64,000 nucleotides of DNA from Pseudohongiella acticola. Lineage in GTDB: Bacteria > Pseudomonadota > Gammaproteobacteria > Pseudomonadales > Pseudohongiellaceae. Each line of letters begins with the position of its first letter. Within the stretch, counting starts at the first letter, position 1. The notes beneath the pieces were generated by a model. It had not been told where the DNA came from and did no database searches. It saw nothing but the letters and a program-made list of their open reading frames with translations. Shown here piece by piece: positions 1 to 64,000 of the stretch. A program made the translations under genes and the position numbers. The stretch spans positions 248,001 through 312,000 of the forward strand of contig NZ_MASR01000002.1 in the NCBI RefSeq assembly GCF_001758195.1. The letters are read 5' to 3'.

Positions 1-1
1 T

Positions 2-238
2 TTTGTCACTGCCGAGCTTGATGGCGGGCCGGTCATACGTCAGGCCGCGATCGCGATCACCAGCAATGACACTGCAGAATCACTGGCGCAGCGTGTTGCC
101 ATCGAAGAACACAAAATATACCCTGAGGTGGTTTCATGGTTCGCCAGCGGGCGCCTGCTGATGGATGCTGACGGCATTCTGCTAGACGAACAGCGCCTGC
201 CCACCTGCGGCGTACAAAGCGAACAAACGCCGATCTAA
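2..238 (+). CDS. purN: Phosphoribosylglycinamide formyltransferase, C-terminal part (partial)
   Basis: The first 78 codons in frame 2 form the tail of a PurN-type GAR transformylase, which transfers a formyl group from 10-formyl-THF to GAR in purine synthesis. Visible signatures are FVTAELDGGPVI near the start and the EEHKIYPEVVSWFASGRL segment, both typical of the PurN C-terminal half. The N-terminal catalytic part lies before the window. The stop is TAA at 236-238. The next gene on the same strand encodes a DUF3108 protein, a neighbour that purN also has in Pseudomonas-type genomes. Identification is by recalled family motifs. Confidence 0.88.
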   Translation, partial: FVTAELDGGPVIRQAAIAITSNDTAESLAQRVAIEEHKIYPEVVSWFASGRLLMDADGILLDEQRLPTCGVQSEQTPI

Positions 239-401
239 AGCGATCGGGACCAATCAAACGGGATCAAAAGATAGAAACAGCTGGGCCGGATACTATCTGT
301 TTGGTTGCGGTTCAGCTTGCAGCGCGTACTCTGATCATTCAGGTACACGCCCTCACCGGGCGATGGCGCAACTTTCAGGATACAGTCAGAGGTCTCTAAA
401 C

Positions 402-1217
402 ATGGCGCTGTTTTGGAACACGCTACACAAACCCGTTGTGACAGCAATGTCCGTCTTTGTTGCAGCTTTTGCCGCTCAGCTCTACGCGGGCAGCGCAGAC
501 AGCGGTGCGAACAGCACAGAAACAGAGTCATCTGTTCTGATCGCACCCTCGCCCTACGAGGCAGCTTACGAGGCGCGCGCCCGCGGCCTGAGCACGGAAG
601 CCTACCGAAACCTGGAGGAAACCGGTGACAATGTCTACCGGCTAAGCCACGGGCTGTCGCTCCGCGTACTGGGAGCCAACCTGATATCGGTGACGGAAAC
701 CAGCCATTTCTATTGGCAGGACAGTGGTGCCGTACCCGTCTCATACGCCTTTGAACAGAGCGGCCTGCGCAAACGTGAAGAGACCATCCAGTTTGACTGG
801 GAAAACGCCAGTGCCAGCGTAACCCGGGACGACAGACAGTCGGAAACAGCCATCCGTGCCGGGTTGCTCGACAATCTCAGCTTTACCGCACAAATGAGCG
901 CCCAGTTAAACGCGAACCCGGATTTACTGGAAACAGGCACGACGCTGGAATACCAGATTCTGGACGGTACGGAGCCGGAAACTCACGAGTATCGGGTTGT
1001 GGACAGGGAAAACGTGGACACGCTGGCCGGATCGCTGGACACACTCTTGATAGAGCGCGTACGTGATCCCGACAGTGATCGCAGCACTCGCATCTGGCTG
1101 GCGGTGGAGCATGCCTTTGTGTTGGCCAAACTGGAACAGATCGAAGACGGTGACAGAACCGAGTTACTGCTGGCATCACTCAACATAGGCGACACCCGCC
1201 TTGGTGTCAGCGAATAG
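402..1217 (+). CDS. DUF3108 domain-containing exported protein
   Basis: A 271-residue protein with a hydrophobic N-terminal signal (MSVFVAAFAAQLYAGSA) followed by a DUF3108-like region: APSPYEAAYEARARGLSTEA, LLDNLSFTAQMSAQL and a C-terminal IWLAVEHAFVLAKLEQ segment. DUF3108 proteins are periplasmic and of unknown biochemical role, and often sit beside purN, as here. I prefer the ATG at 402, which has AGAGG about ten bases upstream and puts the signal peptide near the N-terminus; an in-frame ATG at 363 would add 13 residues. It converges with fleQ with a 26-base gap and no obvious terminator. Confidence 0.8.
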   Translation: MALFWNTLHKPVVTAMSVFVAAFAAQLYAGSADSGANSTETESSVLIAPSPYEAAYEARARGLSTEAYRNLEETGDNVYRLSHGLSLRVLGANLISVTETSHFYWQDSGAVPVSYAFEQSGLRKREETIQFDWENASASVTRDDRQSETAIRAGLLDNLSFTAQMSAQLNANPDLLETGTTLEYQILDGTEPETHEYRVVDRENVDTLAGSLDTLLIERVRDPDSDRSTRIWLAVEHAFVLAKLEQIEDGDRTELLLASLNIGDTRLGVSE

Positions 1218-1243
1218 GGCCTTAGCCTGGTTTGAAAAAGCCG

Positions 1244-2734
1244 TTAACGCTGCATGTCGTATTTGCGCATCTTTTCCACCAATGTGGTGCGCCGGATGTT
1301 GAGCCGGTCAGCCGCGCGGGCCACCACCCCACCACTGTCATCAAGCGCCTGCTCAATGAGGCTGCGCTCAAGATTGCCCAGGTACTCTTTCAGGTCCAGC
1401 CCATTAAGCGGAAGCAGGTTACCGTTGCCTTCGCTGAGCAAAGACGCCATGTCACCTGCAAATGCACCGTCGGCGGCACCGGCTGAACCATTGACCGGCG
1501 CCTGCATGGCCTCCTCTTCAGCCAGCACGGCAGCTTCTTCAATCACCTGCGGCAATTCGACATCGTCGGGCTGATACTGCCTTGGCAGGTCATGCACGCC
1601 CACCACACCATGGGGATGCATGATGGCCATGCGCTCAACAAGATTGGCCAACTCCCGGACATTGCCCGGCCAGGCATACTGGCCCAATGCGCGAATCGCC
1701 GCGGAATTGAAGCGCACCGAACCACGTTTGCTGTTTTCCAGCCGTGAAATCAGCTCGTTTAGCAAAAACGGTATATCTGACGCCCGGTCCCGCAACGACG
1801 GCATCTCGATAGGGAATACATTGATACGATAGTACAGGTCCTGCCGGAAGCTGCCGGCATCAATCATGCTCTCCAGGTTGCGATGGGTTGCGGCCAGAAT
1901 GCGCACATCAGTCTGCAGGGTTTTGGTACCGCCAACACGCTCGTAACTCTGTTCCTGAATCACGCGCAGCAACTTGACCTGCATCGGCAGCGGCATATCG
2001 CCGATTTCGTCGAGAAACAGGGTGCCGCCCTGCGCCAGCTCAAAACGCCCCACGCGGGTTGAAATGGCACCGGTGAACGCACCTTTTTCGTGGCCAAAAA
2101 GCTCACTCTCCAGCAGATCGGGCGGGATGGCGCCACAATTGATGGGAACAAAAGGTTTGGTGGAGCGGTTGGAATTGGCATGCAGGTTACGCGCTACCAC
2201 TTCTTTACCAGTGCCAGACTCACCCGTGATTAACACCGTCACTTCGGTATCAGCCACCTGCGACATGAAATGACGGATCTTCTGCACCGAATTGCTGTTG
2301 CCCACCAGACTGCGGAACATATTATAGTCGCGCACGCTGCCAACATCGCGCAGGCGGGCGTAATGATCGCCAAACACCTGCGCTTTATGCAACGCGTCCA
2401 GCATGGGCTGATAGCTCAAGGGCAGCGGGATGCTGGCAACTACACGTGTTGACACACTCTCAGGCAGCTCGGGCAGCTCCTGATCGCCCAACAGCACCAG
2501 GGGAATGCCGTCGCGCCACTCAACCAGCTCTTCCAGCAGTGACGCCATCAGCGATGGTTTGTAGTGTCCAATCAGAATCAGCTTGAGTGCGGCAGGGTCA
2601 ATCTCCTGCGCACTCACTTCATCATGCCAGTGGCTACGGGCAATGGTGAGGGGATTTTCCCCCAGAAAAGTGAGCACGATGCTCAAATCGTGCCCCAGCT
2701 TCTTGCTGTCTTCTATAACTAATATTTGTGTCAT
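1244..2734 (-). CDS. fleQ: Flagellar master regulator FleQ (sigma-54 activator)
   Basis: A bacterial enhancer-binding protein of about 496 residues, closely resembling Pseudomonas FleQ. An atypical receiver-like N-terminus (residues 1-120) precedes an AAA+ domain with Walker A GESGTGKE (171-178), the sigma-54-contacting GAFTGA loop (218-223) and Walker B LFLDEIGD (239-246). A Fis-type helix-turn-helix ends the protein ([20 protein letters not shown]). FleQ drives sigma-54 flagellar promoters and in Pseudomonas binds c-di-GMP. The ATG at 2734 gives the conserved start [10 protein letters not shown]; an upstream in-frame ATG at 2776 is less likely. It lies after fliS as in Pseudomonas, but fleS and fleR do not follow. 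Confidence 0.95.
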
Positions 2735-2905
2735 GCCCGGTACCGACAAGCCGCTGCAGCACTGGAGTGTGCACACCAGCCGACCCGCCCCTGTTGTGAC
2801 TTTATGATCGATTACAATCGATTCTTTTTAGTCATCTTGGGTTTCAATTAGACACCGCCCGGGCCGGCAGAGTCAAACGTTGAAGCGTCAATTACTTGAC
2901 TATTT

Positions 2906-3307
2906 TTACGACGCCGCCGAGATGGCGGGATCGATTTCATCCCAGCCAGTCTTGACGGTACGCATAAGATCGATCACTTCCTGCACCAATGCCGGATCGT
3001 TGCTGACATTTGCCTCGAACAGGCGGCGCTGCATATAGTCGTAAAGACGCTCCAGATTATCCACCAGCTCCGGCGCCTGTTCACGCTCCAGGCTGCCCTG
3101 AAGCCCGGCAATAATACCGGTCGCCTTGCCCAGCAGAACACCTTTGGGCTCGGTCTCACCGCGCTCCATGGCGGATCTTGCCTGCACCAGTCGATCCATC
3201 GCGCCAGTCATCAGCATCTGGATTAGACGATGAGGGCTGGCCTGTTCGATGCCGCTTTCATTGTTGATACGTTTATACTGCGCAGCTGCCTGTGTCATTG
3301 AATACAT
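2906..3307 (-). CDS. fliS: Flagellin export chaperone FliS
   Basis: A 133-residue, probably all-helical protein of usual FliS length. Recognisable family segments are the N-terminal AAAQYKRINNESGIEQASPHRLIQM stretch (split here only for description: the YK, ASPHRLI and ML residues are conserved) and the helical LERLYDYMQRRLFEANVSND region. FliS binds the C-terminal D0 helix of flagellin in the cytoplasm, preventing premature polymerisation before export. It follows fliD by 77 bases on the same strand, so they are probably co-transcribed from the sigma-54 promoter before fliD. AAGGGG lies about five bases before the ATG. Confidence 0.95.
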   Translation of the reverse strand: MYSMTQAAAQYKRINNESGIEQASPHRLIQMLMTGAMDRLVQARSAMERGETEPKGVLLGKATGIIAGLQGSLEREQAPELVDNLERLYDYMQRRLFEANVSNDPALVQEVIDLMRTVKTGWDEIDPAISAAS

Positions 3308-3384
3308 AAAAATCCCCTTAACTGAAAATGATGTCTGGCATGTTGTTGATTTAGTTCATGAGTCTGGCAAATCAAGTGTTGGCG

Positions 3385-6201
3385 TCATTCACGCTTGGGC
3401 GTGACCAGTGCCTCGAGCATTTCCAGCTGCGAGGTCAAAAAATCAGCGGTGGTGTTGAACCGTGAAATGATCAGGTCGTTAGCAGTAAACGACGATTGCA
3501 GGCGTCGCTCGGAGCGTTCCATGCGCTCTTCAAGTTCAACACGGCGCTCGGCTATGCTCTCCAACTCACCGTTCAGGGACTCCTGTCGGCCACTCAGGAC
3601 ACCGCCGGGTTCCAGGAACGCGGTAAGCAGCGTATTCATCCGGTCCGCCGCACCACGCGCATAATCAATGGTGCCGCGATCACCAGTCTCGCCGCCATTT
3701 ACCCGAATTCGAAGTCCGGATGACGGGTCAGGCTCGCCGCTGGCAGCCACACCGGCTTCGCCGCGGGCGCCACGACCAATGCTGAAGCCCAGGAGGCTGC
3801 CGGCGTTTCCATCAAGCTGGGCAATTCGGACACTGGAGGACGCACCGGTTGACTTTGAGATGATGCCGAACGAGCCAGACGGAGTATCGTAATCAACGAT
3901 GACGCCAACACCGGCCGCTATCATTGCAGGGCTGTTATTGATCACGGTCTGCATGGCGGCAGCAACATCTTCTGGGCTGGTGCTGCCAAGCTCACCGAGT
4001 GAGATCGCACCTGATAAAACACCGTCCACCTCAACCCGAAAACTGTCGGCCGATGTGCTGGTTGATAAATCGCCGTGCGCGACGTTCAGATAGAAGCCCT
4101 GTCGTGCAGCGATGGCGCCCGTTGAGGCGGTCAGGAACTGGCCATTGCCTTGTGCTTCGATACCATTGATGGTCCCGGCAACATCGACGCCGCGGATGGA
4201 CGTAACCGGCGCCCCGGAGCCGAGGAATAAACCCAGTTTGCTCGCCGCTGCAAAGTTGACTTCGGTAAACTGGATATCGTCTCCGGCATTGTCGGTAGAG
4301 AAAATCAGACGCCCCTGCTCATTGTCGGCATTGTATTCGTAAGCCACGCTGACCGTGATGCCTTCACCGGCGAGCGCATCATTTATTTGCGTTTCCAGCG
4401 CGCTCGTCAACTCATCAGGCGTCGTGTAGGTAACCGGCGTGCCCGCATCACCTGGCAAGGCCAGTTCACCGGTGCTAATGCCGTTGATACTAAGCTCGAA
4501 GGCGGTACTTGCATCAATCACCAGTGCGTCTGTGAACGGGTCACTGCTCAAGCCACCGGTAGTGGCCAGCGCATTTAGCTGATTGCCTTCAAACGGGCCG
4601 CGACTGTCAAGCACCAGCCCCAACGTCGACGCCGCCGCCGACGAGACATCACTGAACCTGATGACCGACTCATTGCCATACCGGTTTGAACTTAATTCAA
4701 ATCGCGCTTCGTCGGAGTTGAAAACAACAGTCATGGTGTCTTCCGAATCGATCACATCGGCATTACTGTTGATTTTTGACTGTAATTCAACGGCCAGCTC
4801 TTCAGCCGTGGCATACGTACCCTCAGTCAGGCTGATATCAATCTCGTTGCCATTAAACACCAGGGTAAACGCATTGTTGTCCGCATCAATGACAATATTG
4901 CCCGATGCCAGCGCTGGCACACTTATACCCTGGTAACGACCGATCGTAGCCAGCTGCGTGATTTCAAGCGCATAGCTTCCCGGCTGGGTATTGCGCCCGG
5001 CGCCAAGGAAATCAACCTGAGTGTCAGGCACCGTGCCGGTGGCTGCGAACAGACTAGTCACGGCCTGCGGGTCGGCATTGAATGCAGTTTCAAACGCTTC
5101 CCGATCAAATGTCAGCTGATAGTTATTGAACTGATCCGAGGTAACACCGACCTCTGCCAACGAATTAAAGGTCGCGCCTGATGTTACCTGTCGCAACGTG
5201 CTATTGATCTCCGTCATCATTCGACGCAGCGCCGTGTCGCCAGTTAACAGGCTGCCCTGACCTGAGGTACCGGAATCAGGATCGAACGCCGACAACTGAT
5301 CGCTTATCGATTTGAGTCCATTGTAGGCATCAACAAAGCCCTGAACTTTATCCATCAGTTCGCCAGGGTCTTTTTCTATTTCCAGATTAACCGGTCCGTC
5401 CGTGGTAGCTTTCAGGTTTAATGTGACACCCGGAATGACACCGGCAACCAGATTGTTACTGCGAGTGATGGCAAGACCGTTGACCGTAAACGAGGCATTT
5501 TGCGCCGCCTGACTCTGGCTGGCCGTCTGCGATCCAGCATTAAAATTGAATGCATCAAGCCCCGCTGTTCCCGTGCCAGTCAGCTCAATACTCTGATCCG
5601 CTCCGGATTCAGCGCTGGTAAACAGAAGCCGGAAGCCACTGCCATCGTCCACAATGGTCGCCTCGACTCCCATATCAGCCTTGTTAACGGCGTCACGTAT
5701 GCCTGCCAGTGTGTTGTTACTGCTGTTAATGACCAGCGTGCGCCCAGCGACATCGTCGTTGACGGTGAAACCCTGATAAACGCCGCCACCATCAATATCT
5801 GTACTACCAAATCGAAAGCTTAGCGTGCCTGTGCCCACCGCTTCGTTAATAGAGGAATAAGCCTGGGTTGCGATCGTCTGTTTTTGCGCAAGCTGCTGAA
5901 CCTGAACAGAATAATTGCCAGCATCGGCCGTGCTTGCGGCCGTGGCGGTGAGCGCAGACTCGTTGCCAGACACAACTTGGCTGGCGTTAAACGCCGACAG
6001 GCTGTTGAGGCCACGCATCGCTGTCTGCAGCTCGCCAACGACGCTGCTGATTTCGCCGAATGCGGACAGCTTGGCCTCGGCAATTTCCTGCTCGACATCC
6101 AGACGCTGCTCAACCGGAGCCCGTTCGGCCTCCAGCAGTGACTCCAGCAGCTCGCTAGTCAACAGACCGGAGCCAATACCTAGCGATTGAATAGTTGCCA
6201 T
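3385..6201 (-). CDS. fliD: Flagellar filament cap FliD (oversized)
   Basis: The N-terminus (IQSLGIGSGLLTSELLESLL followed by QRLDVEQ) and the C-terminal coiled coil (residues about 860-938, LNGELESIAERRVELEERM) are the D0/D1 helices of the filament cap protein. FliD pentamers sit on the filament tip and guide flagellin insertion. Typical FliD is around 450-500 residues; this one is 938, with the extra length in the middle. That insertion contains repeated flagellin hook-IN-like units, each with a beta motif such as FRVEVDGVLSGAISL followed by an AAAMQTVINNS-type helix. The gene is followed by fliS and preceded by a sigma-54 promoter. Confidence 0.93.
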   Translation of the reverse strand: MATIQSLGIGSGLLTSELLESLLEAERAPVEQRLDVEQEIAEAKLSAFGEISSVVGELQTAMRGLNSLSAFNASQVVSGNESALTATAASTADAGNYSVQVQQLAQKQTIATQAYSSINEAVGTGTLSFRFGSTDIDGGGVYQGFTVNDDVAGRTLVINSSNNTLAGIRDAVNKADMGVEATIVDDGSGFRLLFTSAESGADQSIELTGTGTAGLDAFNFNAGSQTASQSQAAQNASFTVNGLAITRSNNLVAGVIPGVTLNLKATTDGPVNLEIEKDPGELMDKVQGFVDAYNGLKSISDQLSAFDPDSGTSGQGSLLTGDTALRRMMTEINSTLRQVTSGATFNSLAEVGVTSDQFNNYQLTFDREAFETAFNADPQAVTSLFAATGTVPDTQVDFLGAGRNTQPGSYALEITQLATIGRYQGISVPALASGNIVIDADNNAFTLVFNGNEIDISLTEGTYATAEELAVELQSKINSNADVIDSEDTMTVVFNSDEARFELSSNRYGNESVIRFSDVSSAAASTLGLVLDSRGPFEGNQLNALATTGGLSSDPFTDALVIDASTAFELSINGISTGELALPGDAGTPVTYTTPDELTSALETQINDALAGEGITVSVAYEYNADNEQGRLIFSTDNAGDDIQFTEVNFAAASKLGLFLGSGAPVTSIRGVDVAGTINGIEAQGNGQFLTASTGAIAARQGFYLNVAHGDLSTSTSADSFRVEVDGVLSGAISLGELGSTSPEDVAAAMQTVINNSPAMIAAGVGVIVDYDTPSGSFGIISKSTGASSSVRIAQLDGNAGSLLGFSIGRGARGEAGVAASGEPDPSSGLRIRVNGGETGDRGTIDYARGAADRMNTLLTAFLEPGGVLSGRQESLNGELESIAERRVELEERMERSERRLQSSFTANDLIISRFNTTADFLTSQLEMLEALVTPKRE

Positions 6202-6240
6202 ACACAGTTAGCCGTTTGTTTGATGCCAGTTCGTTGCTAA

Positions 6241-6256
6241 AGCAATATCCAGGCCA
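6241..6256 (-). promoter_or_regulatory. Sigma-54 promoter for fliD-fliS
   Basis: On the minus strand the sequence is TGGCCTG, four bases (GATA), then TTGCT, matching the -24/-12 sigma-54 layout TGGCACG-N4-TTGC(A/T) with exact spacing. It ends 40 bases before the fliD ATG. FleQ in this window is the obvious activator. The promoter is predicted from sequence only. Confidence 0.75.
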
Positions 6257-6435
6257 GTCACCACAGGCCATTGGATCCTGCGTTTCTGACCCGCTTATGT
6301 ACTGGTTATCGGATAGTTGCGGATAATCTTGACCCGTCAGACGGCAAACCTTTGCCGCCCGGTTGATAGCAAAAGCATTGAGTGTCGGCCCCAGCCTCGC
6401 TAGAATCGCAATTAACCTAACAGGGAGAAGAAGCT

Positions 6436-7476
6436 ATGTTTATCAGACAACCGCTTGCCAGCAGTCTGCTGCTGCTTGGGGTCGGCATCGTGTCAACGGG
6501 TTTACTCTCCGTCACCGTGCTCGCACAACAGGCCGATGAGAGCTATACCGTGCCGCGCACAGCCTATGGCGCGCCTGACTTACAGGGCGTCTGGCGGAAC
6601 GCGACGGTGACACCGCTGACGCGACCGCGCGAACTGGGTGAGCGTCGGGCCTATACCCAGGAAGAAGCCTTTCAGCTTGAACGCGCTGCGCAGATGGCGG
6701 TTGAGCAGGATAACGAGCCACTGGACCCGAATCGACCGCCGCCACCCGCAGAAGATTTACCGCCGGTGGGCAATTACGACCTGTTCTGGACAGATCGCGG
6801 CATGTTCATGCCCACCATCGACGGTGAATTCCGCACCTCCATCATCATTGATCCTGCCGATGGCCAGATGCCCGGTTACACCGACGAGTTCCTTGCGGAA
6901 CGTGCGCGTGAGCGCGAGACTGGCCCTGACCAGTTTGACGGCCCTGAAGGACGCGGTGTCGGTGAACGTTGCCTGTTGTCCTTTGGCTCCAACTCCGGGC
7001 CACCCATGCTGCCGGTGATGTACAACAGTCACTACCAGATCGTGCAGTCCCCCGGATACGTGGTCATTGTCGTGGAAATGGTGCATGACGCGCGAATTAT
7101 CAAGATTCAGGATGAGCATGACGCCAGCGCCGGCATCATGAACAAATGGATGGGCGACTCAATCGGGCGCTGGGAAGGCGACACACTGGTGGTTGAAACA
7201 CGGCACTTCAATCCCTGGCAGAGTTTTCGCGGGGCATCGGAAAACCTGACCGTGACTGAACGCTTCCGCAAGGAATCCGACAGTAAAATCATCTACAGTT
7301 TTACCGTGGATGATCCCACGGTATTCGAGTCCAGCTTCACCGGCGAACTGGCGCTGACTGCCTACGATGACCCACTGTATGAATATGCCTGCCACGAAGG
7401 CAACTATGCCCTGGCCGGTACTCTGGCCGGCGCCCGACTGGCCGAGGAAGAGGCACGTCAGGCAGCACAGGACTGA
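6436..7476 (+). CDS. Secreted protein of unknown function, DLQGVW-type family
   Basis: A 346-residue protein with a clear signal peptide (LLLLGVGIVSTGLLSVTVLAQQ, cleavage near residue 30). The mature start carries the motif YGAPDLQGVWRN, which I recall from a broad group of uncharacterised exported proteins in Acidobacteria and marine Gammaproteobacteria. Later features are a proline-rich segment (DPNRPPPPAEDLPP), a conserved-looking GERCLLSFGSNSGPPMLP and a WEGDTLVVET motif. No catalytic signature is visible. GGGAGAAG precedes the ATG. It lies between fliD and flaG on the opposite strand and breaks the flagellar block, so it is probably an unrelated insertion. Function unknown. Confidence 0.75.
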   Translation: MFIRQPLASSLLLLGVGIVSTGLLSVTVLAQQADESYTVPRTAYGAPDLQGVWRNATVTPLTRPRELGERRAYTQEEAFQLERAAQMAVEQDNEPLDPNRPPPPAEDLPPVGNYDLFWTDRGMFMPTIDGEFRTSIIIDPADGQMPGYTDEFLAERARERETGPDQFDGPEGRGVGERCLLSFGSNSGPPMLPVMYNSHYQIVQSPGYVVIVVEMVHDARIIKIQDEHDASAGIMNKWMGDSIGRWEGDTLVVETRHFNPWQSFRGASENLTVTERFRKESDSKIIYSFTVDDPTVFESSFTGELALTAYDDPLYEYACHEGNYALAGTLAGARLAEEEARQAAQD

Positions 7477-7513
7477 TAACCAGCCCTTTAGTGCGGATAG
7501 AAGACGCGCGCAC

Positions 7514-7550
7514 AAAAAAGGCGGCCCCATTCACTGGGCCGCCTTTTTTT
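7514..7550. terminator. Bidirectional intrinsic terminator
   Basis: A perfect 8-bp stem GGCGGCCC/GGGCCGCC (7520-7527 with 7536-7543) with an 8-base loop is followed by seven T and preceded by six A. It can therefore end the secreted-protein transcript (+) and the flaG transcript (-), which converge here. Confidence 0.85.
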
Positions 7551-7577
7551 ACAACGATACAGGGGGCGCTCGCCTCG

Positions 7578-8075
7578 CTAGACCTCGGCCTTGAACAGGG
7601 AAATGTGTTCCTCCGAATCAATCTGCTTGGCCAGCTCCAGCGCTGTTTTGGTGTCAAACTGACGCAATACCTTGCGTGACTCACGGTCTACCACAGTGAC
7701 CGCAGGCTCGTTACTGAAGGGATCGATATCAAATACGATGTCTCGTTTGACGGTCTGCACATAACGATTGAGTTTGGTCACAGCCTGCTCAAGAATCTCT
7801 TCCGGCGACTCATCGGCGTCAACAGAGGGGCTACGCCCTGATGTGCTATTGCCTGGCGAGGCCGGGGTCTGGCTGAGGTTTTCCTGGTTGGCGTCACTGC
7901 CAGATTTGTGCTGATCTGAATTCTGTTTGCCAGAGCCCTTATTATTGGAACCCTGTTCGTCGGGTGTGTCGTCAGTATGCTCCGCACCCAGCTCGTTATC
8001 CACCGGCTGTACAGAATTGACCTTCTCCCTGGTCACAACCGCAGGCTGGAATCGGGTGATACTGATTTCACTCAC
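7578..8075 (-). CDS. flaG: FlaG family flagellar protein
   Basis: The C-terminal part (EILEQAVTKLNRYVQTVKRD, then AVTVVDRESRKVLRQ) is the FlaG domain. FlaG influences filament length in several genera; its mechanism is not well established. The N-terminal half is hydrophilic and low-complexity, rich in S, N, D, G and Q. I choose the GTG at 8075 (VSEISITRFQP) because GGGAGG lies six to seven bases upstream; the open frame continues to 8177 without a comparable ribosome site. The product is about 165 residues. The gene lies between fliC and fliD, as in Pseudomonas. Confidence 0.85.
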   Translation of the reverse strand: MSEISITRFQPAVVTREKVNSVQPVDNELGAEHTDDTPDEQGSNNKGSGKQNSDQHKSGSDANQENLSQTPASPGNSTSGRSPSVDADESPEEILEQAVTKLNRYVQTVKRDIVFDIDPFSNEPAVTVVDRESRKVLRQFDTKTALELAKQIDSEEHISLFKAEV

Positions 8076-8222
8076 AGCACGCCTCCCACACAAGCTCCCT
8101 GAACCCATAATCCGGGCAAAGGCCCGGACCACATTATGATTCGCCAGCGATTTAATAAAGCCCCTGAATAAAGCCACGACATCATTGTCATGATCTTATT
8201 CAGAGGCTCCAGAAAGCGGAAA

Positions 8223-8264
8223 TCCGCCCGGCGTCTACCTTCTTATCGGTAGCAGCCGGGCGGA
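8223..8264 (-). terminator. Stem-loop downstream of fliC
   Basis: A 10-bp perfect stem (TCCGCCCGGC with GCCGGGCGGA) is extended inward by a 5-bp CTACC/GGTAG stem after a short mismatch. On the fliC strand it is followed only by a broken T tract (TTTCCGCTTTCT). It may terminate part of the flagellin transcript or stabilise its 3' end while allowing read-through into flaG. Confidence 0.6.
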
Positions 8265-8279
8265 CTTTAGCTTTTTGTT

Positions 8280-11200
8280 TTACTGGAGCAGTGACAGTAC
8301 CTGCTGACCAGAGGCATTCGCCTGAGACAGGATGGAGATACCAGCCTGTTGCAGAACCTGTGAACGTGCCAGGTTAGCTGCTTCTGCCGCGAAGTCCGCA
8401 TCACGGATTCGTGAGTTGGCTGCTGACAGGTTCTCAGAGTTGATCGCCAGGTTGGAGATCGTGGCTTCAAACCGGTTTTGCACCGCACCGAGGTCTGCTC
8501 GTGCGCTGTTTACCGAGTTCAAGGCATTGTCGATCGCCGACAGAGCTTCAACCGCGCCCTTCTGGGTAGAGATATCCACCTCATTCAGGAACTGACCAGC
8601 GACTGCGCCACCGAAATCACCTTTCTGGAAACCCAGAGCTGCCAGGTCATCATTGCCGTTGGTACCACCAGACAACTCGATGGTGCCTGCAGAGCTCAGC
8701 GTTACTGTAGAGTAAGTGGTTGAGGCAACTGCGTCTGCAGCAGCAAGGTCAACGGCACCCGAACCGAAGTCGGACTCCCCAACGCCACCCAGACCAAAGT
8801 TAGCAGCGCTTGCGCCGCCGTTGGTATTCATCGCCAACGACACGTTACGACCATCAGCAGCTGTCAGTGTAACGCTGGTACCGTTATCTTCAGCAACCAC
8901 ACCTGTCTGGCCAGTGGCCGCATTGATCTGGTTGACCGCGAAGGCACGGTTTGAGTCAGCATCTGCCTGAACTGTCAGGCCTACATCAACGCCATTCAGG
9001 TACAGTGTTGCTGTATTACCGGCAACACCCGATGTTGCTGCAGTCGAGCCAGCAGTTGTGGTTGCGTTAACAGTCGCCGTTACACCCGTAGACTCAGTCG
9101 AACGGTTGATGGCTGCCGCGATAGAGATACCTGACGCTTCTTTACTGCTTGATGCAGAGCCCGCGTAGGAAGACGTATCGTCGGTTGCCTTGGCTGCACC
9201 GATGTTGATGCTGTTGATCACCATGTCACCTGCCTGCAGGTTAGCGAAGCCGGCAGCACCAGCGTCAACACCCGAGTCAGAGCCAGCGACCAGGCCCAGT
9301 TCAGCAGCGGCATTGCCGCCGAGGTTGGCGATGGTGATGGAGCTGCTATCGCCAGTTGTGTTGGACGTGATCACCAGTTCGCCATCGTCGTTGATCGAAG
9401 CAGCCGCGCCTGTCAGCTGACCATTGATTTCGTTCAACAGGTCCGCTTCGCTGGCAACGTTGTTATCAACATTGATGCTCTGCACAGTACCGCCATTGAC
9501 GTAGACATCAAAGGTAGCATTGGTTGGGTTGACCGCGACCACACCGGTATCGGTAGAACCTTCACCCAGTCCCAGTGCTGCAGCAGCATTCACGCTACCA
9601 GCATTGTCATTGAAAGTGATGGTATCACCGCCATTGGCATCTTCAGTAAATACCAGCTCGTTGTCGACGTTCAGTGTGGCTGTGAAGCCTGAACCAGCGA
9701 TGGCGGTGTTGATATCAGCCAGCAACTGTGTATTACCGTCGCCCAGGTTGCCGCCGTTGTCGGCATCCAGGTAGCTGGAGTTCAGCGTAACCGTGTCTGT
9801 ACCACCGTCAGTTGTTACGATATTGAAAGAAATATCCAGAGCCGCAGTACCCGAATCTGTCGCATTCTGCAGGCCCAGAATGGCACCACCGGCGACACTG
9901 CCTTGCGCGTTGCTGACAGTGGCCAGACTGGTCGCGCCAGTGGTGGCGGAGGTGATCACCAGGTTGCCATCGCCGTCCAGAGACGAAGTAGCCACCGCGC
10001 CACCAAAATCTGCGTTGATTTCAGCATCAATCGCAGCCAGCAAGGCTGCACTGTTAGCAATGTTGCTGTTCAGGTTGATGGTCTGGGTACCCAGACCATC
10101 GATTTCCAGGTCGAATGAGCCGGTTGCCGTGTCAGCGGTGCCCGCATCGGTGTCGTTAGCAGCGGTAAAACCAAACACTGTATCAGCATCAGTCGAAGCA
10201 AAACCAGCCGTGAAAATAACGGTTTCTTCAGCGGCTGTATCCTGGGTAAAGGTCAGCTTGGTACCATCGGTCAGCGATGCAGTAAAGCCGGAACCGGCGA
10301 TCTGGCCATTGATATCAGCCAGCAGCGCGGTATTACCGGACCCTACACCAAGGCCTACCGTGGCATCCGTATAGTTTTGATCGATTGTGACATCGTAGTT
10401 AGCGCCATCGACCACACTCAAGGTGAAGGCGACATCGTTAGCGCCGGAGAAGTCTGTACCGGTTGCGGATATATCCACCGTACCGGCAATCTCGGCCGCA
10501 ACACCATTATTGGTAAAGTCATTGGCAAAAACTGCCAGATCAACACCGGTTGTTGCCGTGGCTGCTGCAGCAGAGGCTACCGAGAAGTCAGTACCGGTTG
10601 CGCTCAACTGCACACCACCGTTCAGTGTTGCCAGCTCAGCCTGAACACCAGAGCTGTAGTCAAAGGCCACGTTGGCCGTGCTGGTACCTTCAACCGCACC
10701 CGCTTCAGCCGCTGTGCCGGGGCCGGCAACCTGTGCAGTAGAGCTGACGTTGGCAACGCCTGCGTTGTAAGTGCCTGATGCCAGGCCCGCTGCAGCTGTG
10801 TTGCTGCCGCTGATGGCAATTTTGTTGGTGCCACTGTCGGCAACCAGAGTGACGCCACCCGTGTAAGTGCCGGATGCGGCCAGACCTGTTGATGCAGCAG
10901 TCAAGGCGCCGCTGGTGCTCAGGTCGAGCTCGATGTTTCGGCCATCTTCTGCCACCAGACTTACGCCCAGTGCGCTGTCGCCGGTGTCAATCGCGGTAAC
11001 ACCAGTCAGTGTAGACTGAGCATTAATCGCAGTGACCACAGCAGAACGTGAAGAATCGGCATCAGTTGTTGTTTCGATGCTGATTTCAGTGCCGTTGATA
11101 GAGATGCTGCCTGCAAGTGCGGCAGCCGTCATTTCACTACCAGCGGCAACGTTTTCGTCTACCAGTGCGGTTACGCCAGAATCAGCAGAGACGCGATTAA

Positions 11201-11867
11201 TCGCGGCTGCTTTGGAGATTGCACTGGCACTTGCATTGCTGGTTGAAGAGCTATCGTCAGAGGCGCGTGAGGCACCTACTGCAATACCATTGATGACCAG
11301 GTCGCCACCACTCAGCGCAGAGCTGGTAGAGGTAGAGCTGATACCGGATTTGTCGGAAACGCCCAGCGTATCTGCTGTCAGTTTGCCGATGGAAACACTG
11401 ATAGACTCACCTGCGTTCGCGCCCACCTGGAAAGACGTGCTCAGCGAGCCGTCCAGCAGGTTAACACCGTTGAAGTTGGCGCCTTCAGAGACACGCGTCA
11501 CTTCTTCGATCAGCAGCTGTGCTTCAGCGTTCAGCGCGTCACGGTCAGCAGAACTGTTAGTACCGTTAGATGCCTGCAGTGCCAGTTCACGAATACGCTG
11601 CAGTGATTCAGTCATGGAACCCAGTGAACCTTCTGCAGTTTGTGCCAGAGACACACCATCACCTGCGTTACGGATCGCTACGTTCAGACCTTTGATTTGT
11701 GATTCGAAACGCGTGGAGATCGCCAAACCGGCCGCATCGTCCTTCGCGCTATTGATTCGCAGACCTGAAGACAGTCTTTCCAGTGCCTGGTTAGTACCAG
11801 CCTGTGAACTGTTCAGATTACGCTGCGCGTTCAGTGAAGCAATGTTGGTATTTATGACTTGAGCCAT
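8280..11867 (-). CDS. fliC: Flagellin, giant form (1195 aa)
   Basis: Residues 1-150 are a standard flagellin D0/D1 N-terminus ([37 protein letters not shown]), and about 1092-1195 are the C-terminal D1/D0 helices ending [14 protein letters not shown]. Between them lie some 900 residues of Ala/Thr/Gly/Ser/Asp-rich sequence, whereas flagellins usually have 300-500 residues in total. The insert holds diverged duplications. A unit beginning [14 protein letters not shown] near residue 187 recurs as [14 protein letters not shown] late in the insert. Segments with [19 protein letters not shown] and [19 protein letters not shown] form another pair. CAGGAG precedes the ATG, and a sigma-28 promoter lies upstream. 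It is the only flagellin gene in the window. Confidence 0.95.
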
Positions 11868-11950
11868 GCTTAGTTACTCCTGAGTTTACTTATTAAACCG
11901 AGCCGCATCTGGAGAGTCTTGAATGTGCTCAACCTTATGCGTTATCACGT

Positions 11951-11977
11951 TTAACGACACAGAAAAACAAAGCTTTA
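11951..11977 (-). promoter_or_regulatory. Sigma-28 (FliA) promoter for fliC
   Basis: The minus strand reads TAAAGCTT, eleven bases, then GTCGTTAA, against the FliA consensus TAAAGTTT-N11-GCCGATAA. Spacing is exact, with one mismatch in the -35 and two in the -10. It lies about 84 bases before the fliC ATG. A second, less well spaced match is at 12001-12026. Confidence 0.6.
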
Positions 11978-12087
11978 GGCGTGGGGGGGATTTTTTTCGC
12001 AGCTCGGCAGAAAATAAATTTCTTTAGAACTTTTTTTGCTTAACGGTTATAGTGATTTACGCTGGAAACTTACCAGGAGCATCACTC

Positions 12088-12441
12088 ATGTCACCACCGG
12101 ATCAGCCTCATGATCAGAATCAGGAGCGCGCCAGACAAGTCGCTGCATGGCAGGAAATCATGTCTCATTCCGATCAGTTACTGCAACGCGCCAAACGCCA
12201 GGACTGGGAAAAACTGGATTACCTGCACGAAAGCCGCGAACAACTGCTTGATCAGTTTTTTCGCGAAGCACTGGTGGAAGACCTGATCCCCATTGTTCAG
12301 CGAGACATCAAAATCATTCGCGAACAGGACCGCACTATTGTGGCGATGGTCAAAGAAAACCGTGATCAACTGGGTGCCGAATCAAAGCGCCTGCAGCTGA
12401 TGAAAAATCGCGTCAAGGAATACCTATCGGCCGATAAATAG
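12088..12441 (+). CDS. FliT-like flagellar protein
   Basis: A 117-residue, highly charged, predicted all-helical protein with a Glu/Arg/Gln-rich heptad-like pattern (WQEIMSHSDQLLQRAKRQDW, REQLLDQFFREAL). Size, composition and place next to fliC fit FliT-type chaperones, which bind FliD. It is transcribed divergently from fliC rather than after fliS, and sequence similarity to E. coli FliT is weak by eye. The ATG at 12088 follows CAGGAG by eight bases; the frame is open further upstream but lacks such a site. FliT is an inference; a general coiled-coil flagellar accessory protein is possible. Confidence 0.65.
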   Translation: MSPPDQPHDQNQERARQVAAWQEIMSHSDQLLQRAKRQDWEKLDYLHESREQLLDQFFREALVEDLIPIVQRDIKIIREQDRTIVAMVKENRDQLGAESKRLQLMKNRVKEYLSADK

Positions 12442-12488
12442 TTTCTTTAGGGGAAAACAGGATTTTTTTTAAAGACAGCTAATCAACG

Positions 12489-13733
12489 TCAGAAGTAATT
12501 AAACAGCGACAGCTTACTGACCTTACTGAAACTGGCCTGTGCTGCTTCCAGCACAAAGGTCTCCTGAGTCAACTGACTTATCGCTTTGGCAAAATCAAGG
12601 TCTTCCAGTTCCGACAAAGCGGTATCAATCACCAGATCAAAATCATCATTGCTGGATTTTGCGGACTCAACCTGATTCAGGCGCGCACCGACAGCAGCCC
12701 GGGTATCCAGCAACTTGCCCTGAGCGCCATCCAGATTGGTGATGGTGCGGGCCAGCGCCTGATCCCGGGTCTGACGATCGGCGGTTGAATTACCGGTCTG
12801 CTGCAGCACCTGAATATAGTCTTCGATACCGGCAAGCAGTCCTTTACGGTTATCGGACTCCACCATAAAGGTGTCACCTGGAGCGGGTTGTCCCTGAATA
12901 CGAACCGACAACCCGTTAAACTCAATATTATTGCCGGAAACGTATCGAATATTTTCGCTGATTACGCGCCCATCGGAAACCTGCCGGATGCTGAAATTGA
13001 CACCGGGTGGTGACACATCATTTTCCGAATTGAATTCAATCACGGCACTTTCCGGGTAAAAGTTTTCAAACTGTTCACGATTGCGAATGGCAGCGCCGTC
13101 GATTTTGGCGGGCGGCACCGCGGTGTTGCTGTCGCTGGCGCTTGCTTTGAAGCCCGCCTCCACGCCGGGAATATTCATGAACACTTCATAACCAGAATCA
13201 TTGGCCGCAACTGAAGTAACCGGGCCCACCTGAATAAACCGCTGACCTTCATCACCCTGATAGGCATAACGACCATCGGCGCCTTTTTCAAAAGGCTGGG
13301 TTTTACCCTGATACCCGGAAAACAGATACTCACCGCTGGCGTCGCGGCTGTTCATCAACTGCGCCATGCCATCAACCAGAGACTGCAACTCTACCGCAAT
13401 AAAATTACGTTGATCCTTGTTGAGGGCGGCATTGCCCGACTGGGTAATCAGCTCCTGCGCTTTTTGTATCTGATCACTGATGCCGGCGATCGCAGTCTCT
13501 TCACGCTGCAGACGATTGTTCAACGTAGACAGACTATTGTTGAACTGGTTGGTATTGGCTTTTTCCTGTTTGAGCTGCAGGATACGCGCAGCCGCGATCG
13601 GATCATCCGCCGGGGACAAAACTTTCTTGCCAGTCGACAGCTGTTCCTGAGTACGATTGGCCGCTTTTTGCACGTCCAGCATGGCATTAAGGCCGCGGTT
13701 GTAAATCTGGCTGGTTGATAATCTGACAGTCAT
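12489..13733 (-). CDS. flgL: Flagellar hook-filament junction protein FlgL (HAP3)
   Basis: A 414-residue flagellin-like protein. The N-terminal MTVRLSTSQIYNRGLNAML and QLSTGKKVLSPADDPIAAAR segments, and the C-terminal LDFAKAISQLTQETFVLEAAQASFSKVSKLSLF, are the conserved D0/D1 parts of FlgL. FlgL joins the hook (through FlgK) to the filament and is exported by the flagellar type III system. It is the last gene of the flgB-L cluster, 19 bases after flgK, and about the usual length or slightly longer. Confidence 0.95.
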   Translation of the reverse strand: MTVRLSTSQIYNRGLNAMLDVQKAANRTQEQLSTGKKVLSPADDPIAAARILQLKQEKANTNQFNNSLSTLNNRLQREETAIAGISDQIQKAQELITQSGNAALNKDQRNFIAVELQSLVDGMAQLMNSRDASGEYLFSGYQGKTQPFEKGADGRYAYQGDEGQRFIQVGPVTSVAANDSGYEVFMNIPGVEAGFKASASDSNTAVPPAKIDGAAIRNREQFENFYPESAVIEFNSENDVSPPGVNFSIRQVSDGRVISENIRYVSGNNIEFNGLSVRIQGQPAPGDTFMVESDNRKGLLAGIEDYIQVLQQTGNSTADRQTRDQALARTITNLDGAQGKLLDTRAAVGARLNQVESAKSSNDDFDLVIDTALSELEDLDFAKAISQLTQETFVLEAAQASFSKVSKLSLFNYF

Positions 13734-13752
13734 TTAGAGATCACCTCGGCAA

Positions 13753-16434
13753 TTACATATTAAGCAGGGTATCGAAAAGATCCCGTGCCAACCCGATCAG
13801 ACGTGCAGATGCATTGTAGTGCTGTTCCAGTTGAATCAGTCGCGCGGCTTCCTCCTCCAGGTTGACGCCAGACACCGACTGCATGGCATCCATGGATTGT
13901 CGCAACATGGACTCGCTGGCACTTTGATTGACACGCGCCTGGCTGGTCAGTATGCCCAGTTTCTCCGCCAGCTGACCGTATGCTTCCTGATAGGTCAGAT
14001 TACCTTCAGACAACACCGATTTGCTGCCCAGTGCCAGCATGGCAGCACCATTACGACTGTCCGCCGAACCATTCTTGTTATAGCTGACAGTAAATGTATC
14101 ACCCGCCTTGGGCTGTCCATCCGGGCCGCTGCCGCTGGTCATGCTGATCTGTATGCCCAGAAAGTTCTTCTGTGCCGTGGGCGAGGCACCAAACAGTCCA
14201 GTACTGATATCAGAGCTCAATTCGGTATTGGCCGCCAGTTGCACGTCCATTTTGCCGCCCACGGTAAAGTCCACTGCCGGATCTGCCGGCAATGGTGCCG
14301 TGATCAGATCAGCCCCGTCTCCCACCGTCAGCGAGCCACCGCCATCGACACTGAAGTTCAGGTCGATACCGGTGTTGGCAAACACGCTGAGTTTAACGCC
14401 ATCACTTTTTGCAGTAATGCCCAGTGCAGCGAGGTCCGGATTACCGTTGATACGGTCGCGCAGAAAATCAGCGGTCAATGGAACTGGCACGTCCTGCGCC
14501 ACCGATTCGCCGGGCAGCACGAAGTCGGGGTCGGTAATATCCACGCCATTCAATGTCAGCTGCAGGGCTTCACCGGGCCCACCTGCGGTAAAATCCTGCA
14601 GGCTGGTCTGGGTATAGGCGGTGGCACTGACACCGCTGAGCGCAGACAATCTGCGGGCAGTGACTGAAGCCTCTTCGCCGGCAGCAGCCGTGACGCTTTG
14701 CTGTTTAATAAAACCGGTGTCAGGATCAGTGGTTTCCAGAGTAATGACCTCACCCGGATAACCATTGTTGGTCGATGCCAATTGCAACAGACCAGCGACG
14801 GCGGTGTCGGTACTGACAGTGGTGCCATCGGGATCGGTCGGTAACAGCGGGTTCTGGGAACCGGGCACAAACGGCAGGTTTCTCAACGGCGGATCCAGCT
14901 GGACAGGATTGGCCGGGTTGGAGTAGTCCAGCACATCGTAGGTTGTGGCCGACGTAAAGCGAATGCCCAGCGGCGGACTGAAACTGCCATTTTTGGCAAA
15001 AAACGCCGTATCCGTACTGATCACCTGAGAGCTGAGAAGCTCGGCACCACCCTGGTTACCACTGGCCGTATCGATGCGTAGCGGCGAGGCAAAAGCGAAT
15101 TCCTCCGACCGTGTAATCTGCATTTGCATCTGGCCCACACCCGTTCGGGTCGGTTGCAACAGAAAACGATCGCCGGCCGTGAACGTGCCTTCATCTATAT
15201 GCAGCGTAAAGCCGTCGATACTGATCTCTTGTGGGCGGGCTTCGCTCAACATGCCCTTTTCCATGACTTCGCCATCGGATTTACGCACAATGTTGTATTG
15301 TTGTCCGCCAGGCCCCGGAAAGGTCAGTTCGTAGTCACTGGTCGTCAAAGCGGCCAGATCGTCAATGGTGATACTCATGTCTTTGTTATAAGGCGGTGAG
15401 TTGCGGCTGTCGGCCCGAACCCGTTCGCTGGCAACGTCAGCCTTATTGATGTCGGCGAACACACCACCGCCGAGACTGCCCTCAAGATCCATGCCCAGTT
15501 TGTTCTGCTGGTTTATGCCATCCGTAATGGCCAGCCCGATACGCCCCAGCGAATTCAGCGCAGGGTCCAGTGCTTCGTTGCGGAAACGCACCAGCCCGCC
15601 CAGCTCGCCACCGGCCATCTGCCGGGTAATGTTTTGCAGAGAGTTACCTTTGCTGAAGAACAGCTCATACCGACTGGAGTCCTGGTTGCCCGGCCCTGCG
15701 ATCAGCTTCTGGGTTTCAGCCCCCACCACCAGCGGCTGGTTCTGGCCAATAAACACGTCCATGCCGCCGTCTTCGCGATCGATGGTGCTGACATTGACAT
15801 ACTGTGACAATTCGCGAACCAATGTATCGCGCTCATCCAGCAGATCGTTCGGACTCTGACCTGTGCCACCGCCCTGAGCATCGGCAATCACCTGGTTCAG
15901 CTCAGCAATCTGCTGACCCAGCGAGGTGACTGTGCCAGCGGCCGCCTGCATCTGTTTATTGACCGACAGGTTCTGTTCCAGCAACCGAGATTCCACGCCT
16001 TCAAAACTGGACACCATCTGCTGGGTCTGGGACATCAACAGCTGTCTGCCCAGCAGCGAACCGGGGTCATTGACGGCTTCATTCAGCGCATCAAAATAAC
16101 CATTCATGGCATTCGCCAGGCTGGTCTGTTCCGAGGCCAGCAGGTTATTGGTCTGCGAGATATTGAACAGGTAGGTATCGTAGTCGCTGAGCGCACCGAT
16201 ATCCTGAACCACCTGGTCGACCAGATGTTTTTCGGTGTTGCGGTATATGTCATTGACCTGCACACCGGTACCAAGATAGCCGGCAGCGGTGCGTGTTGAA
16301 ATCGTGGTCGACTGCGATACCGACTGGCGGCTATAGCCTTCGGTGTTGGCGTTAACGATATTGTTACCGGTGACCGACAGGGCTGTCTGATTCAGGCGAA
16401 TGCCGCTGATCGCGGTGTTGATCAGGTTGCTCAT
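13753..16434 (-). CDS. flgK: Flagellar hook-associated protein FlgK (oversized)
   Basis: An N-terminal rod/hook-type motif (LINTAISGIRLNQTALSVTG, then NIVNANTEGYSRQ) and the C-terminal EEEAARLIQLEQHYNASARLI helix identify FlgK, the first junction protein distal to the hook. At 893 residues it is much longer than the usual 550-650. The added central sequence is Gly/Pro/Thr-rich and partly internally similar (for example LRIDTASGN and DITDPDFVLPGES regions). flgJ ends one base before the FlgK ATG and flgL starts shortly after, so translation is probably coupled along the operon. Confidence 0.94.
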   Translation of the reverse strand: MSNLINTAISGIRLNQTALSVTGNNIVNANTEGYSRQSVSQSTTISTRTAAGYLGTGVQVNDIYRNTEKHLVDQVVQDIGALSDYDTYLFNISQTNNLLASEQTSLANAMNGYFDALNEAVNDPGSLLGRQLLMSQTQQMVSSFEGVESRLLEQNLSVNKQMQAAAGTVTSLGQQIAELNQVIADAQGGGTGQSPNDLLDERDTLVRELSQYVNVSTIDREDGGMDVFIGQNQPLVVGAETQKLIAGPGNQDSSRYELFFSKGNSLQNITRQMAGGELGGLVRFRNEALDPALNSLGRIGLAITDGINQQNKLGMDLEGSLGGGVFADINKADVASERVRADSRNSPPYNKDMSITIDDLAALTTSDYELTFPGPGGQQYNIVRKSDGEVMEKGMLSEARPQEISIDGFTLHIDEGTFTAGDRFLLQPTRTGVGQMQMQITRSEEFAFASPLRIDTASGNQGGAELLSSQVISTDTAFFAKNGSFSPPLGIRFTSATTYDVLDYSNPANPVQLDPPLRNLPFVPGSQNPLLPTDPDGTTVSTDTAVAGLLQLASTNNGYPGEVITLETTDPDTGFIKQQSVTAAAGEEASVTARRLSALSGVSATAYTQTSLQDFTAGGPGEALQLTLNGVDITDPDFVLPGESVAQDVPVPLTADFLRDRINGNPDLAALGITAKSDGVKLSVFANTGIDLNFSVDGGGSLTVGDGADLITAPLPADPAVDFTVGGKMDVQLAANTELSSDISTGLFGASPTAQKNFLGIQISMTSGSGPDGQPKAGDTFTVSYNKNGSADSRNGAAMLALGSKSVLSEGNLTYQEAYGQLAEKLGILTSQARVNQSASESMLRQSMDAMQSVSGVNLEEEAARLIQLEQHYNASARLIGLARDLFDTLLNM

Positions 16435-16435
16435 C

Positions 16436-17383
16436 TCAGTTCACTCCCTGTCCGGATTCCAGCGCAGGGCTGCGCAAAACGCGACTGATCTTGTCGGCAT
16501 AGTGTGGATCAGTCGCATAGCCGGCATCCTGCAAATGCTGGCCAAACGCATCAGCGTTCGTGGCATGCTGCAAGGCGGGCGCATAGCGCGGCTGCGAGCG
16601 AAGCAGATCAACGTAGTCCCGGAAGCTTTCTTCAAACGAACCGTAGGCTCTGAAGCTGGCCTGCTCACGTTGCATGGCACCGTCGCGGAATTCCAGCGTG
16701 CTGACACTGACCCGATCACCCTGCCAGCTGTCGCCGGCCTTGATACCAAACAGGTTATAGCTGGGTTTGCCATCAGCACCCGAAATCATTTTCTGGCCCC
16801 AACCGGTTTCCAGCGCCGATTGCGCGATCATCACGCGTGGATCAACGCCCAATTCAGGGGCAACTGATTCGGCAATCGGCAACAATTGCTGAACAAATGC
16901 GTCAGGTGACTCAAATTCGTGACTGACCGGCGCCATTTCCGGTTTGCTACGCGAGTCTGCAGACAGTTCAGGCATGATCGATGTCGGCACCACCTGGCGC
17001 GCCGAACCGGGGTAACGACGATCATTGTTCAGTGTACGGTCCAGCTCACGACCGTCGACCGCTGCCGGTTCATAACGCTGCATCAACTGCCGGTGCAGCG
17101 TGTCGGCCAGACCGACACCGCCTGCGTTGGCAATCTCCAGGCTTATCTGGTTATCAAAACTTTCCTGATGGAATTTGGTTTCGTTGCTGCGCAGATAATT
17201 CTCGGAGAACAGCGCTTCTTCCCCTGCACGCATGCCTTTCAGCATGATATTGATAAACATGGACTCAAACTGCTTGGCCACTTCACGCAAAGCCTCGGGC
17301 GAATTCTCACGCCCCAGCTGGCTGATGGCATTCAAACCACCCACATTGGTGTAAACAGATGCATCTTGCATGCTGATGGTCAT
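16436..17383 (-). CDS. flgJ: Flagellar rod assembly protein/muramidase FlgJ
   Basis: A two-domain FlgJ. The N-terminal rod-scaffold half contains LREVAKQFESMFINIMLKGM and GVGLADTLHRQLMQRY. The C-terminal peptidoglycan hydrolase of the glucosaminidase family (about residues 165-310) has MIAQSALETGWGQKM with the expected catalytic Glu, then YNLFGIKAG and FRAYGSFEESFRDYVDLL. It acts in the periplasm, opening the murein layer for the rod. I place the start at the ATG at 17383 because GAGG lies seven bases upstream; a TTG two codons earlier is also in frame. Confidence 0.93.
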   Translation of the reverse strand: MTISMQDASVYTNVGGLNAISQLGRENSPEALREVAKQFESMFINIMLKGMRAGEEALFSENYLRSNETKFHQESFDNQISLEIANAGGVGLADTLHRQLMQRYEPAAVDGRELDRTLNNDRRYPGSARQVVPTSIMPELSADSRSKPEMAPVSHEFESPDAFVQQLLPIAESVAPELGVDPRVMIAQSALETGWGQKMISGADGKPSYNLFGIKAGDSWQGDRVSVSTLEFRDGAMQREQASFRAYGSFEESFRDYVDLLRSQPRYAPALQHATNADAFGQHLQDAGYATDPHYADKISRVLRSPALESGQGVN

Positions 17384-17392
17384 GACCAATCC

Positions 17393-18529
17393 TCAGATCA
17401 CAATCAGGTCAGCGCGCAGGGCGCCGGACTGTTTCAGGGCCTCAAGAATGGCGGCCAGATCACCCGGCGCCGCCCCCACTGCATTGATCGCCTGCACAAT
17501 ATCTGAAAGCGTGGTGCCAGCATCAAACAGAAACATGCGGCTGTCCTCTTCAGTGACATTGATATTGGTCTGCGGCACTACCACGGTTTCTCCGTCTGAA
17601 AACGGGGCCGGCTGGCTGACACCAAAACTTTCCGAAATAGTCACACTCAGACTGCCGTGGGTTATCGCAGCCGGAGATACCCGGACATGTTCGCCGATGA
17701 CAATGGTCCCGGTGCGAGAATTGACAATGACCCTGGCAGACGCTTCGCCCTGCTGAATCTGAATATTCTCCAGTTCGGATACATAAGCAACCCGCGCCTG
17801 CGGGTCAGCCGGTGCCCGCACCTTGACAGAAACCGCATCCACGGCTTCGGCAGTACCGGCACCCATGAAGTCATTGATGGCTTTTGACAGTCGACGCGCC
17901 GAGGTGAAATCGGCACGCTTCAGGTTAAAGGTAATGTGATCGCCAACATTAAACCCGGTCAATACTTCGCGCACGGTCTGAGCACCACCAGGAATACGCC
18001 CGACGCTGGGAATATTGATGGTAATGCTGGAACCATCAGCGCCCTGGACACCCAGGCCACCCACCACCAGATTGCCCTGAGCAATGGCATACACTTCGCC
18101 ATCAATACCGGTGAGCAGTGTGCGCTCCAGCGTACCCCCACGCAGACTCGCGGCATTGGCCAGAGACGACACCGTGATATCAATATTCTGACCGGGCTTG
18201 GTGAACGCCGGCATTTCTGCCTGCACTGACACAATGGCGACATTACGCAACTGAAAAGTCTGTCCGGCGGGCATGGGAATGCCAAACTGGTCGAGGTAGG
18301 CAGCGAACGATTCAGCGGTAAACGGTGCCTGCGTGGTCTGGTCGCCAGAGCCGTCCAGACCAGTAACCAGGCCAACGCCGGTCAACTGGTTCGACTGCAC
18401 ACCGTTCAACGTGGCAATGTCCTTGACCCGATCCGCGTGCGCCGGGGCCACCAACATCAACAACTGCATCGCAACCAGGATACTGGCAACAATAGACTTT
18501 TTGATCTGTTTGCGTTGTTGATTAAACAT
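17393..18529 (-). CDS. flgI: Flagellar P-ring protein FlgI
   Basis: A 378-residue exported protein with a signal peptide ([21 protein letters not shown]) followed directly by [31 protein letters not shown], whose residues are the canonical FlgI mature start. FlgI forms the P-ring in the peptidoglycan layer around the rod. The C-terminal [31 protein letters not shown] helix is also family-typical. The ATG at 18529 has GAGG six bases upstream; the frame also allows a TTG four codons earlier. It lies between flgH and flgJ as expected. Confidence 0.95.
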
Positions 18530-18604
18530 GGTGTGCCTCAATTCTGTGTTACCGACAGGTGTAAAATATTGATGTTGTGCGTGGTCAGTCGCCCGGCCAG
18601 AGCT

Positions 18605-19279
18605 TTATAGTGGCCACCAGCGACTGACAAAAAACTTGCTCAATGCACCCGGCTCATTGCTGTCAGCCAGCGTGCCGGTGCCGCTGTAGGCAATTCTCAC
18701 GTCGGCAACTCGCGTTGACGCAATGGTGTTGTCCGGTGCAATGTCAGCCGTGCGCACCAGCCCGCTGATGCGTATGAATTCGCTGCCGCGGTTGATCTGC
18801 AGCCACTTCTCACCGCGCACTTCCAGCAGGCCGTTGGGCAGCACATCGGTAACCGTGACGGTAATATTGCCCAACAACTGATTGCTTTGGTCGCTGTTGG
18901 CGGAACCGTCAAAGTCAGAGCCGCCGCCCACCGATGTGGTGGTATCAAAGACATTGCCCAGTAGCGTCGAATCACCGACATTTGCCGAGCTGTCGCGACT
19001 GAAGGACGTGCCCGATGACTTGGTGGCGCTGGTCGCCTCATTGAGATTGATGGTCAGTACATCGCCCACCCGGTGGGCCCGACGTTGATACAGGTTGACT
19101 GCGGTTGCCTGATGGTAAATGGCACCGTTGGCTGTTCGTTCCGGAGCCTGCTGCCAGGAAGACACCGGTGCATAGCGCGGATCATCAGGGCTTGGCGGCG
19201 CCGGGTAGCGCGAGGCACAGGCGGTCACAACCAGCACGGGCAGCAGAATCAGGGCCTGAATCAGTTGTTGTTTTCGCAT
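18605..19279 (-). CDS. flgH: Flagellar L-ring lipoprotein FlgH
   Basis: A 224-residue lipoprotein with a signal sequence ending in the lipobox VVTAC, so Cys21 would be lipidated. FlgH builds the outer-membrane L-ring. Conserved segments are HRVGDVLTINLNEATSATKSSGT and VRGEKWLQINRGSEFIRISGLVR, and the C-terminus FFVSRWWPL is typical of the family. I use the ATG at 19279, preceded by AGGAAAGG, because it places the lipobox at the usual distance; another ATG lies five codons upstream at 19294. Confidence 0.94.
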   Translation of the reverse strand: MRKQQLIQALILLPVLVVTACASRYPAPPSPDDPRYAPVSSWQQAPERTANGAIYHQATAVNLYQRRAHRVGDVLTINLNEATSATKSSGTSFSRDSSANVGDSTLLGNVFDTTTSVGGGSDFDGSANSDQSNQLLGNITVTVTDVLPNGLLEVRGEKWLQINRGSEFIRISGLVRTADIAPDNTIASTRVADVRIAYSGTGTLADSNEPGALSKFFVSRWWPL

Positions 19280-19330
19280 CACACCTTTCCTCATTTTGGG
19301 TTACTTACGGCGACTGTCTTCAGGTTCCGA

Positions 19331-20116
19331 TTACAGGTTCTGGGTGACGAACTGCAACATCTGGTCAGCACTGGAGATGACACGCGAGTTCATTTCATAG
19401 GCGCGCTGGGTAGTGATCATATCCACCAGTTCTTCCACCACTTCAACATTGGAATTTTCCAGCGAGCCCTGCACGATCAGACCGAGACCATTGGTTCCCG
19501 GTGCAGACTGTTGCGGATTACCGCTGGACACCGTTTCGGCGTACAGATTGCCACCCAATGCCTGCAAACCGGCCGGGTTAACAAAGTCCACCAGCGTCAG
19601 GTTGCCGATATTGACCGGCTGTGACTGACCCGGCAATGCAGCTGTTACCACGCCGTCGGTGCCGATGGTCAGTGATTGCGCACCCTGTGGTACGGTCAGA
19701 CCCGGATTGATCAGCATACCGGACGCGGTGACCAGTTCACCGTCAGCGCTCAGGTGAAACTGACCATCACGGGTAAACGAGGTACTGCCATCGGGCATCT
19801 GCACTTCAAAGAAACCACGGCCATTGATTGCAGCGTCCAACGGCTCACCGGTATTCTGCAGCGCGCCCTGGGTGTGTATTTTTTGTGTGCCGACAACCCG
19901 AACACCGGTACCCAACTGCAAGCCTGAAGGCAATTCGGTATTCTGGGTGGAATTGGCACCGGGCTGACGCTGGATCTGATACAGCAGATCTTCAAACACA
20001 ACACGATCACGTTTGAAACCGTTGGTTGCCACGTTCGCCAGGTTGTTGGAAATCGCGGTCAGGCGTTTATCCTGAGCGGCCAGACCGGTCTGTGATACAT
20101 AAAGAGCTGAGTGCAT
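19331..20116 (-). CDS. flgG: Flagellar distal rod protein FlgG
   Basis: A 261-residue rod protein of usual length. The N-terminus has the rod/hook signature LTAISNNLANVATNGFKRDR, the middle has DGSTSFTRDGQFHLSADGELV, and the C-terminus ends in SNVEVVEELVDMITTQRAYEMNSR, the conserved FlgG helix. FlgG forms the distal rod crossing the periplasm, exported through the flagellar type III apparatus. flgF lies 36 bases upstream and flgH follows. Confidence 0.96.
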   Translation of the reverse strand: MHSALYVSQTGLAAQDKRLTAISNNLANVATNGFKRDRVVFEDLLYQIQRQPGANSTQNTELPSGLQLGTGVRVVGTQKIHTQGALQNTGEPLDAAINGRGFFEVQMPDGSTSFTRDGQFHLSADGELVTASGMLINPGLTVPQGAQSLTIGTDGVVTAALPGQSQPVNIGNLTLVDFVNPAGLQALGGNLYAETVSSGNPQQSAPGTNGLGLIVQGSLENSNVEVVEELVDMITTQRAYEMNSRVISSADQMLQFVTQNL

Positions 20117-20152
20117 ATTGTTAACTCCCCAACGGGTTCGTCACTTATCTGA

Positions 20153-20893
20153 TTACTGTATTTGCAAAAGCCGTGCCGATGCTTCGGAATTCTGTTGCAC
20201 GGTCTGCATGAGTTTGACATTCATTTCATAACTGCGAGCCAGGTTGATCATTTCAACCATGGCATCAACCACGTTCACGTTACTGCTTTCCAGGTAGCCG
20301 GATACCACCGTCACCTCGGCATCAGCCACGGAATCCGTGCCATCAGCACGACGAAACAGGCCGTCACCGCCTTTAACCAGCTGCTCATTGCCCGGATTAA
20401 CCAGCTTGATGCGATCGATCGACGCCAGCACTTCGGCCCCCTGCCCCAGCTCACGAATTGACACGGTGCCATCGTTGCCGATAGAGACAGACTCATACGG
20501 TGGCAATGCCACGGGACCATTGTTGCCGAGAACCGGCAAGCCGCTGCCGGTCAGCAGTTCACCGAACGGGCTCACCGACATATCGCCCGCACGCGTGTAG
20601 GCTTCCGAACCATCGGGTGCCTGCACTGCAATCCAGCCCTCGCCCTGAACAGCAATATCCAGCGCGTTGGCAGTTTGCTGCAGCGCGCCCGGGCTAAAGT
20701 CACTGGCAGGGTTCTCTGCCATGCTGAACACACGTGACGGCATGCCAGGGCCAAACGCCTGCATGGAGCGCGCCTGTTCCAGGTCAGCCCGAAAGCCTGT
20801 GGTACCGGCGTTGGCCATGTTATGCGCATGAATGGTCTGCGCACGCATGGTCTGCGATGCGCCGGTCATGCTGATGTAAATTGCCTTGTCCAT
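20153..20893 (-). CDS. flgF: Flagellar proximal rod protein FlgF
   Basis: A 246-residue rod subunit beginning MDKAIYISMTGASQTMRAQ followed by HNMANAGTTGFRAD, the FlgF variant of the rod signature. The C-terminal SSNVNVVDAMVEMINLARSYEMN helix is conserved with FlgG. FlgF contributes to the proximal rod inside the periplasm. It sits between flgE and flgG in the standard order, with a 56-base gap after flgE. Confidence 0.95.
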   Translation of the reverse strand: MDKAIYISMTGASQTMRAQTIHAHNMANAGTTGFRADLEQARSMQAFGPGMPSRVFSMAENPASDFSPGALQQTANALDIAVQGEGWIAVQAPDGSEAYTRAGDMSVSPFGELLTGSGLPVLGNNGPVALPPYESVSIGNDGTVSIRELGQGAEVLASIDRIKLVNPGNEQLVKGGDGLFRRADGTDSVADAEVTVVSGYLESSNVNVVDAMVEMINLARSYEMNVKLMQTVQQNSEASARLLQIQ

Positions 20894-20949
20894 GATGAGC
20901 CCCGATCCGCGGGCAGGTTATGACGCCTGCCCCACTGTCATGTTAGTGA

Positions 20950-22989
20950 TTACAGGTTGATGATGGTCTGGGTCGCAGTGTCCTGCGCCGAGATCACCTG
21001 GGCAGCCGCCTGATAGTTACGCTGCGAAATGATCAGCTGTACCAGTTGTGCCGGCAGGTCAACATTGGAGTCCTCAAGCGCGCCGGACTGGATGGCACCC
21101 AGACCTGCGGTGCCGGCACCCGACACTGACGCCGTACCCGATTCACTGGTTTCACCAAATTTGGTGCCACCCAGGTTCGACAGTCCGGCCGGGTTTGAGA
21201 AGTTGGCCAGCGCCACCTCGCCAAGAGCACGTGACTGACCGTTAGAGAAACGGGCTGACACCAGACCACGGTCGTTGATTTCCAGACCGGTCAACTGACC
21301 TTTGGCAAAACCATCCTGGTTGTTTGACTGTACCGAGAAATCACCACCAAATTGAGTCAATGCGCTCAGGTCAATGGTAAAGTTGGAGTTGGTCAATTGC
21401 TCGGCCACGTTGGGGTCACCTGGAATCGGACCGGCACCCTGCTGACGGCCCAGGTTATCGACCGGCGTCCAGTTGGTGATCTGAATGGGTGTCTGGTTGG
21501 GGTCATAAATACCGTTGTTGTCAAAGCGCAGGTCAAAACGCGCCAGCACCGGCTCACCATCGGTGGAGTTGGGATCATAACCAATGTTGCGATTATCGAC
21601 CTGCAGGTAAACACTCCACAGGTTATTGCTGCCGGTTTCATCCGGGCGCTCTTTGACAAAATATTTGGTCAGGGAGTGCTGGTTACCCAAGGAGTCATAA
21701 ATGGTCACAGCGGTCGAACGATAGTAGGTGTCCGGATTGGTCGGATCAAACTGATTGGTCGAAAACGGAATACCATCAAGTGCGTCTTCCGCGCTGATAT
21801 CACCAAAGATACTTCCGGTCACTACGGCCTGGTCAATGGCATTGCCATCACTGTCTGCCGTAGCCGCTGCAAACGTGACATTTTCTTCCAGCGTGAAGTT
21901 CACGATACCGCCGACCAGTACTGAGTCACCGGTTGTGGTATCGACGCTCACAGGCCCATCCGGGGATCGTGTGTATTCCTCATCGGTGCTGTCGTAGTCA
22001 GACCCATAAACATCAAACGTACCTGCACCGGTTGCTCCGCCATGGAAGCGCAGATCTGCCCCGGTATTATGGGTCACTTCCAGGTCTGTACCACCAACAA
22101 CACGCGCGCTGACGTTGGTGACGGTCGCATTAACAGCATCAGCCAGAGCCTGCAGTTCGTCAGCCACCACCGCTGGGGCAGTAAAGTCACCAGTAAAGTT
22201 AAGCCCACCAATATTGAAGTTGACAGGGCCGGCGTTAAAGTTAGTCAGGTAAGCAACACTGGTTGCGCGTGCTGTGACACCGTTAACTGCGGAGAACTGC
22301 TGCGCGACCGCGTTAGCCGATGAATGCTCGGCAACATCAACCAGACGCGTCACATTATCGCTACCAACCACACTGATCGAGTTGGCTTCATATCCGTTCT
22401 CCAATGCATCCCCGGCCGCTATCGCAACAGGCGCTGCAGAGCGACCATTGTTACTGGTGATGGTGGTGCCAACCAGCGCGGAAGGCTGTGCACTGGCGTC
22501 CAGGTTGATCACAGATGACACGGTAGTGGTAGCACGCGGTGGAATCTCACCGGTGGTCACGCGCAGATCTTCCAGCGGGCCGCCGCCAGTTGGCTGCCCG
22601 GTTGGTGACGGTGAAAAGCCCTGCAGACGTTCGCCAGAGCCGGTCACAATAAAGCCGTTTCGGTCAGTACCAAAGGCACCTGCCCGTGTGTAACTGACAC
22701 CTGATTCACCACTCAACACGAAAAAGCCTTCACCGTTAATCGCCATATCCAGTGTACTGTTGGTGAAACTGATATTGCCCTGGTTAAAATTCTGTTTGAT
22801 TTCCTGCAGCGTGACACCGCTACCGGCCTGCGTGCCACCACCGCCCAGCACTGATGCCGCGTAAACGTCGCCAAAAACAGTACGCGACGACTTAAAGCCC
22901 GTGGTACTGGAGTTGGAAATGTTGTTACCTGTAACGCTGATTTCCTGCTGCGCTGCATTGAGCGCACTCAAACCGATAATAAAACTCAT
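20950..22989 (-). CDS. flgE: Flagellar hook protein FlgE (long)
   Basis: The start MSFIIGLSALNAAQQEISVTG plus NNISNSSTTGFKSSR is the hook/rod D0 signature, and the C-terminal ESGTASVSGAGTAGLGAIQ with SNVDLPAQLVQLIISQRNYQ closes it. FlgE polymerises into the curved hook linking rod and filament. At 679 residues it exceeds the usual 400-450, with extra beta-rich sequence between about residues 130 and 400. This parallels the enlarged FlgK, FliD and FliC. It is preceded by flgD, which scaffolds hook assembly. Confidence 0.95.
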   Translation of the reverse strand: MSFIIGLSALNAAQQEISVTGNNISNSSTTGFKSSRTVFGDVYAASVLGGGGTQAGSGVTLQEIKQNFNQGNISFTNSTLDMAINGEGFFVLSGESGVSYTRAGAFGTDRNGFIVTGSGERLQGFSPSPTGQPTGGGPLEDLRVTTGEIPPRATTTVSSVINLDASAQPSALVGTTITSNNGRSAAPVAIAAGDALENGYEANSISVVGSDNVTRLVDVAEHSSANAVAQQFSAVNGVTARATSVAYLTNFNAGPVNFNIGGLNFTGDFTAPAVVADELQALADAVNATVTNVSARVVGGTDLEVTHNTGADLRFHGGATGAGTFDVYGSDYDSTDEEYTRSPDGPVSVDTTTGDSVLVGGIVNFTLEENVTFAAATADSDGNAIDQAVVTGSIFGDISAEDALDGIPFSTNQFDPTNPDTYYRSTAVTIYDSLGNQHSLTKYFVKERPDETGSNNLWSVYLQVDNRNIGYDPNSTDGEPVLARFDLRFDNNGIYDPNQTPIQITNWTPVDNLGRQQGAGPIPGDPNVAEQLTNSNFTIDLSALTQFGGDFSVQSNNQDGFAKGQLTGLEINDRGLVSARFSNGQSRALGEVALANFSNPAGLSNLGGTKFGETSESGTASVSGAGTAGLGAIQSGALEDSNVDLPAQLVQLIISQRNYQAAAQVISAQDTATQTIINL

Positions 22990-23037
22990 GGTGACACCTC
23001 GTTAATCTGAAATTGTTTGATTTTGAATGTTGTGTTG

Positions 23038-23712
23038 TTAATTAATCTGGATGATGTCATCCATTGCAACCTTGCCGATACCGGCCAGGTTCAAGGTCAG
23101 GCCACCACTGGCTTCAATCGTGACGCTGTTGACATTGGCGCTCAGGTAAGTCGGAATTGAGCTGGACTCACCGCCGCTGGATGCTGATACTTCAAAATAG
23201 TAGTTACCGGGCGGGAAACGTTCATCGTTGGCATTCATTCCTGTCCAGATAAACTCCTGTTTGCCCTCTGGCTGTTGTCCCAGTTCAAAACTGTCGACAA
23301 TTTCGCCGCCCTTGTTATAGACGGTCAGGGACGCTGACTGCACAGCGCTGTCAAAATCTGCCAGCACACTGATCGCACCGCTTTCTCCCAATGGACTGAA
23401 ATCAGATTCCACATGAACCGGACGCCCGACCAGAGAGGTCGCCTGCAGGTGTTGTGTCGACTGGAATGCAGACGCGAACTGCTGGAAGTTGCCGCCCATT
23501 TTCTGGGTTTCTTCAAGCTGGGAGAACTGCGCCAGTTGCGCAATGAACTCACCGTTCTCTTCCGGTTTGGTCGGATCCTGGTTCTCCAGCTGGGCAACCA
23601 GCAGTTTCAGGAAGGCATCACGACCCAGCTCGTTGTTATTCTCTTTCTTCTCCTGAGCCGGCGCGTATTCGGTCAGCACTCTGGATAATGCGGTGTTGTT
23701 GTTAATTTCCAT
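23038..23712 (-). CDS. flgD: Flagellar hook capping protein FlgD
   Basis: A 224-residue protein. The family signature GRDAFLKLLVAQLENQDPTKP lies near residue 30, followed by GEFIAQLAQFSQLEETQKMG. The C-terminal half contains the FlgD Tudor/FnIII-like beta region (KQEFIWTGMNANDERFPPGNY). FlgD caps the growing hook and is needed for FlgE polymerisation. Length is normal, and it is placed between flgC and flgE with short gaps. Confidence 0.96.
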   Translation of the reverse strand: MEINNNTALSRVLTEYAPAQEKKENNNELGRDAFLKLLVAQLENQDPTKPEENGEFIAQLAQFSQLEETQKMGGNFQQFASAFQSTQHLQATSLVGRPVHVESDFSPLGESGAISVLADFDSAVQSASLTVYNKGGEIVDSFELGQQPEGKQEFIWTGMNANDERFPPGNYYFEVSASSGGESSSIPTYLSANVNSVTIEASGGLTLNLAGIGKVAMDDIIQIN

Positions 23713-23733
23713 GCTCTATACTCCTGATGCCGC

Positions 23734-24174
23734 TCAACCCTGACCCAGCGTCAGTACACGCTGCATCATGGTTCTGGCTGCTGACATGACATCCACATTA
23801 AGCTGGAACGCCCGTGACGATGAAATCATATTGGTCATTTCTTCCACGATGTCGACGTTAGGGTAAAAAACGTACCCTTCTTCGTTTGCCATCGGATTGC
23901 CTGGTTCGTAGCGCGGTTGCAGCGGCCGTGAGTCTTCCACAATACCCGCCACACGAACGCTGGTGGATGCATTGCCATGTGCCGGATCGGCAAAGGCGTC
24001 CTGCATCGCCGCATTCATGACCGGCATGAACACCGGATGACGCGCGCGATAGGTCTGTTCAACACTGCTCGCTGCGCTGTTGGCATTGGCCATGTTACTG
24101 GCGGTGGTATTCAGTCGCAGGGACTGGGCGCTCATGCCGGAACCGGCGATATCAAACACTCCCATCAGGCTCAT
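23734..24174 (-). CDS. flgC: Flagellar proximal rod protein FlgC
   Basis: A 146-residue rod subunit starting MSLMGVFDIAGSGMSAQSLR followed by NTTASNMANANSA, the FlgC signature. The C-terminal PNVDIVEEMTNMISSSRAFQLNVD helix is well conserved. Length is usual. Its start lies three bases after the flgB stop, suggesting coupled translation. Confidence 0.96.
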   Translation of the reverse strand: MSLMGVFDIAGSGMSAQSLRLNTTASNMANANSAASSVEQTYRARHPVFMPVMNAAMQDAFADPAHGNASTSVRVAGIVEDSRPLQPRYEPGNPMANEEGYVFYPNVDIVEEMTNMISSSRAFQLNVDVMSAARTMMQRVLTLGQG

Positions 24175-24176
24175 GC

Positions 24177-24575
24177 TTACTCTCCTTTCAGGGCTTTGAT
24201 CATGCCCGTGAACTTGCCGTTGAGAAATTGGAAGCTGGCCTGATGCTCCAGCGCGTTGCGGGCGAACGCCGCATTTTCGATCTGCTCGTCGACGGTATTG
24301 CCGTCAACCGAAGGCTGTGATGGCACGCGATACAGCGCTGACGGATCATTCAGCCCCGGCATGCCCGTAATATGGCGGGTGTGGGTCTGCTGCATGGCAA
24401 CATCACTGCGACCGGAGGTGGCCTGCGCCAGCACACTGCCAAAGTCCATATCACGGGCCTTGTATCCGGGCGTGTCAGCGTTTGCGATATTGCTTGCCAG
24501 CATGCTTGTGCGCTGGGTCCGCAGCGTGAGGGCATGTTCGTGAACACCCAGTGCGTTTGCGAAGTTTATGGCCAT
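24177..24575 (-). CDS. flgB: Flagellar proximal rod protein FlgB
   Basis: A 132-residue rod subunit with the signature ASNIANADTPGYKARDMDF near residue 28 and a C-terminal ALEHQASFQFLNGKFTGMIKALKGE helix. It is the first gene of the flgB-to-flgL run on the minus strand, preceded by a near-perfect sigma-54 promoter. FlgB attaches the rod to the basal body. Length is normal. Confidence 0.96.
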   Translation of the reverse strand: MAINFANALGVHEHALTLRTQRTSMLASNIANADTPGYKARDMDFGSVLAQATSGRSDVAMQQTHTRHITGMPGLNDPSALYRVPSQPSVDGNTVDEQIENAAFARNALEHQASFQFLNGKFTGMIKALKGE

Positions 24576-24622
24576 CGGTGATTACCTGCTGTTAACGTTG
24601 CCGATTCGATTCAGCAAGAAAT

Positions 24623-24638
24623 AGCAAGACCCGTGCCA
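24623..24638 (-). promoter_or_regulatory. Sigma-54 promoter for the flgB operon
   Basis: The minus strand reads TGGCACG, four bases (GGTC), then TTGCT: an exact match to the sigma-54 -24/-12 consensus with correct spacing. It ends about 48 bases before the flgB ATG. With FleQ and sigma-54 this would drive the hook/basal-body operon. Confidence 0.9.
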
Positions 24639-24673
24639 TGAATTAATATGACTATTTTTCAAAGAGTTAGGTT

Positions 24674-24737
24674 ATAAAACAAAGGCCGGCGGCAAGGGAT
24701 TGCCTGAAGATTTGACCTGCTTTTGCCGCCCGCGGCC
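24674..24737 (-). terminator. GC-rich stem-loop after cheR, probable terminator
   Basis: Arms GGCGGCAA (24688-24695) and TTGCCGCC (24723-24730) are extended by GGCC on each outer side with a three-base bulge; the loop is 27 bases. On the cheV-cheR strand the stem is followed by TTTGTTTTAT. This would separate the cheV-cheR transcript from the flgB operon, whose promoter begins 36 bases further on. Confidence 0.55.
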
Positions 24738-24766
24738 GGCAGCACTTGCCGTCCCACCGGCCCGGA

Positions 24767-24884
24767 GAAACGTAGCGGAGGCAGCCAATACGAGGCAACA
24801 GCCTGCGCGAAAGCGGAGTTTACGAATAGTAAATGAGCATTTTAAGCAGGCTTTTAACGACGTAGTGGCAACGCAGGTAGTTTC
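24767..24884. repeat. Long imperfect inverted repeat element
   Basis: Two arms of about 40 bases face each other: 24767-24806 begins GAAACGTAGCGG and ends CAGCCTGC, and 24846-24884 begins GCAGGCTTTT and ends GGTAGTTTC. When one is reverse-complemented, roughly three quarters of positions agree, including GAAAC, GCCA-TACG and AGCCTGC blocks. A small inner hairpin TTTAC-GAATA-GTAAA lies in the loop. The element starts five bases after the cheR stop. It resembles dispersed post-gene repeats that I recall from other Gammaproteobacteria, but no second copy is in this window. Confidence 0.6.
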
Positions 24885-24889
24885 AACAC

Positions 24890-25732
24890 TCAGGTGCGGT
24901 AAACACTGGTGTGGGCACTTAACCGCTCCATCTTGTACAGCTCACTGATAGCCGCCGGCAGCGACTCCGATGCCCCCAGAATAACATAGGAGCCCGGGTT
25001 CAGACTGTTGCGCATGCGGCGCAGAATATCGGCCTTGAAATCGGCAGCAAAGTAGATCAGTACATTGCGGCAGAAAATCACATCGAAACGACCCAGACTG
25101 CCGTAAGTGTCCTGCAGATTAAGCGGTCTGAAACTGACTCGCTGGGTGATGCTCTGCTTCAGGCGAAAACGGCCTTGCGGCAACTCATCAAAAAACATGC
25201 GTCGACGCGCATCAGTCAGGCCCCGGCTGACGCTGAGTCCATCGTATTCCGCTTGCCTGGCGTTATTCAGCATCGAAGTCGAGATATCAGTGCCGATGAT
25301 CTCCGGGTCACGCATGAACACGCCCGGATTTCTGGCTTTGAACTCTTCAAAAATCATGCTGATGGAATAGGGTTCCTGGCCGGAGGAGCACGCAGCCGAC
25401 CAGATACGCAGACTGCTGCGTTTTTCTTCCAGTATCAGCCGCGGCAGAATGACGTCACGCAGGGTTTCAAAGGGTGCATTGTCGCGAAACCAGAATGTTT
25501 CATTGGTGGTCATCGCATCAATAACTTTTTCCCGCAATCCTGGTATCGAACGCTGATTGATCCTGCTAACCAGCGCACTCAAGGTTGTTAGCTGGTGTTC
25601 TTCCAGAATACGGCGGATACGGTTTGCCACCAGATACTGTTTATTGTCTCCCAGGACAATACCACAGGCCTGATTCAGGAAAGTCCGGAAGACCTGGTAG
25701 TCCTCCAGTGCAAACTGTTGTTCATCAACCAT
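24890..25732 (-). CDS. cheR: Chemotaxis protein methyltransferase CheR
   Basis: A 280-residue protein of typical CheR length. An N-terminal helical domain (FEDYQVF-like start, LSALVSRINQRS) precedes the SAM-binding domain with LRIWSAACSSGQEPYSISM, the CheR motif I. VIFCRNVLIYFAADFKADIL and PGSYVILGASESL follow. CheR methylates glutamates on chemoreceptors, using S-adenosylmethionine, for sensory adaptation. It follows cheV by 20 bases, and the pair precedes flgB as in Pseudomonas. Confidence 0.95.
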   Translation of the reverse strand: MVDEQQFALEDYQVFRTFLNQACGIVLGDNKQYLVANRIRRILEEHQLTTLSALVSRINQRSIPGLREKVIDAMTTNETFWFRDNAPFETLRDVILPRLILEEKRSSLRIWSAACSSGQEPYSISMIFEEFKARNPGVFMRDPEIIGTDISTSMLNNARQAEYDGLSVSRGLTDARRRMFFDELPQGRFRLKQSITQRVSFRPLNLQDTYGSLGRFDVIFCRNVLIYFAADFKADILRRMRNSLNPGSYVILGASESLPAAISELYKMERLSAHTSVYRT

Positions 25733-25752
25733 AGTTTACTCAGATCAGTCGC

Positions 25753-26685
25753 TTACGCAGAAGCCTGACGCTGCTCAAGTTGTTTCAGTACGCGCTGAGC
25801 CAGTTCATCCGGGTGGAATTTGGCCAGAAAATCATCCGCACCTACTTTTTCTACCATGGCCTGGTTGAACACGCCACTCAGAGACGTATGCAACATAACA
25901 TGCAATCCACTCAGGCGAGGGTCGTTCTTGATCGAAGCTGTCAATGTGTAGCCATCCATCTCTGGCATCTCGATATCCGAAATCACCAGAATATATTTGT
26001 CTGTAGGATCCTCACCAGCTTCAGCCATGGCTTTCAGATGGTTGAACGCCTGCTTGCCGTCATTCAGCACGACGGTATTGAGGCCAATAGCTTCGCAGCA
26101 ACGCCTGATCTGTGTGCGCGCAACGCTGGAATCATCAACGATAAGGACTGTATTGATAGCTTCTTCGCGCACCGTTTCACTGGTGTAGCTATCGCTGAGC
26201 GCCATCGGTGCCGGTGCCACTTCTGCCAGAATTCGTTCAACATCCAGAATTTCCACCAGCTTCTTGTCTACTTCTGTCACCGCGGTCAGGTAGTGCGTGC
26301 GCCCTGAACCTTTGGGCGGTGAATGAATCGCCTCCCAGTTCATGTTGACAATACGCTCCACGCCCCGCACCAGAAAACCCTGCACCGAGTTATTGTATTC
26401 GGCAATGATGATGAATCCCTTGCCTTCATCACGCAGGGCGTTACTGCCCATGGCAATACTCAAGTCCAGCACGGTAATGGTACGCCCCCGAATGTAGGCG
26501 ACACCACGAACCACCCGGCTGCTGTGCGGTATTACGCTGAGTGGAGGACATGGCAGGACCTCTTTCACCTTAAAGACATTGATACCATACATCTGGCTGC
26601 CATTGAGGCGGAACATGAGCAGCTCCAGCCGGTTCTGCCCTACCAGTTGTGTTCGTTGATTTACGCTGTCCAGCACGCCGGCCAT
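25753..26685 (-). CDS. cheV: Chemotaxis coupling protein CheV
   Basis: A 310-residue CheW-receiver fusion. The CheW domain (residues about 15-165) has LLMFRLNGSQMYGINVFKVKE and GVAYIRGRTITVLDLS. The receiver domain (about 180-305) has NTVLIVDDSSVARTQIRR and an acceptor aspartate in VISDIEMPEMDGYTL. CheV couples receptors to CheA and may act as a phosphate sink. GGAGGC precedes the ATG. The 276 bases between it and flgA hold degenerate direct repeats in the cheV leader and no other gene. Confidence 0.95.
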   Translation of the reverse strand: MAGVLDSVNQRTQLVGQNRLELLMFRLNGSQMYGINVFKVKEVLPCPPLSVIPHSSRVVRGVAYIRGRTITVLDLSIAMGSNALRDEGKGFIIIAEYNNSVQGFLVRGVERIVNMNWEAIHSPPKGSGRTHYLTAVTEVDKKLVEILDVERILAEVAPAPMALSDSYTSETVREEAINTVLIVDDSSVARTQIRRCCEAIGLNTVVLNDGKQAFNHLKAMAEAGEDPTDKYILVISDIEMPEMDGYTLTASIKNDPRLSGLHVMLHTSLSGVFNQAMVEKVGADDFLAKFHPDELAQRVLKQLEQRQASA

Positions 26686-26961
26686 TGCAGCCTCCTATTT
26701 CCAGGGTCTTCAGGTTTAAGGTGTTCCGGTTTCCAGATCTTCCGGACTGCCGGTTCAAATAGCCTTCAGGTTCAATTAGGTTTGTCGCGGTATAAAAACT
26801 CTGACATTGGCTACAGTTGTCGTCCAAAAACGCAGTTTCATAAGCCCGTTTAGCTATTTAATTTCACTAATGCGGCACATTAATTGCTTTATCACAGTAG
26901 AAATCGATGTCGACTCAGTAAAAACACTGAAAAAACACGCCAAACGCCGGATAATTGACGA

Positions 26962-27714
26962 ATGCATGCAATCAGCGATCAAAAACCACCTGTCACAGCC
27001 ACAACGGTAATCCGGATGTTGGCAATACTGGCAATCATGTTCGTGACCCGACTGGGCGTGCCCGCTGCTGACGCGCAGACAGGCATCAGTGGCCACGAAC
27101 AGATGCGGCAGGCAGCACTGTCTGAATTGCAGGATGCCTATGCGCAGGAACCAGGACGGGTGGAAATTGACGTCGCAAGCCTGGACCCCAGATTACAGAT
27201 ACCGGTTTGCCAGGAACCACTGAGTGCCAGTCTGAACCAGCACAATGCCAATGGCGGGCGCGTCACGGTGCGCCTTGAGTGTCGCGACGACAGCCCCTGG
27301 ACCCGGCATGTAGCCGCCAGCGTGCGCATTTTCCAGGATGTGGTAATCAGTAGTCGCGCGCTGGCCCGGGGCAGCATCGTGAGCGCCGGCGACCTGAGCC
27401 TGCGTGAGCACGACATCAGCTCCCTGCGTGGACAGGTCATCAGGGACCCGGAAGTGGCCGTAGGACAGGCAGTGCGGCGCGCCGTCAGCGCCGATACGGT
27501 GCTGAATGTTGATCTGCTGGAGGCACCGACACTGGTCAAGCGCGGCGACACAGTTGTACTTGTAGCAGAGCGTGGTAGCATTGCCATACGAGGCACGGGC
27601 ACTGCGCTTCAGGCAGGCGAGGCGGGAAAGCAGATACCGGTGCGAAATAACAACTCGAATCGTGTGGTGCAGGCAGTTGTGACGGGTGCTGGCGAAGCAC
27701 AGGTCATATTCTGA
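26962..27714 (+). CDS. flgA: Flagellar P-ring assembly chaperone FlgA
   Basis: A 250-residue exported protein with a signal peptide (LAILAIMFVTRLGVPAADAQ). The C-terminal half is an SAF domain: VVISSRALARGSIVSAGDLSL and AVRRAVSADTVLNVDLLEAP. FlgA is the periplasmic chaperone for FlgI during P-ring assembly. The ATG at 26962 is used; an in-frame ATG at 27016 would leave a shorter signal peptide. A GCCGGATAA block resembling a sigma-28 -10 lies only eight bases before 26962, so if it is a real promoter the later start would be favoured. flgM and flgN follow on the same strand. Confidence 0.92.
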   Translation: MHAISDQKPPVTATTVIRMLAILAIMFVTRLGVPAADAQTGISGHEQMRQAALSELQDAYAQEPGRVEIDVASLDPRLQIPVCQEPLSASLNQHNANGGRVTVRLECRDDSPWTRHVAASVRIFQDVVISSRALARGSIVSAGDLSLREHDISSLRGQVIRDPEVAVGQAVRRAVSADTVLNVDLLEAPTLVKRGDTVVLVAERGSIAIRGTGTALQAGEAGKQIPVRNNNSNRVVQAVVTGAGEAQVIF

Positions 27715-27824
27715 AACAGGCCTCGCCAGGAAAATATGACAGAATTTTGTCGCCAACGGACGGAATCAGCGTCTGCTTTTTGATAATTTTTGCAAGTTTT
27801 AGCTGTTTTTTGCTCAAATGGCAC

Positions 27825-27851
27825 TAAAGTTACTACGTTGCGGGCCGTTAA
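27825..27851 (+). promoter_or_regulatory. Sigma-28 (FliA) promoter for flgM-flgN
   Basis: The sequence TAAAGTTA, eleven bases, then GCCGTTAA matches the FliA consensus TAAAGTTT-N11-GCCGATAA with one mismatch in each box and exact spacing. It lies about 100 bases before the flgM ATG, giving the usual feedback arrangement in which FliA drives its own anti-sigma factor. Confidence 0.85.
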
Positions 27852-27951
27852 ATCGGATAGAAGGTTAAACACTTATGACTTTGCGGGCGCAGACACTAAC
27901 CGTTTTGTTGGTTATTCAACCCAAAAAGTCTACGAGTCAAGGTAGCAGACT

Positions 27952-28278
27952 ATGAGTATTCCTACTATTAGCAATACATCGACAGCAACAGACAATCGCG
28001 GAACCGTTCGGCAAACGGGGACTCAGCCTGGTAGTGGCAACGGTGTCGGCAATAGCAATGTTGGCAGCCAGGGCGAAGCCGGAAACAGCCAGCCCGATGC
28101 TGTGTCCATCAGCAGCCGTGCGGCTGACCTGCAGTCCCTTGAAACCAGCATCAAGCAGCTACCCGACACCGATGTGTCACGCGTAAATGCGATTCGCGAC
28201 CAGGTAAACGCCGGTGAATACGCCGTCAACAGCCAGCGCGTTGCTGACAAGATGCTGGCCTTCGAGCGCAGCCTGTAA
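27952..28278 (+). CDS. flgM: Anti-sigma-28 factor FlgM
   Basis: A 108-residue protein. The N-terminal half is low-complexity (Gly/Asn/Ser/Thr/Gln) and probably disordered. The C-terminal half carries the sigma-28-binding part: VSISSRAADLQSLETSIKQL and VNAIRDQVNAGEYAVNSQRVADKML, matching the FlgM domain. FlgM holds FliA inactive until the hook is complete and is then exported. It is followed by flgN and the PilZ gene, as in Pseudomonas. Confidence 0.92.
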   Translation: MSIPTISNTSTATDNRGTVRQTGTQPGSGNGVGNSNVGSQGEAGNSQPDAVSISSRAADLQSLETSIKQLPDTDVSRVNAIRDQVNAGEYAVNSQRVADKMLAFERSL

Positions 28279-28313
28279 CGATGCTACAGCGCGCGCAACG
28301 GACAATTGGCTGA

Positions 28314-28790
28314 ATGAGCGATCAGGGCCTGCAACAGATACTTGAAAATGATCGATTGCAGCTGGACACGCTGGCGGATTTGCTGGCGTCCGAAAAAACT
28401 TGCCTGGAGCAGCGCGATCTGGACAAACTCAACGCGCTGCTGACGCAAAAGCAAAGCGTGCTCGCGCAAATTGAACGCAATGACCATACTCGACGCCAGC
28501 TACTCACTCAGGCCGGCGTACCCGCTGCCCAAACCAATCTGCAGAACCTGAAACGCATCTTGGGCAAAGGTGGCGAAAATGAGTTCACGGTGTTGCTGGA
28601 AGGCATTGAGTCGCGTCTTCAGCACTGTCGTGAGCTTAGTGAGACCAACAGCATCATCGTACATCGCAGCCGTTTGAACACCGAAAGAGCGCTCAGTATA
28701 CTTCGCGGGCCGGCAACACTTTCAGGGCTTTATACCAGCCACGGCAACAAAACAGGCAGCAGTGAACAAAGGGACCTGGGCAGCGCCTGA
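28314..28790 (+). CDS. flgN: Flagellar export chaperone FlgN
   Basis: A 158-residue helical protein with the FlgN-type N-terminal region (LQQILENDRLQLDTLADLLA, then EKTCLEQRDLDKLNALLTQK). FlgN binds the C-termini of FlgK and FlgL before export, and both substrates are encoded in this window. It lies 35 bases after flgM and is followed closely by the PilZ gene. Length is normal. Confidence 0.9.
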   Translation: MSDQGLQQILENDRLQLDTLADLLASEKTCLEQRDLDKLNALLTQKQSVLAQIERNDHTRRQLLTQAGVPAAQTNLQNLKRILGKGGENEFTVLLEGIESRLQHCRELSETNSIIVHRSRLNTERALSILRGPATLSGLYTSHGNKTGSSEQRDLGSA

Positions 28791-28824
28791 TCTTTTTGTT
28801 GCTCCTCACAGGTTGGCGACTCAC

Positions 28825-29538
28825 ATGGCAACGAACTTCAATAATGAACGTTATTATACCTCTGCCGGTGATATCTTCAGTGTTCTGCGCACGCTGCAGG
28901 CTGATCGCTCCGGCATCAGCATCCAGTTCAGCGGCAATGGCAAGATGTACAACTCACTTGTGCTGGGCGTCGAATTAAAAAGCCGCTCCTTTCATCTGGA
29001 CGAATTCACTCCCCGCGAGGCGCATAAACAGGCACAAGCCGGCACTCCCTTCAGTCTGCGGGCGTCAATCAATGGTATTCGCGTACACGCAAAAGACCTG
29101 GTTGTTGAGAAGGTCAGGAAAGACTCAGACGGGCTGTATTACGAAATCAAATTCCCCGAACGCCTGTTGTACCTGCAACGTCGCGATGCCTTTCGCGCCT
29201 GGGTGCCCGGTACCCTGATGGTGGCGTCCTCCTGTACTAACAAGAAACATCCTGAAGGCATCAAAGGCCGCATCCTGAATATGTCTGCAACCGGTTTCCG
29301 GCTGCAGGTTGATGGCAAGGTTGAGCCGGCCCCTGCCATGCTGGAGGAGTTTGCCCTGGTGATATCGCTACCATTGATTGACCATGACCTGAGCTGTCCA
29401 GTTGAGGCGGTCTACGCTGAATACCAACAGGAGCGTAATCAGACCACACTTGGCTTTCGTTTCGGCGACATGAACCGTGCCGACCAGGTTGCCGTCAATC
29501 GCTTTGTGACACAGCTGCAGCGCGAGAGTATCGCCTGA
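28825..29538 (+). CDS. PilZ/YcgR-type c-di-GMP flagellar brake protein
   Basis: A 237-residue protein with two domains. The N-terminal YcgR-type domain (residues about 10-105) is followed by a PilZ domain with the c-di-GMP-binding RRDAFR (an RxxxR motif) and NMSATG (an NxSxxG motif). Such proteins (YcgR in E. coli, FlgZ in Pseudomonas) bind c-di-GMP and slow or bias the motor. The gene follows flgN exactly as flgZ does in Pseudomonas. The ATG at 28825 starts MATNFNNERY; the frame extends upstream into flgN but without a better start. It converges with the next gene with a nine-base gap. Confidence 0.9.
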   Translation: MATNFNNERYYTSAGDIFSVLRTLQADRSGISIQFSGNGKMYNSLVLGVELKSRSFHLDEFTPREAHKQAQAGTPFSLRASINGIRVHAKDLVVEKVRKDSDGLYYEIKFPERLLYLQRRDAFRAWVPGTLMVASSCTNKKHPEGIKGRILNMSATGFRLQVDGKVEPAPAMLEEFALVISLPLIDHDLSCPVEAVYAEYQQERNQTTLGFRFGDMNRADQVAVNRFVTQLQRESIA

Positions 29539-29547
29539 GTCGAATCA

Positions 29548-30894
29548 TTACCGCCAACCTGGCAGGGAATCAAGCCGCACCAGGTCTTCCGGGCGGTCGA
29601 CGTCCCATTTTTCCGCCAATTCACGCCAGCTGATACCGGCTGCCTGTAATCGCTCACGGGTCTGCTGCATGACACACGACTGACCCCAGTCGATGTCACG
29701 GAACACCGGTGCCGTCGGCGAGCGCAGGCCAATCAGCACATAACCGCCGTCTTCCGCCGGCCCCAACACGACCGACTCGCCTGCTGCCAGAAGCGTCAGC
29801 GCCTGTTCCACATAAACGGCATCAACCGAGGGACAATCCGCACCTACCACAACCACGTAATCCGCGTCACGCAACGCGTTTACGGTAGCGTTATGCATTC
29901 GCTCGCCCAGGTCACGACCTGACTGGTACTGAAGATTCAAACCATCGGCCATTGTTGCAAAAAACTTCTCTTCGCCACCTTTCCCATGGGCCGACACCCA
30001 AAGCTGCATCGGCGCCAGCGCAGCCTGTGCCAGTTGCTGCCAGCCAAAACGAATCAATTTTTGATGCAGCGCCAACGCACCCGCTTCCCCCAATAGCGGC
30101 TGCAAACGAGTTTTCACCTGTCCCGCAATCGGGGCCTTGGCAAAAAACAGTATGCGAGCCTGCGGGTAACGGAAATGCGCCGGGTTTCCCGGATTCTCTG
30201 GTCCATTTGCGTGTCCCGGATAATAACGTGCGTGCAGACTGGTCGGGCTAGCCCCACAGAAGAACGCCAGTCGCAATCGCCACATCAGCCAGGTGGTAGC
30301 AATGATGCCATGCTGCTGCCAGCGTCGGCTGGAGCAGACTACCGGCTCCGCAACACAGGCAGGTCGCGACTGTTTTCGCAGCGCCTTGCTGATCATGACA
30401 TCTTCCATCAGCGGCACGTCTGGATAACCACCCATTTGCGTGAAGACAGCGCGGTCAACAAAAATTGCCTGGTCGCCAGTGGCAACTGCCGTCAATCGCG
30501 AACGCAGATTCATCGCCCGGGCAATCACACGAAAGGCTGCCTGGCGACCATCCAGGCGCACATCAAAACGGCCCCAGCAATGCTCGGAACCTTTTAGCGC
30601 CGTGCTGACAAGATCGGCTGCCCGCTGCGGCAAAACGGTATCTATGTGCAAGAACAGCAGAATGTCACCTGTCGCGTGCAACGCACCGGCATTCATCTGC
30701 CGCGCACGGCCGGGCTCGGAATGTAGAGCGAGGTCAACCAGACCCTGCGCCACCGCAACGCTGTCATCCGTACTGCCACCGTCCACCATAATGAGCTGGT
30801 GCCCTGCCTCGCGCAGGTGTTGCAGTCCAGGCAATTGCTGGCGCAGCGTGTCAGCTTCATTCAATACCGGGATGATGATACTGATCTTATACAC
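29548..30894 (-). CDS. Fused glycosyltransferase: GT2-type (TIGR04283-like) plus nucleotidyltransferase-like (TIGR04282-like) domain
   Basis: A 448-residue two-domain protein. Residues 1-235 are a GT-A family 2 domain: SIIIPVLNEADTLRQQLPGL, VDGGSTDDS, the PGRARQMNAGA block and LLFLHIDTVLP. Residues about 245-448 begin RILFFAKAPIAGQVKTRLQP and contain VVVVGADCPSVDA and GPAEDGGYVLIGLR, as in the MobA/CofC-like TIGR04282 family. These two families are frequently adjacent genes; here they are one polypeptide. A linker with a PGHANGPENPGNP stretch joins them. The substrate is unknown. It is transcribed alone on the minus strand. Confidence 0.85.
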   Translation of the reverse strand: MYKISIIIPVLNEADTLRQQLPGLQHLREAGHQLIMVDGGSTDDSVAVAQGLVDLALHSEPGRARQMNAGALHATGDILLFLHIDTVLPQRAADLVSTALKGSEHCWGRFDVRLDGRQAAFRVIARAMNLRSRLTAVATGDQAIFVDRAVFTQMGGYPDVPLMEDVMISKALRKQSRPACVAEPVVCSSRRWQQHGIIATTWLMWRLRLAFFCGASPTSLHARYYPGHANGPENPGNPAHFRYPQARILFFAKAPIAGQVKTRLQPLLGEAGALALHQKLIRFGWQQLAQAALAPMQLWVSAHGKGGEEKFFATMADGLNLQYQSGRDLGERMHNATVNALRDADYVVVVGADCPSVDAVYVEQALTLLAAGESVVLGPAEDGGYVLIGLRSPTAPVFRDIDWGQSCVMQQTRERLQAAGISWRELAEKWDVDRPEDLVRLDSLPGWR

Positions 30895-31051
30895 AGTGAA
30901 CCTTTTTTTGTTGGAACCGATGTTGAGTGCCGGGGTTGTTGCGAGAGCTGATCGGACCCAAGCGTTTTAACAGGCTGACGCATCAGAACAAAGGATTATC
31001 GCGCTTTTTATGCAACAAAGGCTATGCGAACGCTAAAGAAAGGAGGATAAT

Positions 31052-31126
31052 ATGCCGCCATTATTGTTACTGATTGTTTTCGCAATCGGCAGAAATAAAC
31101 TGGCTACTTTGCCGTTCTCTTGTTGA
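31052..31126 (+). CDS. Possible 24-residue hydrophobic peptide
   Basis: This short frame starts with ATG five bases after a full AGGAGG ribosome-binding site (31041-31046). It encodes a peptide with a hydrophobic core (PPLLLLIVFAIG) ending in a short polar tail, and stops with TGA at 31124-31126. Such peptides are often small membrane proteins or leader peptides. It precedes the 79-residue gene at 31147 by 20 bases and might be translated with it. The strong ribosome site is the main evidence; conservation is unknown. Confidence 0.4.
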   Translation: MPPLLLLIVFAIGRNKLATLPFSC

Positions 31127-31146
31127 AAGACAGCGCGTTGTATTTA

Positions 31147-31386
31147 ATGAATCTCGAAAATTTCTATATCGTCGCCACTGACCCTGACGAGCCCACCCTT
31201 CAGGTCAATATCTCGGGTCCTTATCTGACCCAACAGGCCGCACAGGCAGATATGGCTGCGGCTATCGATGAAGCTGCCGAGCTGGACCCCAGTGCGCGCG
31301 CCTATGATTACTGTATCTGCAAGCTGGCCTGCCAGAAACCGGGAGTCATTCAGCACATGGCCTGTCACGCGGCCCGGCCCAGTTAA
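31147..31386 (+). CDS. Small conserved-looking hypothetical protein
   Basis: A 79-residue acidic protein starting MNLENFYIVATDPDEPTLQV, with a central Ala/Gln/Asp-rich helix (LTQQAAQADMAAAIDEAAEL) and a C-terminal segment with three cysteines (YDYCICKLACQK). The cysteine pattern CxCxxxC suggests metal binding or disulphides, but I recognise no family. No strong ribosome site precedes the ATG; a TTG start at 31120 would add nine residues. Codon use resembles its neighbours. Function unknown. Confidence 0.55.
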   Translation: MNLENFYIVATDPDEPTLQVNISGPYLTQQAAQADMAAAIDEAAELDPSARAYDYCICKLACQKPGVIQHMACHAARPS

Positions 31387-31486
31387 AAGCAGGTCATCTG
31401 CGACGCTGATTAAAGTACTCGCCCCTCCGCACGATATACTCTAAAGTACCCCCGCAATCATAACCCTGACCTGCTGGAGCTGTCGT

Positions 31487-34426
31487 TTGTTTGCCCTTTT
31501 TTTAATGCCTTCGGATCAGCAATCGCGATTGCTCGAGGGGCACCATCAACTCGGCCTCATGCTGTTGTCGATTCTGATTGCAGTACTTGCGTCGATTTTT
31601 GCCCTGCAACTGTCAACGCTGGCGCGTTCAGCTCCTTCCAGAGCAGGACGCGATATCGCGTTGTATTCAGGTGCCGGCACTCTGGCCGGCGGCATCTGGG
31701 CGATGCATTTTATTGGCATGCTGTCGTTTCAACTGCCATTAACCGTCAGCTACGACCCGCTGTTAACCATGGCTTCGGTGCTCCCTGCCTTGCTGGCATC
31801 GGTTATCGCCTTACGCATTCTGTCCGCTCCAAAGCTGACGCTGTTGCGCATTGCCCTGGGCGGTGTGTCCGTTGGCGCCGGCATCGGTGTCATGCACTAC
31901 ACCGGCATGTTCGCCATGCAAATGGATGCCACACTGTATTACGACCCACTGCGTTTTGCCATCTCCATTCTGGTAGCCATCGGCATGGCCATGTTTGCCT
32001 TGTGGATACACTATGGCGTGCGCCGGGCGCTTAATCTGAGCACCAGTATCTCATTGATCCTGGCTGGCACCGGCATGGGCGGCGCCATTGCCAGCATGCA
32101 TTACACGGGCATGGCCGCGGCGCAGTTTGTGGCAACCGAGCAGGCTCAGCTGCAAATGACCGATGCCAACACGCTGCTGGCTTTTGGTATTGGCTTTACC
32201 GTACTCGCGCTGACACTCTTGGTCGCCGCCAGTAATGGTGCCGTTCGTTACCGCGACCTGCACAGGCAGGTTCGCAATAGCGAAGTGCGAGTGCGCGCCA
32301 TTCTGGACACCGCCGTAGATGGCATCATTACGCTTGATGATCAGGGCCTCATTCAATCCTATAATCCCGCCGCCGAAACATTGTTCGGCTGGACTGCTGC
32401 CGAGGTAATCGGACGCAATGTGCGCATACTGATGCCGGACCCTTTCAGAAACGAACATGATCAGTATTTGCACAATTATTTACGCTCAAGCGAAGCCCGT
32501 ATTATTGGCACAGGTCGTGAAGTGATGGCTCTGCGCAAGGATGGTTCGCAGTTTCCCATTCGCCTGGGCGTGGGCGAAACTACCATCAACAACAAGCCGC
32601 TGTTTGTTGGTTTTGTCACTGACATTACCAAACGCAAACTCCTGGAGGACTCGCTGAAAAGCGCCAAGGAAGAGGCGGAGAAAGCGGCCGATATCAAAAG
32701 CGCGTTCCTGGCCAACATGAGCCACGAGATTCGCACTCCCATGAATGCCATCATTGGTTTCAGCGAGCTGTTGCTGGACACGCCCATGGATGAGACTCAG
32801 TACCGGCACAGCCGTACCATCCATCGCTCAGCACGCTCGCTGCTACGGCTGTTGAATGACATTCTGGACTCAGCCAAACTGGACCGGGGCGCCATCGAAC
32901 TGGAACAGGTGCCGTTCTCCCTGCGATCGCTGTGCGACGAAACAATCGAAGTGCTGCAGCTTCAAGCCACTGCCAAAGGTATTTCACTGCAATTGAACTT
33001 CAGGCCCGACCAGGACCTGTATCTGGGAGACCCGTTCCGACTCAGTCAGATACTGCTTAATCTGATGTCCAACGCAGTCAAGTTCACTGAGTCCGGCACG
33101 GTACAACTGGACGTTTCCCGCGATGACAATGAGCAACTGATCATTGCTGTCATTGATGAAGGTATCGGCATTGCACCGGACCGCATCGACACAATATTTG
33201 AGCCCTTTTCCCAGGCGGACGCCAGCATGAGTCGACGTTTTGGCGGCACCGGACTTGGCACCAGCATCGCCATGCAACTGGCCAAGCTGATGGGCGGCGA
33301 CATTGAAATAGACAGCACATTGGACGTGGGTTCTACGTTCACAGTGCGCCTGCCCTTGCCTGCTGCGAAGGCTGCTGCTGATCACTCCGTGATCACCACC
33401 AGGATCACTGGCAGACTGCGTGTACTGGCGGTGGACGACGTTCCGGAAAACCTGGAGTTATTGCAACTGACGTTGAGAAAAAACGGTCATCAGGTGGACA
33501 CGGCAGAAAATGGGGAACAGGCTGTGGCGCTATTCAAGCAGGCCACCTATGACGTCATCCTGATGGATGTGCAGATGCCCGTCATGGATGGTCTGCAGGC
33601 CACCCGGGCGATCCGCCAATACGAGCAACAACATCAACGGCCCGCCACCCCCGTGATTGCACTGACCGCCAGCGTCATGGATCGCGACCGGCAATCAGCA
33701 CGCGATGCCGGCATGAACGGGTTTGCCACCAAACCCCTGGAATGGCAGGCGTTGAACCGTGAAATCAACCACCTGGTTACCGAGTCGGGGATAAACGTAG
33801 AACTTGGCGCAACACCCGTACCCGAGCCTGAAAACACCGAGCGAAATGTCAAAACCGGCTCTATGGTTTTTAATGAAGCAGTGGCATTGCGCCGCTGGGG
33901 CAGCAAACAAAGCCTGGACAACGCATTGTCTGCCTTTATCAGCAAACACAAAGCACTGACCGACATGCTGCACAAACTGGCCAACGCCAACGACACTGAC
34001 AAAATGATCACACTGCTGCACAAGGCCAAAGGCAGTGCCGCCAACCTGGGCCTGGAGCGACTGGCAAACGCCTGCAATGACCTGGAACAGAACTGTCAAC
34101 AATCCAGTATCGACGCGAGTAGCGTTGACGTCATTGAAAAGGAACTGGACGCCGTGGCGCACCAGATCACTGACACCGAATCGGATGTCACAAAGACGGA
34201 TCCAGCAGCCGCTAACGCAACAACAATCGATATCGCCACCATTGAGCGACTGATCGATGCCTTACAGCGCGGTGAAGTACCAGATGCACTTGTCAGTGAT
34301 GTAAGGCAAATGCTTGCAGAAAACCAGCGCGTGCGGTTGAATGTCGCTCTGGATGAATTTGATTTTGAATCCGCCAGCGCCTTGCTGCAGTCCGTTGTTC
34401 AGGAGCATTTAGACGAACATGACTGA
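31487..34426 (+). CDS. MHYT-PAS hybrid histidine kinase with receiver and HPt domains
   Basis: A 979-residue membrane sensor. Residues about 20-250 form an MHYT sensor with seven probable membrane helices and three signature motifs (MHFIGM, MHYTGM, MHYTGM). These are thought to bind copper and sense O2, CO or NO. A PAS domain follows (about 270-390), then a kinase with H-box NMSHEIRTPMN, N-box LLNLMSNAVKFT and G-boxes DEGIGI and RRFGGTGLGTS. A receiver domain (acceptor Asp in VILMDVQMPVMDG) and a C-terminal HPt domain (LLHKAKGSAANLG) complete it. The start appears to be TTG at 31487 after GGAG; an ATG lies at 31505. It overlaps the next gene by eight bases. Confidence 0.9.
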   Translation: MFALFLMPSDQQSRLLEGHHQLGLMLLSILIAVLASIFALQLSTLARSAPSRAGRDIALYSGAGTLAGGIWAMHFIGMLSFQLPLTVSYDPLLTMASVLPALLASVIALRILSAPKLTLLRIALGGVSVGAGIGVMHYTGMFAMQMDATLYYDPLRFAISILVAIGMAMFALWIHYGVRRALNLSTSISLILAGTGMGGAIASMHYTGMAAAQFVATEQAQLQMTDANTLLAFGIGFTVLALTLLVAASNGAVRYRDLHRQVRNSEVRVRAILDTAVDGIITLDDQGLIQSYNPAAETLFGWTAAEVIGRNVRILMPDPFRNEHDQYLHNYLRSSEARIIGTGREVMALRKDGSQFPIRLGVGETTINNKPLFVGFVTDITKRKLLEDSLKSAKEEAEKAADIKSAFLANMSHEIRTPMNAIIGFSELLLDTPMDETQYRHSRTIHRSARSLLRLLNDILDSAKLDRGAIELEQVPFSLRSLCDETIEVLQLQATAKGISLQLNFRPDQDLYLGDPFRLSQILLNLMSNAVKFTESGTVQLDVSRDDNEQLIIAVIDEGIGIAPDRIDTIFEPFSQADASMSRRFGGTGLGTSIAMQLAKLMGGDIEIDSTLDVGSTFTVRLPLPAAKAAADHSVITTRITGRLRVLAVDDVPENLELLQLTLRKNGHQVDTAENGEQAVALFKQATYDVILMDVQMPVMDGLQATRAIRQYEQQHQRPATPVIALTASVMDRDRQSARDAGMNGFATKPLEWQALNREINHLVTESGINVELGATPVPEPENTERNVKTGSMVFNEAVALRRWGSKQSLDNALSAFISKHKALTDMLHKLANANDTDKMITLLHKAKGSAANLGLERLANACNDLEQNCQQSSIDASSVDVIEKELDAVAHQITDTESDVTKTDPAAANATTIDIATIERLIDALQRGEVPDALVSDVRQMLAENQRVRLNVALDEFDFESASALLQSVVQEHLDEHD

Positions 34427-35423
34427 ACTGTCTAATACCAAACCTACTGTGTTAATTGTCGATGACGAACCTGTCAATTTGCAGGTGCTGCGGGAAATCC
34501 TGCACAAAAACTATCGTCTGCTGTTCGCCCGGGACGGTCACAAGGCGCTGGAGCTGGCCGCATCAGAGCGGCCCGACCTGATACTGCTCGACGTCATGAT
34601 GCCAGGCCTGACCGGTTTTGATACCTGCAAACAATTGAAGCAGCAAAGCCAGACGCAACACATTCCGGTGATCTTTGTGACCGCCCTCAGTGAAGAATCT
34701 GATGAGTCAAAAGGATTTGACTGCGGTGGCGTGGATTACATCACCAAGCCGGTCAGCCCGGCCATCGTCCGCGCTCGTGTGCGCACCCATCTTTCGCTGG
34801 TGCACATGGACGAGCTGCGCGAAACCCGTCTGCAGATTGTGCAGCGACTGGGCCTGGCAGCCGAATACAAAGACAATGAGACCGGCCTGCACGTGATCCG
34901 CATGAGTCATTATTCGCGCATTCTGGCGCGTGCGGCAGGATTCAGTGAAGCCGCACAGGAAGAAATTCTGCACGCTGCCCCCATGCATGACATCGGCAAG
35001 ATCGGCATTCCCGATGCCATTCTGGCCAAACCAGGCAAGCTTGACGCCGAAGAATGGCAGGTAATGCAGCAACACCCGGCCATTGGTGCCCACATCATCG
35101 GCGACCAGTCCACCGACTTGTTGCAGACGGCCCGCCGCATCGCGTTGTATCATCACGAAAAATGGGATGGCAGCGGCTACCCTGAAGGCCTGCAGGGTGA
35201 AGCCATTCCCATCGAAGCGCGGATTGTAGCGATTGCCGACGTGTTTGATGCCCTGGTCACCAAACGCCCCTACAAAGATGCCTGGCCGGTCGAGAAAGCA
35301 GTCGAGCTCATACGCAGCGAAGCCGGCAAACATTTTGACCCTACCCTTGCCGAGCTGTTCCTGCAGGAACTGCCGGCCATTCTCGAAGTCAGAGAGCGCT
35401 GGGCCGAGCCTGATTCGCCCTGA
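34419..35423 (+). CDS. HD-GYP response regulator (c-di-GMP phosphodiesterase)
   Basis: A 334-residue protein. The receiver domain (residues 1-125) has VLIVDDEP, acceptor Asp in LILLDVMMPGLTGF and the conserved Lys in YITKPVSP. The HD-GYP domain (about 150-325) has APMHDIGKIGIPD and HHEKWDGSGYPEGL with the full metal-binding and GYP motifs. Such proteins hydrolyse c-di-GMP when phosphorylated. The ATGACTGA overlap with the upstream kinase gene indicates that the pair forms one two-component system, so the MHYT signal would be turned into lower c-di-GMP. Confidence 0.93.
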   Translation: MTELSNTKPTVLIVDDEPVNLQVLREILHKNYRLLFARDGHKALELAASERPDLILLDVMMPGLTGFDTCKQLKQQSQTQHIPVIFVTALSEESDESKGFDCGGVDYITKPVSPAIVRARVRTHLSLVHMDELRETRLQIVQRLGLAAEYKDNETGLHVIRMSHYSRILARAAGFSEAAQEEILHAAPMHDIGKIGIPDAILAKPGKLDAEEWQVMQQHPAIGAHIIGDQSTDLLQTARRIALYHHEKWDGSGYPEGLQGEAIPIEARIVAIADVFDALVTKRPYKDAWPVEKAVELIRSEAGKHFDPTLAELFLQELPAILEVRERWAEPDSP

Positions 35424-35560
35424 GGCTGGATTTCGCTGCTACAAGATCTGCATTGCCGCCCGCCGTGGCGGCCAGCGGGACCGAGTTCATCCTGCCCACT
35501 GCCCATTTCGTCTGCTATAATCCCCGGCGCTATCCAAGTCAGACCTCAGATTCACCTTTC

Positions 35561-35637
35561 GCCCCGGTGGCACAGCTGGATAGCGCGGCCCCCTCCTAAG
35601 GGGCAGGTCGCAGGTTCGAATCCTGCCCGGGGCACCA
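35561..35637 (+). tRNA. tRNA-Arg (anticodon CCT)
   Basis: A 77-base cloverleaf with encoded CCA. The acceptor stem is GCCCCGG (35561-35567) with CCGGGGC (35627-35633). The anticodon stem is GCCCC/GGGGC around the loop CTCCTAA, with anticodon CCT at 35595-35597. The T arm is GCAGG-TTCGAAT-CCTGC, and the discriminator is A35634 followed by CCA. The D stem GCAC/GCGC has one A-C mismatch. It reads AGG arginine codons. Confidence 0.95.
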
Positions 35638-35660
35638 CTACTTCAGGTCCACACAAAAAT

Positions 35661-36785
35661 TCAGTTGTCTCTTTCTTCCATTTCACATTGCTCTTCCCGC
35701 ACAGCCGCCACCGCACTGTCGGCAATCAACGCCTGCGACGCTGCGTGCTCCGCCATGGCAATGTTGTCCGCCGCCAGTGTCAGATCACAGCCAGCCGTCC
35801 GCGTTTCATCAGCCAGCGCGGCAATGGCCTGCGTACGCTCAGGTGTGTTACTGACATCCCGGATATAGATACTCAGTATGCGTCCCGGATTCTCTCTCAG
35901 GACACGAAGATAGGTTTCCGGATCATGCTGGCCGGAATCCCCCACCAGCACAAACTGCATGTCAGGGTAAATCGCAAGAATGTGGCGAATCGCATCCAGT
36001 TTGTGATCCCTGGCTCTGCGCGGCAACAGACTGCCGCGTTTCATGCCCCATTCTCGCAGAATCAGGATGGGCCCACCGGGAATCCGGTTGCGGTGGAACA
36101 CTTCCACCAGCACATCATAGATACTCCAGGGCCCGCGCGACACATAGAACAGCGGGTTGCTTGCCCCACCCTCACGACCCTCATGGAACGCCTGATACAA
36201 AGCAGGCACACCGGGAAATACGACACGGCTCTCCGCCCCCTGGGCAAACAGACGCCACATCATCATGAATGTGTTGGCCACCCCCGTGTAAACCACCGTA
36301 TCGTCGATATCGCTGATCACACCGTGACGGGCAGAAGGCAAGGGTGTATAGAATTCGCCGATAGTGCTGGCACGTTCATCGACAGGGTTGTCCAGCGACA
36401 GATCCACCTGATGCCAGCACACGTCCGACGGCATTTCCCCCAGTGCCATGTCCACCCGGAAAAAGCCATGCCGGTCGGAGCTGACGAGGGTGTCGGTATC
36501 CTTGTACCTGACCCGGACGCTGGCACCAACAATCGGTTTGCGTAGCAGTCGGCGTAACAGATCAATCAGGTCCCGCCGCAGTCTGTCTTCACGCCAGGAA
36601 GCGCCGAATCCCGGCTGCCGGAAAACCTGCCCCATCAGGAACACCCGGTCCCGGGAGCCGTAACCACGATAAGCCTGAATAAAAAGACCGCCACGACCAT
36701 TGTCACCTTTGACCGGTGACGCCAGAATGTGGAGCCCCCGTCGAAGGGATACTGCGTAACGATGCAAGCGACCCTGAAAAGACAT
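35661..36785 (-). CDS. DUF2183 (App1-like) phosphatase-domain protein
   Basis: A 374-residue soluble protein. An N-terminal beta region (residues about 30-130, with VGASVRVRYKDTDTLVSSD) precedes a HAD-like App1/DUF2183 domain with DIDDTV at 159-164, FYVSRGPWSIYDVL and FVLVGDSGQHDPETY. In yeast App1 the related domain is a phosphatidate phosphatase; the substrate in bacteria is not established. The ATG at 36785 has GAGGG about five bases upstream; the frame also allows a TTG at 36800. The gene lies exactly between a tRNA-Arg gene and a decayed copy of its 3' half, so it may have arrived by tRNA-targeted integration. Confidence 0.82.
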   Translation of the reverse strand: MSFQGRLHRYAVSLRRGLHILASPVKGDNGRGGLFIQAYRGYGSRDRVFLMGQVFRQPGFGASWREDRLRRDLIDLLRRLLRKPIVGASVRVRYKDTDTLVSSDRHGFFRVDMALGEMPSDVCWHQVDLSLDNPVDERASTIGEFYTPLPSARHGVISDIDDTVVYTGVANTFMMMWRLFAQGAESRVVFPGVPALYQAFHEGREGGASNPLFYVSRGPWSIYDVLVEVFHRNRIPGGPILILREWGMKRGSLLPRRARDHKLDAIRHILAIYPDMQFVLVGDSGQHDPETYLRVLRENPGRILSIYIRDVSNTPERTQAIAALADETRTAGCDLTLAADNIAMAEHAASQALIADSAVAAVREEQCEMEERDN

Positions 36786-36907
36786 CAAACCCTCTTTCAA
36801 CTCTGGACAAATCTGAGCTTATCACAGCCAGCTGCCGTCGACACGGTGGCGGCGACTGGCGCCTCCCGCCAGCGTGGGCTACCATTGTGAATGATCTTAT
36901 ACCGTCA

Positions 36908-36953
36908 CCCTGCCAAGGGGCGGTCGCAGGCTTGCACCCTGTTCGCGGCACCA
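36908..36953 (+). pseudogene. Decayed copy of the tRNA-Arg 3' half
   Basis: Aligned with 35591-35637 of the tRNA gene, 37 of 47 positions agree with one gap. The shared blocks AAGGGGC, GGTCGCAGG and GGCACCA cover the anticodon 3' arm, the T arm start and the CCA end. The T arm no longer pairs well and no 5' half is recognisable, so it cannot be a functional tRNA. It may be a tRNA pseudogene or an old attachment-site duplicate. Confidence 0.6.
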
Positions 36954-36993
36954 ACATAGCTGCCAATACACAAAATTCCAACGGCGTACGTCA

Positions 36994-38133
36994 TTGACTA
37001 ATGAATCCCAAACCTACAGAACCCTGCAGACCGAACTGAGGCGAGCTGCTTTATCCGGTTTTGTCGGATTTCTGCTGTGTGCTTCGTTGCTGTTCATAAC
37101 AACCACGGCAGAGAACACGTTGTTGTATTTGAGCGCCAGCGTGATGTTGTGGCTACTGGCCTGGCACCAAAGCAACAAACGCCTGCACCTGAACCGTGCC
37201 AATACCTCTGCTGCCCTGCAGTCTGATCTGGGACCCGCCAACTGCATGACCCTGAGCCGTGGCTGGCTGATAGCCGCCACTGGCGGGTTTTTGTTGATCC
37301 CGGACGTACTGGCAACCCACCCCGTGCTGTTGTGGATTGCGGCAGCGCTGTACTCGGTGGCCGCCATCTTTGACCGCGTCGATGGTTACCTGGCCCGACG
37401 CAGCCAGCGCACCAGTCTGCTGGGCGCCGAACTCGACACGGTGTTTGATGCCCTGGGCCTGCTGATCGCGCCAGTGCTGGCCCTGCAGCACGGAAAAATT
37501 CACGCCTCCTACCTGCTGGTCAGTGTCGCCTACTACCTGTTTGTTGTCGGCATCAAAGTGCGGGAACGCAATCACAAACCGGTTTATGCTTTGCCGCCGA
37601 GCGTGTTGCGCCGGACGTTGGCCGGTTTCCAGATGGGGTATGTCGCGGTGGTATTATGGCCACCCTTCAGAGCCGAGATCACAGTGCTGGCCGGATTCGG
37701 ATTCATGGTGCCATTGTTGATCGGCTTCACCGTCGACTGGCTGCTGGTCAGCGGTCGCCTGCAGAGGCGGCCGCAACGCTACGCTATGTTGCAGCAGGTC
37801 ACGCACAATGCGCTGCTGCCGGTACTGAGACTGATGCTGCCGTTGTCAGCCTGGTTGATTGTCAGTGACGGGTTCCCTGTGACACCAGCTTTGTTCATGC
37901 CGATTACTGGCCTGTTCATTATCGGTGTGTCGCTGATGCTACTGGGACTGGCTGGTCGGGCAGGCGCGGTCGCGGTGTTGATGCTACTGGCGTGGACCGG
38001 TCCGGCACCCGATGACTCAATTGCGGCTGTTTTCTGTCTCTTTGCATCAATCACCATTCTGCTACTGGGCTGCGGTAGATTCAGTGCCTGGCAGGCCGAT
38101 GACGATTGGGTTAATCGACAGGATGGTGCCTGA
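36994..38133 (+). CDS. CDP-alcohol phosphatidyltransferase family membrane protein
   Basis: A 379-residue polytopic membrane protein. The complete CDP-alcohol phosphotransferase motif is present: D127, D130, G131, A134, R135, G144, D148 and D152 (DRVDGYLAR, then GAELDTVFD). These enzymes transfer a phosphoalcohol from a CDP-linked donor to an alcohol acceptor, usually making phospholipids. Many additional hydrophobic helices flank the motif, making it longer than typical PgsA-like enzymes (about 180-200 aa). The only usable start is TTG at 36994, without a clear ribosome site. It overlaps the next gene (TGATG), so the two are an operon. Donor and acceptor are unknown. Confidence 0.82.
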   Translation: MTNESQTYRTLQTELRRAALSGFVGFLLCASLLFITTTAENTLLYLSASVMLWLLAWHQSNKRLHLNRANTSAALQSDLGPANCMTLSRGWLIAATGGFLLIPDVLATHPVLLWIAAALYSVAAIFDRVDGYLARRSQRTSLLGAELDTVFDALGLLIAPVLALQHGKIHASYLLVSVAYYLFVVGIKVRERNHKPVYALPPSVLRRTLAGFQMGYVAVVLWPPFRAEITVLAGFGFMVPLLIGFTVDWLLVSGRLQRRPQRYAMLQQVTHNALLPVLRLMLPLSAWLIVSDGFPVTPALFMPITGLFIIGVSLMLLGLAGRAGAVAVLMLLAWTGPAPDDSIAAVFCLFASITILLLGCGRFSAWQADDDWVNRQDGA

Positions 38134-39152
38134 TGCCACAGTCACGCTGGATCGCCCTGTTACTGTGGCCGCTGGCCCTGGCACTGGTTACCTGGACACT
38201 CAGCCAGATGCCGCTGGCAGGGCTCAGCGGCATTCTGGCAGAACTGCACTGGCATCAGTGGGTGTTGTGGACACTGGTTAACGTGCTGGTCATTGCCGTG
38301 AGTACGGAACGCTGGCGGCGACTGGGTCGTATGCTGGGCGAGGCACCGGGATTCTGGCAGATGCTGCTGATTCGTCAGGCCGGACAGACAGTCAGTTTTA
38401 TTACTCCGGCACCACATTTTGGCGGCGAACCTTTCCAGATCTACTGGCTGGTCAAACGCGCCGGGATGAGCATCCATCGCGCGGTGCTGTCGCTGGCGCT
38501 GGACCGGTTCTACGAGCTGTGGATAAATTTTCTGGTGTTGATGCTGGGTGTCAGCCTGATATTGCTGGCACCGCAAGCGGCAACGATCGTCAGCAACAGT
38601 CAGATAACAGATAACCAGGTCAGCGACTGGCAGGTCATTCTGCTGCTCCTGCTGACACTGTTGGTGGCTTTGTCGATAATAGCCTGGGTTTTGATCAGGC
38701 AACCCGCGCTGATTTCGTCAAGGTTGGAAAAAGTCAGTGCACGCTGGTTTGACAGCCCGAAGCTGGCGGCGCTGGGTGCTCATTGGCATTCGCTGGGCAG
38801 CGACATCAAAAAAGTTGTTCGCACCCAGAAAGCTGAATTATTGAATGCCCTGTTATTATCCTTGCTGGGCTGGGCATTGATGATTTTTGAAGTGTGGTTG
38901 GCGCTGAGTTTTTTTGATATCAGGCTGGATACGGTTGCGCTGGCGCAGATCATGGTAGCAATGCGCCTGGCCCTGTTGCTGCCGCTGCCCGGCGGCATTG
39001 GCAGCCTGGAAGCCGCGGTGCTGTGGAGCTTTCAGACCCTGTCATTGCCAATGGAGGCAGCGCTGGGGCTGATTGCATTGACGCGTCTGCGCGATGTGCT
39101 GGTATTGGTGTCTGGCGCAGTCTGCCTGTATACACTGCGAAAGAAGCACTGA
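38133..39152 (+). CDS. Flippase-like/LPG synthase TM family membrane protein (UPF0104-like)
   Basis: A 339-residue integral membrane protein with about eight hydrophobic segments. The block STERWRRLGRMLG, the FITPAPHFGGEPFQIYWL motif and the late LLPLPGGIGSLEAAVLW motif are characteristic of the lysylphosphatidylglycerol synthase transmembrane/UPF0104 family. Members are implicated in lipid or lipid-linked sugar translocation, but most are uncharacterised. It shares TGATG with the preceding CDP-alcohol transferase, so the pair probably makes and moves a lipid product. It converges on the PTPS-like gene with a 30-base gap. Confidence 0.82.
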   Translation: MPQSRWIALLLWPLALALVTWTLSQMPLAGLSGILAELHWHQWVLWTLVNVLVIAVSTERWRRLGRMLGEAPGFWQMLLIRQAGQTVSFITPAPHFGGEPFQIYWLVKRAGMSIHRAVLSLALDRFYELWINFLVLMLGVSLILLAPQAATIVSNSQITDNQVSDWQVILLLLLTLLVALSIIAWVLIRQPALISSRLEKVSARWFDSPKLAALGAHWHSLGSDIKKVVRTQKAELLNALLLSLLGWALMIFEVWLALSFFDIRLDTVALAQIMVAMRLALLLPLPGGIGSLEAAVLWSFQTLSLPMEAALGLIALTRLRDVLVLVSGAVCLYTLRKKH

Positions 39153-39182
39153 CGCTACATCAATGAAGTTGATGGCAGCGGC

Positions 39183-39560
39183 TCAGAATGACTGCCGGTA
39201 AGCCGCCCAACAAGTCGCATTCTCCCACAGTTTCACATTCAACAGACCACTGCCCGGTGGTTTGATATTGGCCATCAGGCGCTCACAGATGATGCGACTG
39301 AAATGTTCAATACTGGGATTCAGACCGGCAAACTCGGGTTTGTCATTAAGCATGCTGTCACGAAAATCTTCAACAATGCTGTCCAGTGCGGCTTCGATTT
39401 CAACGATGTCGACAAGGTAACCGTGCTTGTCCAGCTCTGCCGCTTCAATGCTGACTTCAGCAACATAGTGATGAGCATGGGGTGAGTTTTCACTCCCCCA
39501 ATCCCCGCCGATCAGATAGTGATTGGCGATAAAATCCTTGGTCACAGCAACAGTGTACAT
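39183..39560 (-). CDS. 6-pyruvoyltetrahydropterin synthase-like protein with Glu replacing the catalytic Cys
   Basis: A 125-residue protein of the PTPS/QueD fold. The zinc-binding histidines are H14 (IANHYL), H28 and H30 (PHAHHY). Canonical members have Cys four residues before the HxH pair; here that position is Glu24 (ENSPHAH). A Cys-to-Glu change is described for PTPS-III enzymes, which make 6-hydroxymethyl-dihydropterin from dihydroneopterin triphosphate. The C-terminal VKLWENATCWAAY segment supplies the family Glu. It lies 52 bases after the dehydrogenase gene on the same strand. The substrate here is an inference from neighbours. Confidence 0.82.
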   Translation of the reverse strand: MYTVAVTKDFIANHYLIGGDWGSENSPHAHHYVAEVSIEAAELDKHGYLVDIVEIEAALDSIVEDFRDSMLNDKPEFAGLNPSIEHFSRIICERLMANIKPPGSGLLNVKLWENATCWAAYRQSF

Positions 39561-39612
39561 AAGTCGTCCTTACAAAAATCGATTGTCAGTTTCAGGTTCG
39601 CAGGCCATGCAG

Positions 39613-40656
39613 TTATGGGTAGACAAATACAGCCTGCAGTACCTCTTCGTGTTTATTGTGCAACATCTGATACAGCGCAGCCGCCTCATCCAGTGCGTGG
39701 CGATGACTGATCAATGTCTGTGGTTGCAGGTGCCGGATCATCTGCCAGCAAATATCAAATCGTCGGGTTTTGTCCCAGCGCCCGGACAGGCCCGGAGCCA
39801 GGGTACTGACCTGACTGGTGGTAATCTTCAGACGATTACGATGGGCTTCGCCACCCAGCGCAATGGCGGCAGACTTTTTACCATACCAGCTGCCAATAAC
39901 GATGCGGGCGTCAAAACCACTGAGCGCAATGGCCTGGTTTAGCGCATCCGGCACGCCGCTGACTTCGTAAATAAGATCAGCGCCCTTGCCACCCAGAACA
40001 TCACACTGGATGCTGGCCAGATCAGCCAGCGGATCTAAACTGGCACTGGCACCCTGCTTCAGTGAACACTGCCGTCGCCTGGCCTGGGTATCCAGTGTAT
40101 ACAGGCCGCTCAGTGGATGTCTGGCCAGCACACCGGTCAACAGCAACCCGACAATGCCCTGCCCGAGCACCACCACGTGTTCGCCTATCATGGGCGCGCC
40201 ATCCTGAACCAGATTGACCGCGGTCTCCATATTGGGCAGAAAAACCGCGGCCTCAGTGTCTACATCCTCGGGCACCGGTGTCAGTTGCTCTGCAGTACTA
40301 ATAAAATGCGAGGCATGCGGCTGAAAGGAAAATACCCGACGACCAACCCAGGCGAGGTCAACACCCTCACCCACATCCATGACTTCGCCCACGCATGCGT
40401 AGCCGTATTGCAACGGATACGTCGATGCAGATGACAGTGACGCCAGATTAGCGTCAAGTGACATTTCTTCCGGCAGTTCGCCCCGATAGACCAGCAACTC
40501 AGACCCGGCGCTGATGGCAGAGCACAACGATTTTACGCGCAACTGGCCTGGGCCCGGCGCAGGCAATGCGACAGATCTTTCTTCAAGCTGCTGCGGCGCA
40601 GTAAACCACAGCTGCCGGCTTGTAATCTGCTGATTGCGTGCTGGCTGTATTTCCAT
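39613..40656 (-). CDS. Zinc-type alcohol dehydrogenase-like (MDR) protein
   Basis: A 347-residue medium-chain dehydrogenase/reductase. The N-terminal GroES-like domain has LCSAISAGSELLVYRGELP and YPLQYGYACVGEVMDVGEGV. The Rossmann part has VVVLGQGIVGLLLTGVLA followed by LIYEVSGVPDALNQA. The usual catalytic zinc ligands (Cys in CGTD, His in GHE) are not apparent: the first appears as SAGSE and the second as YGYACVGE. It may therefore act without catalytic zinc. The start overlaps the stop of the RibD-like gene (TGATG), indicating one operon with it. The substrate is unknown. Confidence 0.78.
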   Translation of the reverse strand: MEIQPARNQQITSRQLWFTAPQQLEERSVALPAPGPGQLRVKSLCSAISAGSELLVYRGELPEEMSLDANLASLSSASTYPLQYGYACVGEVMDVGEGVDLAWVGRRVFSFQPHASHFISTAEQLTPVPEDVDTEAAVFLPNMETAVNLVQDGAPMIGEHVVVLGQGIVGLLLTGVLARHPLSGLYTLDTQARRRQCSLKQGASASLDPLADLASIQCDVLGGKGADLIYEVSGVPDALNQAIALSGFDARIVIGSWYGKKSAAIALGGEAHRNRLKITTSQVSTLAPGLSGRWDKTRRFDICWQMIRHLQPQTLISHRHALDEAAALYQMLHNKHEEVLQAVFVYP

Positions 40657-41399
40657 CAGCTTGCTCCAGCGTGATCGGCATCTTCGTCGCCGGCAACATT
40701 ATCATACTGCACCTTGCCCCACATGATCACATCGCTGCCCAGCGTATCGGTAAACACCGGCGCAATCTTCGGCAAGGCAGCTCTGTCGCTGAACTGAAGA
40801 TCCCCCACGGCCTTGTAACCCCCGACCAGTCGGGGCGCAACTGTCAGCACGATGGCGTCCACCAGCTTCTGTTTCAGGAAGCCCGTGATGACATTGGCGC
40901 CGCCTTCCACCATCAGGCTGTTGATTCCACGTTGCTTCAGTTCACCGAGAGCGTCGTGCAATGACACCCGGCCCGCACTGTCACCCGGCAGGCGAATGAC
41001 TTCCAGAGCGGAGTCAACCGGGCAGGCCGTCTCAGCACTGGTCAGAACCCAGCACCGCTTGTCCGACAGGTGGCACAATCGCGCACCGGGCGGAATTCTG
41101 AATTGCGCGTCCAGTACAATTGGCTGTGGATCAGGCCCCTGCCATTGCCGGACATTCAACCTTGGGTCATCGGACAGCACGGTGCCTATACCGACCAGAA
41201 TGCCATCATGCAGACTTCGCAAATGGTGGGTCAACTGCATAGCGGGCTCACCGCTTAAGGCCAGCGGCTCACCGGATTGCAACGTGATGCTGCCGTCCCA
41301 GCTCTGGGCATAACTCAGGGTGACAAAGGGACGGTCGCGGGCAACCAATTGTGCCCGCTGGGACAGCAGCCAGCTTTCAATTTGCTGGTTCAGATTCAT
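40656..41399 (-). CDS. Stand-alone RibD C-terminal (reductase) domain protein
   Basis: A 247-residue protein of the RibD_C/dihydrofolate-reductase-like family without the deaminase half found in RibD. Typical segments are RPFVTLSYAQSWDGSI, HHLRSLHDGILVGIGTVLSDDPRLN and LMVEGGANVITGFLKQKLVD. In riboflavin synthesis this domain reduces the ribosyl group of the GTP cyclohydrolase II-derived pyrimidine to ribityl using NADPH. It starts 23 bases inside the GTP cyclohydrolase II gene and overlaps the dehydrogenase gene, so the three are translationally coupled. A reductase acting on the product of the upstream enzyme is the simplest reading. Confidence 0.85.
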   Translation of the reverse strand: MNLNQQIESWLLSQRAQLVARDRPFVTLSYAQSWDGSITLQSGEPLALSGEPAMQLTHHLRSLHDGILVGIGTVLSDDPRLNVRQWQGPDPQPIVLDAQFRIPPGARLCHLSDKRCWVLTSAETACPVDSALEVIRLPGDSAGRVSLHDALGELKQRGINSLMVEGGANVITGFLKQKLVDAIVLTVAPRLVGGYKAVGDLQFSDRAALPKIAPVFTDTLGSDVIMWGKVQYDNVAGDEDADHAGAS

Positions 41400-42084
41400 T
41401 CTTTCCCCTGGCGCTCACGTTTGCTGTCGTTGTCGCTTTTATATTTCTTTCATTTTGCGACATGTCCAGCATGTGATCCATACGTGTGGCCTTGGCCAAC
41501 AGGTAAGCTTTGTTGTCGGCATTGACAGGGGCTTCCAGTGAAACCCGCGAGCTGACCTTGATGCCCGATGCCTGCAGTGCCGAAATTTTTAACGGGTTAT
41601 TGGTCATCAGTTGCACGGACGCCACCCCAAGGTCTTCCAGGATGCAGGCCGCCAGTGAGTATTCGCGTTCATCGGCCTCGTGCCCAAGCATCAGGTTTGC
41701 GTCAACGGTATCATAGCCCTGATCCTGCAAATTATAGGCATCAAGTTTGGCCATCAATCCGATGCCCCGGCCCTCCTGTCGCAGATAGACTATGACGCCC
41801 TGGCCTTTGGCGGCCACCAGCGCCATGGAACGTTGCAACTGCTCCCCGCAATCGCAGCGCCTCGATCCCATCACGTCTCCGGTAAAACACTCAGAGTGCA
41901 CGCGCGTTAATATGTCTTCGCCGGCAACGTCACCCAGACAGAATGCCAGATGCTCTTTGTTGTCGATCGAATTGGTATAATACAGCAACTGAAAATCGCC
42001 ATGCTCGGTCGGAATGCGTCCCGATGTCACGCGTTTCACCGTGGCCTGGATTTTGTCTGTCTTGAGCGTCCTGATGCTTGTCAT
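41377..42084 (-). CDS. GTP cyclohydrolase II (RibA-type)
   Basis: A 235-residue stand-alone GTP cyclohydrolase II. The zinc ligands are Cys66, Cys77 and Cys79 in HSECFTGDVMGSRRCDCGEQ, followed by VYLRQEGRGIGLMAK and later TNNPLKISALQASGI. The enzyme converts GTP to 2,5-diamino-6-ribosylamino-pyrimidinone phosphate plus formate and pyrophosphate. There is no DHBP synthase domain. The ATG at 42084 begins MTSIRTLK; the frame is open further up. A sigma-70 promoter ends only nine bases upstream, so the message would be leaderless or nearly so. No ribB, ribE or ribH is nearby, suggesting a job other than riboflavin. Confidence 0.88.
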   Translation of the reverse strand: MTSIRTLKTDKIQATVKRVTSGRIPTEHGDFQLLYYTNSIDNKEHLAFCLGDVAGEDILTRVHSECFTGDVMGSRRCDCGEQLQRSMALVAAKGQGVIVYLRQEGRGIGLMAKLDAYNLQDQGYDTVDANLMLGHEADEREYSLAACILEDLGVASVQLMTNNPLKISALQASGIKVSSRVSLEAPVNADNKAYLLAKATRMDHMLDMSQNERNIKATTTANVSARGKNESEPAN

Positions 42085-42092
42085 AGTCCGAA

Positions 42093-42121
42093 ATATTACG
42101 GTGCCGCCCTGCAATAGGCAA
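42093..42121 (-). promoter_or_regulatory. Sigma-70 promoter for the GTP cyclohydrolase II operon
   Basis: The minus strand carries TTGCCT, 17 bases, then TAATAT. Each box has four to five matches to consensus, and spacing is optimal. Transcription would start at about 42086, almost at the ATG at 42084. Confidence 0.6.
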
Positions 42122-42229
42122 GCTGCCGCCTTGGTTTGAATTGGCTGATATCCACTTCAATCTACGCTGGTAGCAACAAACCGGTTTTATGTGCCGGTAA
42201 CTTTCCTGTCACAGCGTTGTCTTGGCGGT

Positions 42230-42245
42230 GCCCATTTAAATGGGC
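42230..42245. promoter_or_regulatory. 16-bp perfect palindrome, candidate operator
   Basis: GCCCATTTAAATGGGC is a perfect palindrome located 34 bases before the glycosyltransferase ATG, inside the divergent region between the two halves of the pterin-type cluster. Its central TTTAAA could overlap the -10 region of the rightward gene. The binding protein is unknown. Confidence 0.45.
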
Positions 42246-42279
42246 CCATGCATTCAATCCGGATCGGCAATTGCTTACA

Positions 42280-43380
42280 ATGAATGTCCACTTGCCTTTA
42301 ACGGATGTGCACTTGACGCCAGAACTGTATTTTGTCATTCCCGGGGAGTTAAAGACGCTGACCGGTGGCTACGCCTACGATCGAGAATTGATGACTGCCC
42401 TGAGACATGCAGGCATCATCGTCCATCACGTGACATTGTCTGGACAGTTTCCGACGCCGGACGAATCCGCACTGGCCGATGCAGGTGCACAGCTGGCAGC
42501 CATCCCCGATCAGGCTCTGGTGTTAATTGATGGCCTTGCTTATGGCGTCATGGACACCCTGGCGGCCCGGGAGCACCACCGCCTGCGAATTATTGCGCTG
42601 TGCCACCACCCACTGGCGCTGGAGACGGGTCTGACTGAAGATGTCAAAGCCGCGTTGTTGCAGTCAGAACGAACAGCACTGACCCTGGCCTGCGCCGTTG
42701 TTGTCACCAGCTCAGCCACCGCCTCCCTGCTCACTGAACGCTTTGATGTTTCTGCCGACAAAATCACGGTTGCCCTGCCCGGCACTGGCAGACCTGCGTT
42801 TGCACCGTGCCGGGGACAGCCGCCCTGTTTGCTGACAGTGGCGACACTGACTCGTCGCAAAGCACATGACGTCCTGATCAGTGCTCTGTCACGCGTTGAG
42901 GCGCTGCCATGGCGCGCACGCTTTGTCGGTGGCGATCAGTTTGACCCGGCCTGGTCAGCGCAGCTCAGGACACAGGTTGCCGACCTGGGCCTTGGCGAGC
43001 GCATTCAATTTGCAGGCAGTGTCGACGACCTGAACACTGAATATGCCGCCGCCGATGTATTCGTCCTGCCCTCACGCTTTGAAGGCTACGGGATGGTATT
43101 TGCTGAAGCGTTGTCCTATGGCCTGCCCGTCATCGCCGCACATGCGGGTGCCGTGCCAGATGTGGTACCTGACAGTGCCGGCATTCTGGTCGCGCCTGAT
43201 GATGCAGACAAGCTGGCAGCGGCACTTCACGCTATACTGTCAACGCCGTCACATTTTGCCGCCTTGCGGCGTGGTGCCCAGGCGGCGGCTGCACAGTTAC
43301 CGCAATGGCAGAATACCGCCAACCAACTCATAGCGGTTTTGCAGACCGTTGCCCAACAACAGGTGAACCAACAGACATGA
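42280..43380 (+). CDS. Glycosyltransferase family 4
   Basis: A 366-residue GT-B enzyme. The N-terminal domain has PGELKTLTGGYAYDRELM and the C-terminal domain carries GT4 motifs: LLTVATLTRRKAHDVLISAL, VFVLPSRFEGYGMVFAEALSYG (with E-x7-E-type Glu residues) and GLPVIAAHAGAVPDVV. Such enzymes are retaining and use NDP- or GDP-sugars. The ATG at 42280 gives a usual N-terminus just before the beta-strand LYFVIP; the frame also extends upstream to 42136. It is followed by the methyltransferase gene and diverges from the GTP cyclohydrolase II operon. The acceptor is unknown. Confidence 0.85.
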   Translation: MNVHLPLTDVHLTPELYFVIPGELKTLTGGYAYDRELMTALRHAGIIVHHVTLSGQFPTPDESALADAGAQLAAIPDQALVLIDGLAYGVMDTLAAREHHRLRIIALCHHPLALETGLTEDVKAALLQSERTALTLACAVVVTSSATASLLTERFDVSADKITVALPGTGRPAFAPCRGQPPCLLTVATLTRRKAHDVLISALSRVEALPWRARFVGGDQFDPAWSAQLRTQVADLGLGERIQFAGSVDDLNTEYAAADVFVLPSRFEGYGMVFAEALSYGLPVIAAHAGAVPDVVPDSAGILVAPDDADKLAAALHAILSTPSHFAALRRGAQAAAAQLPQWQNTANQLIAVLQTVAQQQVNQQT

Positions 43381-43417
43381 TTACCAAACCTATAGGCAGA
43401 CACGTCAGGGCCTTGTC

Positions 43418-44218
43418 GTGAGCGGATTTTCTGTAAGCTGGCTGGACCTGCGTGAACCGGCTGACCACGCGGCACGCGACCAGGAACTGGCCAGCAAGCT
43501 GGTGCGCCATTTGCAGGCCGATGCCGATATTTCCCCGATCATTGTCGACCTGGGCTCTGGCACCGGTTCGACACTTCGCGCGTTGACGGCGCTGGGCGCA
43601 CAGCGCTGTGTCTGGCGCCTGGTGGATCACGATCCAGGACTGCTTAACGAGGCTCTGCGGCGACACGGCCACAGCGAAATCGTCGAGGATTACGAAGCCG
43701 ACCTGAACGACGTCGATGCCTTACCGCTGGGCGGACTGACCTTGCTGTCGGCGTCGGCTCTTTTTGATCTGGCTTCAACACAGCTCATTGACGCGCTGGT
43801 GGCGCGTGTGCGCCGCCAGTCGGCGGTGTTTTATGCGGCCCTGAACTATGACGGCAACACACAATGGACACCGCCACATCCGCTGGATGACGCTGTGCTC
43901 AAGGCGTTTAATCAGGACCAGCGCCGCGACAAAGGGCTGGGTGCTGCACTGGGACCGGAGGCGGCCGAATACATAAAAACTACACTGGAAACCGCTGGTT
44001 ACACTGTTTACCAAGCGGCAAGCCCGTGGCAACTGGGCCCTGATCAACACTCGCTGCTAGCTGAATTGATTGCGGGAATCCGGGCAGCCGCCGGCAATGG
44101 CGGCACGCTGTCCATAACAGAGCTGGACCAGTGGCAGTCTTTTCGTGTGTCCCACGTTAATAGCGGCAACGCTGTCATCGGGCATCTCGACGTGCTCGCG
44201 TTTCCACCCGGAGCCTGA
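43418..44218 (+). CDS. Class I SAM-dependent methyltransferase
   Basis: A 266-residue protein with the Rossmann SAM-binding motif IIVDLGSGTGSTLRAL, an acidic residue in WRLVDHDPGLL (motif II) and LTLLSASALFDLAS (motif IV region). The acceptor is not predictable; the C-terminal AASPWQLGPDQHSLLAELI segment suggests a small-molecule methyltransferase. The start is GTG at 43418 with CAGGG seven bases upstream. It lies 37 bases after the GT4 gene and four bases before the GGDEF gene, so the three may be co-transcribed. Confidence 0.83.
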   Translation: MSGFSVSWLDLREPADHAARDQELASKLVRHLQADADISPIIVDLGSGTGSTLRALTALGAQRCVWRLVDHDPGLLNEALRRHGHSEIVEDYEADLNDVDALPLGGLTLLSASALFDLASTQLIDALVARVRRQSAVFYAALNYDGNTQWTPPHPLDDAVLKAFNQDQRRDKGLGAALGPEAAEYIKTTLETAGYTVYQAASPWQLGPDQHSLLAELIAGIRAAAGNGGTLSITELDQWQSFRVSHVNSGNAVIGHLDVLAFPPGA

Positions 44219-44222
44219 CACG

Positions 44223-45344
44223 ATGCTGGCAAAATTGCGCTCGGCTTTAACACAGTCACGCGTCACGGCTGGCACGGGCTCGGCCAGGGTGACCGGTCCG
44301 ATAAGGCATCAACAGCGGCTTGTGTATGCCATTCTGATCGTCATGGCACTGTATTTTGCTGTGATTGGCACTCTCAACGTCATTGTTTTTGCTGACTACC
44401 CGGTCGCTCTGCTGGATTACGCCGGTGCAATCGGCGTGTTGGCAGCACTGGTTTTTTTTCATCGATCGGGTAATTTGCTGATTGCATCGTGGCTGGTTGT
44501 CTTGATTCTGATTGGCGTACTGCTCAGTTTCATACATATGGCTGAGGGGCGTAATTACTCGGTCATCTGGGTTACGGTACTGCCGCCCGTGGCATTTTTT
44601 CTGTTGGGTCGCCGTGCCGGCGCCTGGTTAAGCGGTCTGATCTTCGCTTACGTTATCGGTTTTGTGTACTTGTACCTGCCGCAGTGGCCACCCGCGCAGA
44701 TGACGCTGGGTGCGTGGCTGAACATTGTTGAAGTGCTGACCGCTCAGTGGTTCATTTTCCGTCTGTACGAACGCTCACGCGCCGAAGCTTTTGCCGAGCT
44801 GGAAACATTGTCGATAACGGATAAACTAACCGGGCTGCTTAACAGAAGCCACCTGGATACTCTGCTGCAATACGAACTTGAACGCTGCAGCCGTAGCGGC
44901 CAGCCACTGACCCTGGTGCTGTGCGATATTGACCACTTCAAACGCATTAACGATGAGCATGGTCACCTGACCGGGGATATCATACTGCGGGAGTTTGCCA
45001 AGGTATTGCGCCAGCATACACGAGCCAACGATATCTGCGGGCGCTGGGGCGGAGAGGAATTCCTCATTATCTGTCCCGACACCCCGGTCGATGCTGCCGC
45101 CGCCATCACCAGCAAATTGCATACAGCGCTGGCTGCTGCGCATTTCAGCAAGGGGCTCAGTGTCAGCTCGAGCTTTGGCATTGCCAGTCAGACCGGCACA
45201 GACGCGCTGCAGCTCTCTGATCACCTCCTGCGCCGCGCTGACGACGCGCTATACGATGCCAAACGTCGCGGGCGTGCCTGCGCGGTCATTGCCGCAGGCG
45301 GCGGTGCCTACCAACCGGTCCCGCGGCGCGCTAAAGTGACTTAA
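44223..45344 (+). CDS. Membrane diguanylate cyclase (GGDEF)
   Basis: A 373-residue protein with five to six N-terminal membrane helices (residues about 35-195) and a C-terminal GGDEF domain. Substrate and catalytic elements are intact: LTGLLNRSHLD, CDIDHFKRINDEHGHLTGD and RWGGEEF. An inhibitory-site RAND lies five residues before GGEEF (RxxD), so product inhibition is likely. It makes c-di-GMP from two GTP. The ATG at 44223 is four bases after the methyltransferase stop. No sensory domain other than the membrane part is seen. Confidence 0.92.
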   Translation: MLAKLRSALTQSRVTAGTGSARVTGPIRHQQRLVYAILIVMALYFAVIGTLNVIVFADYPVALLDYAGAIGVLAALVFFHRSGNLLIASWLVVLILIGVLLSFIHMAEGRNYSVIWVTVLPPVAFFLLGRRAGAWLSGLIFAYVIGFVYLYLPQWPPAQMTLGAWLNIVEVLTAQWFIFRLYERSRAEAFAELETLSITDKLTGLLNRSHLDTLLQYELERCSRSGQPLTLVLCDIDHFKRINDEHGHLTGDIILREFAKVLRQHTRANDICGRWGGEEFLIICPDTPVDAAAAITSKLHTALAAAHFSKGLSVSSSFGIASQTGTDALQLSDHLLRRADDALYDAKRRGRACAVIAAGGGAYQPVPRRAKVT

Positions 45345-45408
45345 CGTCAGGGTCTGAACACGCTATTATTCGCCTGTAAAACGTTTACCACTGACAGGAA
45401 CGCTGATA

Positions 45409-45885
45409 ATGATCACCCGATACCACCTCACGGCCTTGATTAGCGGCCTGACATTGTTGCTGTCGGTGCCTGTCAACAGTCAGGTTTTCCCGCGCGGAAA
45501 CGGATTATCGCTGTCGGGTGTCAATCAGTTCGATCTGTATGTGCAGCTAAGCGACTGGCAGGACATAAACGCAGATCAAACCGAGTTTCGCCGACAGGCC
45601 CTGGAGGCACTGGCAACCCGTCTTGCCTCGGTCGGTATCACCCGCCGGTCTGCGAGCCGCGATTACCTGCTATGCAATGTCCGGGCGACGCAGAGCAACG
45701 GTCTGGTCGCCTATACCACGACACCGGAGTACTGGAACCTGAGATCAACCGATGTGCACACCCTGCTGTGGCAAAATGAGGCGATCGCAATTGTCGATCA
45801 GGCCGAGTTCAGCACTGAACTTGTGGCCAGTGCATGCGCCGATCACATCATGGCCGAATGGTCCAAGTGGAATCCGGCCACCTGA
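45409..45885 (+). CDS. Exported hypothetical protein
   Basis: A 158-residue protein with a signal peptide (LTALISGLTLLLSVPVNSQV, cleavage near residue 25). The mature part contains an alternation of short helices and strands (NQFDLYVQLSDWQDINAD, TPEYWNLRSTDVHTLLWQ) and two cysteines (YLLCNVRAT, VASACADH) that could form one disulphide. I recognise no family. CAGGAA precedes the ATG by eight bases. It converges on the ectoine hydroxylase gene with 14 bases between. Confidence 0.65.
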   Translation: MITRYHLTALISGLTLLLSVPVNSQVFPRGNGLSLSGVNQFDLYVQLSDWQDINADQTEFRRQALEALATRLASVGITRRSASRDYLLCNVRATQSNGLVAYTTTPEYWNLRSTDVHTLLWQNEAIAIVDQAEFSTELVASACADHIMAEWSKWNPAT

Positions 45886-45899
45886 GCAGGCCCGCCAGT

Positions 45900-46847
45900 T
45901 TAAAGACTGGGCACGCCCTGCCCTGCAATTTCCGGAAATTCGTCATGCATATCCAGCGGTTGAATGTTGTGGCGTGCGCCCAGATACTCCGGGCGCGGCT
46001 CTGACGCGGCGAAAGGTTCCTGCAGACGGTTTTCAATGCTGTTGTAGACAAAAAACAGGTTGGAACGCGGCCAGGGCGACATGTTCTCGTTGGACGCATG
46101 CAGGGTGTTGCACTCAAAAAGCAGCAGAGACCCGGCGGGCCCTTTGGGCGCCTTGATACCACCCCAGTTGGCAAGTTCAGCAAGTGCCTCCATGCCGGGC
46201 ACGCCCACACGCTGTGCTTTGAGGGACTTTTTCCAGTTTGCCGGGGGCGTTTTACCTTTATAGGGCACAAACGTTTGGTGCGAACCGGGAATCAACATCA
46301 AGGGTCCATTGAACTCATTGTTATCAGTCAACATCAGCGATGCACTGACGGCCCTCATGCGCGGCATACCATCTTCCGCATGCCAGGTTTCGAAATCTGA
46401 GTGCCAGTCGAAACCACTGCCCTGAAAACCGAATTTATAGTTGATCCGAGACTGATGGATGTACACTTCACTGCCCAGCAGTTGCCGGACCATGCCCAGA
46501 ATGCGCGGGTCCCGGGTCAACTCATCAAAGGCGGCAGAAATCCTGTGCATGGCGAATACCGATCGCAGCCCGCCACTGCCAGGATCGAGAATCACCTGGT
46601 CAGATTTCATTAATTCAGCGTCTTTTTCGAGCTCTTTCAGCACATTCAGGAATTGACTGACCCTGCTCTGGGAAAAGAAACCTTTGAACCACAGGAATCC
46701 GTCTCGCTCATAGCGCGACAGGCTGGTTTCGTCCAGCGGTCCTTCCCATCGGTGTTGGTTGCGTGCATGTATGACCGGGTCCTGGCGGGGTATCGGGTCC
46801 AGGTGGCGAGTCGTTCGCGAAGGGTATAAATCGTGTCGAGTAACCAT
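45900..46847 (-). CDS. ectD: Ectoine hydroxylase-type 2-oxoglutarate/Fe(II) dioxygenase
   Basis: A 315-residue protein of the phytanoyl-CoA dioxygenase superfamily. The signature FDWHSDFETWHAEDGMP supplies iron ligands H149 and D151, and the third is H250 in NTLHASNENM; R261 (SPWPRSNLF) would bind 2-oxoglutarate. This signature and length (about 300) are those of EctD, which makes 5-hydroxyectoine from ectoine. No ectA, ectB or ectC is present in the window. The enzyme may therefore modify ectoine made elsewhere or imported. The next gene downstream on this strand is unrelated. The ATG at 46847 fits an extended N-terminal tail. Confidence 0.88.
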   Translation of the reverse strand: MVTRHDLYPSRTTRHLDPIPRQDPVIHARNQHRWEGPLDETSLSRYERDGFLWFKGFFSQSRVSQFLNVLKELEKDAELMKSDQVILDPGSGGLRSVFAMHRISAAFDELTRDPRILGMVRQLLGSEVYIHQSRINYKFGFQGSGFDWHSDFETWHAEDGMPRMRAVSASLMLTDNNEFNGPLMLIPGSHQTFVPYKGKTPPANWKKSLKAQRVGVPGMEALAELANWGGIKAPKGPAGSLLLFECNTLHASNENMSPWPRSNLFFVYNSIENRLQEPFAASEPRPEYLGARHNIQPLDMHDEFPEIAGQGVPSL

Positions 46848-47034
46848 ACTCAGTGCCTCCTTATCGTAATTAATTCATCCATAAACGCTGCGATAAAACA
46901 GGTGACGAGGCTATCGTCGCTAATCGACTTAAAAAAATCAAGTGAGCGTCCCCTTCCACTCGCAGTCATTCTTTACCATCGCCATGCAATATGTTCTCCT
47001 GTTATAGCAATTCAATTTTTCAGGAGGATCAACG

Positions 47035-47457
47035 ATGAACAAGCATGCATCGGCAACATGGCAAGGAGATCTGAAACAGGGCACAGGCACGATCAGCACG
47101 GAGAGCGGCGCGTTATCCGCGAGTCCATACGGTTTTAATACACGTTTTGAGGACAAGCCAGGCACCAACCCGGAGGAATTGATCGGTGCAGCGCATGCCG
47201 GTTGCTTTTCAATGGCGTTTTCCATGCTGTTGGGAGAGGAAGGTTTTACGCCCGACCTCATCGACACCAAAGCCACCGTCACGCTGGACAAAGTAGACGA
47301 TGGCTTTGCCGTGACAGCGGTACATCTGGTGATGCGGGCAAAAATTCCGACCATCGATCAGGCAGCGTTTGACACAATTGCCGGCAAAGCCAAAGCTGGC
47401 TGCCCCATTTCCAAGTTACTGAAAGCAGACATTACGCTGGACGCGACGCTCGTCTGA
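47035..47457 (+). CDS. osmC: OsmC family peroxiredoxin
   Basis: A 140-residue OsmC/Ohr-type protein. The first redox cysteine lies in AAHAGCFSMAFSMLLGEEG and the second in AKAGCPISKLLKADITL, the two-cysteine pattern of the family. These proteins reduce organic hydroperoxides, and OsmC is induced by osmotic stress. GGAGG precedes the ATG by seven bases. The neighbouring ectoine hydroxylase gene diverges, so both could belong to a stress programme. A weak stem (CAACCCCT/AGGGGTTTTG, 47475-47510) follows. Confidence 0.92.
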   Translation: MNKHASATWQGDLKQGTGTISTESGALSASPYGFNTRFEDKPGTNPEELIGAAHAGCFSMAFSMLLGEEGFTPDLIDTKATVTLDKVDDGFAVTAVHLVMRAKIPTIDQAAFDTIAGKAKAGCPISKLLKADITLDATLV

Positions 47458-47569
47458 ACCACTAACCAGGAGCACAACCCCTGATACAATAATAAACAGA
47501 AGGGGTTTTGTGCGTGATAGCAAGCCATGCGAGAATAAGGTCGACGATAACAATTGCAGGAGGCAGACC

Positions 47570-47812
47570 ATGAAATTCGACGATATGTTGCTGGATCCGG
47601 CCAACGCTTTTGACTCTCCTGATCAGGTCCTTGAGACCGGGAGTCTGTCGCGGGAACAGAAAATCAGGATATTGCGGCGTTGGGATGATGATGCCCGCCT
47701 GCTGCTGACCGCCCAGTCGGAAGGCATGCAATCCGCTGACAGCGGATCTGATGTCCTCAAGCAGGTGCAGAGCGCCCTGGAAAAACTTGGCGCCGCTGCA
47801 TCCGACACCTGA
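47570..47812 (+). CDS. Small conserved hypothetical protein
   Basis: An 80-residue protein with the phrase DPANAFDSPDQVLETGSLSREQKIRILRRWDDDA, of which the DPA, P-EVL and SREQKI-IL-RW-DA positions recur in small uncharacterised proteins of many marine Proteobacteria as far as I recall. The rest is an amphipathic helix (DVLKQVQSALEKLGA). The ATG at 47570 follows AGGAGG by seven bases; a longer frame starting at 47510 has no such site. Its stop abuts the convergent rdgC stop. Function unknown. Confidence 0.75.
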   Translation: MKFDDMLLDPANAFDSPDQVLETGSLSREQKIRILRRWDDDARLLLTAQSEGMQSADSGSDVLKQVQSALEKLGAAASDT

Positions 47813-48727
47813 TCAGACGTCTTGCTCCCGGGCACCACCAAATACCGCAAACACGGCATTAAAAAGTTCTGACAGGGTGAGTGACATAACGGCAAAGTCC
47901 TGATCGAATTGCTGAGCAGCCGTTTCGGCATCAGCCTCCTGTGCCTTATCCAGTACCATGTCCTCGAAACGCAAACGGCTGATGGTCAGGTCATCAGCCA
48001 ACACACAGCTCAGGCTCTGGTTCCAGACAACACCCAGCTTTTTCACCTGCTTCCCCGCCTCCAGATGGACCCTGATTTCATCCGCCGTCAGATCCTGCCC
48101 GGAACAGCGGATCGAATTGCCGTCTTCCGCCGGATTAAACAACTCACAACTTTCACTGATTTCGAATTGTCCTTCGGCTGCCTGCGACTGCAGCCAATTT
48201 GTCATGACAGGCCCGGGCGCATGTTGAACATCGGCCGGCACGACTGGCAACGAACCGAGGCATTCGCGCAACCCCGAGATCAGTTCTTCGGCAGCGCTGG
48301 CGCTACTGGTGTTGATAATCAACAAACCAGCCCGCTTATCAATATAGGCATAGACCTTACGGGTTCGTGAAAACGCACGGGGTAACAAAGCCGCAATAAC
48401 ATCATCTTTTATCTGCAGTTTTTCTTTGCGATAGACTTTGCGAGCCTGTTTGGCTTCGAGCTCTTCGATCTTTTCGTTGACCGCGTCATTGACCACCGAT
48501 GCCGGCAGCAATTTTTCATCCTTGCGTGCACATACCATGACCGCATGCCCGACACTGTGAGTCAGCGCCTCTTCTTCCTTACCCAGAGGGCTGATCCAGC
48601 CAAATCGGCTGCGTTCAAATGTATTGCAGGGCTGAAACACAAATTCAGACAATTTTTTATCCAGCTCGTCGGCAGACAGTTCAAACGGCCGGGTAAATTG
48701 ATACAGACGGATATTCTTAAACCACAT
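47813..48727 (-). CDS. rdgC: Recombination-associated protein RdgC
   Basis: A 304-residue protein of standard RdgC length. The start MWFKNIRLYQFTRPFE, the SRFGWISPLG motif and later KVYRKEKLQIKDDVI and LPRAFSRTRKVYAYID segments are diagnostic. RdgC forms a ring around double-stranded DNA and modulates RecA. The C-terminal FDQDFAVMSLTLSELF is also typical. It abuts the convergent small gene. The 490-base region upstream, to 49217, holds a separate plus-strand promoter, small ORF and terminator. Confidence 0.95.
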   Translation of the reverse strand: MWFKNIRLYQFTRPFELSADELDKKLSEFVFQPCNTFERSRFGWISPLGKEEEALTHSVGHAVMVCARKDEKLLPASVVNDAVNEKIEELEAKQARKVYRKEKLQIKDDVIAALLPRAFSRTRKVYAYIDKRAGLLIINTSSASAAEELISGLRECLGSLPVVPADVQHAPGPVMTNWLQSQAAEGQFEISESCELFNPAEDGNSIRCSGQDLTADEIRVHLEAGKQVKKLGVVWNQSLSCVLADDLTISRLRFEDMVLDKAQEADAETAAQQFDQDFAVMSLTLSELFNAVFAVFGGAREQDV

Positions 48728-48824
48728 CGAAGTCTCCAGACTTTAATTTAATCTTGGCGCTGCATTGTACCGAATCACAAAGCGAGGCAAAGCGATAAAT
48801 TCGGATTTTATTCTACGCACCTTC

Positions 48825-48852
48825 TTGACTTTCAGAATAAAGAGCATAAAAT
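48825..48852 (+). promoter_or_regulatory. Sigma-70 promoter before a small transcript
   Basis: TTGACT, 16 bases, then TAAAAT: five of six matches in each box and acceptable spacing. Transcription would begin near 48859 and run toward the small ORF at 48918 and the terminator ending at 49158. Confidence 0.55.
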
Positions 48853-48917
48853 CCTTTTTCCTCGCGATCTGACCAACGGCATTTCCCGAGACAAATTTTT
48901 TTTCAGGCAAGTACTTC

Positions 48918-49085
48918 ATGTTCATTTCAACGTCAACCACAACGCGACAACGCAATGCGCTGTCCACAGTCAAACCGGTTCTGCTACCGGTAGCTGTGTG
49001 CTGGGCGTCAGCCACAGGCATGCCTGTGCGCTATAAGCACAGTGTGCGTATTCATGAAATGAAACTGGGGGTCTGCCCGACGTAA
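48918..49085 (+). CDS. Possible 55-residue small protein
   Basis: An open frame of 55 codons between a good sigma-70 promoter and an intrinsic terminator. The peptide is basic and Thr-rich at the N-terminus (TSTTTRQR), has a short hydrophobic stretch (VLLPVAVCW) and ends in HEMKLGVCPT; it has two cysteines. Only a weak AGGC lies 11 bases before the ATG, so translation is uncertain. The unit might instead be a non-coding RNA of about 300 bases or a leader of the MFS gene downstream. No family recognised. Confidence 0.3.
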   Translation: MFISTSTTTRQRNALSTVKPVLLPVAVCWASATGMPVRYKHSVRIHEMKLGVCPT

Positions 49086-49122
49086 TTTGTAAAAACAAAA
49101 CTTACAAATCAGGTACAGCAAA

Positions 49123-49158
49123 GGCCTCTGAGTTTCGAAAGAATTCAGGGGCCTTTTT
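49123..49158 (+). terminator. Intrinsic terminator or attenuator before an MFS gene
   Basis: GGCCTCTGA (49123-49131) pairs with TCAGGGGCC (49145-49153) with one G-T pair; the loop is 13 bases and five T follow, then CTTT. It ends the small transcript that begins near 48859 and lies 60 bases before the GTG of the transporter, so attenuation is also possible. Confidence 0.75.
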
Positions 49159-49217
49159 CTTTGTCTGGAGAAAAGGGAAAAAAGTGCCGGCTAAGAAGGC
49201 CCGCGAAGGAGTGTATT

Positions 49218-50447
49218 GTGGTTGAGAAACTGCAAAGAAATATAAATATCGTTTACGCATTGGCGTTCTTCCACATGTTTCTGTTGATTGTGCCCGTACT
49301 GGTGCCTTTCTTTCAGTCCAAGGGTCTTTCGCTTGCAGAGATCTTCTACCTGCAGGCCATTTACGCTGGCGCGATTGTTGTGCTGGAGGCGCCGTCCGGG
49401 TATTTTGCCGATGTTATGGGTCGACGCCTGGCGCTGCTGATAGGTGCACTTGCACACGGGCTTGGTTTCTTCTGGCTCAATTTCGCCGATGGCTTTTGGG
49501 GCCTGGTGATTTTCGAATTGATACTGGGTATGGCGGTGAGCATGCTGTCAGGGGCTGACCTTGCGCTGCTGTATGACAGTGAACGAGCGCTGGCAAATGA
49601 AGAAGGCGACCATGCCCAGAGCCTGTCGCAACTGGGGTTTACAAAATCGTTGGCGGAGGGCCTGGGGGCGCTGTGCGGTGGCCTGCTTGCCATGTGGTCC
49701 TTTGATGTGATGATTCTGGTGCAGTCTCTCACCGCCTGGGTTTGTCTGTGGATGGCGTTTCTTGTTATAGAACCACCAGTTGATAATGTCAGTGAGCCTG
49801 GCAATCGTGTGGTCAGCCTGAAGGAGATATATCAACATGTCGCCAGAGGTGATCGTATCCTGCGCATGGTGTTTATTGCGTTGCCAGTATACAACCTTGC
49901 CACCATTCATGTGGCCTGGCTGATCCAGCCCTACTGGGACGATATGGGGTTGTCGCTGGCGCTGTTCGGAGCACTCTGGTTTGCGCAGAGTCTGACCGTC
50001 GCACTCGCCAGCAAGTGTGGATACCTGCTGGAAAGGACCAGAGGTGCTGTGTTTGCGCTCGTTGTGATTGGTGTGTTGCCGGTGATCGGCACCTTCGGCA
50101 TGGCCTGGCTGGGTGGCTGGGGCGGCGTGGCATTGTGTTTTGTGCTGTTCTTCTGCCGTGGGCTGTATCAGGTGATTCTGGCCAACGCCCTGAATCGTCG
50201 AATTCCCGGTCGCTTTCGGGCAACGGTGAACTCGCTGAACAGTCTGCTGTTCCGGTTTGGCTTTATTTTGACTGGCCCCTTTGTTGGTTACCTGGCCGAC
50301 ATGCACGGTATCAGCGCTGCCCTTAACCTTCTGGGGATATGGTCGGTGCTGGCTTTCCTGGTGGTCATGCTACCCTTGATTCGGGCGGTCAGAATTCTTG
50401 AGGCTGGTCGGCTCAGCAGACAGGGCAACCAGGGAACTGTCGAGTAA
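49218..50447 (+). CDS. MFS transporter
   Basis: A 409-residue protein with about twelve membrane helices. The loop 2-3 motif appears as GYFADVMGRRLALLIG, the MFS D/G-x-x-x-G-R/K-R signature, and the second half has VGYLADMHGISAALN. The substrate is not predictable; the architecture is of small exporters. The GTG at 49218 is chosen because GAAGGAG ends six bases upstream; a frame starting at 49161 overlaps a terminator hairpin tail. Its last 78 bases overlap, antisense, the C-terminal coding part of the EAL-CBS-GGDEF gene. Confidence 0.83.
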   Translation: MVEKLQRNINIVYALAFFHMFLLIVPVLVPFFQSKGLSLAEIFYLQAIYAGAIVVLEAPSGYFADVMGRRLALLIGALAHGLGFFWLNFADGFWGLVIFELILGMAVSMLSGADLALLYDSERALANEEGDHAQSLSQLGFTKSLAEGLGALCGGLLAMWSFDVMILVQSLTAWVCLWMAFLVIEPPVDNVSEPGNRVVSLKEIYQHVARGDRILRMVFIALPVYNLATIHVAWLIQPYWDDMGLSLALFGALWFAQSLTVALASKCGYLLERTRGAVFALVVIGVLPVIGTFGMAWLGGWGGVALCFVLFFCRGLYQVILANALNRRIPGRFRATVNSLNSLLFRFGFILTGPFVGYLADMHGISAALNLLGIWSVLAFLVVMLPLIRAVRILEAGRLSRQGNQGTVE

Positions 50448-52190
50448 GTCATCCAGGTAATGACAGACAACACTGAAGCCACGGATTTTTTTGGCTTCAT
50501 GTTTGTTGTGGGATGCCAGCTCAGCCAGCTGGCTGGCATTCACTTTTTCACTGGCATCGTCTGGTAGCGCCAGTACACCAATTGACAGGCTTAGCAGGTC
50601 GTACCAGCGCCAGTTACCATCACGATCCGGCGCCTGGAAACCACCGCCCTCAATGTGCTCAGCTTTGTACAGTTGCCGACACAAGGCCTGAAAATTGGTG
50701 TTCAGCACATCCAGGCGTTCGCGCCAGTCCTGGCAGCGCAACACCAGCATAAAATCATCGCCACCAATATGGCCGACAAAATCCAGATCCGGGTCACAGC
50801 AGTCTCTGAGAATATGGGCCAGACCAAGCAGAACTTCGTCACCCTTGCCGTATCCATAAACATCATTGAAGGGTTTGAAGGAGTCGAGGTCGATATAACA
50901 CAGATGTGCGGTCAGACCGTTGCTCAGAAGGCGATCCAGACACTCCTGAATGGAAATATTGCCTGGCAGCAGTGTCAGTGGATTGGCAAACTGTGCCTGG
51001 CGCACCTGCAGTTCGGTAATCTGACGCAGGACATCAATGACACGACCCAGGCCAAGATACTGACCGTCCTGCGTGATAATAAAGTCCTCTTCCAGACGCT
51101 GGCGCGCACGGCTGGTCAACAGACGACTGACACGCTGCAGGCTTTGATGCACATCGACCGCAAGGCAGTCCTTGTCCATCATATGGCCGATGGGTTTGCG
51201 GGCGTGCAGTTCATGGGCATACTGCTTCAGCATCGCCTGGCTGAGTGCGTGGCAATGCACCGTACCCACGGGCACGTTGTCATCATCCAGAACCGCCAGA
51301 CTGTTCAGGCTGGGCTGTTGCTGAAAACGTTGCAACACCTGGCTCACGCGTTCTTCTACATGTACGCCGTTCACCGGAATGACCAGACTGTGCAGGCCGC
51401 GGTCCTTGGTTTCGGATTCTTCCGGGTTCAGTTTAGCCAGCATGGTGCCAACACTGGCGACGGGTGCTGGTTCGGGTCGACCCAGCCAGTAACCCTGCAC
51501 CCAGTCAACGCCCATACCCTCAAGCACCCGTAGCTCTTCGGGCAGCTCAATACCTTCCGCAATTACATGAGAACGAGAGGCTTTGGCCATATTCAGTATT
51601 GAACCGACGAATTCGCGTTTCATCGGATCGCGATGAATCCCGTCAATGAAATGTCTATCAATTTTGACAAACTCAGGCTGTAGCTCGGTCCACAGGCGCA
51701 AGCTTGAGTAACCAGCCCCCAGGTCATCCAGCGCAATAGAGAAACCCATGTCACGATAGTGGTGTAAAGCACTCTGCAGCAACCCGACATTGTCAATCGG
51801 GGAGTGTTCCGTCAGTTCAATGACAACCTGATCTGGTTTGAGGCCTGCCTGTTTAAGAATGGCCAGGGTCCGGCCCGGGTAATGCTGTTGTTCCAGCAGG
51901 CTTTCCGGTGAAACATTAAGAAACAGCTGTCCCTCAAACGCCTGTTCACAGAAGCCCTGTATCGCGCGACGCCGACACAGAATTTCCAGATCGGTCAACA
52001 GACCAAAATGCCTGGCCGTGGCAAACAATGTCAGCGGGGAATGCAACGGACTGTTCGAGGGCCCGCGGGTAAGCGCCTCGTAACCCACTATTCTTTTTTC
52101 CAGAGTTGATACAATGGGTTGAAATAGCGTTGTTACTGTATCGTTTCTCAGGATAGCAAGTAAGGCTTCCCGTTGTTCATTAACTGTCAT
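50370..52190 (-). CDS. EAL-CBS-GGDEF protein
   Basis: A 606-residue soluble protein. The EAL domain (residues about 15-240) retains YEALTRG, NVSPES, IELTEHS, ALDDLGAGYSS, VKIDRHF, AEGIEL and VQGYWLG, so phosphodiesterase activity is plausible. A CBS-type pair follows (about 265-390). The C-terminal GGDEF domain (about 410-590) has IDLDSFKPFNDVYGYGKGDE but reads GGDDF, changing the fourth signature residue, so cyclase activity is doubtful. The ATG at 52190 starts MTVNEQREAL. It converges with, and overlaps by 78 bases, the MFS gene. Confidence 0.9.
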   Translation of the reverse strand: MTVNEQREALLAILRNDTVTTLFQPIVSTLEKRIVGYEALTRGPSNSPLHSPLTLFATARHFGLLTDLEILCRRRAIQGFCEQAFEGQLFLNVSPESLLEQQHYPGRTLAILKQAGLKPDQVVIELTEHSPIDNVGLLQSALHHYRDMGFSIALDDLGAGYSSLRLWTELQPEFVKIDRHFIDGIHRDPMKREFVGSILNMAKASRSHVIAEGIELPEELRVLEGMGVDWVQGYWLGRPEPAPVASVGTMLAKLNPEESETKDRGLHSLVIPVNGVHVEERVSQVLQRFQQQPSLNSLAVLDDDNVPVGTVHCHALSQAMLKQYAHELHARKPIGHMMDKDCLAVDVHQSLQRVSRLLTSRARQRLEEDFIITQDGQYLGLGRVIDVLRQITELQVRQAQFANPLTLLPGNISIQECLDRLLSNGLTAHLCYIDLDSFKPFNDVYGYGKGDEVLLGLAHILRDCCDPDLDFVGHIGGDDFMLVLRCQDWRERLDVLNTNFQALCRQLYKAEHIEGGGFQAPDRDGNWRWYDLLSLSIGVLALPDDASEKVNASQLAELASHNKHEAKKIRGFSVVCHYLDDLLDSSLVALSAEPTSLKNSDRPNQG

Positions 52191-52358
52191 CAGAGCTGCC
52201 AATACTGTTCAATTGGATTGAATACAACAGTCGGCTAGACTACCCGCCAGTCATGACAGAACCATGACAAACAGGTAACTGGCAAAATCTCGCTTGCACG
52301 CCGTGCTAACGCTATTGGTGCACGCCCCATATTAGAGCGCAGACTCAGGAAAGCTAAA

Positions 52359-52865
52359 ATGAGCCCGCAAATACACAGTTTTTCGCCGGTCGCCCGCAGT
52401 GACGCCCGTGTCCTTATTCTGGGGTCGATGCCCGGGGTTGCATCGTTGCGAGCACAACAATACTACGCACATCCACGTAACAGTTTCTGGACAGTGATGT
52501 GTGCCATGTTGGCTATACCCGTTGATGCTCCTTATGCCGAACGACTGATTGCCCTGCAGAAAAATCACATCGCCCTGTGGGATGTGTTGCAAACCTGCAC
52601 GCGCACCGGCAGCCTGGATTCGGACATTGTTCCCGAGTCAATTGTCCCCAACAATTTTAGTGACTTTTTTATTCATCATGATCAGATCAGGCATATCTAC
52701 TTTAATGGCGCCAAAGCAGAATCAGTCTTTGTGAAACACGTCACCCCCACCCTGCCGGACCGGAGTGGAACCATGACACTGCACAGACTGCCTTCAACCA
52801 GTCCGGCACATGCGGCGATGTCGGTGGCTGACAAAGCAAAAGCCTGGTCGGCAATACTGACATAG
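52359..52865 (+). CDS. Hypoxanthine-DNA (deoxyinosine) glycosylase, UDG superfamily
   Basis: A 168-residue uracil-DNA-glycosylase-fold protein. The motif [27 protein letters not shown] is the characteristic start of the hypoxanthine-DNA glycosylase (TIGR04274, family 6) group, with [22 protein letters not shown] and the [10 protein letters not shown]-terminal motif. These enzymes excise deaminated adenine from DNA. Length is typical. It is preceded by a 168-base non-coding stretch containing a direct CATGACA repeat, and followed by 150 bases before an MFS gene. Confidence 0.88.
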
Positions 52866-53015
52866 CGTCTAACCAATTGCGTCGATGAGCAGGATAGCCC
52901 GCCACTCTGCAGAGAACCGTCATCCGCCGGTTTCTGCTAAACTGAGTTCTGTTTTGCCAAATATGCCCAGTGTCTGACGCAGCACATCATCATTTTAAAT
53001 CGGGGATCGCCATCT

Positions 53016-54236
53016 TTGTCCACTCCAGCCACTGATACGCCGATACTGCCGGGCTCAACCGCCCTGCGGCGCCCTCCCATTGCCCTGCTCAGCGGTCTGG
53101 GTATTCTGTGTACGCTGGTCACAGTAGTTTTCGCCCGCCTCGCTTATGGTCTGGTACTGCCGACCATGCGTGCGGATCTGGGCCTGAGCTATGCCGAGGC
53201 GGCCAACCTGGGCACCGTGACCGCAATGGGATATTTGACCTTGCTTTTGTATGCCGGTGTTTTTGCCGGGCGATTCGGTGGCAAGCGCGCCATCATGACC
53301 GGATTGGCGTTGGCAGCGACCGGTTTCTTGATGTTGAGCGTGGTATCGGCGTATGGCTGGTTGCTGCTGGCCATGGTCTTGCTTGGATTCGGCACCGCGT
53401 TCGCGTTCACGCCGTTAATATCACTGTTGGGCAGCTGGTACCCTGATCGCCGGGGCACTGTTATCGGCTTTGCCAATAGCGGTGTCGGGCTGGGCATTCT
53501 GATCAGTGGTGCGCTGGTGCCAGCACTGACCGATGCCGCTGGCCCGGCAGCGTGGCGCCTGGTCTGGGGCATCTTCTGTATCAGCGCAGTGATAACGTTG
53601 GTGCTGGTGACGACATTGCTACGGGACCCACCGCGACACAGCGAGGCCGTGAGTATGCGTCATGGCCTCGCCAGCATATATCGCAACCCGCATGTGGTCG
53701 TGATCGGCGCAGTCTACGGCATTGTCGGCACCACCTATATCGTGCAGACCTTGTTCATGTACAGCTTTGCTCTGGAATCACAGGTTAATCCCATTACCGC
53801 CGGACGTCTGGTTGCCATCATGGGCCTGATTTCAGTATTCGCTGGCCCCGCCTGGGGCAGAGCCGCAGATCGCATCGGCCATGCCAATGCTCTGCTCATT
53901 TGCATGCTGATATCGTTTGTTGCCACGTTGTTACCGGTACTAAGAGCAGAGACTGCGGTGTTCGTTCTGCATTACATACTGATGGGGGCCTCTATTAGCG
54001 GTCTGTTTACATCAATACTGGCGGCATCCACCAGTACCGTAAAACCGCAGCACGCGGCCATGGCCGTGAGCTTTGTGACTGTCTTTTTTGCGCTCGGCCA
54101 GTTGCTTGGGCCTGCCGCTGCCGGGCTGTTGATTGACTGGCAGCAGGACTTTCGCCTGACGTTCGGTGTCAGTAGCGCCTTGCTGATTATTGGCGCCATT
54201 CTGGGCCGCTACAGTCGGAAATTTGTCACTTCCTGA
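53016..54236 (+). CDS. MFS transporter (YbfB/CynX-like)
   Basis: A 406-residue, twelve-helix transporter. Recognisable segments are VVFARLAYGLVLPTMRADLGLSYAEAANLGT in the first helices, GRFGGKRAIMTGLALAATG in loop 2-3 and WYPDRRGTVIGFANSGVGLG in helices 4-5. The start at TTG (53016) is preceded by GGGGAT at about ten bases; no ATG gives a full first helix. Substrate unknown. No linked metabolic gene; an EAL gene follows. Confidence 0.82.
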   Translation: MSTPATDTPILPGSTALRRPPIALLSGLGILCTLVTVVFARLAYGLVLPTMRADLGLSYAEAANLGTVTAMGYLTLLLYAGVFAGRFGGKRAIMTGLALAATGFLMLSVVSAYGWLLLAMVLLGFGTAFAFTPLISLLGSWYPDRRGTVIGFANSGVGLGILISGALVPALTDAAGPAAWRLVWGIFCISAVITLVLVTTLLRDPPRHSEAVSMRHGLASIYRNPHVVVIGAVYGIVGTTYIVQTLFMYSFALESQVNPITAGRLVAIMGLISVFAGPAWGRAADRIGHANALLICMLISFVATLLPVLRAETAVFVLHYILMGASISGLFTSILAASTSTVKPQHAAMAVSFVTVFFALGQLLGPAAAGLLIDWQQDFRLTFGVSSALLIIGAILGRYSRKFVTS

Positions 54237-54340
54237 AATTGGCAGCAAGCTTCCTGAATGCTGTTTTACGCTAATTTTCAATATGATATAGCTATGCTAA
54301 AATCACCATCAAGGTTCTAAGCGGATTATGTGAGGCAGTA

Positions 54341-55117
54341 TTGCAAACCATCAAACTACACAGCGCTGACACGCACGAACTGGGCTGCAGCGGCTGCCGG
54401 GACAATGAACATCAAACGTTCAACCTGAGTTTTGCGTTTCAGCCCATTGTGCGCGCCAGCACCCGCAAGGTTGTCTCCTACGAAGCACTGGCACGCGGCC
54501 CCGAGGGTCAGGGTTTTGCCTTTGTGCGGGACCAGATTAACAGTGACAACCTGTACAACTTTGATCAAACCTGCCGGGTCAGAGCCATTGAGCTGGCAAC
54601 CAGGCTGAAGATTAACGTAGCGCTAAATATCAATTTCACGCCCAACGCCGTCTATCGCCCAGAGCTTTGTATTCGCACTACCCTGGCGGCAGCGCAGAAG
54701 TACGGATTCCCTGTCGAAAAAATTCACTTTGAGGTAACTGAAAGTGAAGAAATCCGTGAAAAGACTCATCTGGTAAACATCATTGAAACCTACAAGAAAC
54801 TCGGTTTTACCACCGTGATTGACGATTTTGGCGCAGGCTTTTCCGGCCTGAATCTACTGGCGGAGTTTCAGCCCGACTATATTAAAATCGACCGCGCATT
54901 GATCGATCATGTTGATCAGCGCCCGGCACGCCAGGCAATAATTCAGGGCGTGATTCTGACCTGCCGAAAACTCAACATCGATATTCTGGCAGAAGGTGTG
55001 GAGCGCGAGGAAGAGTATCGCTGGCTCGCGCATGAAGGCATCGATCTTTTCCAGGGCTACTATTTTGCTTATCCCGGATTCAAGCAGTTACCCGGCGTGC
55101 CAGACGAACTATTCTAA
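54341..55117 (+). CDS. EAL-domain c-di-GMP phosphodiesterase
   Basis: A 258-residue single-domain protein. The catalytic set is complete: YEALARG, NINFTPN, FEVTESEE, VIDDFGAGFSG, IKIDRAL, LAEGVERE and FQGYYFAYP. Before the domain, a short N-terminal stretch carries a CSGC motif (LGCSGCRDNEHQT), suggesting metal or redox sensing. The start is TTG at 54341 with GAGG five bases upstream. It hydrolyses c-di-GMP to pGpG. The gene ends before a strong bidirectional terminator. Confidence 0.9.
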   Translation: MQTIKLHSADTHELGCSGCRDNEHQTFNLSFAFQPIVRASTRKVVSYEALARGPEGQGFAFVRDQINSDNLYNFDQTCRVRAIELATRLKINVALNINFTPNAVYRPELCIRTTLAAAQKYGFPVEKIHFEVTESEEIREKTHLVNIIETYKKLGFTTVIDDFGAGFSGLNLLAEFQPDYIKIDRALIDHVDQRPARQAIIQGVILTCRKLNIDILAEGVEREEEYRWLAHEGIDLFQGYYFAYPGFKQLPGVPDELF

Positions 55118-55137
55118 CGTTGTTTATCACTCACCAT

Positions 55138-55181
55138 AAAAAAACGGGGGCTGGTTGTTGGCAACCAGCCCCCGTTTTTTT
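55138..55181. terminator. Strong bidirectional terminator
   Basis: A 14-bp perfect stem ACGGGGGCTGGTTG/CAACCAGCCCCCGT (55144-55157 with 55162-55175) has a TTGG loop and is flanked by seven A and seven T. It serves the EAL gene (+) and the first TonB-dependent receptor (-). Confidence 0.93.
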
Positions 55182-55195
55182 AGTTCTGTTACAGT

Positions 55196-58100
55196 CTAGA
55201 ACTGCATCAGCACACGCGCATACAAGCGCCGTCCACGACCATCAAACTGATAGGCATCGTAGTTCAGCGCACCGCTGTAATGGAATGGCAATTCTGCGTT
55301 AAACGCGTCATGCGCACCCACTGTCAGCAGGGTTGTTCCCAGGTTCGGGTTGGCCCACTCATGCATGTAGTTGTACTGCAGATCGATACTGTGGTAACTG
55401 TCAATCTCGCGATTAACAATTGAGCGAACATAGTCATTGCCGTTATCAAAGGTATCCTGGTAGGACAGATTGTCATAGGAACCGACAAAGCGATTGATCA
55501 CGGTGAAGGTATGTTTCAGGCTCGGTGTTGTCCAGCTTAGCGTCAGGTTACCCTTTTTATCAGGCAGCGAGCGCACAAGCAGGCCGTCACCGGTTGTGCC
55601 GGCAGCATCAAAGATACCGGTTTCACGCAGCCCCAGTTCCAGACCGGGCACATTGCTCAGTTTGTACTGATTGACATAAGTGAAGTCTGTTGCGATGCGG
55701 ATGCGGCCCAGATCGGTATCCCACGAATAGGATGCCTTCAAGTCAACACCGTCAGCGGTCACTTCACCCGCGTTGATGGCAGCTGAACTGATCGTCACCA
55801 GCGAACCGGTGGTGCTGCCAGCGGAACGCACGACACCATCCACAATATAGGTTCGCGGATCAACAACACAGTCGAGACGTGACATCGGGATTACCTGTCC
55901 ACCGGCTGTTTTTGAATTTTCCGGATCATCACCCCATTGCGCTGACAGCGCCGCCGGGTCACAGGACTCGTAAGGATCCAGACCAGCATAGGCAGGCGAT
56001 GGACTGCTGGAAATGGTGCCGTTAAAGACATAATTGTCAGGATTTGCGGCAGCCGCTTCAAATGCAGCAATCTCTGGCCCAATGGCAGAGATACCTGGCT
56101 GTGGCATGACCCGGTCTTCAACTTCAAATCGCCAGAAGTCAGCATTGATACTCAGTCCCTGCAACCGACCCTGCGGCGTCCAGATAAAGCCGGCGCTGTA
56201 GGTGTTGGCATACTCATTACCAATGTTCGGCGCTGGCGACCCTACTGTGTAGGTGCTTTCCGGTTCAGCATTCTCGTTGGTTGGTGGCACCATGCCTGCC
56301 CGCACCGCCTGCGCACTGATCGGATCACGGAAGGTGGTGGAACTGGATTCAAGCCCTTCCAGTTGTACGCCAATATTGGGGGCGCGGAAGGACTGCGAGA
56401 ACGACCCCCGGAACAGCCAGGAATCGGTCGGACGCCAGCTCAGCGCTACCTTGGGTGTCAGTTCGCCACCAATCTGGCCACCGTAATCCTCGTAGCGCAA
56501 GGCGATCTGGGACTCGATGTTGGTGAGAAATGGCAGCGACAGCTCCATGAAAGCAGCGCGCGTGCTGCGCGTGTGATCGTAGTTGAAGATACACTCCGAG
56601 CACTCAAAGTTGTTCGACACATAACGGAACTCGTTAGGTACTCCGCCGGGGCCATAGCCCGATATTGCCGTCAGCCCTGGCTGATTCATTTCCGGTGCAA
56701 TTGATTTGGCATTCTGTTCCCGGTGTTGTACACCGACAGCAAATTGCGAAATGCCGCCTGCCATCTCGAACATCTCACCCGCAAGCACGGCGTCGAAGAC
56801 ACCCAGCTTGTTGCGTTTGTCGGCACGACGAATCGTCGGCAGCATCCAGTCAACCAGTTCCTGCGAATTTGCCAGGCTGGGGTCCGACTGACGCGTCAGG
56901 AACGGGTTATAGAACTCGCAACCGCCCTGCCCCTGGTTGTTACTGGTCAGGGCGTAGGACAGAGACTCGTGTGTATTGAACACAAAACCCGGGAAAAACA
57001 GCTGCGTCATACTGGCGCCAACAAAATCCCAGGCAGTCGGTATTGCCGGTGATATATGGCCACGTGCACTAAGAAAATCGAAATCAGCAACACCATTGGG
57101 CGTACAGTTGGGTCCGCCCAGACCATTGGCGGCGAGGTGGGCGCGGTCGCGCTGGAAGGTTTTGTACTCAAGCTCGAAACTGGTACTGCTCCAGGAATAG
57201 CTGACATCGTAATTAAAGCGACGGTTGTCCATGGCAATAAACTCACCTTTCAGACCCGCCTGCACACCCAACGCTTCGGTACGGCTGACCTGGTTACCGC
57301 CGCCTTCACGTGGCGAACTGCCAATATTCATATTGGCATAACTGGGCGCGTTAAGACCGCCGTTCCTGATGTCAGTGGGCGCATTGGTGATATCAGCCGC
57401 TGTGGGTCTTGCCAGACCAATAGAAGGCGCAAAATAACCCAGCTCCATTGGCTGGCCAATGGAATAACCACCAAAAGCCGGGTTACCGGTATGCGCGCCG
57501 GGCTGAGCCAGGAACATGGTTGGCCCGCGGCTGGTGTAGGCACCAGAATCAGAGCGCTCAATGTCACTGCTGGAATACTGGGCAAAGGAATAAAACTCGA
57601 CTGTATCATTGAAGGCATGGTCAAACGCACCGGCCACACTGTCGCGCTCCATCCCCACATTCAGCAGGTCCCACTGGAAGGTATCCTGACGACAACTTGA
57701 ACTGGGTTCACCCCGGTCTGCGGTGCGGGTACCCACAAAATACGGGGCACCGTCGGCGGCGGTCAGACTAAAGCACTGAGGATCGGTATAACGTGGTTCG
57801 CTGGTACCGCCCTCCGCAATGGCCTGTTGCCTCACGTCTTCATTCAGAAAGGCAGGGTTCACGTTGGAACCGAAGGCAGCATTGACCAATGGCGTACCAA
57901 ACCCGCCAACAGTCCCGGTAAATTCTGATTTGTCATCAAAATAACGGGCAGCAGTGATTGGTACCGGATCACGGCGGAACATTTCCCCGGACACGACAAA
58001 ATGAGTTGAGCCGGTGTCATTCGACCAGCCCCAAATGGCGCTGAGCGTTCGATCCTGGTTGCCAATGTCTTTTTCGATGGCCTGAATATCGCCATACAGT

Positions 58101-58663
58101 TCCAGGCCTTCGAACTGGGTACGCATGATGACGTTGACCACACCGGCCACCGCATCCGAACCGTACAGCGCTGAGCCACCGTCGGTGAGCACTTCAAGGC
58201 GCTCCACCATGACCAGCGGAATGGAGTTGATATCAACAAATTCCCCACCCGTTGGCGTTGACGTTGCGGCAGGCGCCATACGCTTGCCGTTAATCAATGT
58301 CAGGGTGGAGTTTTCCCCCAGGTTTCTCAGGTTGACGTTGGCCATGCCGGAAACAGCGCCCATTTCAGCCAGGCCGCCATCAGAGCCTTCGTTACTGATG
58401 GAACCGGAGTTTACTTCAAGGTTCTTGATGACATCCCAGATCTGGGCTGCGCCCTGGGCTTCGATGGAAGCTCTGTCAACGACCTGCACCGGAGAGGGCG
58501 CATCCAGCGGGCTGCCACGCAAGTAGGAACCGGTGACAATGACTTCTTCGACTTCTGCTTCTTGATTGTCCTGCCCATGGACAAGACCAGGCAGGCAGGC
58601 TGCACTTGACATGACCCCGGTGAGAACCAGAGCTTTTCTTCGGAATCCAGGCCATTTAGACAT
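55196..58663 (-). CDS. TonB-dependent outer-membrane receptor (copy 1)
   Basis: An 1155-residue receptor. A signal peptide (VLTGVMSSAACLPGLVHGQ) precedes a TonB-box-like EEVIVTGSYLRG. The plug domain (about 55-180) contains VVDRASIEAQGAAQIWDVIKNL and ENSTLTLINGKRMAP, with GSALYGSDAVAGVVNVIMRT. The beta barrel ends in GRGRRLYARVLMQF with a C-terminal Phe. TonB receptors import iron chelates, cobalamin or glycans; no substrate gene is nearby. Length exceeds that of many siderophore receptors (700-800). It is clearly homologous to the next two genes. Confidence 0.92.
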   Translation of the reverse strand: MSKWPGFRRKALVLTGVMSSAACLPGLVHGQDNQEAEVEEVIVTGSYLRGSPLDAPSPVQVVDRASIEAQGAAQIWDVIKNLEVNSGSISNEGSDGGLAEMGAVSGMANVNLRNLGENSTLTLINGKRMAPAATSTPTGGEFVDINSIPLVMVERLEVLTDGGSALYGSDAVAGVVNVIMRTQFEGLELYGDIQAIEKDIGNQDRTLSAIWGWSNDTGSTHFVVSGEMFRRDPVPITAARYFDDKSEFTGTVGGFGTPLVNAAFGSNVNPAFLNEDVRQQAIAEGGTSEPRYTDPQCFSLTAADGAPYFVGTRTADRGEPSSSCRQDTFQWDLLNVGMERDSVAGAFDHAFNDTVEFYSFAQYSSSDIERSDSGAYTSRGPTMFLAQPGAHTGNPAFGGYSIGQPMELGYFAPSIGLARPTAADITNAPTDIRNGGLNAPSYANMNIGSSPREGGGNQVSRTEALGVQAGLKGEFIAMDNRRFNYDVSYSWSSTSFELEYKTFQRDRAHLAANGLGGPNCTPNGVADFDFLSARGHISPAIPTAWDFVGASMTQLFFPGFVFNTHESLSYALTSNNQGQGGCEFYNPFLTRQSDPSLANSQELVDWMLPTIRRADKRNKLGVFDAVLAGEMFEMAGGISQFAVGVQHREQNAKSIAPEMNQPGLTAISGYGPGGVPNEFRYVSNNFECSECIFNYDHTRSTRAAFMELSLPFLTNIESQIALRYEDYGGQIGGELTPKVALSWRPTDSWLFRGSFSQSFRAPNIGVQLEGLESSSTTFRDPISAQAVRAGMVPPTNENAEPESTYTVGSPAPNIGNEYANTYSAGFIWTPQGRLQGLSINADFWRFEVEDRVMPQPGISAIGPEIAAFEAAAANPDNYVFNGTISSSPSPAYAGLDPYESCDPAALSAQWGDDPENSKTAGGQVIPMSRLDCVVDPRTYIVDGVVRSAGSTTGSLVTISSAAINAGEVTADGVDLKASYSWDTDLGRIRIATDFTYVNQYKLSNVPGLELGLRETGIFDAAGTTGDGLLVRSLPDKKGNLTLSWTTPSLKHTFTVINRFVGSYDNLSYQDTFDNGNDYVRSIVNREIDSYHSIDLQYNYMHEWANPNLGTTLLTVGAHDAFNAELPFHYSGALNYDAYQFDGRGRRLYARVLMQF

Positions 58664-58921
58664 GGGTGTTCCCCCTGTGATTATTATTGTTAGAAACGTA
58701 CTGCTCTACTCTTGATCAGCTAAAGCAACTCGCTACAACTCCGGCGGTGTTTCCTTGCATTGCCGGTACGTCAGGGAATCTGCAAAAACTGTATCTAATT
58801 GCAACGGGCAATGCAATCAAATTTGAACGAGCTCACAATTTGGACGTCGGTTTTACGACAGACAACGCTATAACTTTGATAAATAATAACAATCACTAAA
58901 ACTAATGCTTTTCGTTAAGCC
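58664..58921 (-). promoter_or_regulatory. Leader of receptor copy 1 with candidate promoter
   Basis: A minus-strand TTGCAT (58811-58816), 16 bases, then ATACAG (58789-58794) could be a weak promoter. The same spacing and boxes (TTGCAA/ATACAG) recur before copy 2, and about 200 bases of the two leaders align by eye. The Shine-Dalgarno region is GGGGGAA. No gene is visible in this stretch. Confidence 0.4.
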
Positions 58922-58946
58922 AAAAAAAAGCCCCGCGAACGGGGCC
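58922..58946 (-). terminator. Terminator of TonB-dependent receptor copy 2
   Basis: On the minus strand, GCCCCG, loop TTCG, CGGGGC, then eight T (58922-58929). It lies 36 bases after the receptor stop and before the leader of copy 1, so copies 1 and 2 are probably separate transcripts. Confidence 0.85.
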
Positions 58947-58982
58947 TTCTTTCAGCGTCAATTACCCGCGTGTTTTACATCA

Positions 58983-61900
58983 TCAGAACTGCAGCAATGC
59001 CCGGGCATACAAACGACGGCCACGGCCATCGAATACGCCAGCATCGTAATTGATGCTGCCAGACTCACGGTACGAGAGGTCAGCATTGAAGGCGTCCAGT
59101 ACACCGACAGTGAAGATGGTTGTTCCCAGTGAGGAATTGGCCCACTCATGCGTGTAGTTGTACTGAAGATCGATCGTATGATAGCTATCGATCTTGCGGC
59201 TCATCAGAGCGCGTACTTCATCATTTGCGGTCGCAAAGGTGTTCTCATAGGCCAGGTCAGAGTAAGAACCGATAAAGCGCGCAATAATAGACGCACCGTG
59301 ACCGGTATTACCCATCCAGCCCAGATTGACATTGCCTTTGTTGTCCGGCAATGAACGCACCAGATTGCCATCACCTGTTGTACCAGCTGCGTCAAACACA
59401 CCTGTTTCCAACAGCCCCAGCTCCAGGCCAGGCACATTTTTTAATGTGTACTGATTAACATGGGTATAGTCCATGCTCAGACGGAATCGGCCCCAGTCGT
59501 GGGTCCAGTCGTAGCTGGCTTTCACATCAATACCGTCAGCGATGATCTCGCCGGCGTTGATGGTGCTGAGCTGAGTCGTGGTCAGTGCGCCGGTAGACAC
59601 ACCAAAGGTACGTACCACACCTTCAATCTGGTAAGCCGCCGGATTCACGACGCAGTCCAGACGAGAACCTGCCTGCACGTCACGGAAACCGGTTTCACCA
59701 CCGGGCGTGCCCTGGGTGTTAGGATCAGTACCGAACTGAGCGGCCAACGCATTGGGATCACACGGCGTCAACTGTTCATAGTTGGCCCATTCACCAGTAC
59801 GGCTGGACGGGATGGTACCGTTAAGAACGTAGTTTGACGGATCAGCAGCTGCCTGCTGGAACAGCGCCAGTTCGTCACCAATCGCTGAAATACCTGGCTG
59901 TGGCAGCACCTTGTCGGTCAGCTCGAAACGCCATGCATCTGCAGTCAAGCTGAAACCTTCAAGACGACCCGCTGGTGTCCAGACAAAACCGGCACTAAAG
60001 GTGTCGGCATACTCATTGCCCACATCCGGCGCTGGTCCACCCAGGGTATAGGTAAAGTTCGGCAATGCATTGGCATTGCTGACATCGGCCAGACCGGCAC
60101 GAACCGCCTGGTTACGCAGCGGATCACGGAAGGTGTTGCTGGATGACTCCAGGCCTTCTTCCACGATGCCGACGTTAGGTGCACGGAATGACTGCGAGAA
60201 GGAGCCACGCAGCAACAGAGTATCAATCGGCCGCCAGCTCAGTGCCACCTTGGGGGTGACTTCGCTGCCGATATTGCCGCCGTAATCCTCGTAGCGCAGC
60301 GCTATCTGGGTTTCCACGTTTTCAATCAGCGGCAATGACAGCTCACCAAACACAGCAGAGACGTTGCGGTCATTAGTGTAATTAAAGATACACTCCGAGC
60401 ACTCAAAGTTGTTACTGACATAGTGCGTGGTATTGGGCTCACCGTTAGTGCCCCATTCCAGAATGGCATTGGGCAGGCCCGGCTGGTTCATGGCGGGTGC
60501 AATGGAGCTGTTTGTCTGCATACGATACTGGGCGCCCACAGCAAACTGGGCCATACCGCCCTGCAGCTCCAGCAATTCGCCTGACAGCACGGCATCAATC
60601 ACGCCCAGCTTGTTGCGTTTGTCGGCGCGTTTGACCGTTGGTGCCATCCAGTTCATCAGCTCATCACTGTTGGCCAGCGACGGATCTGTCATCTGGGTCA
60701 GGAAGGGGTTGTAGAACTCGCAACCGCCCTGGCCCTGGTTGTTACTGGTCAGTGCCAGAGACAGACTTTCCCGCGTGGTAAATACAAAGCCGGGGAAGAA
60801 GGTCTGCGTGTAGCCTTTATAGTAGGCCTGGTTGCTGACATTCCAGATGGTGGGGATGGCGCCGCCAAAGGGGCCGGGCTCATCACGGAAGTTGAAGTCG
60901 CTGATGCCATTGGGGGTACAGTTTGGACCGCCCAGGCCATTCACGGCCAGTTCTGCGCGATCACGCTGGAAAGTCTGGTATTCCTGTTCGAAGCTGGTGC
61001 CGCTCCAGGAGTAACCCACGTCGTAGTTAAAGCGGCGGTCGTTAAAGGCGTAAAACTCGCCCTTGACACCGGCCTGCACACCCAGCGTTTCCGATTCAGT
61101 GATGTTGGTGTTGCCACCCATACGCGGCGTATTGGAATCCTGCACACTGGCGTAGAACGGAACGTTCATGCCGCCATTGGCCAGCGTGTTGGGCGCATTG
61201 GGAATGCTGGTCGGGCGCGTCAGGCCAGCTTTGCCGGCATAATAACCCAGCTCTGCTGTCATGCCGATGCCGTAGCCACCAAAGGCCGGGTTACCGGCGT
61301 GCGAGCCTGGCGCTGCCAGAAACACGGTAGGACCACGTGAGCCGTGAGCGCCGTCGTCTGAACGTTCGATGGTGGTGTCGGAATACTGGAAGAATGAGTA
61401 GAACTCGGCGTGTTCATTAAACGTATGATTGAAGGCGCCGGCGATGCTGTCGCGCTCCATACCAACGCTCATAAAGTTCCACTCTTCGGTGAATTCACGG
61501 CAGGTACCGCTGTTGGCACCACGACGGTCAGTACGCGTACCGGTGAAGAAAGGACGGCCATCGGCGGCGGTCAGATCATCACACAAAGGATCGGTCAGAA
61601 CCGTGTTGGATGATCCGCCTTCAGCTATATTGCGCTGCGTAACGGCCGTGTTGATATAGGCCTGGTTAATTTGTGAACCGAAGGCCGGGTTGGCCATGGT
61701 GGCACTGATATTGCCTGCTATACCGCCGACTACGCCGGTGTATTGCGCATTTTCATCATAGAATTTGCCAAATTCCACCGGTACCGGGTCACGGCGGAAC
61801 ATTTCACCGGACAATACAAAGTGGGTATCGCCGCTGTCGCTGGCCCAGCCCCAGATCACGCTGCCTGTTTTATCCTGGCGATCAGTGGCTGTTTCCAGCG

Positions 61901-62462
61901 CCTGCACATCGCCGTAGACCTCAAGGCCTTCGAACTGGGTACGCATGATGACGTTGACCACGCCGGCCACCGCATCCGAACCATAAAGCGCTGAACCGCC
62001 GTCGGTCAGCACTTCGACGCGCTCAACCATCACCAGTGGGATGGTATTGATATCAACGAATTCGCCGCCGCTTCGGGTGACTGTTGCAGCAGATACCTGA
62101 CGCTTGCCGTTAATCAGTGTCAGGGTAGAGTTCTCACCCAGGTTCCGCAGGTTGACGTTGGCGGTGCCTGACAGGGCCTGGCCTTCGCCTGAACCTTCAT
62201 TGGTGAATGAACCGGAATTTATTTCGAGGTTTTTGATCACGTCCCAGATCTGGGCCGCGCCTTGTGCTTCAATTGACGCTCTGTCAACGGTGGTCACCGG
62301 AGAAGGTGCATCCAATGGCGTGCCCCGAATGTAGGAGCCGGTGACGATAACTTCTTCTAATTCTACTTCTGAGTCCTGAGCAAAAACTGGCAGACAGGCT
62401 GCGCCTGATACCACACTGGTCAGCACCAGGGTCTTATTTCGGAAACCAAGCCATTTGGACAT
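58983..62462 (-). CDS. TonB-dependent outer-membrane receptor (copy 2)
   Basis: An 1159-residue receptor with a signal peptide (VLTSVVSGAACLPVFAQ), the TonB-box-like EEVIVTGSYIRG, and a plug domain with VDRASIEAQGAAQIWDVIKNLE and GSALYGSDAVAGVVNVIMRTQ. The barrel ends GRGRRLYARALLQF. Much of the plug and C-terminus is near-identical in protein sequence to copy 1, while the barrel loops differ. No regulator or binding-protein gene is adjacent. The substrate is unknown. Confidence 0.92.
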   Translation of the reverse strand: MSKWLGFRNKTLVLTSVVSGAACLPVFAQDSEVELEEVIVTGSYIRGTPLDAPSPVTTVDRASIEAQGAAQIWDVIKNLEINSGSFTNEGSGEGQALSGTANVNLRNLGENSTLTLINGKRQVSAATVTRSGGEFVDINTIPLVMVERVEVLTDGGSALYGSDAVAGVVNVIMRTQFEGLEVYGDVQALETATDRQDKTGSVIWGWASDSGDTHFVLSGEMFRRDPVPVEFGKFYDENAQYTGVVGGIAGNISATMANPAFGSQINQAYINTAVTQRNIAEGGSSNTVLTDPLCDDLTAADGRPFFTGTRTDRRGANSGTCREFTEEWNFMSVGMERDSIAGAFNHTFNEHAEFYSFFQYSDTTIERSDDGAHGSRGPTVFLAAPGSHAGNPAFGGYGIGMTAELGYYAGKAGLTRPTSIPNAPNTLANGGMNVPFYASVQDSNTPRMGGNTNITESETLGVQAGVKGEFYAFNDRRFNYDVGYSWSGTSFEQEYQTFQRDRAELAVNGLGGPNCTPNGISDFNFRDEPGPFGGAIPTIWNVSNQAYYKGYTQTFFPGFVFTTRESLSLALTSNNQGQGGCEFYNPFLTQMTDPSLANSDELMNWMAPTVKRADKRNKLGVIDAVLSGELLELQGGMAQFAVGAQYRMQTNSSIAPAMNQPGLPNAILEWGTNGEPNTTHYVSNNFECSECIFNYTNDRNVSAVFGELSLPLIENVETQIALRYEDYGGNIGSEVTPKVALSWRPIDTLLLRGSFSQSFRAPNVGIVEEGLESSSNTFRDPLRNQAVRAGLADVSNANALPNFTYTLGGPAPDVGNEYADTFSAGFVWTPAGRLEGFSLTADAWRFELTDKVLPQPGISAIGDELALFQQAAADPSNYVLNGTIPSSRTGEWANYEQLTPCDPNALAAQFGTDPNTQGTPGGETGFRDVQAGSRLDCVVNPAAYQIEGVVRTFGVSTGALTTTQLSTINAGEIIADGIDVKASYDWTHDWGRFRLSMDYTHVNQYTLKNVPGLELGLLETGVFDAAGTTGDGNLVRSLPDNKGNVNLGWMGNTGHGASIIARFIGSYSDLAYENTFATANDEVRALMSRKIDSYHTIDLQYNYTHEWANSSLGTTIFTVGVLDAFNADLSYRESGSINYDAGVFDGRGRRLYARALLQF

Positions 62463-62804
62463 GGATATTCCCCCGTGATTATTATTTTTGGAAACGTATG
62501 CACTGCTTAGATGCGATTATTAGTGTTTTACAACTCAAGCAACTCAATACTACTCCGGCCCAGACTCCTTTCAGATTGACCGGAACTACAGGGAATCGCT
62601 ACAAACTGTATCCAATTGAAACGGGCATTGCAATTAAAATTGAACCAGTTCACACATTTTATAAACGGACATCACGCAGCACGGGGTGATATGCCTGGAA
62701 GCAGCATAAATACTGGAAATAGAGAACATTTTCCATATTGATAATGGCCCGGTACAGCGCTCATCAAGATTCGCTTTACCGCAAAAAGGTGCCGGGTTGT
62801 CGAT
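62463..62804 (-). promoter_or_regulatory. Leader of receptor copy 2 with candidate promoter
   Basis: A minus-strand TTGCAA (62628-62633), 16 bases, then ATACAG (62606-62611), mirrors the arrangement before copy 1. The 240 bases next to the start resemble the copy 1 leader over most of their length; 62700-62804 has no recognisable feature. Confidence 0.4.
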
Positions 62805-62849
62805 AAAAAAAAGAAAAGCCCTGCTGACAGGATGTCAACAGGGCTTTTC
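62805..62849 (-). terminator. Terminator of TonB-dependent receptor copy 3
   Basis: On the minus strand the arm GAAAAGCCCTG with TTGACA pairs with TGTCAG and CAGGGCTTTTC (62813-62849; one wobble), followed by eight consecutive T (62805-62812). It lies 26 bases after the copy 3 stop and ends that transcript before the copy 2 leader. Confidence 0.85.
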
Positions 62850-62874
62850 AATTAGCAAGCTTTGCTGCCGGATA

Positions 62875-64000
62875 TCAGAACTGCAGCAAGGCTCTCGCGT
62901 ACAGGCGCCGGCCACGACCGTCAAACACCGAGGCGTCATAGTTCAGAGCGCCAGCGTAACGGTATGGCAAGGTTGCATTGAACGCATCCAGTGCACCTAT
63001 CGTAAAGATGCTGGTACCCAGCCGGCTATCGGCCCATTCATGGGTGTAGCTGTACTGCAGATCGATACTGTTGTAGCTATCCACTTTGTCCTGCACTACT
63101 GAGCGTACATAGTCATTACCGTTTTCGAAGGTGTTGCGATACGCCAGGTCTTCATACGATCCGATGAAGCGATTGATCACGGTGACGCTGTGGCGAAGGT
63201 CGTGACTGGACCAGTTCAGGGTCAGATTGCCCTTTTTGTCCGGCAGTGAACGCACCAGAATGCCATCACCGGTCGTGCCGGCGGCATCAAACACGCCTGT
63301 TTCCAACAATCCAAGCTCCAGCCCGGGCACGTCTTTCAGCGTGTACTGATTAACATAGGTAAAGTCCATGCTGGCGCGGAAGCGCCCCATGTCCATTTCC
63401 CAGCCATAACCCAGCTTGAAGTCGAAACCATCAGAAATCACTTCACCCGCATTGATGGTAGAACTGACAATGGTCACCAGCGCACCTTCGGTGCTGCCCT
63501 GTGTACGAACCACATTCGGTACCACGTATTCCCGCGGATCGACCACACAATCCAGTCGCGAGCCTTCAATAACCTGCCCGGCTTCATTCTGCGAGGCTTG
63601 CGGATCGCTGCCCCACTGTGCTTCCAGAGCGTTGGGATCGCAAGCTACATAGGGCTGCGCAGCATCATTGGCCAATGATGAGTTCAGCACATAGTTGGCC
63701 GGATTGGTCGCTGCTGATGCAAATGCATCCAGTTCACCGGAGATTGATGAAATCGCCGGTTGTGGCATCACCCGATCCTTGACCTCAAAGCGCCAGAAGT
63801 CTGTCGTCACACTCAGGCCATCCAATACGCCATAGGGAGTCCAGATGAAGCCGGCACTGAAGGTGTTGGCCGATTCATTGCCAACATCAGGCGCTGGTGC
63901 ACCCACACTGTAGGTGGTGTTGGGTTCAGCGTTGGCGTTGCTCACCGCCGCCAGACCCGCGCGCACAGCCTGGTTGCGCAACGGGTCCCGGAAGGTCACC
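62875..64000 (-). CDS. TonB-dependent outer-membrane receptor (copy 3, partial)
   Basis: The C-terminal 375 residues of a third receptor; its N-terminus lies beyond the window. It shares with copies 1 and 2 the FRDPLRNQAVRAGL, AGFIWTP, ELGLLETGVFDAAGTTGDG and LVRSLPDKKGN stretches and ends GRGRRLYARALLQF. The barrel is clearly paralogous; identity appears greatest at the C-terminal strands. The same C-terminal Phe indicates outer-membrane insertion. Confidence 0.92.
   Translation of the reverse strand, partial: VTFRDPLRNQAVRAGLAAVSNANAEPNTTYSVGAPAPDVGNESANTFSAGFIWTPYGVLDGLSVTTDFWRFEVKDRVMPQPAISSISGELDAFASAATNPANYVLNSSLANDAAQPYVACDPNALEAQWGSDPQASQNEAGQVIEGSRLDCVVDPREYVVPNVVRTQGSTEGALVTIVSSTINAGEVISDGFDFKLGYGWEMDMGRFRASMDFTYVNQYTLKDVPGLELGLLETGVFDAAGTTGDGILVRSLPDKKGNLTLNWSSHDLRHSVTVINRFIGSYEDLAYRNTFENGNDYVRSVVQDKVDSYNSIDLQYSYTHEWADSRLGTSIFTIGALDAFNATLPYRYAGALNYDASVFDGRGRRLYARALLQF

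Follow-up and report, generated by a model that had tools for sequence, protein, structure and literature searches.

The window analysed here, a 64,000-nucleotide stretch of Pseudohongiella acticola DNA, contains an operon in the order GCHII, RibD_C, MDR and PTPS, with PTPS last. The first three genes overlap at their ends and 52 bases separate them from PTPS. Genes for a GT4 glycosyltransferase and a methyltransferase are divergent on one side of the operon, and genes for a CDP-alcohol transferase and a flippase-like protein lie on the other. The features are as follows.

36994-38133, plus strand: CDP-alcohol phosphatidyltransferase with an additional membrane part (PF01066, 59 bits)
38133-39152, plus strand: flippase-like membrane protein, LPG_synthase_TM (PF03706, 103 bits)
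39183-39560, minus strand: PTPS-fold protein of clade A, with E24 in the Cys slot, R67-D68 replacing the catalytic Asp-His, and E85 and E113 retained
39613-40656, minus strand: BchC-like MDR oxidoreductase (TIGR01202 bchC, 68 bits, cut-off 291; relatives carry a zinc-binding annotation, zinc ligands absent)
40656-41399, minus strand: stand-alone RibD_C reductase without a deaminase domain (PF01872, 147 bits)
41377-42114, minus strand: GTP cyclohydrolase II, GCHII (TIGR00505, 239 bits; Tyr105 and zinc Cys retained)
42280-43380, plus strand: GT4 glycosyltransferase (PF13692 and PF00534; start set by homology, the ORF opening at 42136)
43418-44218, plus strand: class I SAM-dependent methyltransferase (weak PF13649 match)

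The true start of GCHII may lie inside its TTG ORF, and this copy is one of three GCHII matches in the genome. Elsewhere the genome encodes a canonical QueD (motifs CARLHGH and LDHHYLN), FolE, FolB and a RibD-size long ORF of 398 amino acids, so that the copies at the PTPS locus are extra. The methyltransferase is 45% identical to its cluster relative in Palleronia and 33% to that in Thiodictyon, and the CDP-alcohol transferase has a homologue in a haloarchaeal cluster (E 4e-27). Adjoining the CDP-alcohol transferase gene is one for an APP1-type phosphatidate phosphatase (35661-36800, minus strand), which was unmatched in the related loci searched.

The PTPS gene starts with ATG and encodes 125 amino acids that match PF01242 with 95.4 bits (cut-off 22.4), placing the protein in the PTPS superfamily (T-fold). 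We aligned it with the QueD proteins of E. coli and of the same genome; QueD, RibA and Tdh of E. coli served as yardsticks, and the in-genome QueD reproduces the alignment at the PTPS positions. The protein shares with QueD the fold, the three zinc histidines (H14, H28 and H30, corresponding to H16, H31 and H33) and the positions Asp51, Glu85 and Glu113. It differs in gene context, in HAH for HGH and at the catalytic residues. E24 occupies the position of the catalytic Cys27, four residues ahead of H28, just as the sequence-only reading had placed it, and the loop before HxH holds no Cys in the 36-sequence clade A alignment. The catalytic Asp70-His71 is replaced by Arg67-Asp68; N72-D73 was considered as the counterpart of this pair and rejected on the same alignment. 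E85 and E113 match QueD E86 and E110, which, from general knowledge of PTPS structures, we take to be the pterin-pocket glutamates, and H14, G22, D51, L71, E85 and E113 are retained across all 38 family members as well as in the QueD rows. Because the pocket glutamates are retained and the catalytic residues replaced, the protein appears to have kept its pocket for a 2-amino-4-oxopyrimidine ring and to have lost the known PTPS chemistry.

Conservation within the family is uneven around this site. E24 is invariant in the 36 aligned clade A sequences, which come from Gammaproteobacteria and Chloroflexota, and in haloarchaeal relatives; bacterial clade A also shows no variation at N25, N72, H46 and some other positions. 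The zinc site had been described as intact, and this is so in the window protein and its gammaproteobacterial relatives but not family-wide, as Asn replaces H28 in every Chloroflexota sequence and Ala replaces H30 in the sister clade.

In the PTPS tree, clade A, the E24 type (support 97/91), spans Gammaproteobacteria, Chloroflexota and haloarchaea. Its sister, clade B (98/89), contains the solved orphan SCO6650 (3d7j); here Ala fills the Cys slot, and Asn-Tyr mostly stands in for Asp-His. Together the two clades stand apart from QueD at 100/97, with outgroups of QueD type only. A profile search of solved structures identified SCO6650 of S. coelicolor as the closest (E 7e-14). The AlphaFold model of the window protein has a pLDDT of 85.6, with values of about 70 for residues 11-30, the region of E24 and the zinc ligands, and it superimposes on the best PTPS-family structures with Z 12.6-15.5. 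VIA-align ranked 3d7j at the top, by a difference of 1 (Z 15.5 versus 14.5 for QueD), and Foldseek placed QueD first by E-value and gave 3d7j the highest query TM-score. SCO6650 shares with the window protein the loss of both Cys and Asp-His and the retention of both pocket glutamates, and its clade is found in the same gene neighbourhood. It differs in having Ala for E24, HGA for HAH and Asn-Tyr for Arg-Asp, and in belonging to a separate, well-supported clade. The SCO6650 structure reportedly contained no zinc and the protein no PTPS activity.

The partner genes follow two patterns. The MDR tree shows the same split into A and B as the PTPS tree. Unlike the PTPS split, the window copies of GT4 and the methyltransferase join those of clade B at 100, and the copies of Methylococcaceae and the MH-09jul19 type, Chloroflexota and haloarchaea are grouped apart from the window's; all three partner trees are quick ones with SH-aLRT support only and flagged long branches. 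E24-type and Ala-type PTPS proteins would therefore have the same enzymes as partners, an argument against E24 being essential to the pathway. Glu24 as the mechanistic key was accordingly discarded, since the sister clade has Ala at that site.

The MDR protein resembles BchC in that bchC is its best-scoring NCBIfam model and its family is zinc-free, but its score lies far under the cut-off (68 versus 291 bits). At the positions of the E. coli Tdh zinc ligands C38 and H63, all 35 members have S and Y, Tdh E64 is lost and the structural-zinc lobe is absent. BchC turns a secondary alcohol into a ketone by oxidation. Since zinc-free MDRs include enzymes that reduce C=C bonds as well, the MDR step may run in either direction.

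The MDR-PTPS pairing was seen in four phyla and both domains, and across these the same enzyme families return around relatives of the PTPS protein. The two genes lie on the same strand with MDR upstream in 98/98 loci in which both were found, 90 of them within 600 bases of each other. MDR, GT4 and RibD_C are present at all 38 well-flanked gammaproteobacterial loci and at 15, 14 and 13, respectively, of the 17 clade B loci. Next come GCHII (35/38 and 6/17), the CDP-alcohol transferase (33/38 and 10/17), the flippase (30/38 and 8/17), the methyltransferase (29/38 and 15/17) and a sulfatase-like protein (24/38 and 4/17); a creatininase-family gene occurs at five of the clade B loci. These locus sets contain near relatives, so the counts are not of independent events, and the kinship of MAG records is as labelled, with some labels doubtful. 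The earlier observation that GCHII stands here in place of folate genes proved true, and the arrangement is strongly conserved. Varying subsets of the same families are found on annotated plasmid records of Haloarcula, Halobellus, Haladaptatus, Halomicrococcus, Thiodictyon, Palleronia, Methylosinus, Streptomyces fungicidicus, Agrobacterium, Rhizobium, Microbacterium and a Rhodobacteraceae strain. Two Streptomyces plasmid loci, L108 and L109 (about 9001-9426), carry a clade B PTPS without MDR or other partner genes. No account of these genes as a set turned up in the open-access library searched, and an earlier one may exist outside it.

Several further genes were observed in or beside these clusters. 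Both L108 and L109 have MEKHLA, cupin, MBL-fold and BTAD-regulator genes near PTPS. The sulfatase-annotated family (L027:1865-3517 and L154:3205-4791, 38% identical) recurs beside the cluster and has no Pfam match at E 0.001. YceI-like or cytochrome b561 genes lie by some clusters (L132:10388-10981, L154:12011-12544, L107:11528-12085 and L158:12026-12565), YceI in 5/38 gammaproteobacterial loci and L132, and b561 in 3/38 gammaproteobacterial and three clade B loci; they hint weakly at a redox role in the periplasm. In several Chloroflexota clusters a PF04029 gene (2-phosphosulfolactate phosphatase family; for example L096:7287-7973) is located between MDR and PTPS, and its product could remove a sugar phosphate. 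The Haloarcula cluster L104 encodes a 579-residue Gfo/Idh/MocA protein (4643-6382) with a long C-terminal part past the oxidoreductase domains. The gammaproteobacterial type of cluster also appears in MAG records L042, L060 and L076, labelled Rhodoferax and Klebsiella pneumoniae, labels or bins that look doubtful. Photolyase-family genes occur in relatives both with and without the cluster, and a photolyase antenna role was dropped for want of a clear link.

The genes at the start of the pathway vary between lineages. GTP cyclohydrolase III replaces GCHII in two Haloarcula records. The Chloroflexota clusters are without GCHII and RibD_C; three such genomes have a RibD_C-like gene elsewhere, beside which GCHII was directly read in two of the three, with the RibD_C ORF intact in one reading, and in the third the ORF list at the site shows antisense frames only. 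In L152 and L111, two Streptomyces clusters among the five clade B loci with a creatininase-family gene, Met replaces the catalytic Tyr of GCHII. S. coelicolor GCHII SCO6655, with the same Tyr-to-Met change, reportedly goes no further than the formylated product, and the formyl group is taken off in archaea by ArfB, which is related to creatininase. In both clusters the Met-type GCHII gene lies next to the creatininase gene (L152:12645-13436 and 13479-14138; L111, 13336-14888), as if the formylated product needed a separate deformylase. The creatininase-family protein scores 37 bits with the ArfB model (cut-off 180). A strict tie between the two genes was rejected because creatininase also occurs at L131 with a Tyr-type GCHII and at two loci in which no GCHII turned up (L134 and L137); the deformylase link is thus a hint only.

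Taken from the residues and the neighbourhood, the window protein is probably a repurposed PTPS-fold enzyme of a GCHII-fed pathway that starts from GTP. The cluster shares its first enzymes with the early steps of riboflavin and F420 synthesis (GCHII or GCH III, a RibD/ArfC-type reductase and an ArfB-type amidohydrolase), but lacks deaminase, lumazine synthase and riboflavin synthase and ends instead in PTPS, GT4 and methyltransferase. In the proposed scheme GCHII would convert GTP to 2,5-diamino-6-(5-phosphoribosylamino)pyrimidin-4-one, which RibD_C would reduce to the ribitylamino form. As RibD_C comes without a deaminase domain, the 2-amino group of the ring would stay, fitting the retained pocket glutamates. 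The BchC-like MDR would then oxidize a side-chain hydroxyl; if C2' is the site, the ring could close to give a pterin of the 7,8-dihydroneopterin type. The PTPS-like protein would bind the pyrimidine or pterin via E85 and E113 and either close the ring or act on the side chain. Decoration of the product would fall to the glycosyltransferase and methyltransferase, and its attachment to lipid and its transport perhaps to the CDP-alcohol transferase and flippase. On our best reading the PTPS substrate would be a 2-amino-4-oxopyrimidine or a pterin, derived from GTP by a route that bypasses GTP cyclohydrolase I, with both reaction and product being inferred. It probably differs from the substrates of known PTPS classes, which favours the earlier suggestion that it may be new. 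The cluster as a whole appears to build a sugar-bearing, possibly membrane-linked compound from GTP, and the CDP-alcohol transferase, flippase and sulfatase-like genes suggest lipid attachment and export.

The more detailed versions of this scheme are held with far less confidence. That it represents a widespread and so far undescribed bacterial and archaeal pathway to a glycosylated, methylated and lipid-linked pterin, avoiding GTP cyclohydrolase I by way of GCHII or GCH III, RibD_C, ring-closing dehydrogenation at C2' and a PTPS-fold enzyme whose active site is new, is a tentative proposal, and that the chemistry is exactly as drawn is doubtful. What weighs most against the scheme is the FolE of this genome, which already provides dihydroneopterin triphosphate and would make a second route to plain dihydroneopterin redundant. 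Also against the pathway reading are the presence of GCHII in only 6 and of RibD_C in 13 of the 17 clade B loci, the lack of partners at L108 and L109, and the Chloroflexota clusters without both genes.

Alternatively, the protein could serve the pathway without catalysis, binding a pterin or pyrimidine as a carrier, scaffold or sensor. Such a role would fit the loss of all the usual catalytic residues, and of zinc ligands in two lineages, alongside retained pocket glutamates. We nevertheless consider it unlikely, as the invariance of E24, N25, N72, H46 and other residues in bacterial clade A goes beyond the apparent need of binding, and the same oxidoreductase almost always adjoins PTPS.

The sequence-only reading had likened the Glu change to PTPS-III, and a PTPS-III-type aldolase would convert dihydroneopterin (mono)phosphate to 6-hydroxymethyl-7,8-dihydropterin, with Glu24 replacing the PTPS-III Glu one residue off. 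The published motifs are CxxxHGH for PTPS-I, CxxxxxHGH for PTPS-II and ExxHGH, with Glu three residues before His, for PTPS-III (PMC5041015). The window protein resembles PTPS-III in having a Glu shortly ahead of HxH, and titles of mutant structures treat the P. vivax PTPS Glu as catalytic. Furthermore, the proposed GCHII route could supply the monophosphate, possibly used by some archaeal PTPS-III enzymes (PMC5041015). The likeness fails, however, on closer comparison: the motif is ExxxHAH, with Glu four rather than three residues before His and Asn25 in the PTPS-III slot, the catalytic Asp-His is gone as well, and the sister clade lacks the Glu. The folate context in which PTPS-III replaces FolB is also missing, since FolE and FolB are encoded elsewhere in the genome and the neighbours include no folate genes. 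This aldolase function thus seems improbable.

That the protein is a further QueD, or an ordinary PTPS whose active site has changed, and feeds into queuosine or biopterin synthesis is most improbable, for although relatives are automatically annotated as 6-carboxytetrahydropterin synthase and the fold matches QueD, the QueD model TIGR03367 scores 43.8 bits against a cut-off of 89.25, Cys, Asp and His of the PTPS-I site are all replaced, a canonical QueD is already present elsewhere, no queuosine genes lie alongside, and neither the PTPS-II motif nor a Biopterin_H gene was found in the protein and the genome, respectively. The absence of Biopterin_H from the genome likewise led us to reject cofactor supply for phenylalanine hydroxylase.

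We therefore retain the repurposed PTPS-fold enzyme of a GCHII-fed pathway as the preferred reading. The annotation of its relatives as 6-carboxytetrahydropterin synthase is automatic and probably wrong. If the pathway reading is true, Proteobacteria, Actinomycetota, Chloroflexota and haloarchaea would have in common an undescribed pterin-like or pyrimidine metabolite. The orphan SCO6650 structure would then gain a context, with relatives encoded beside GCHII, RibD_C and an oxidoreductase, and its substrate would become directly testable.
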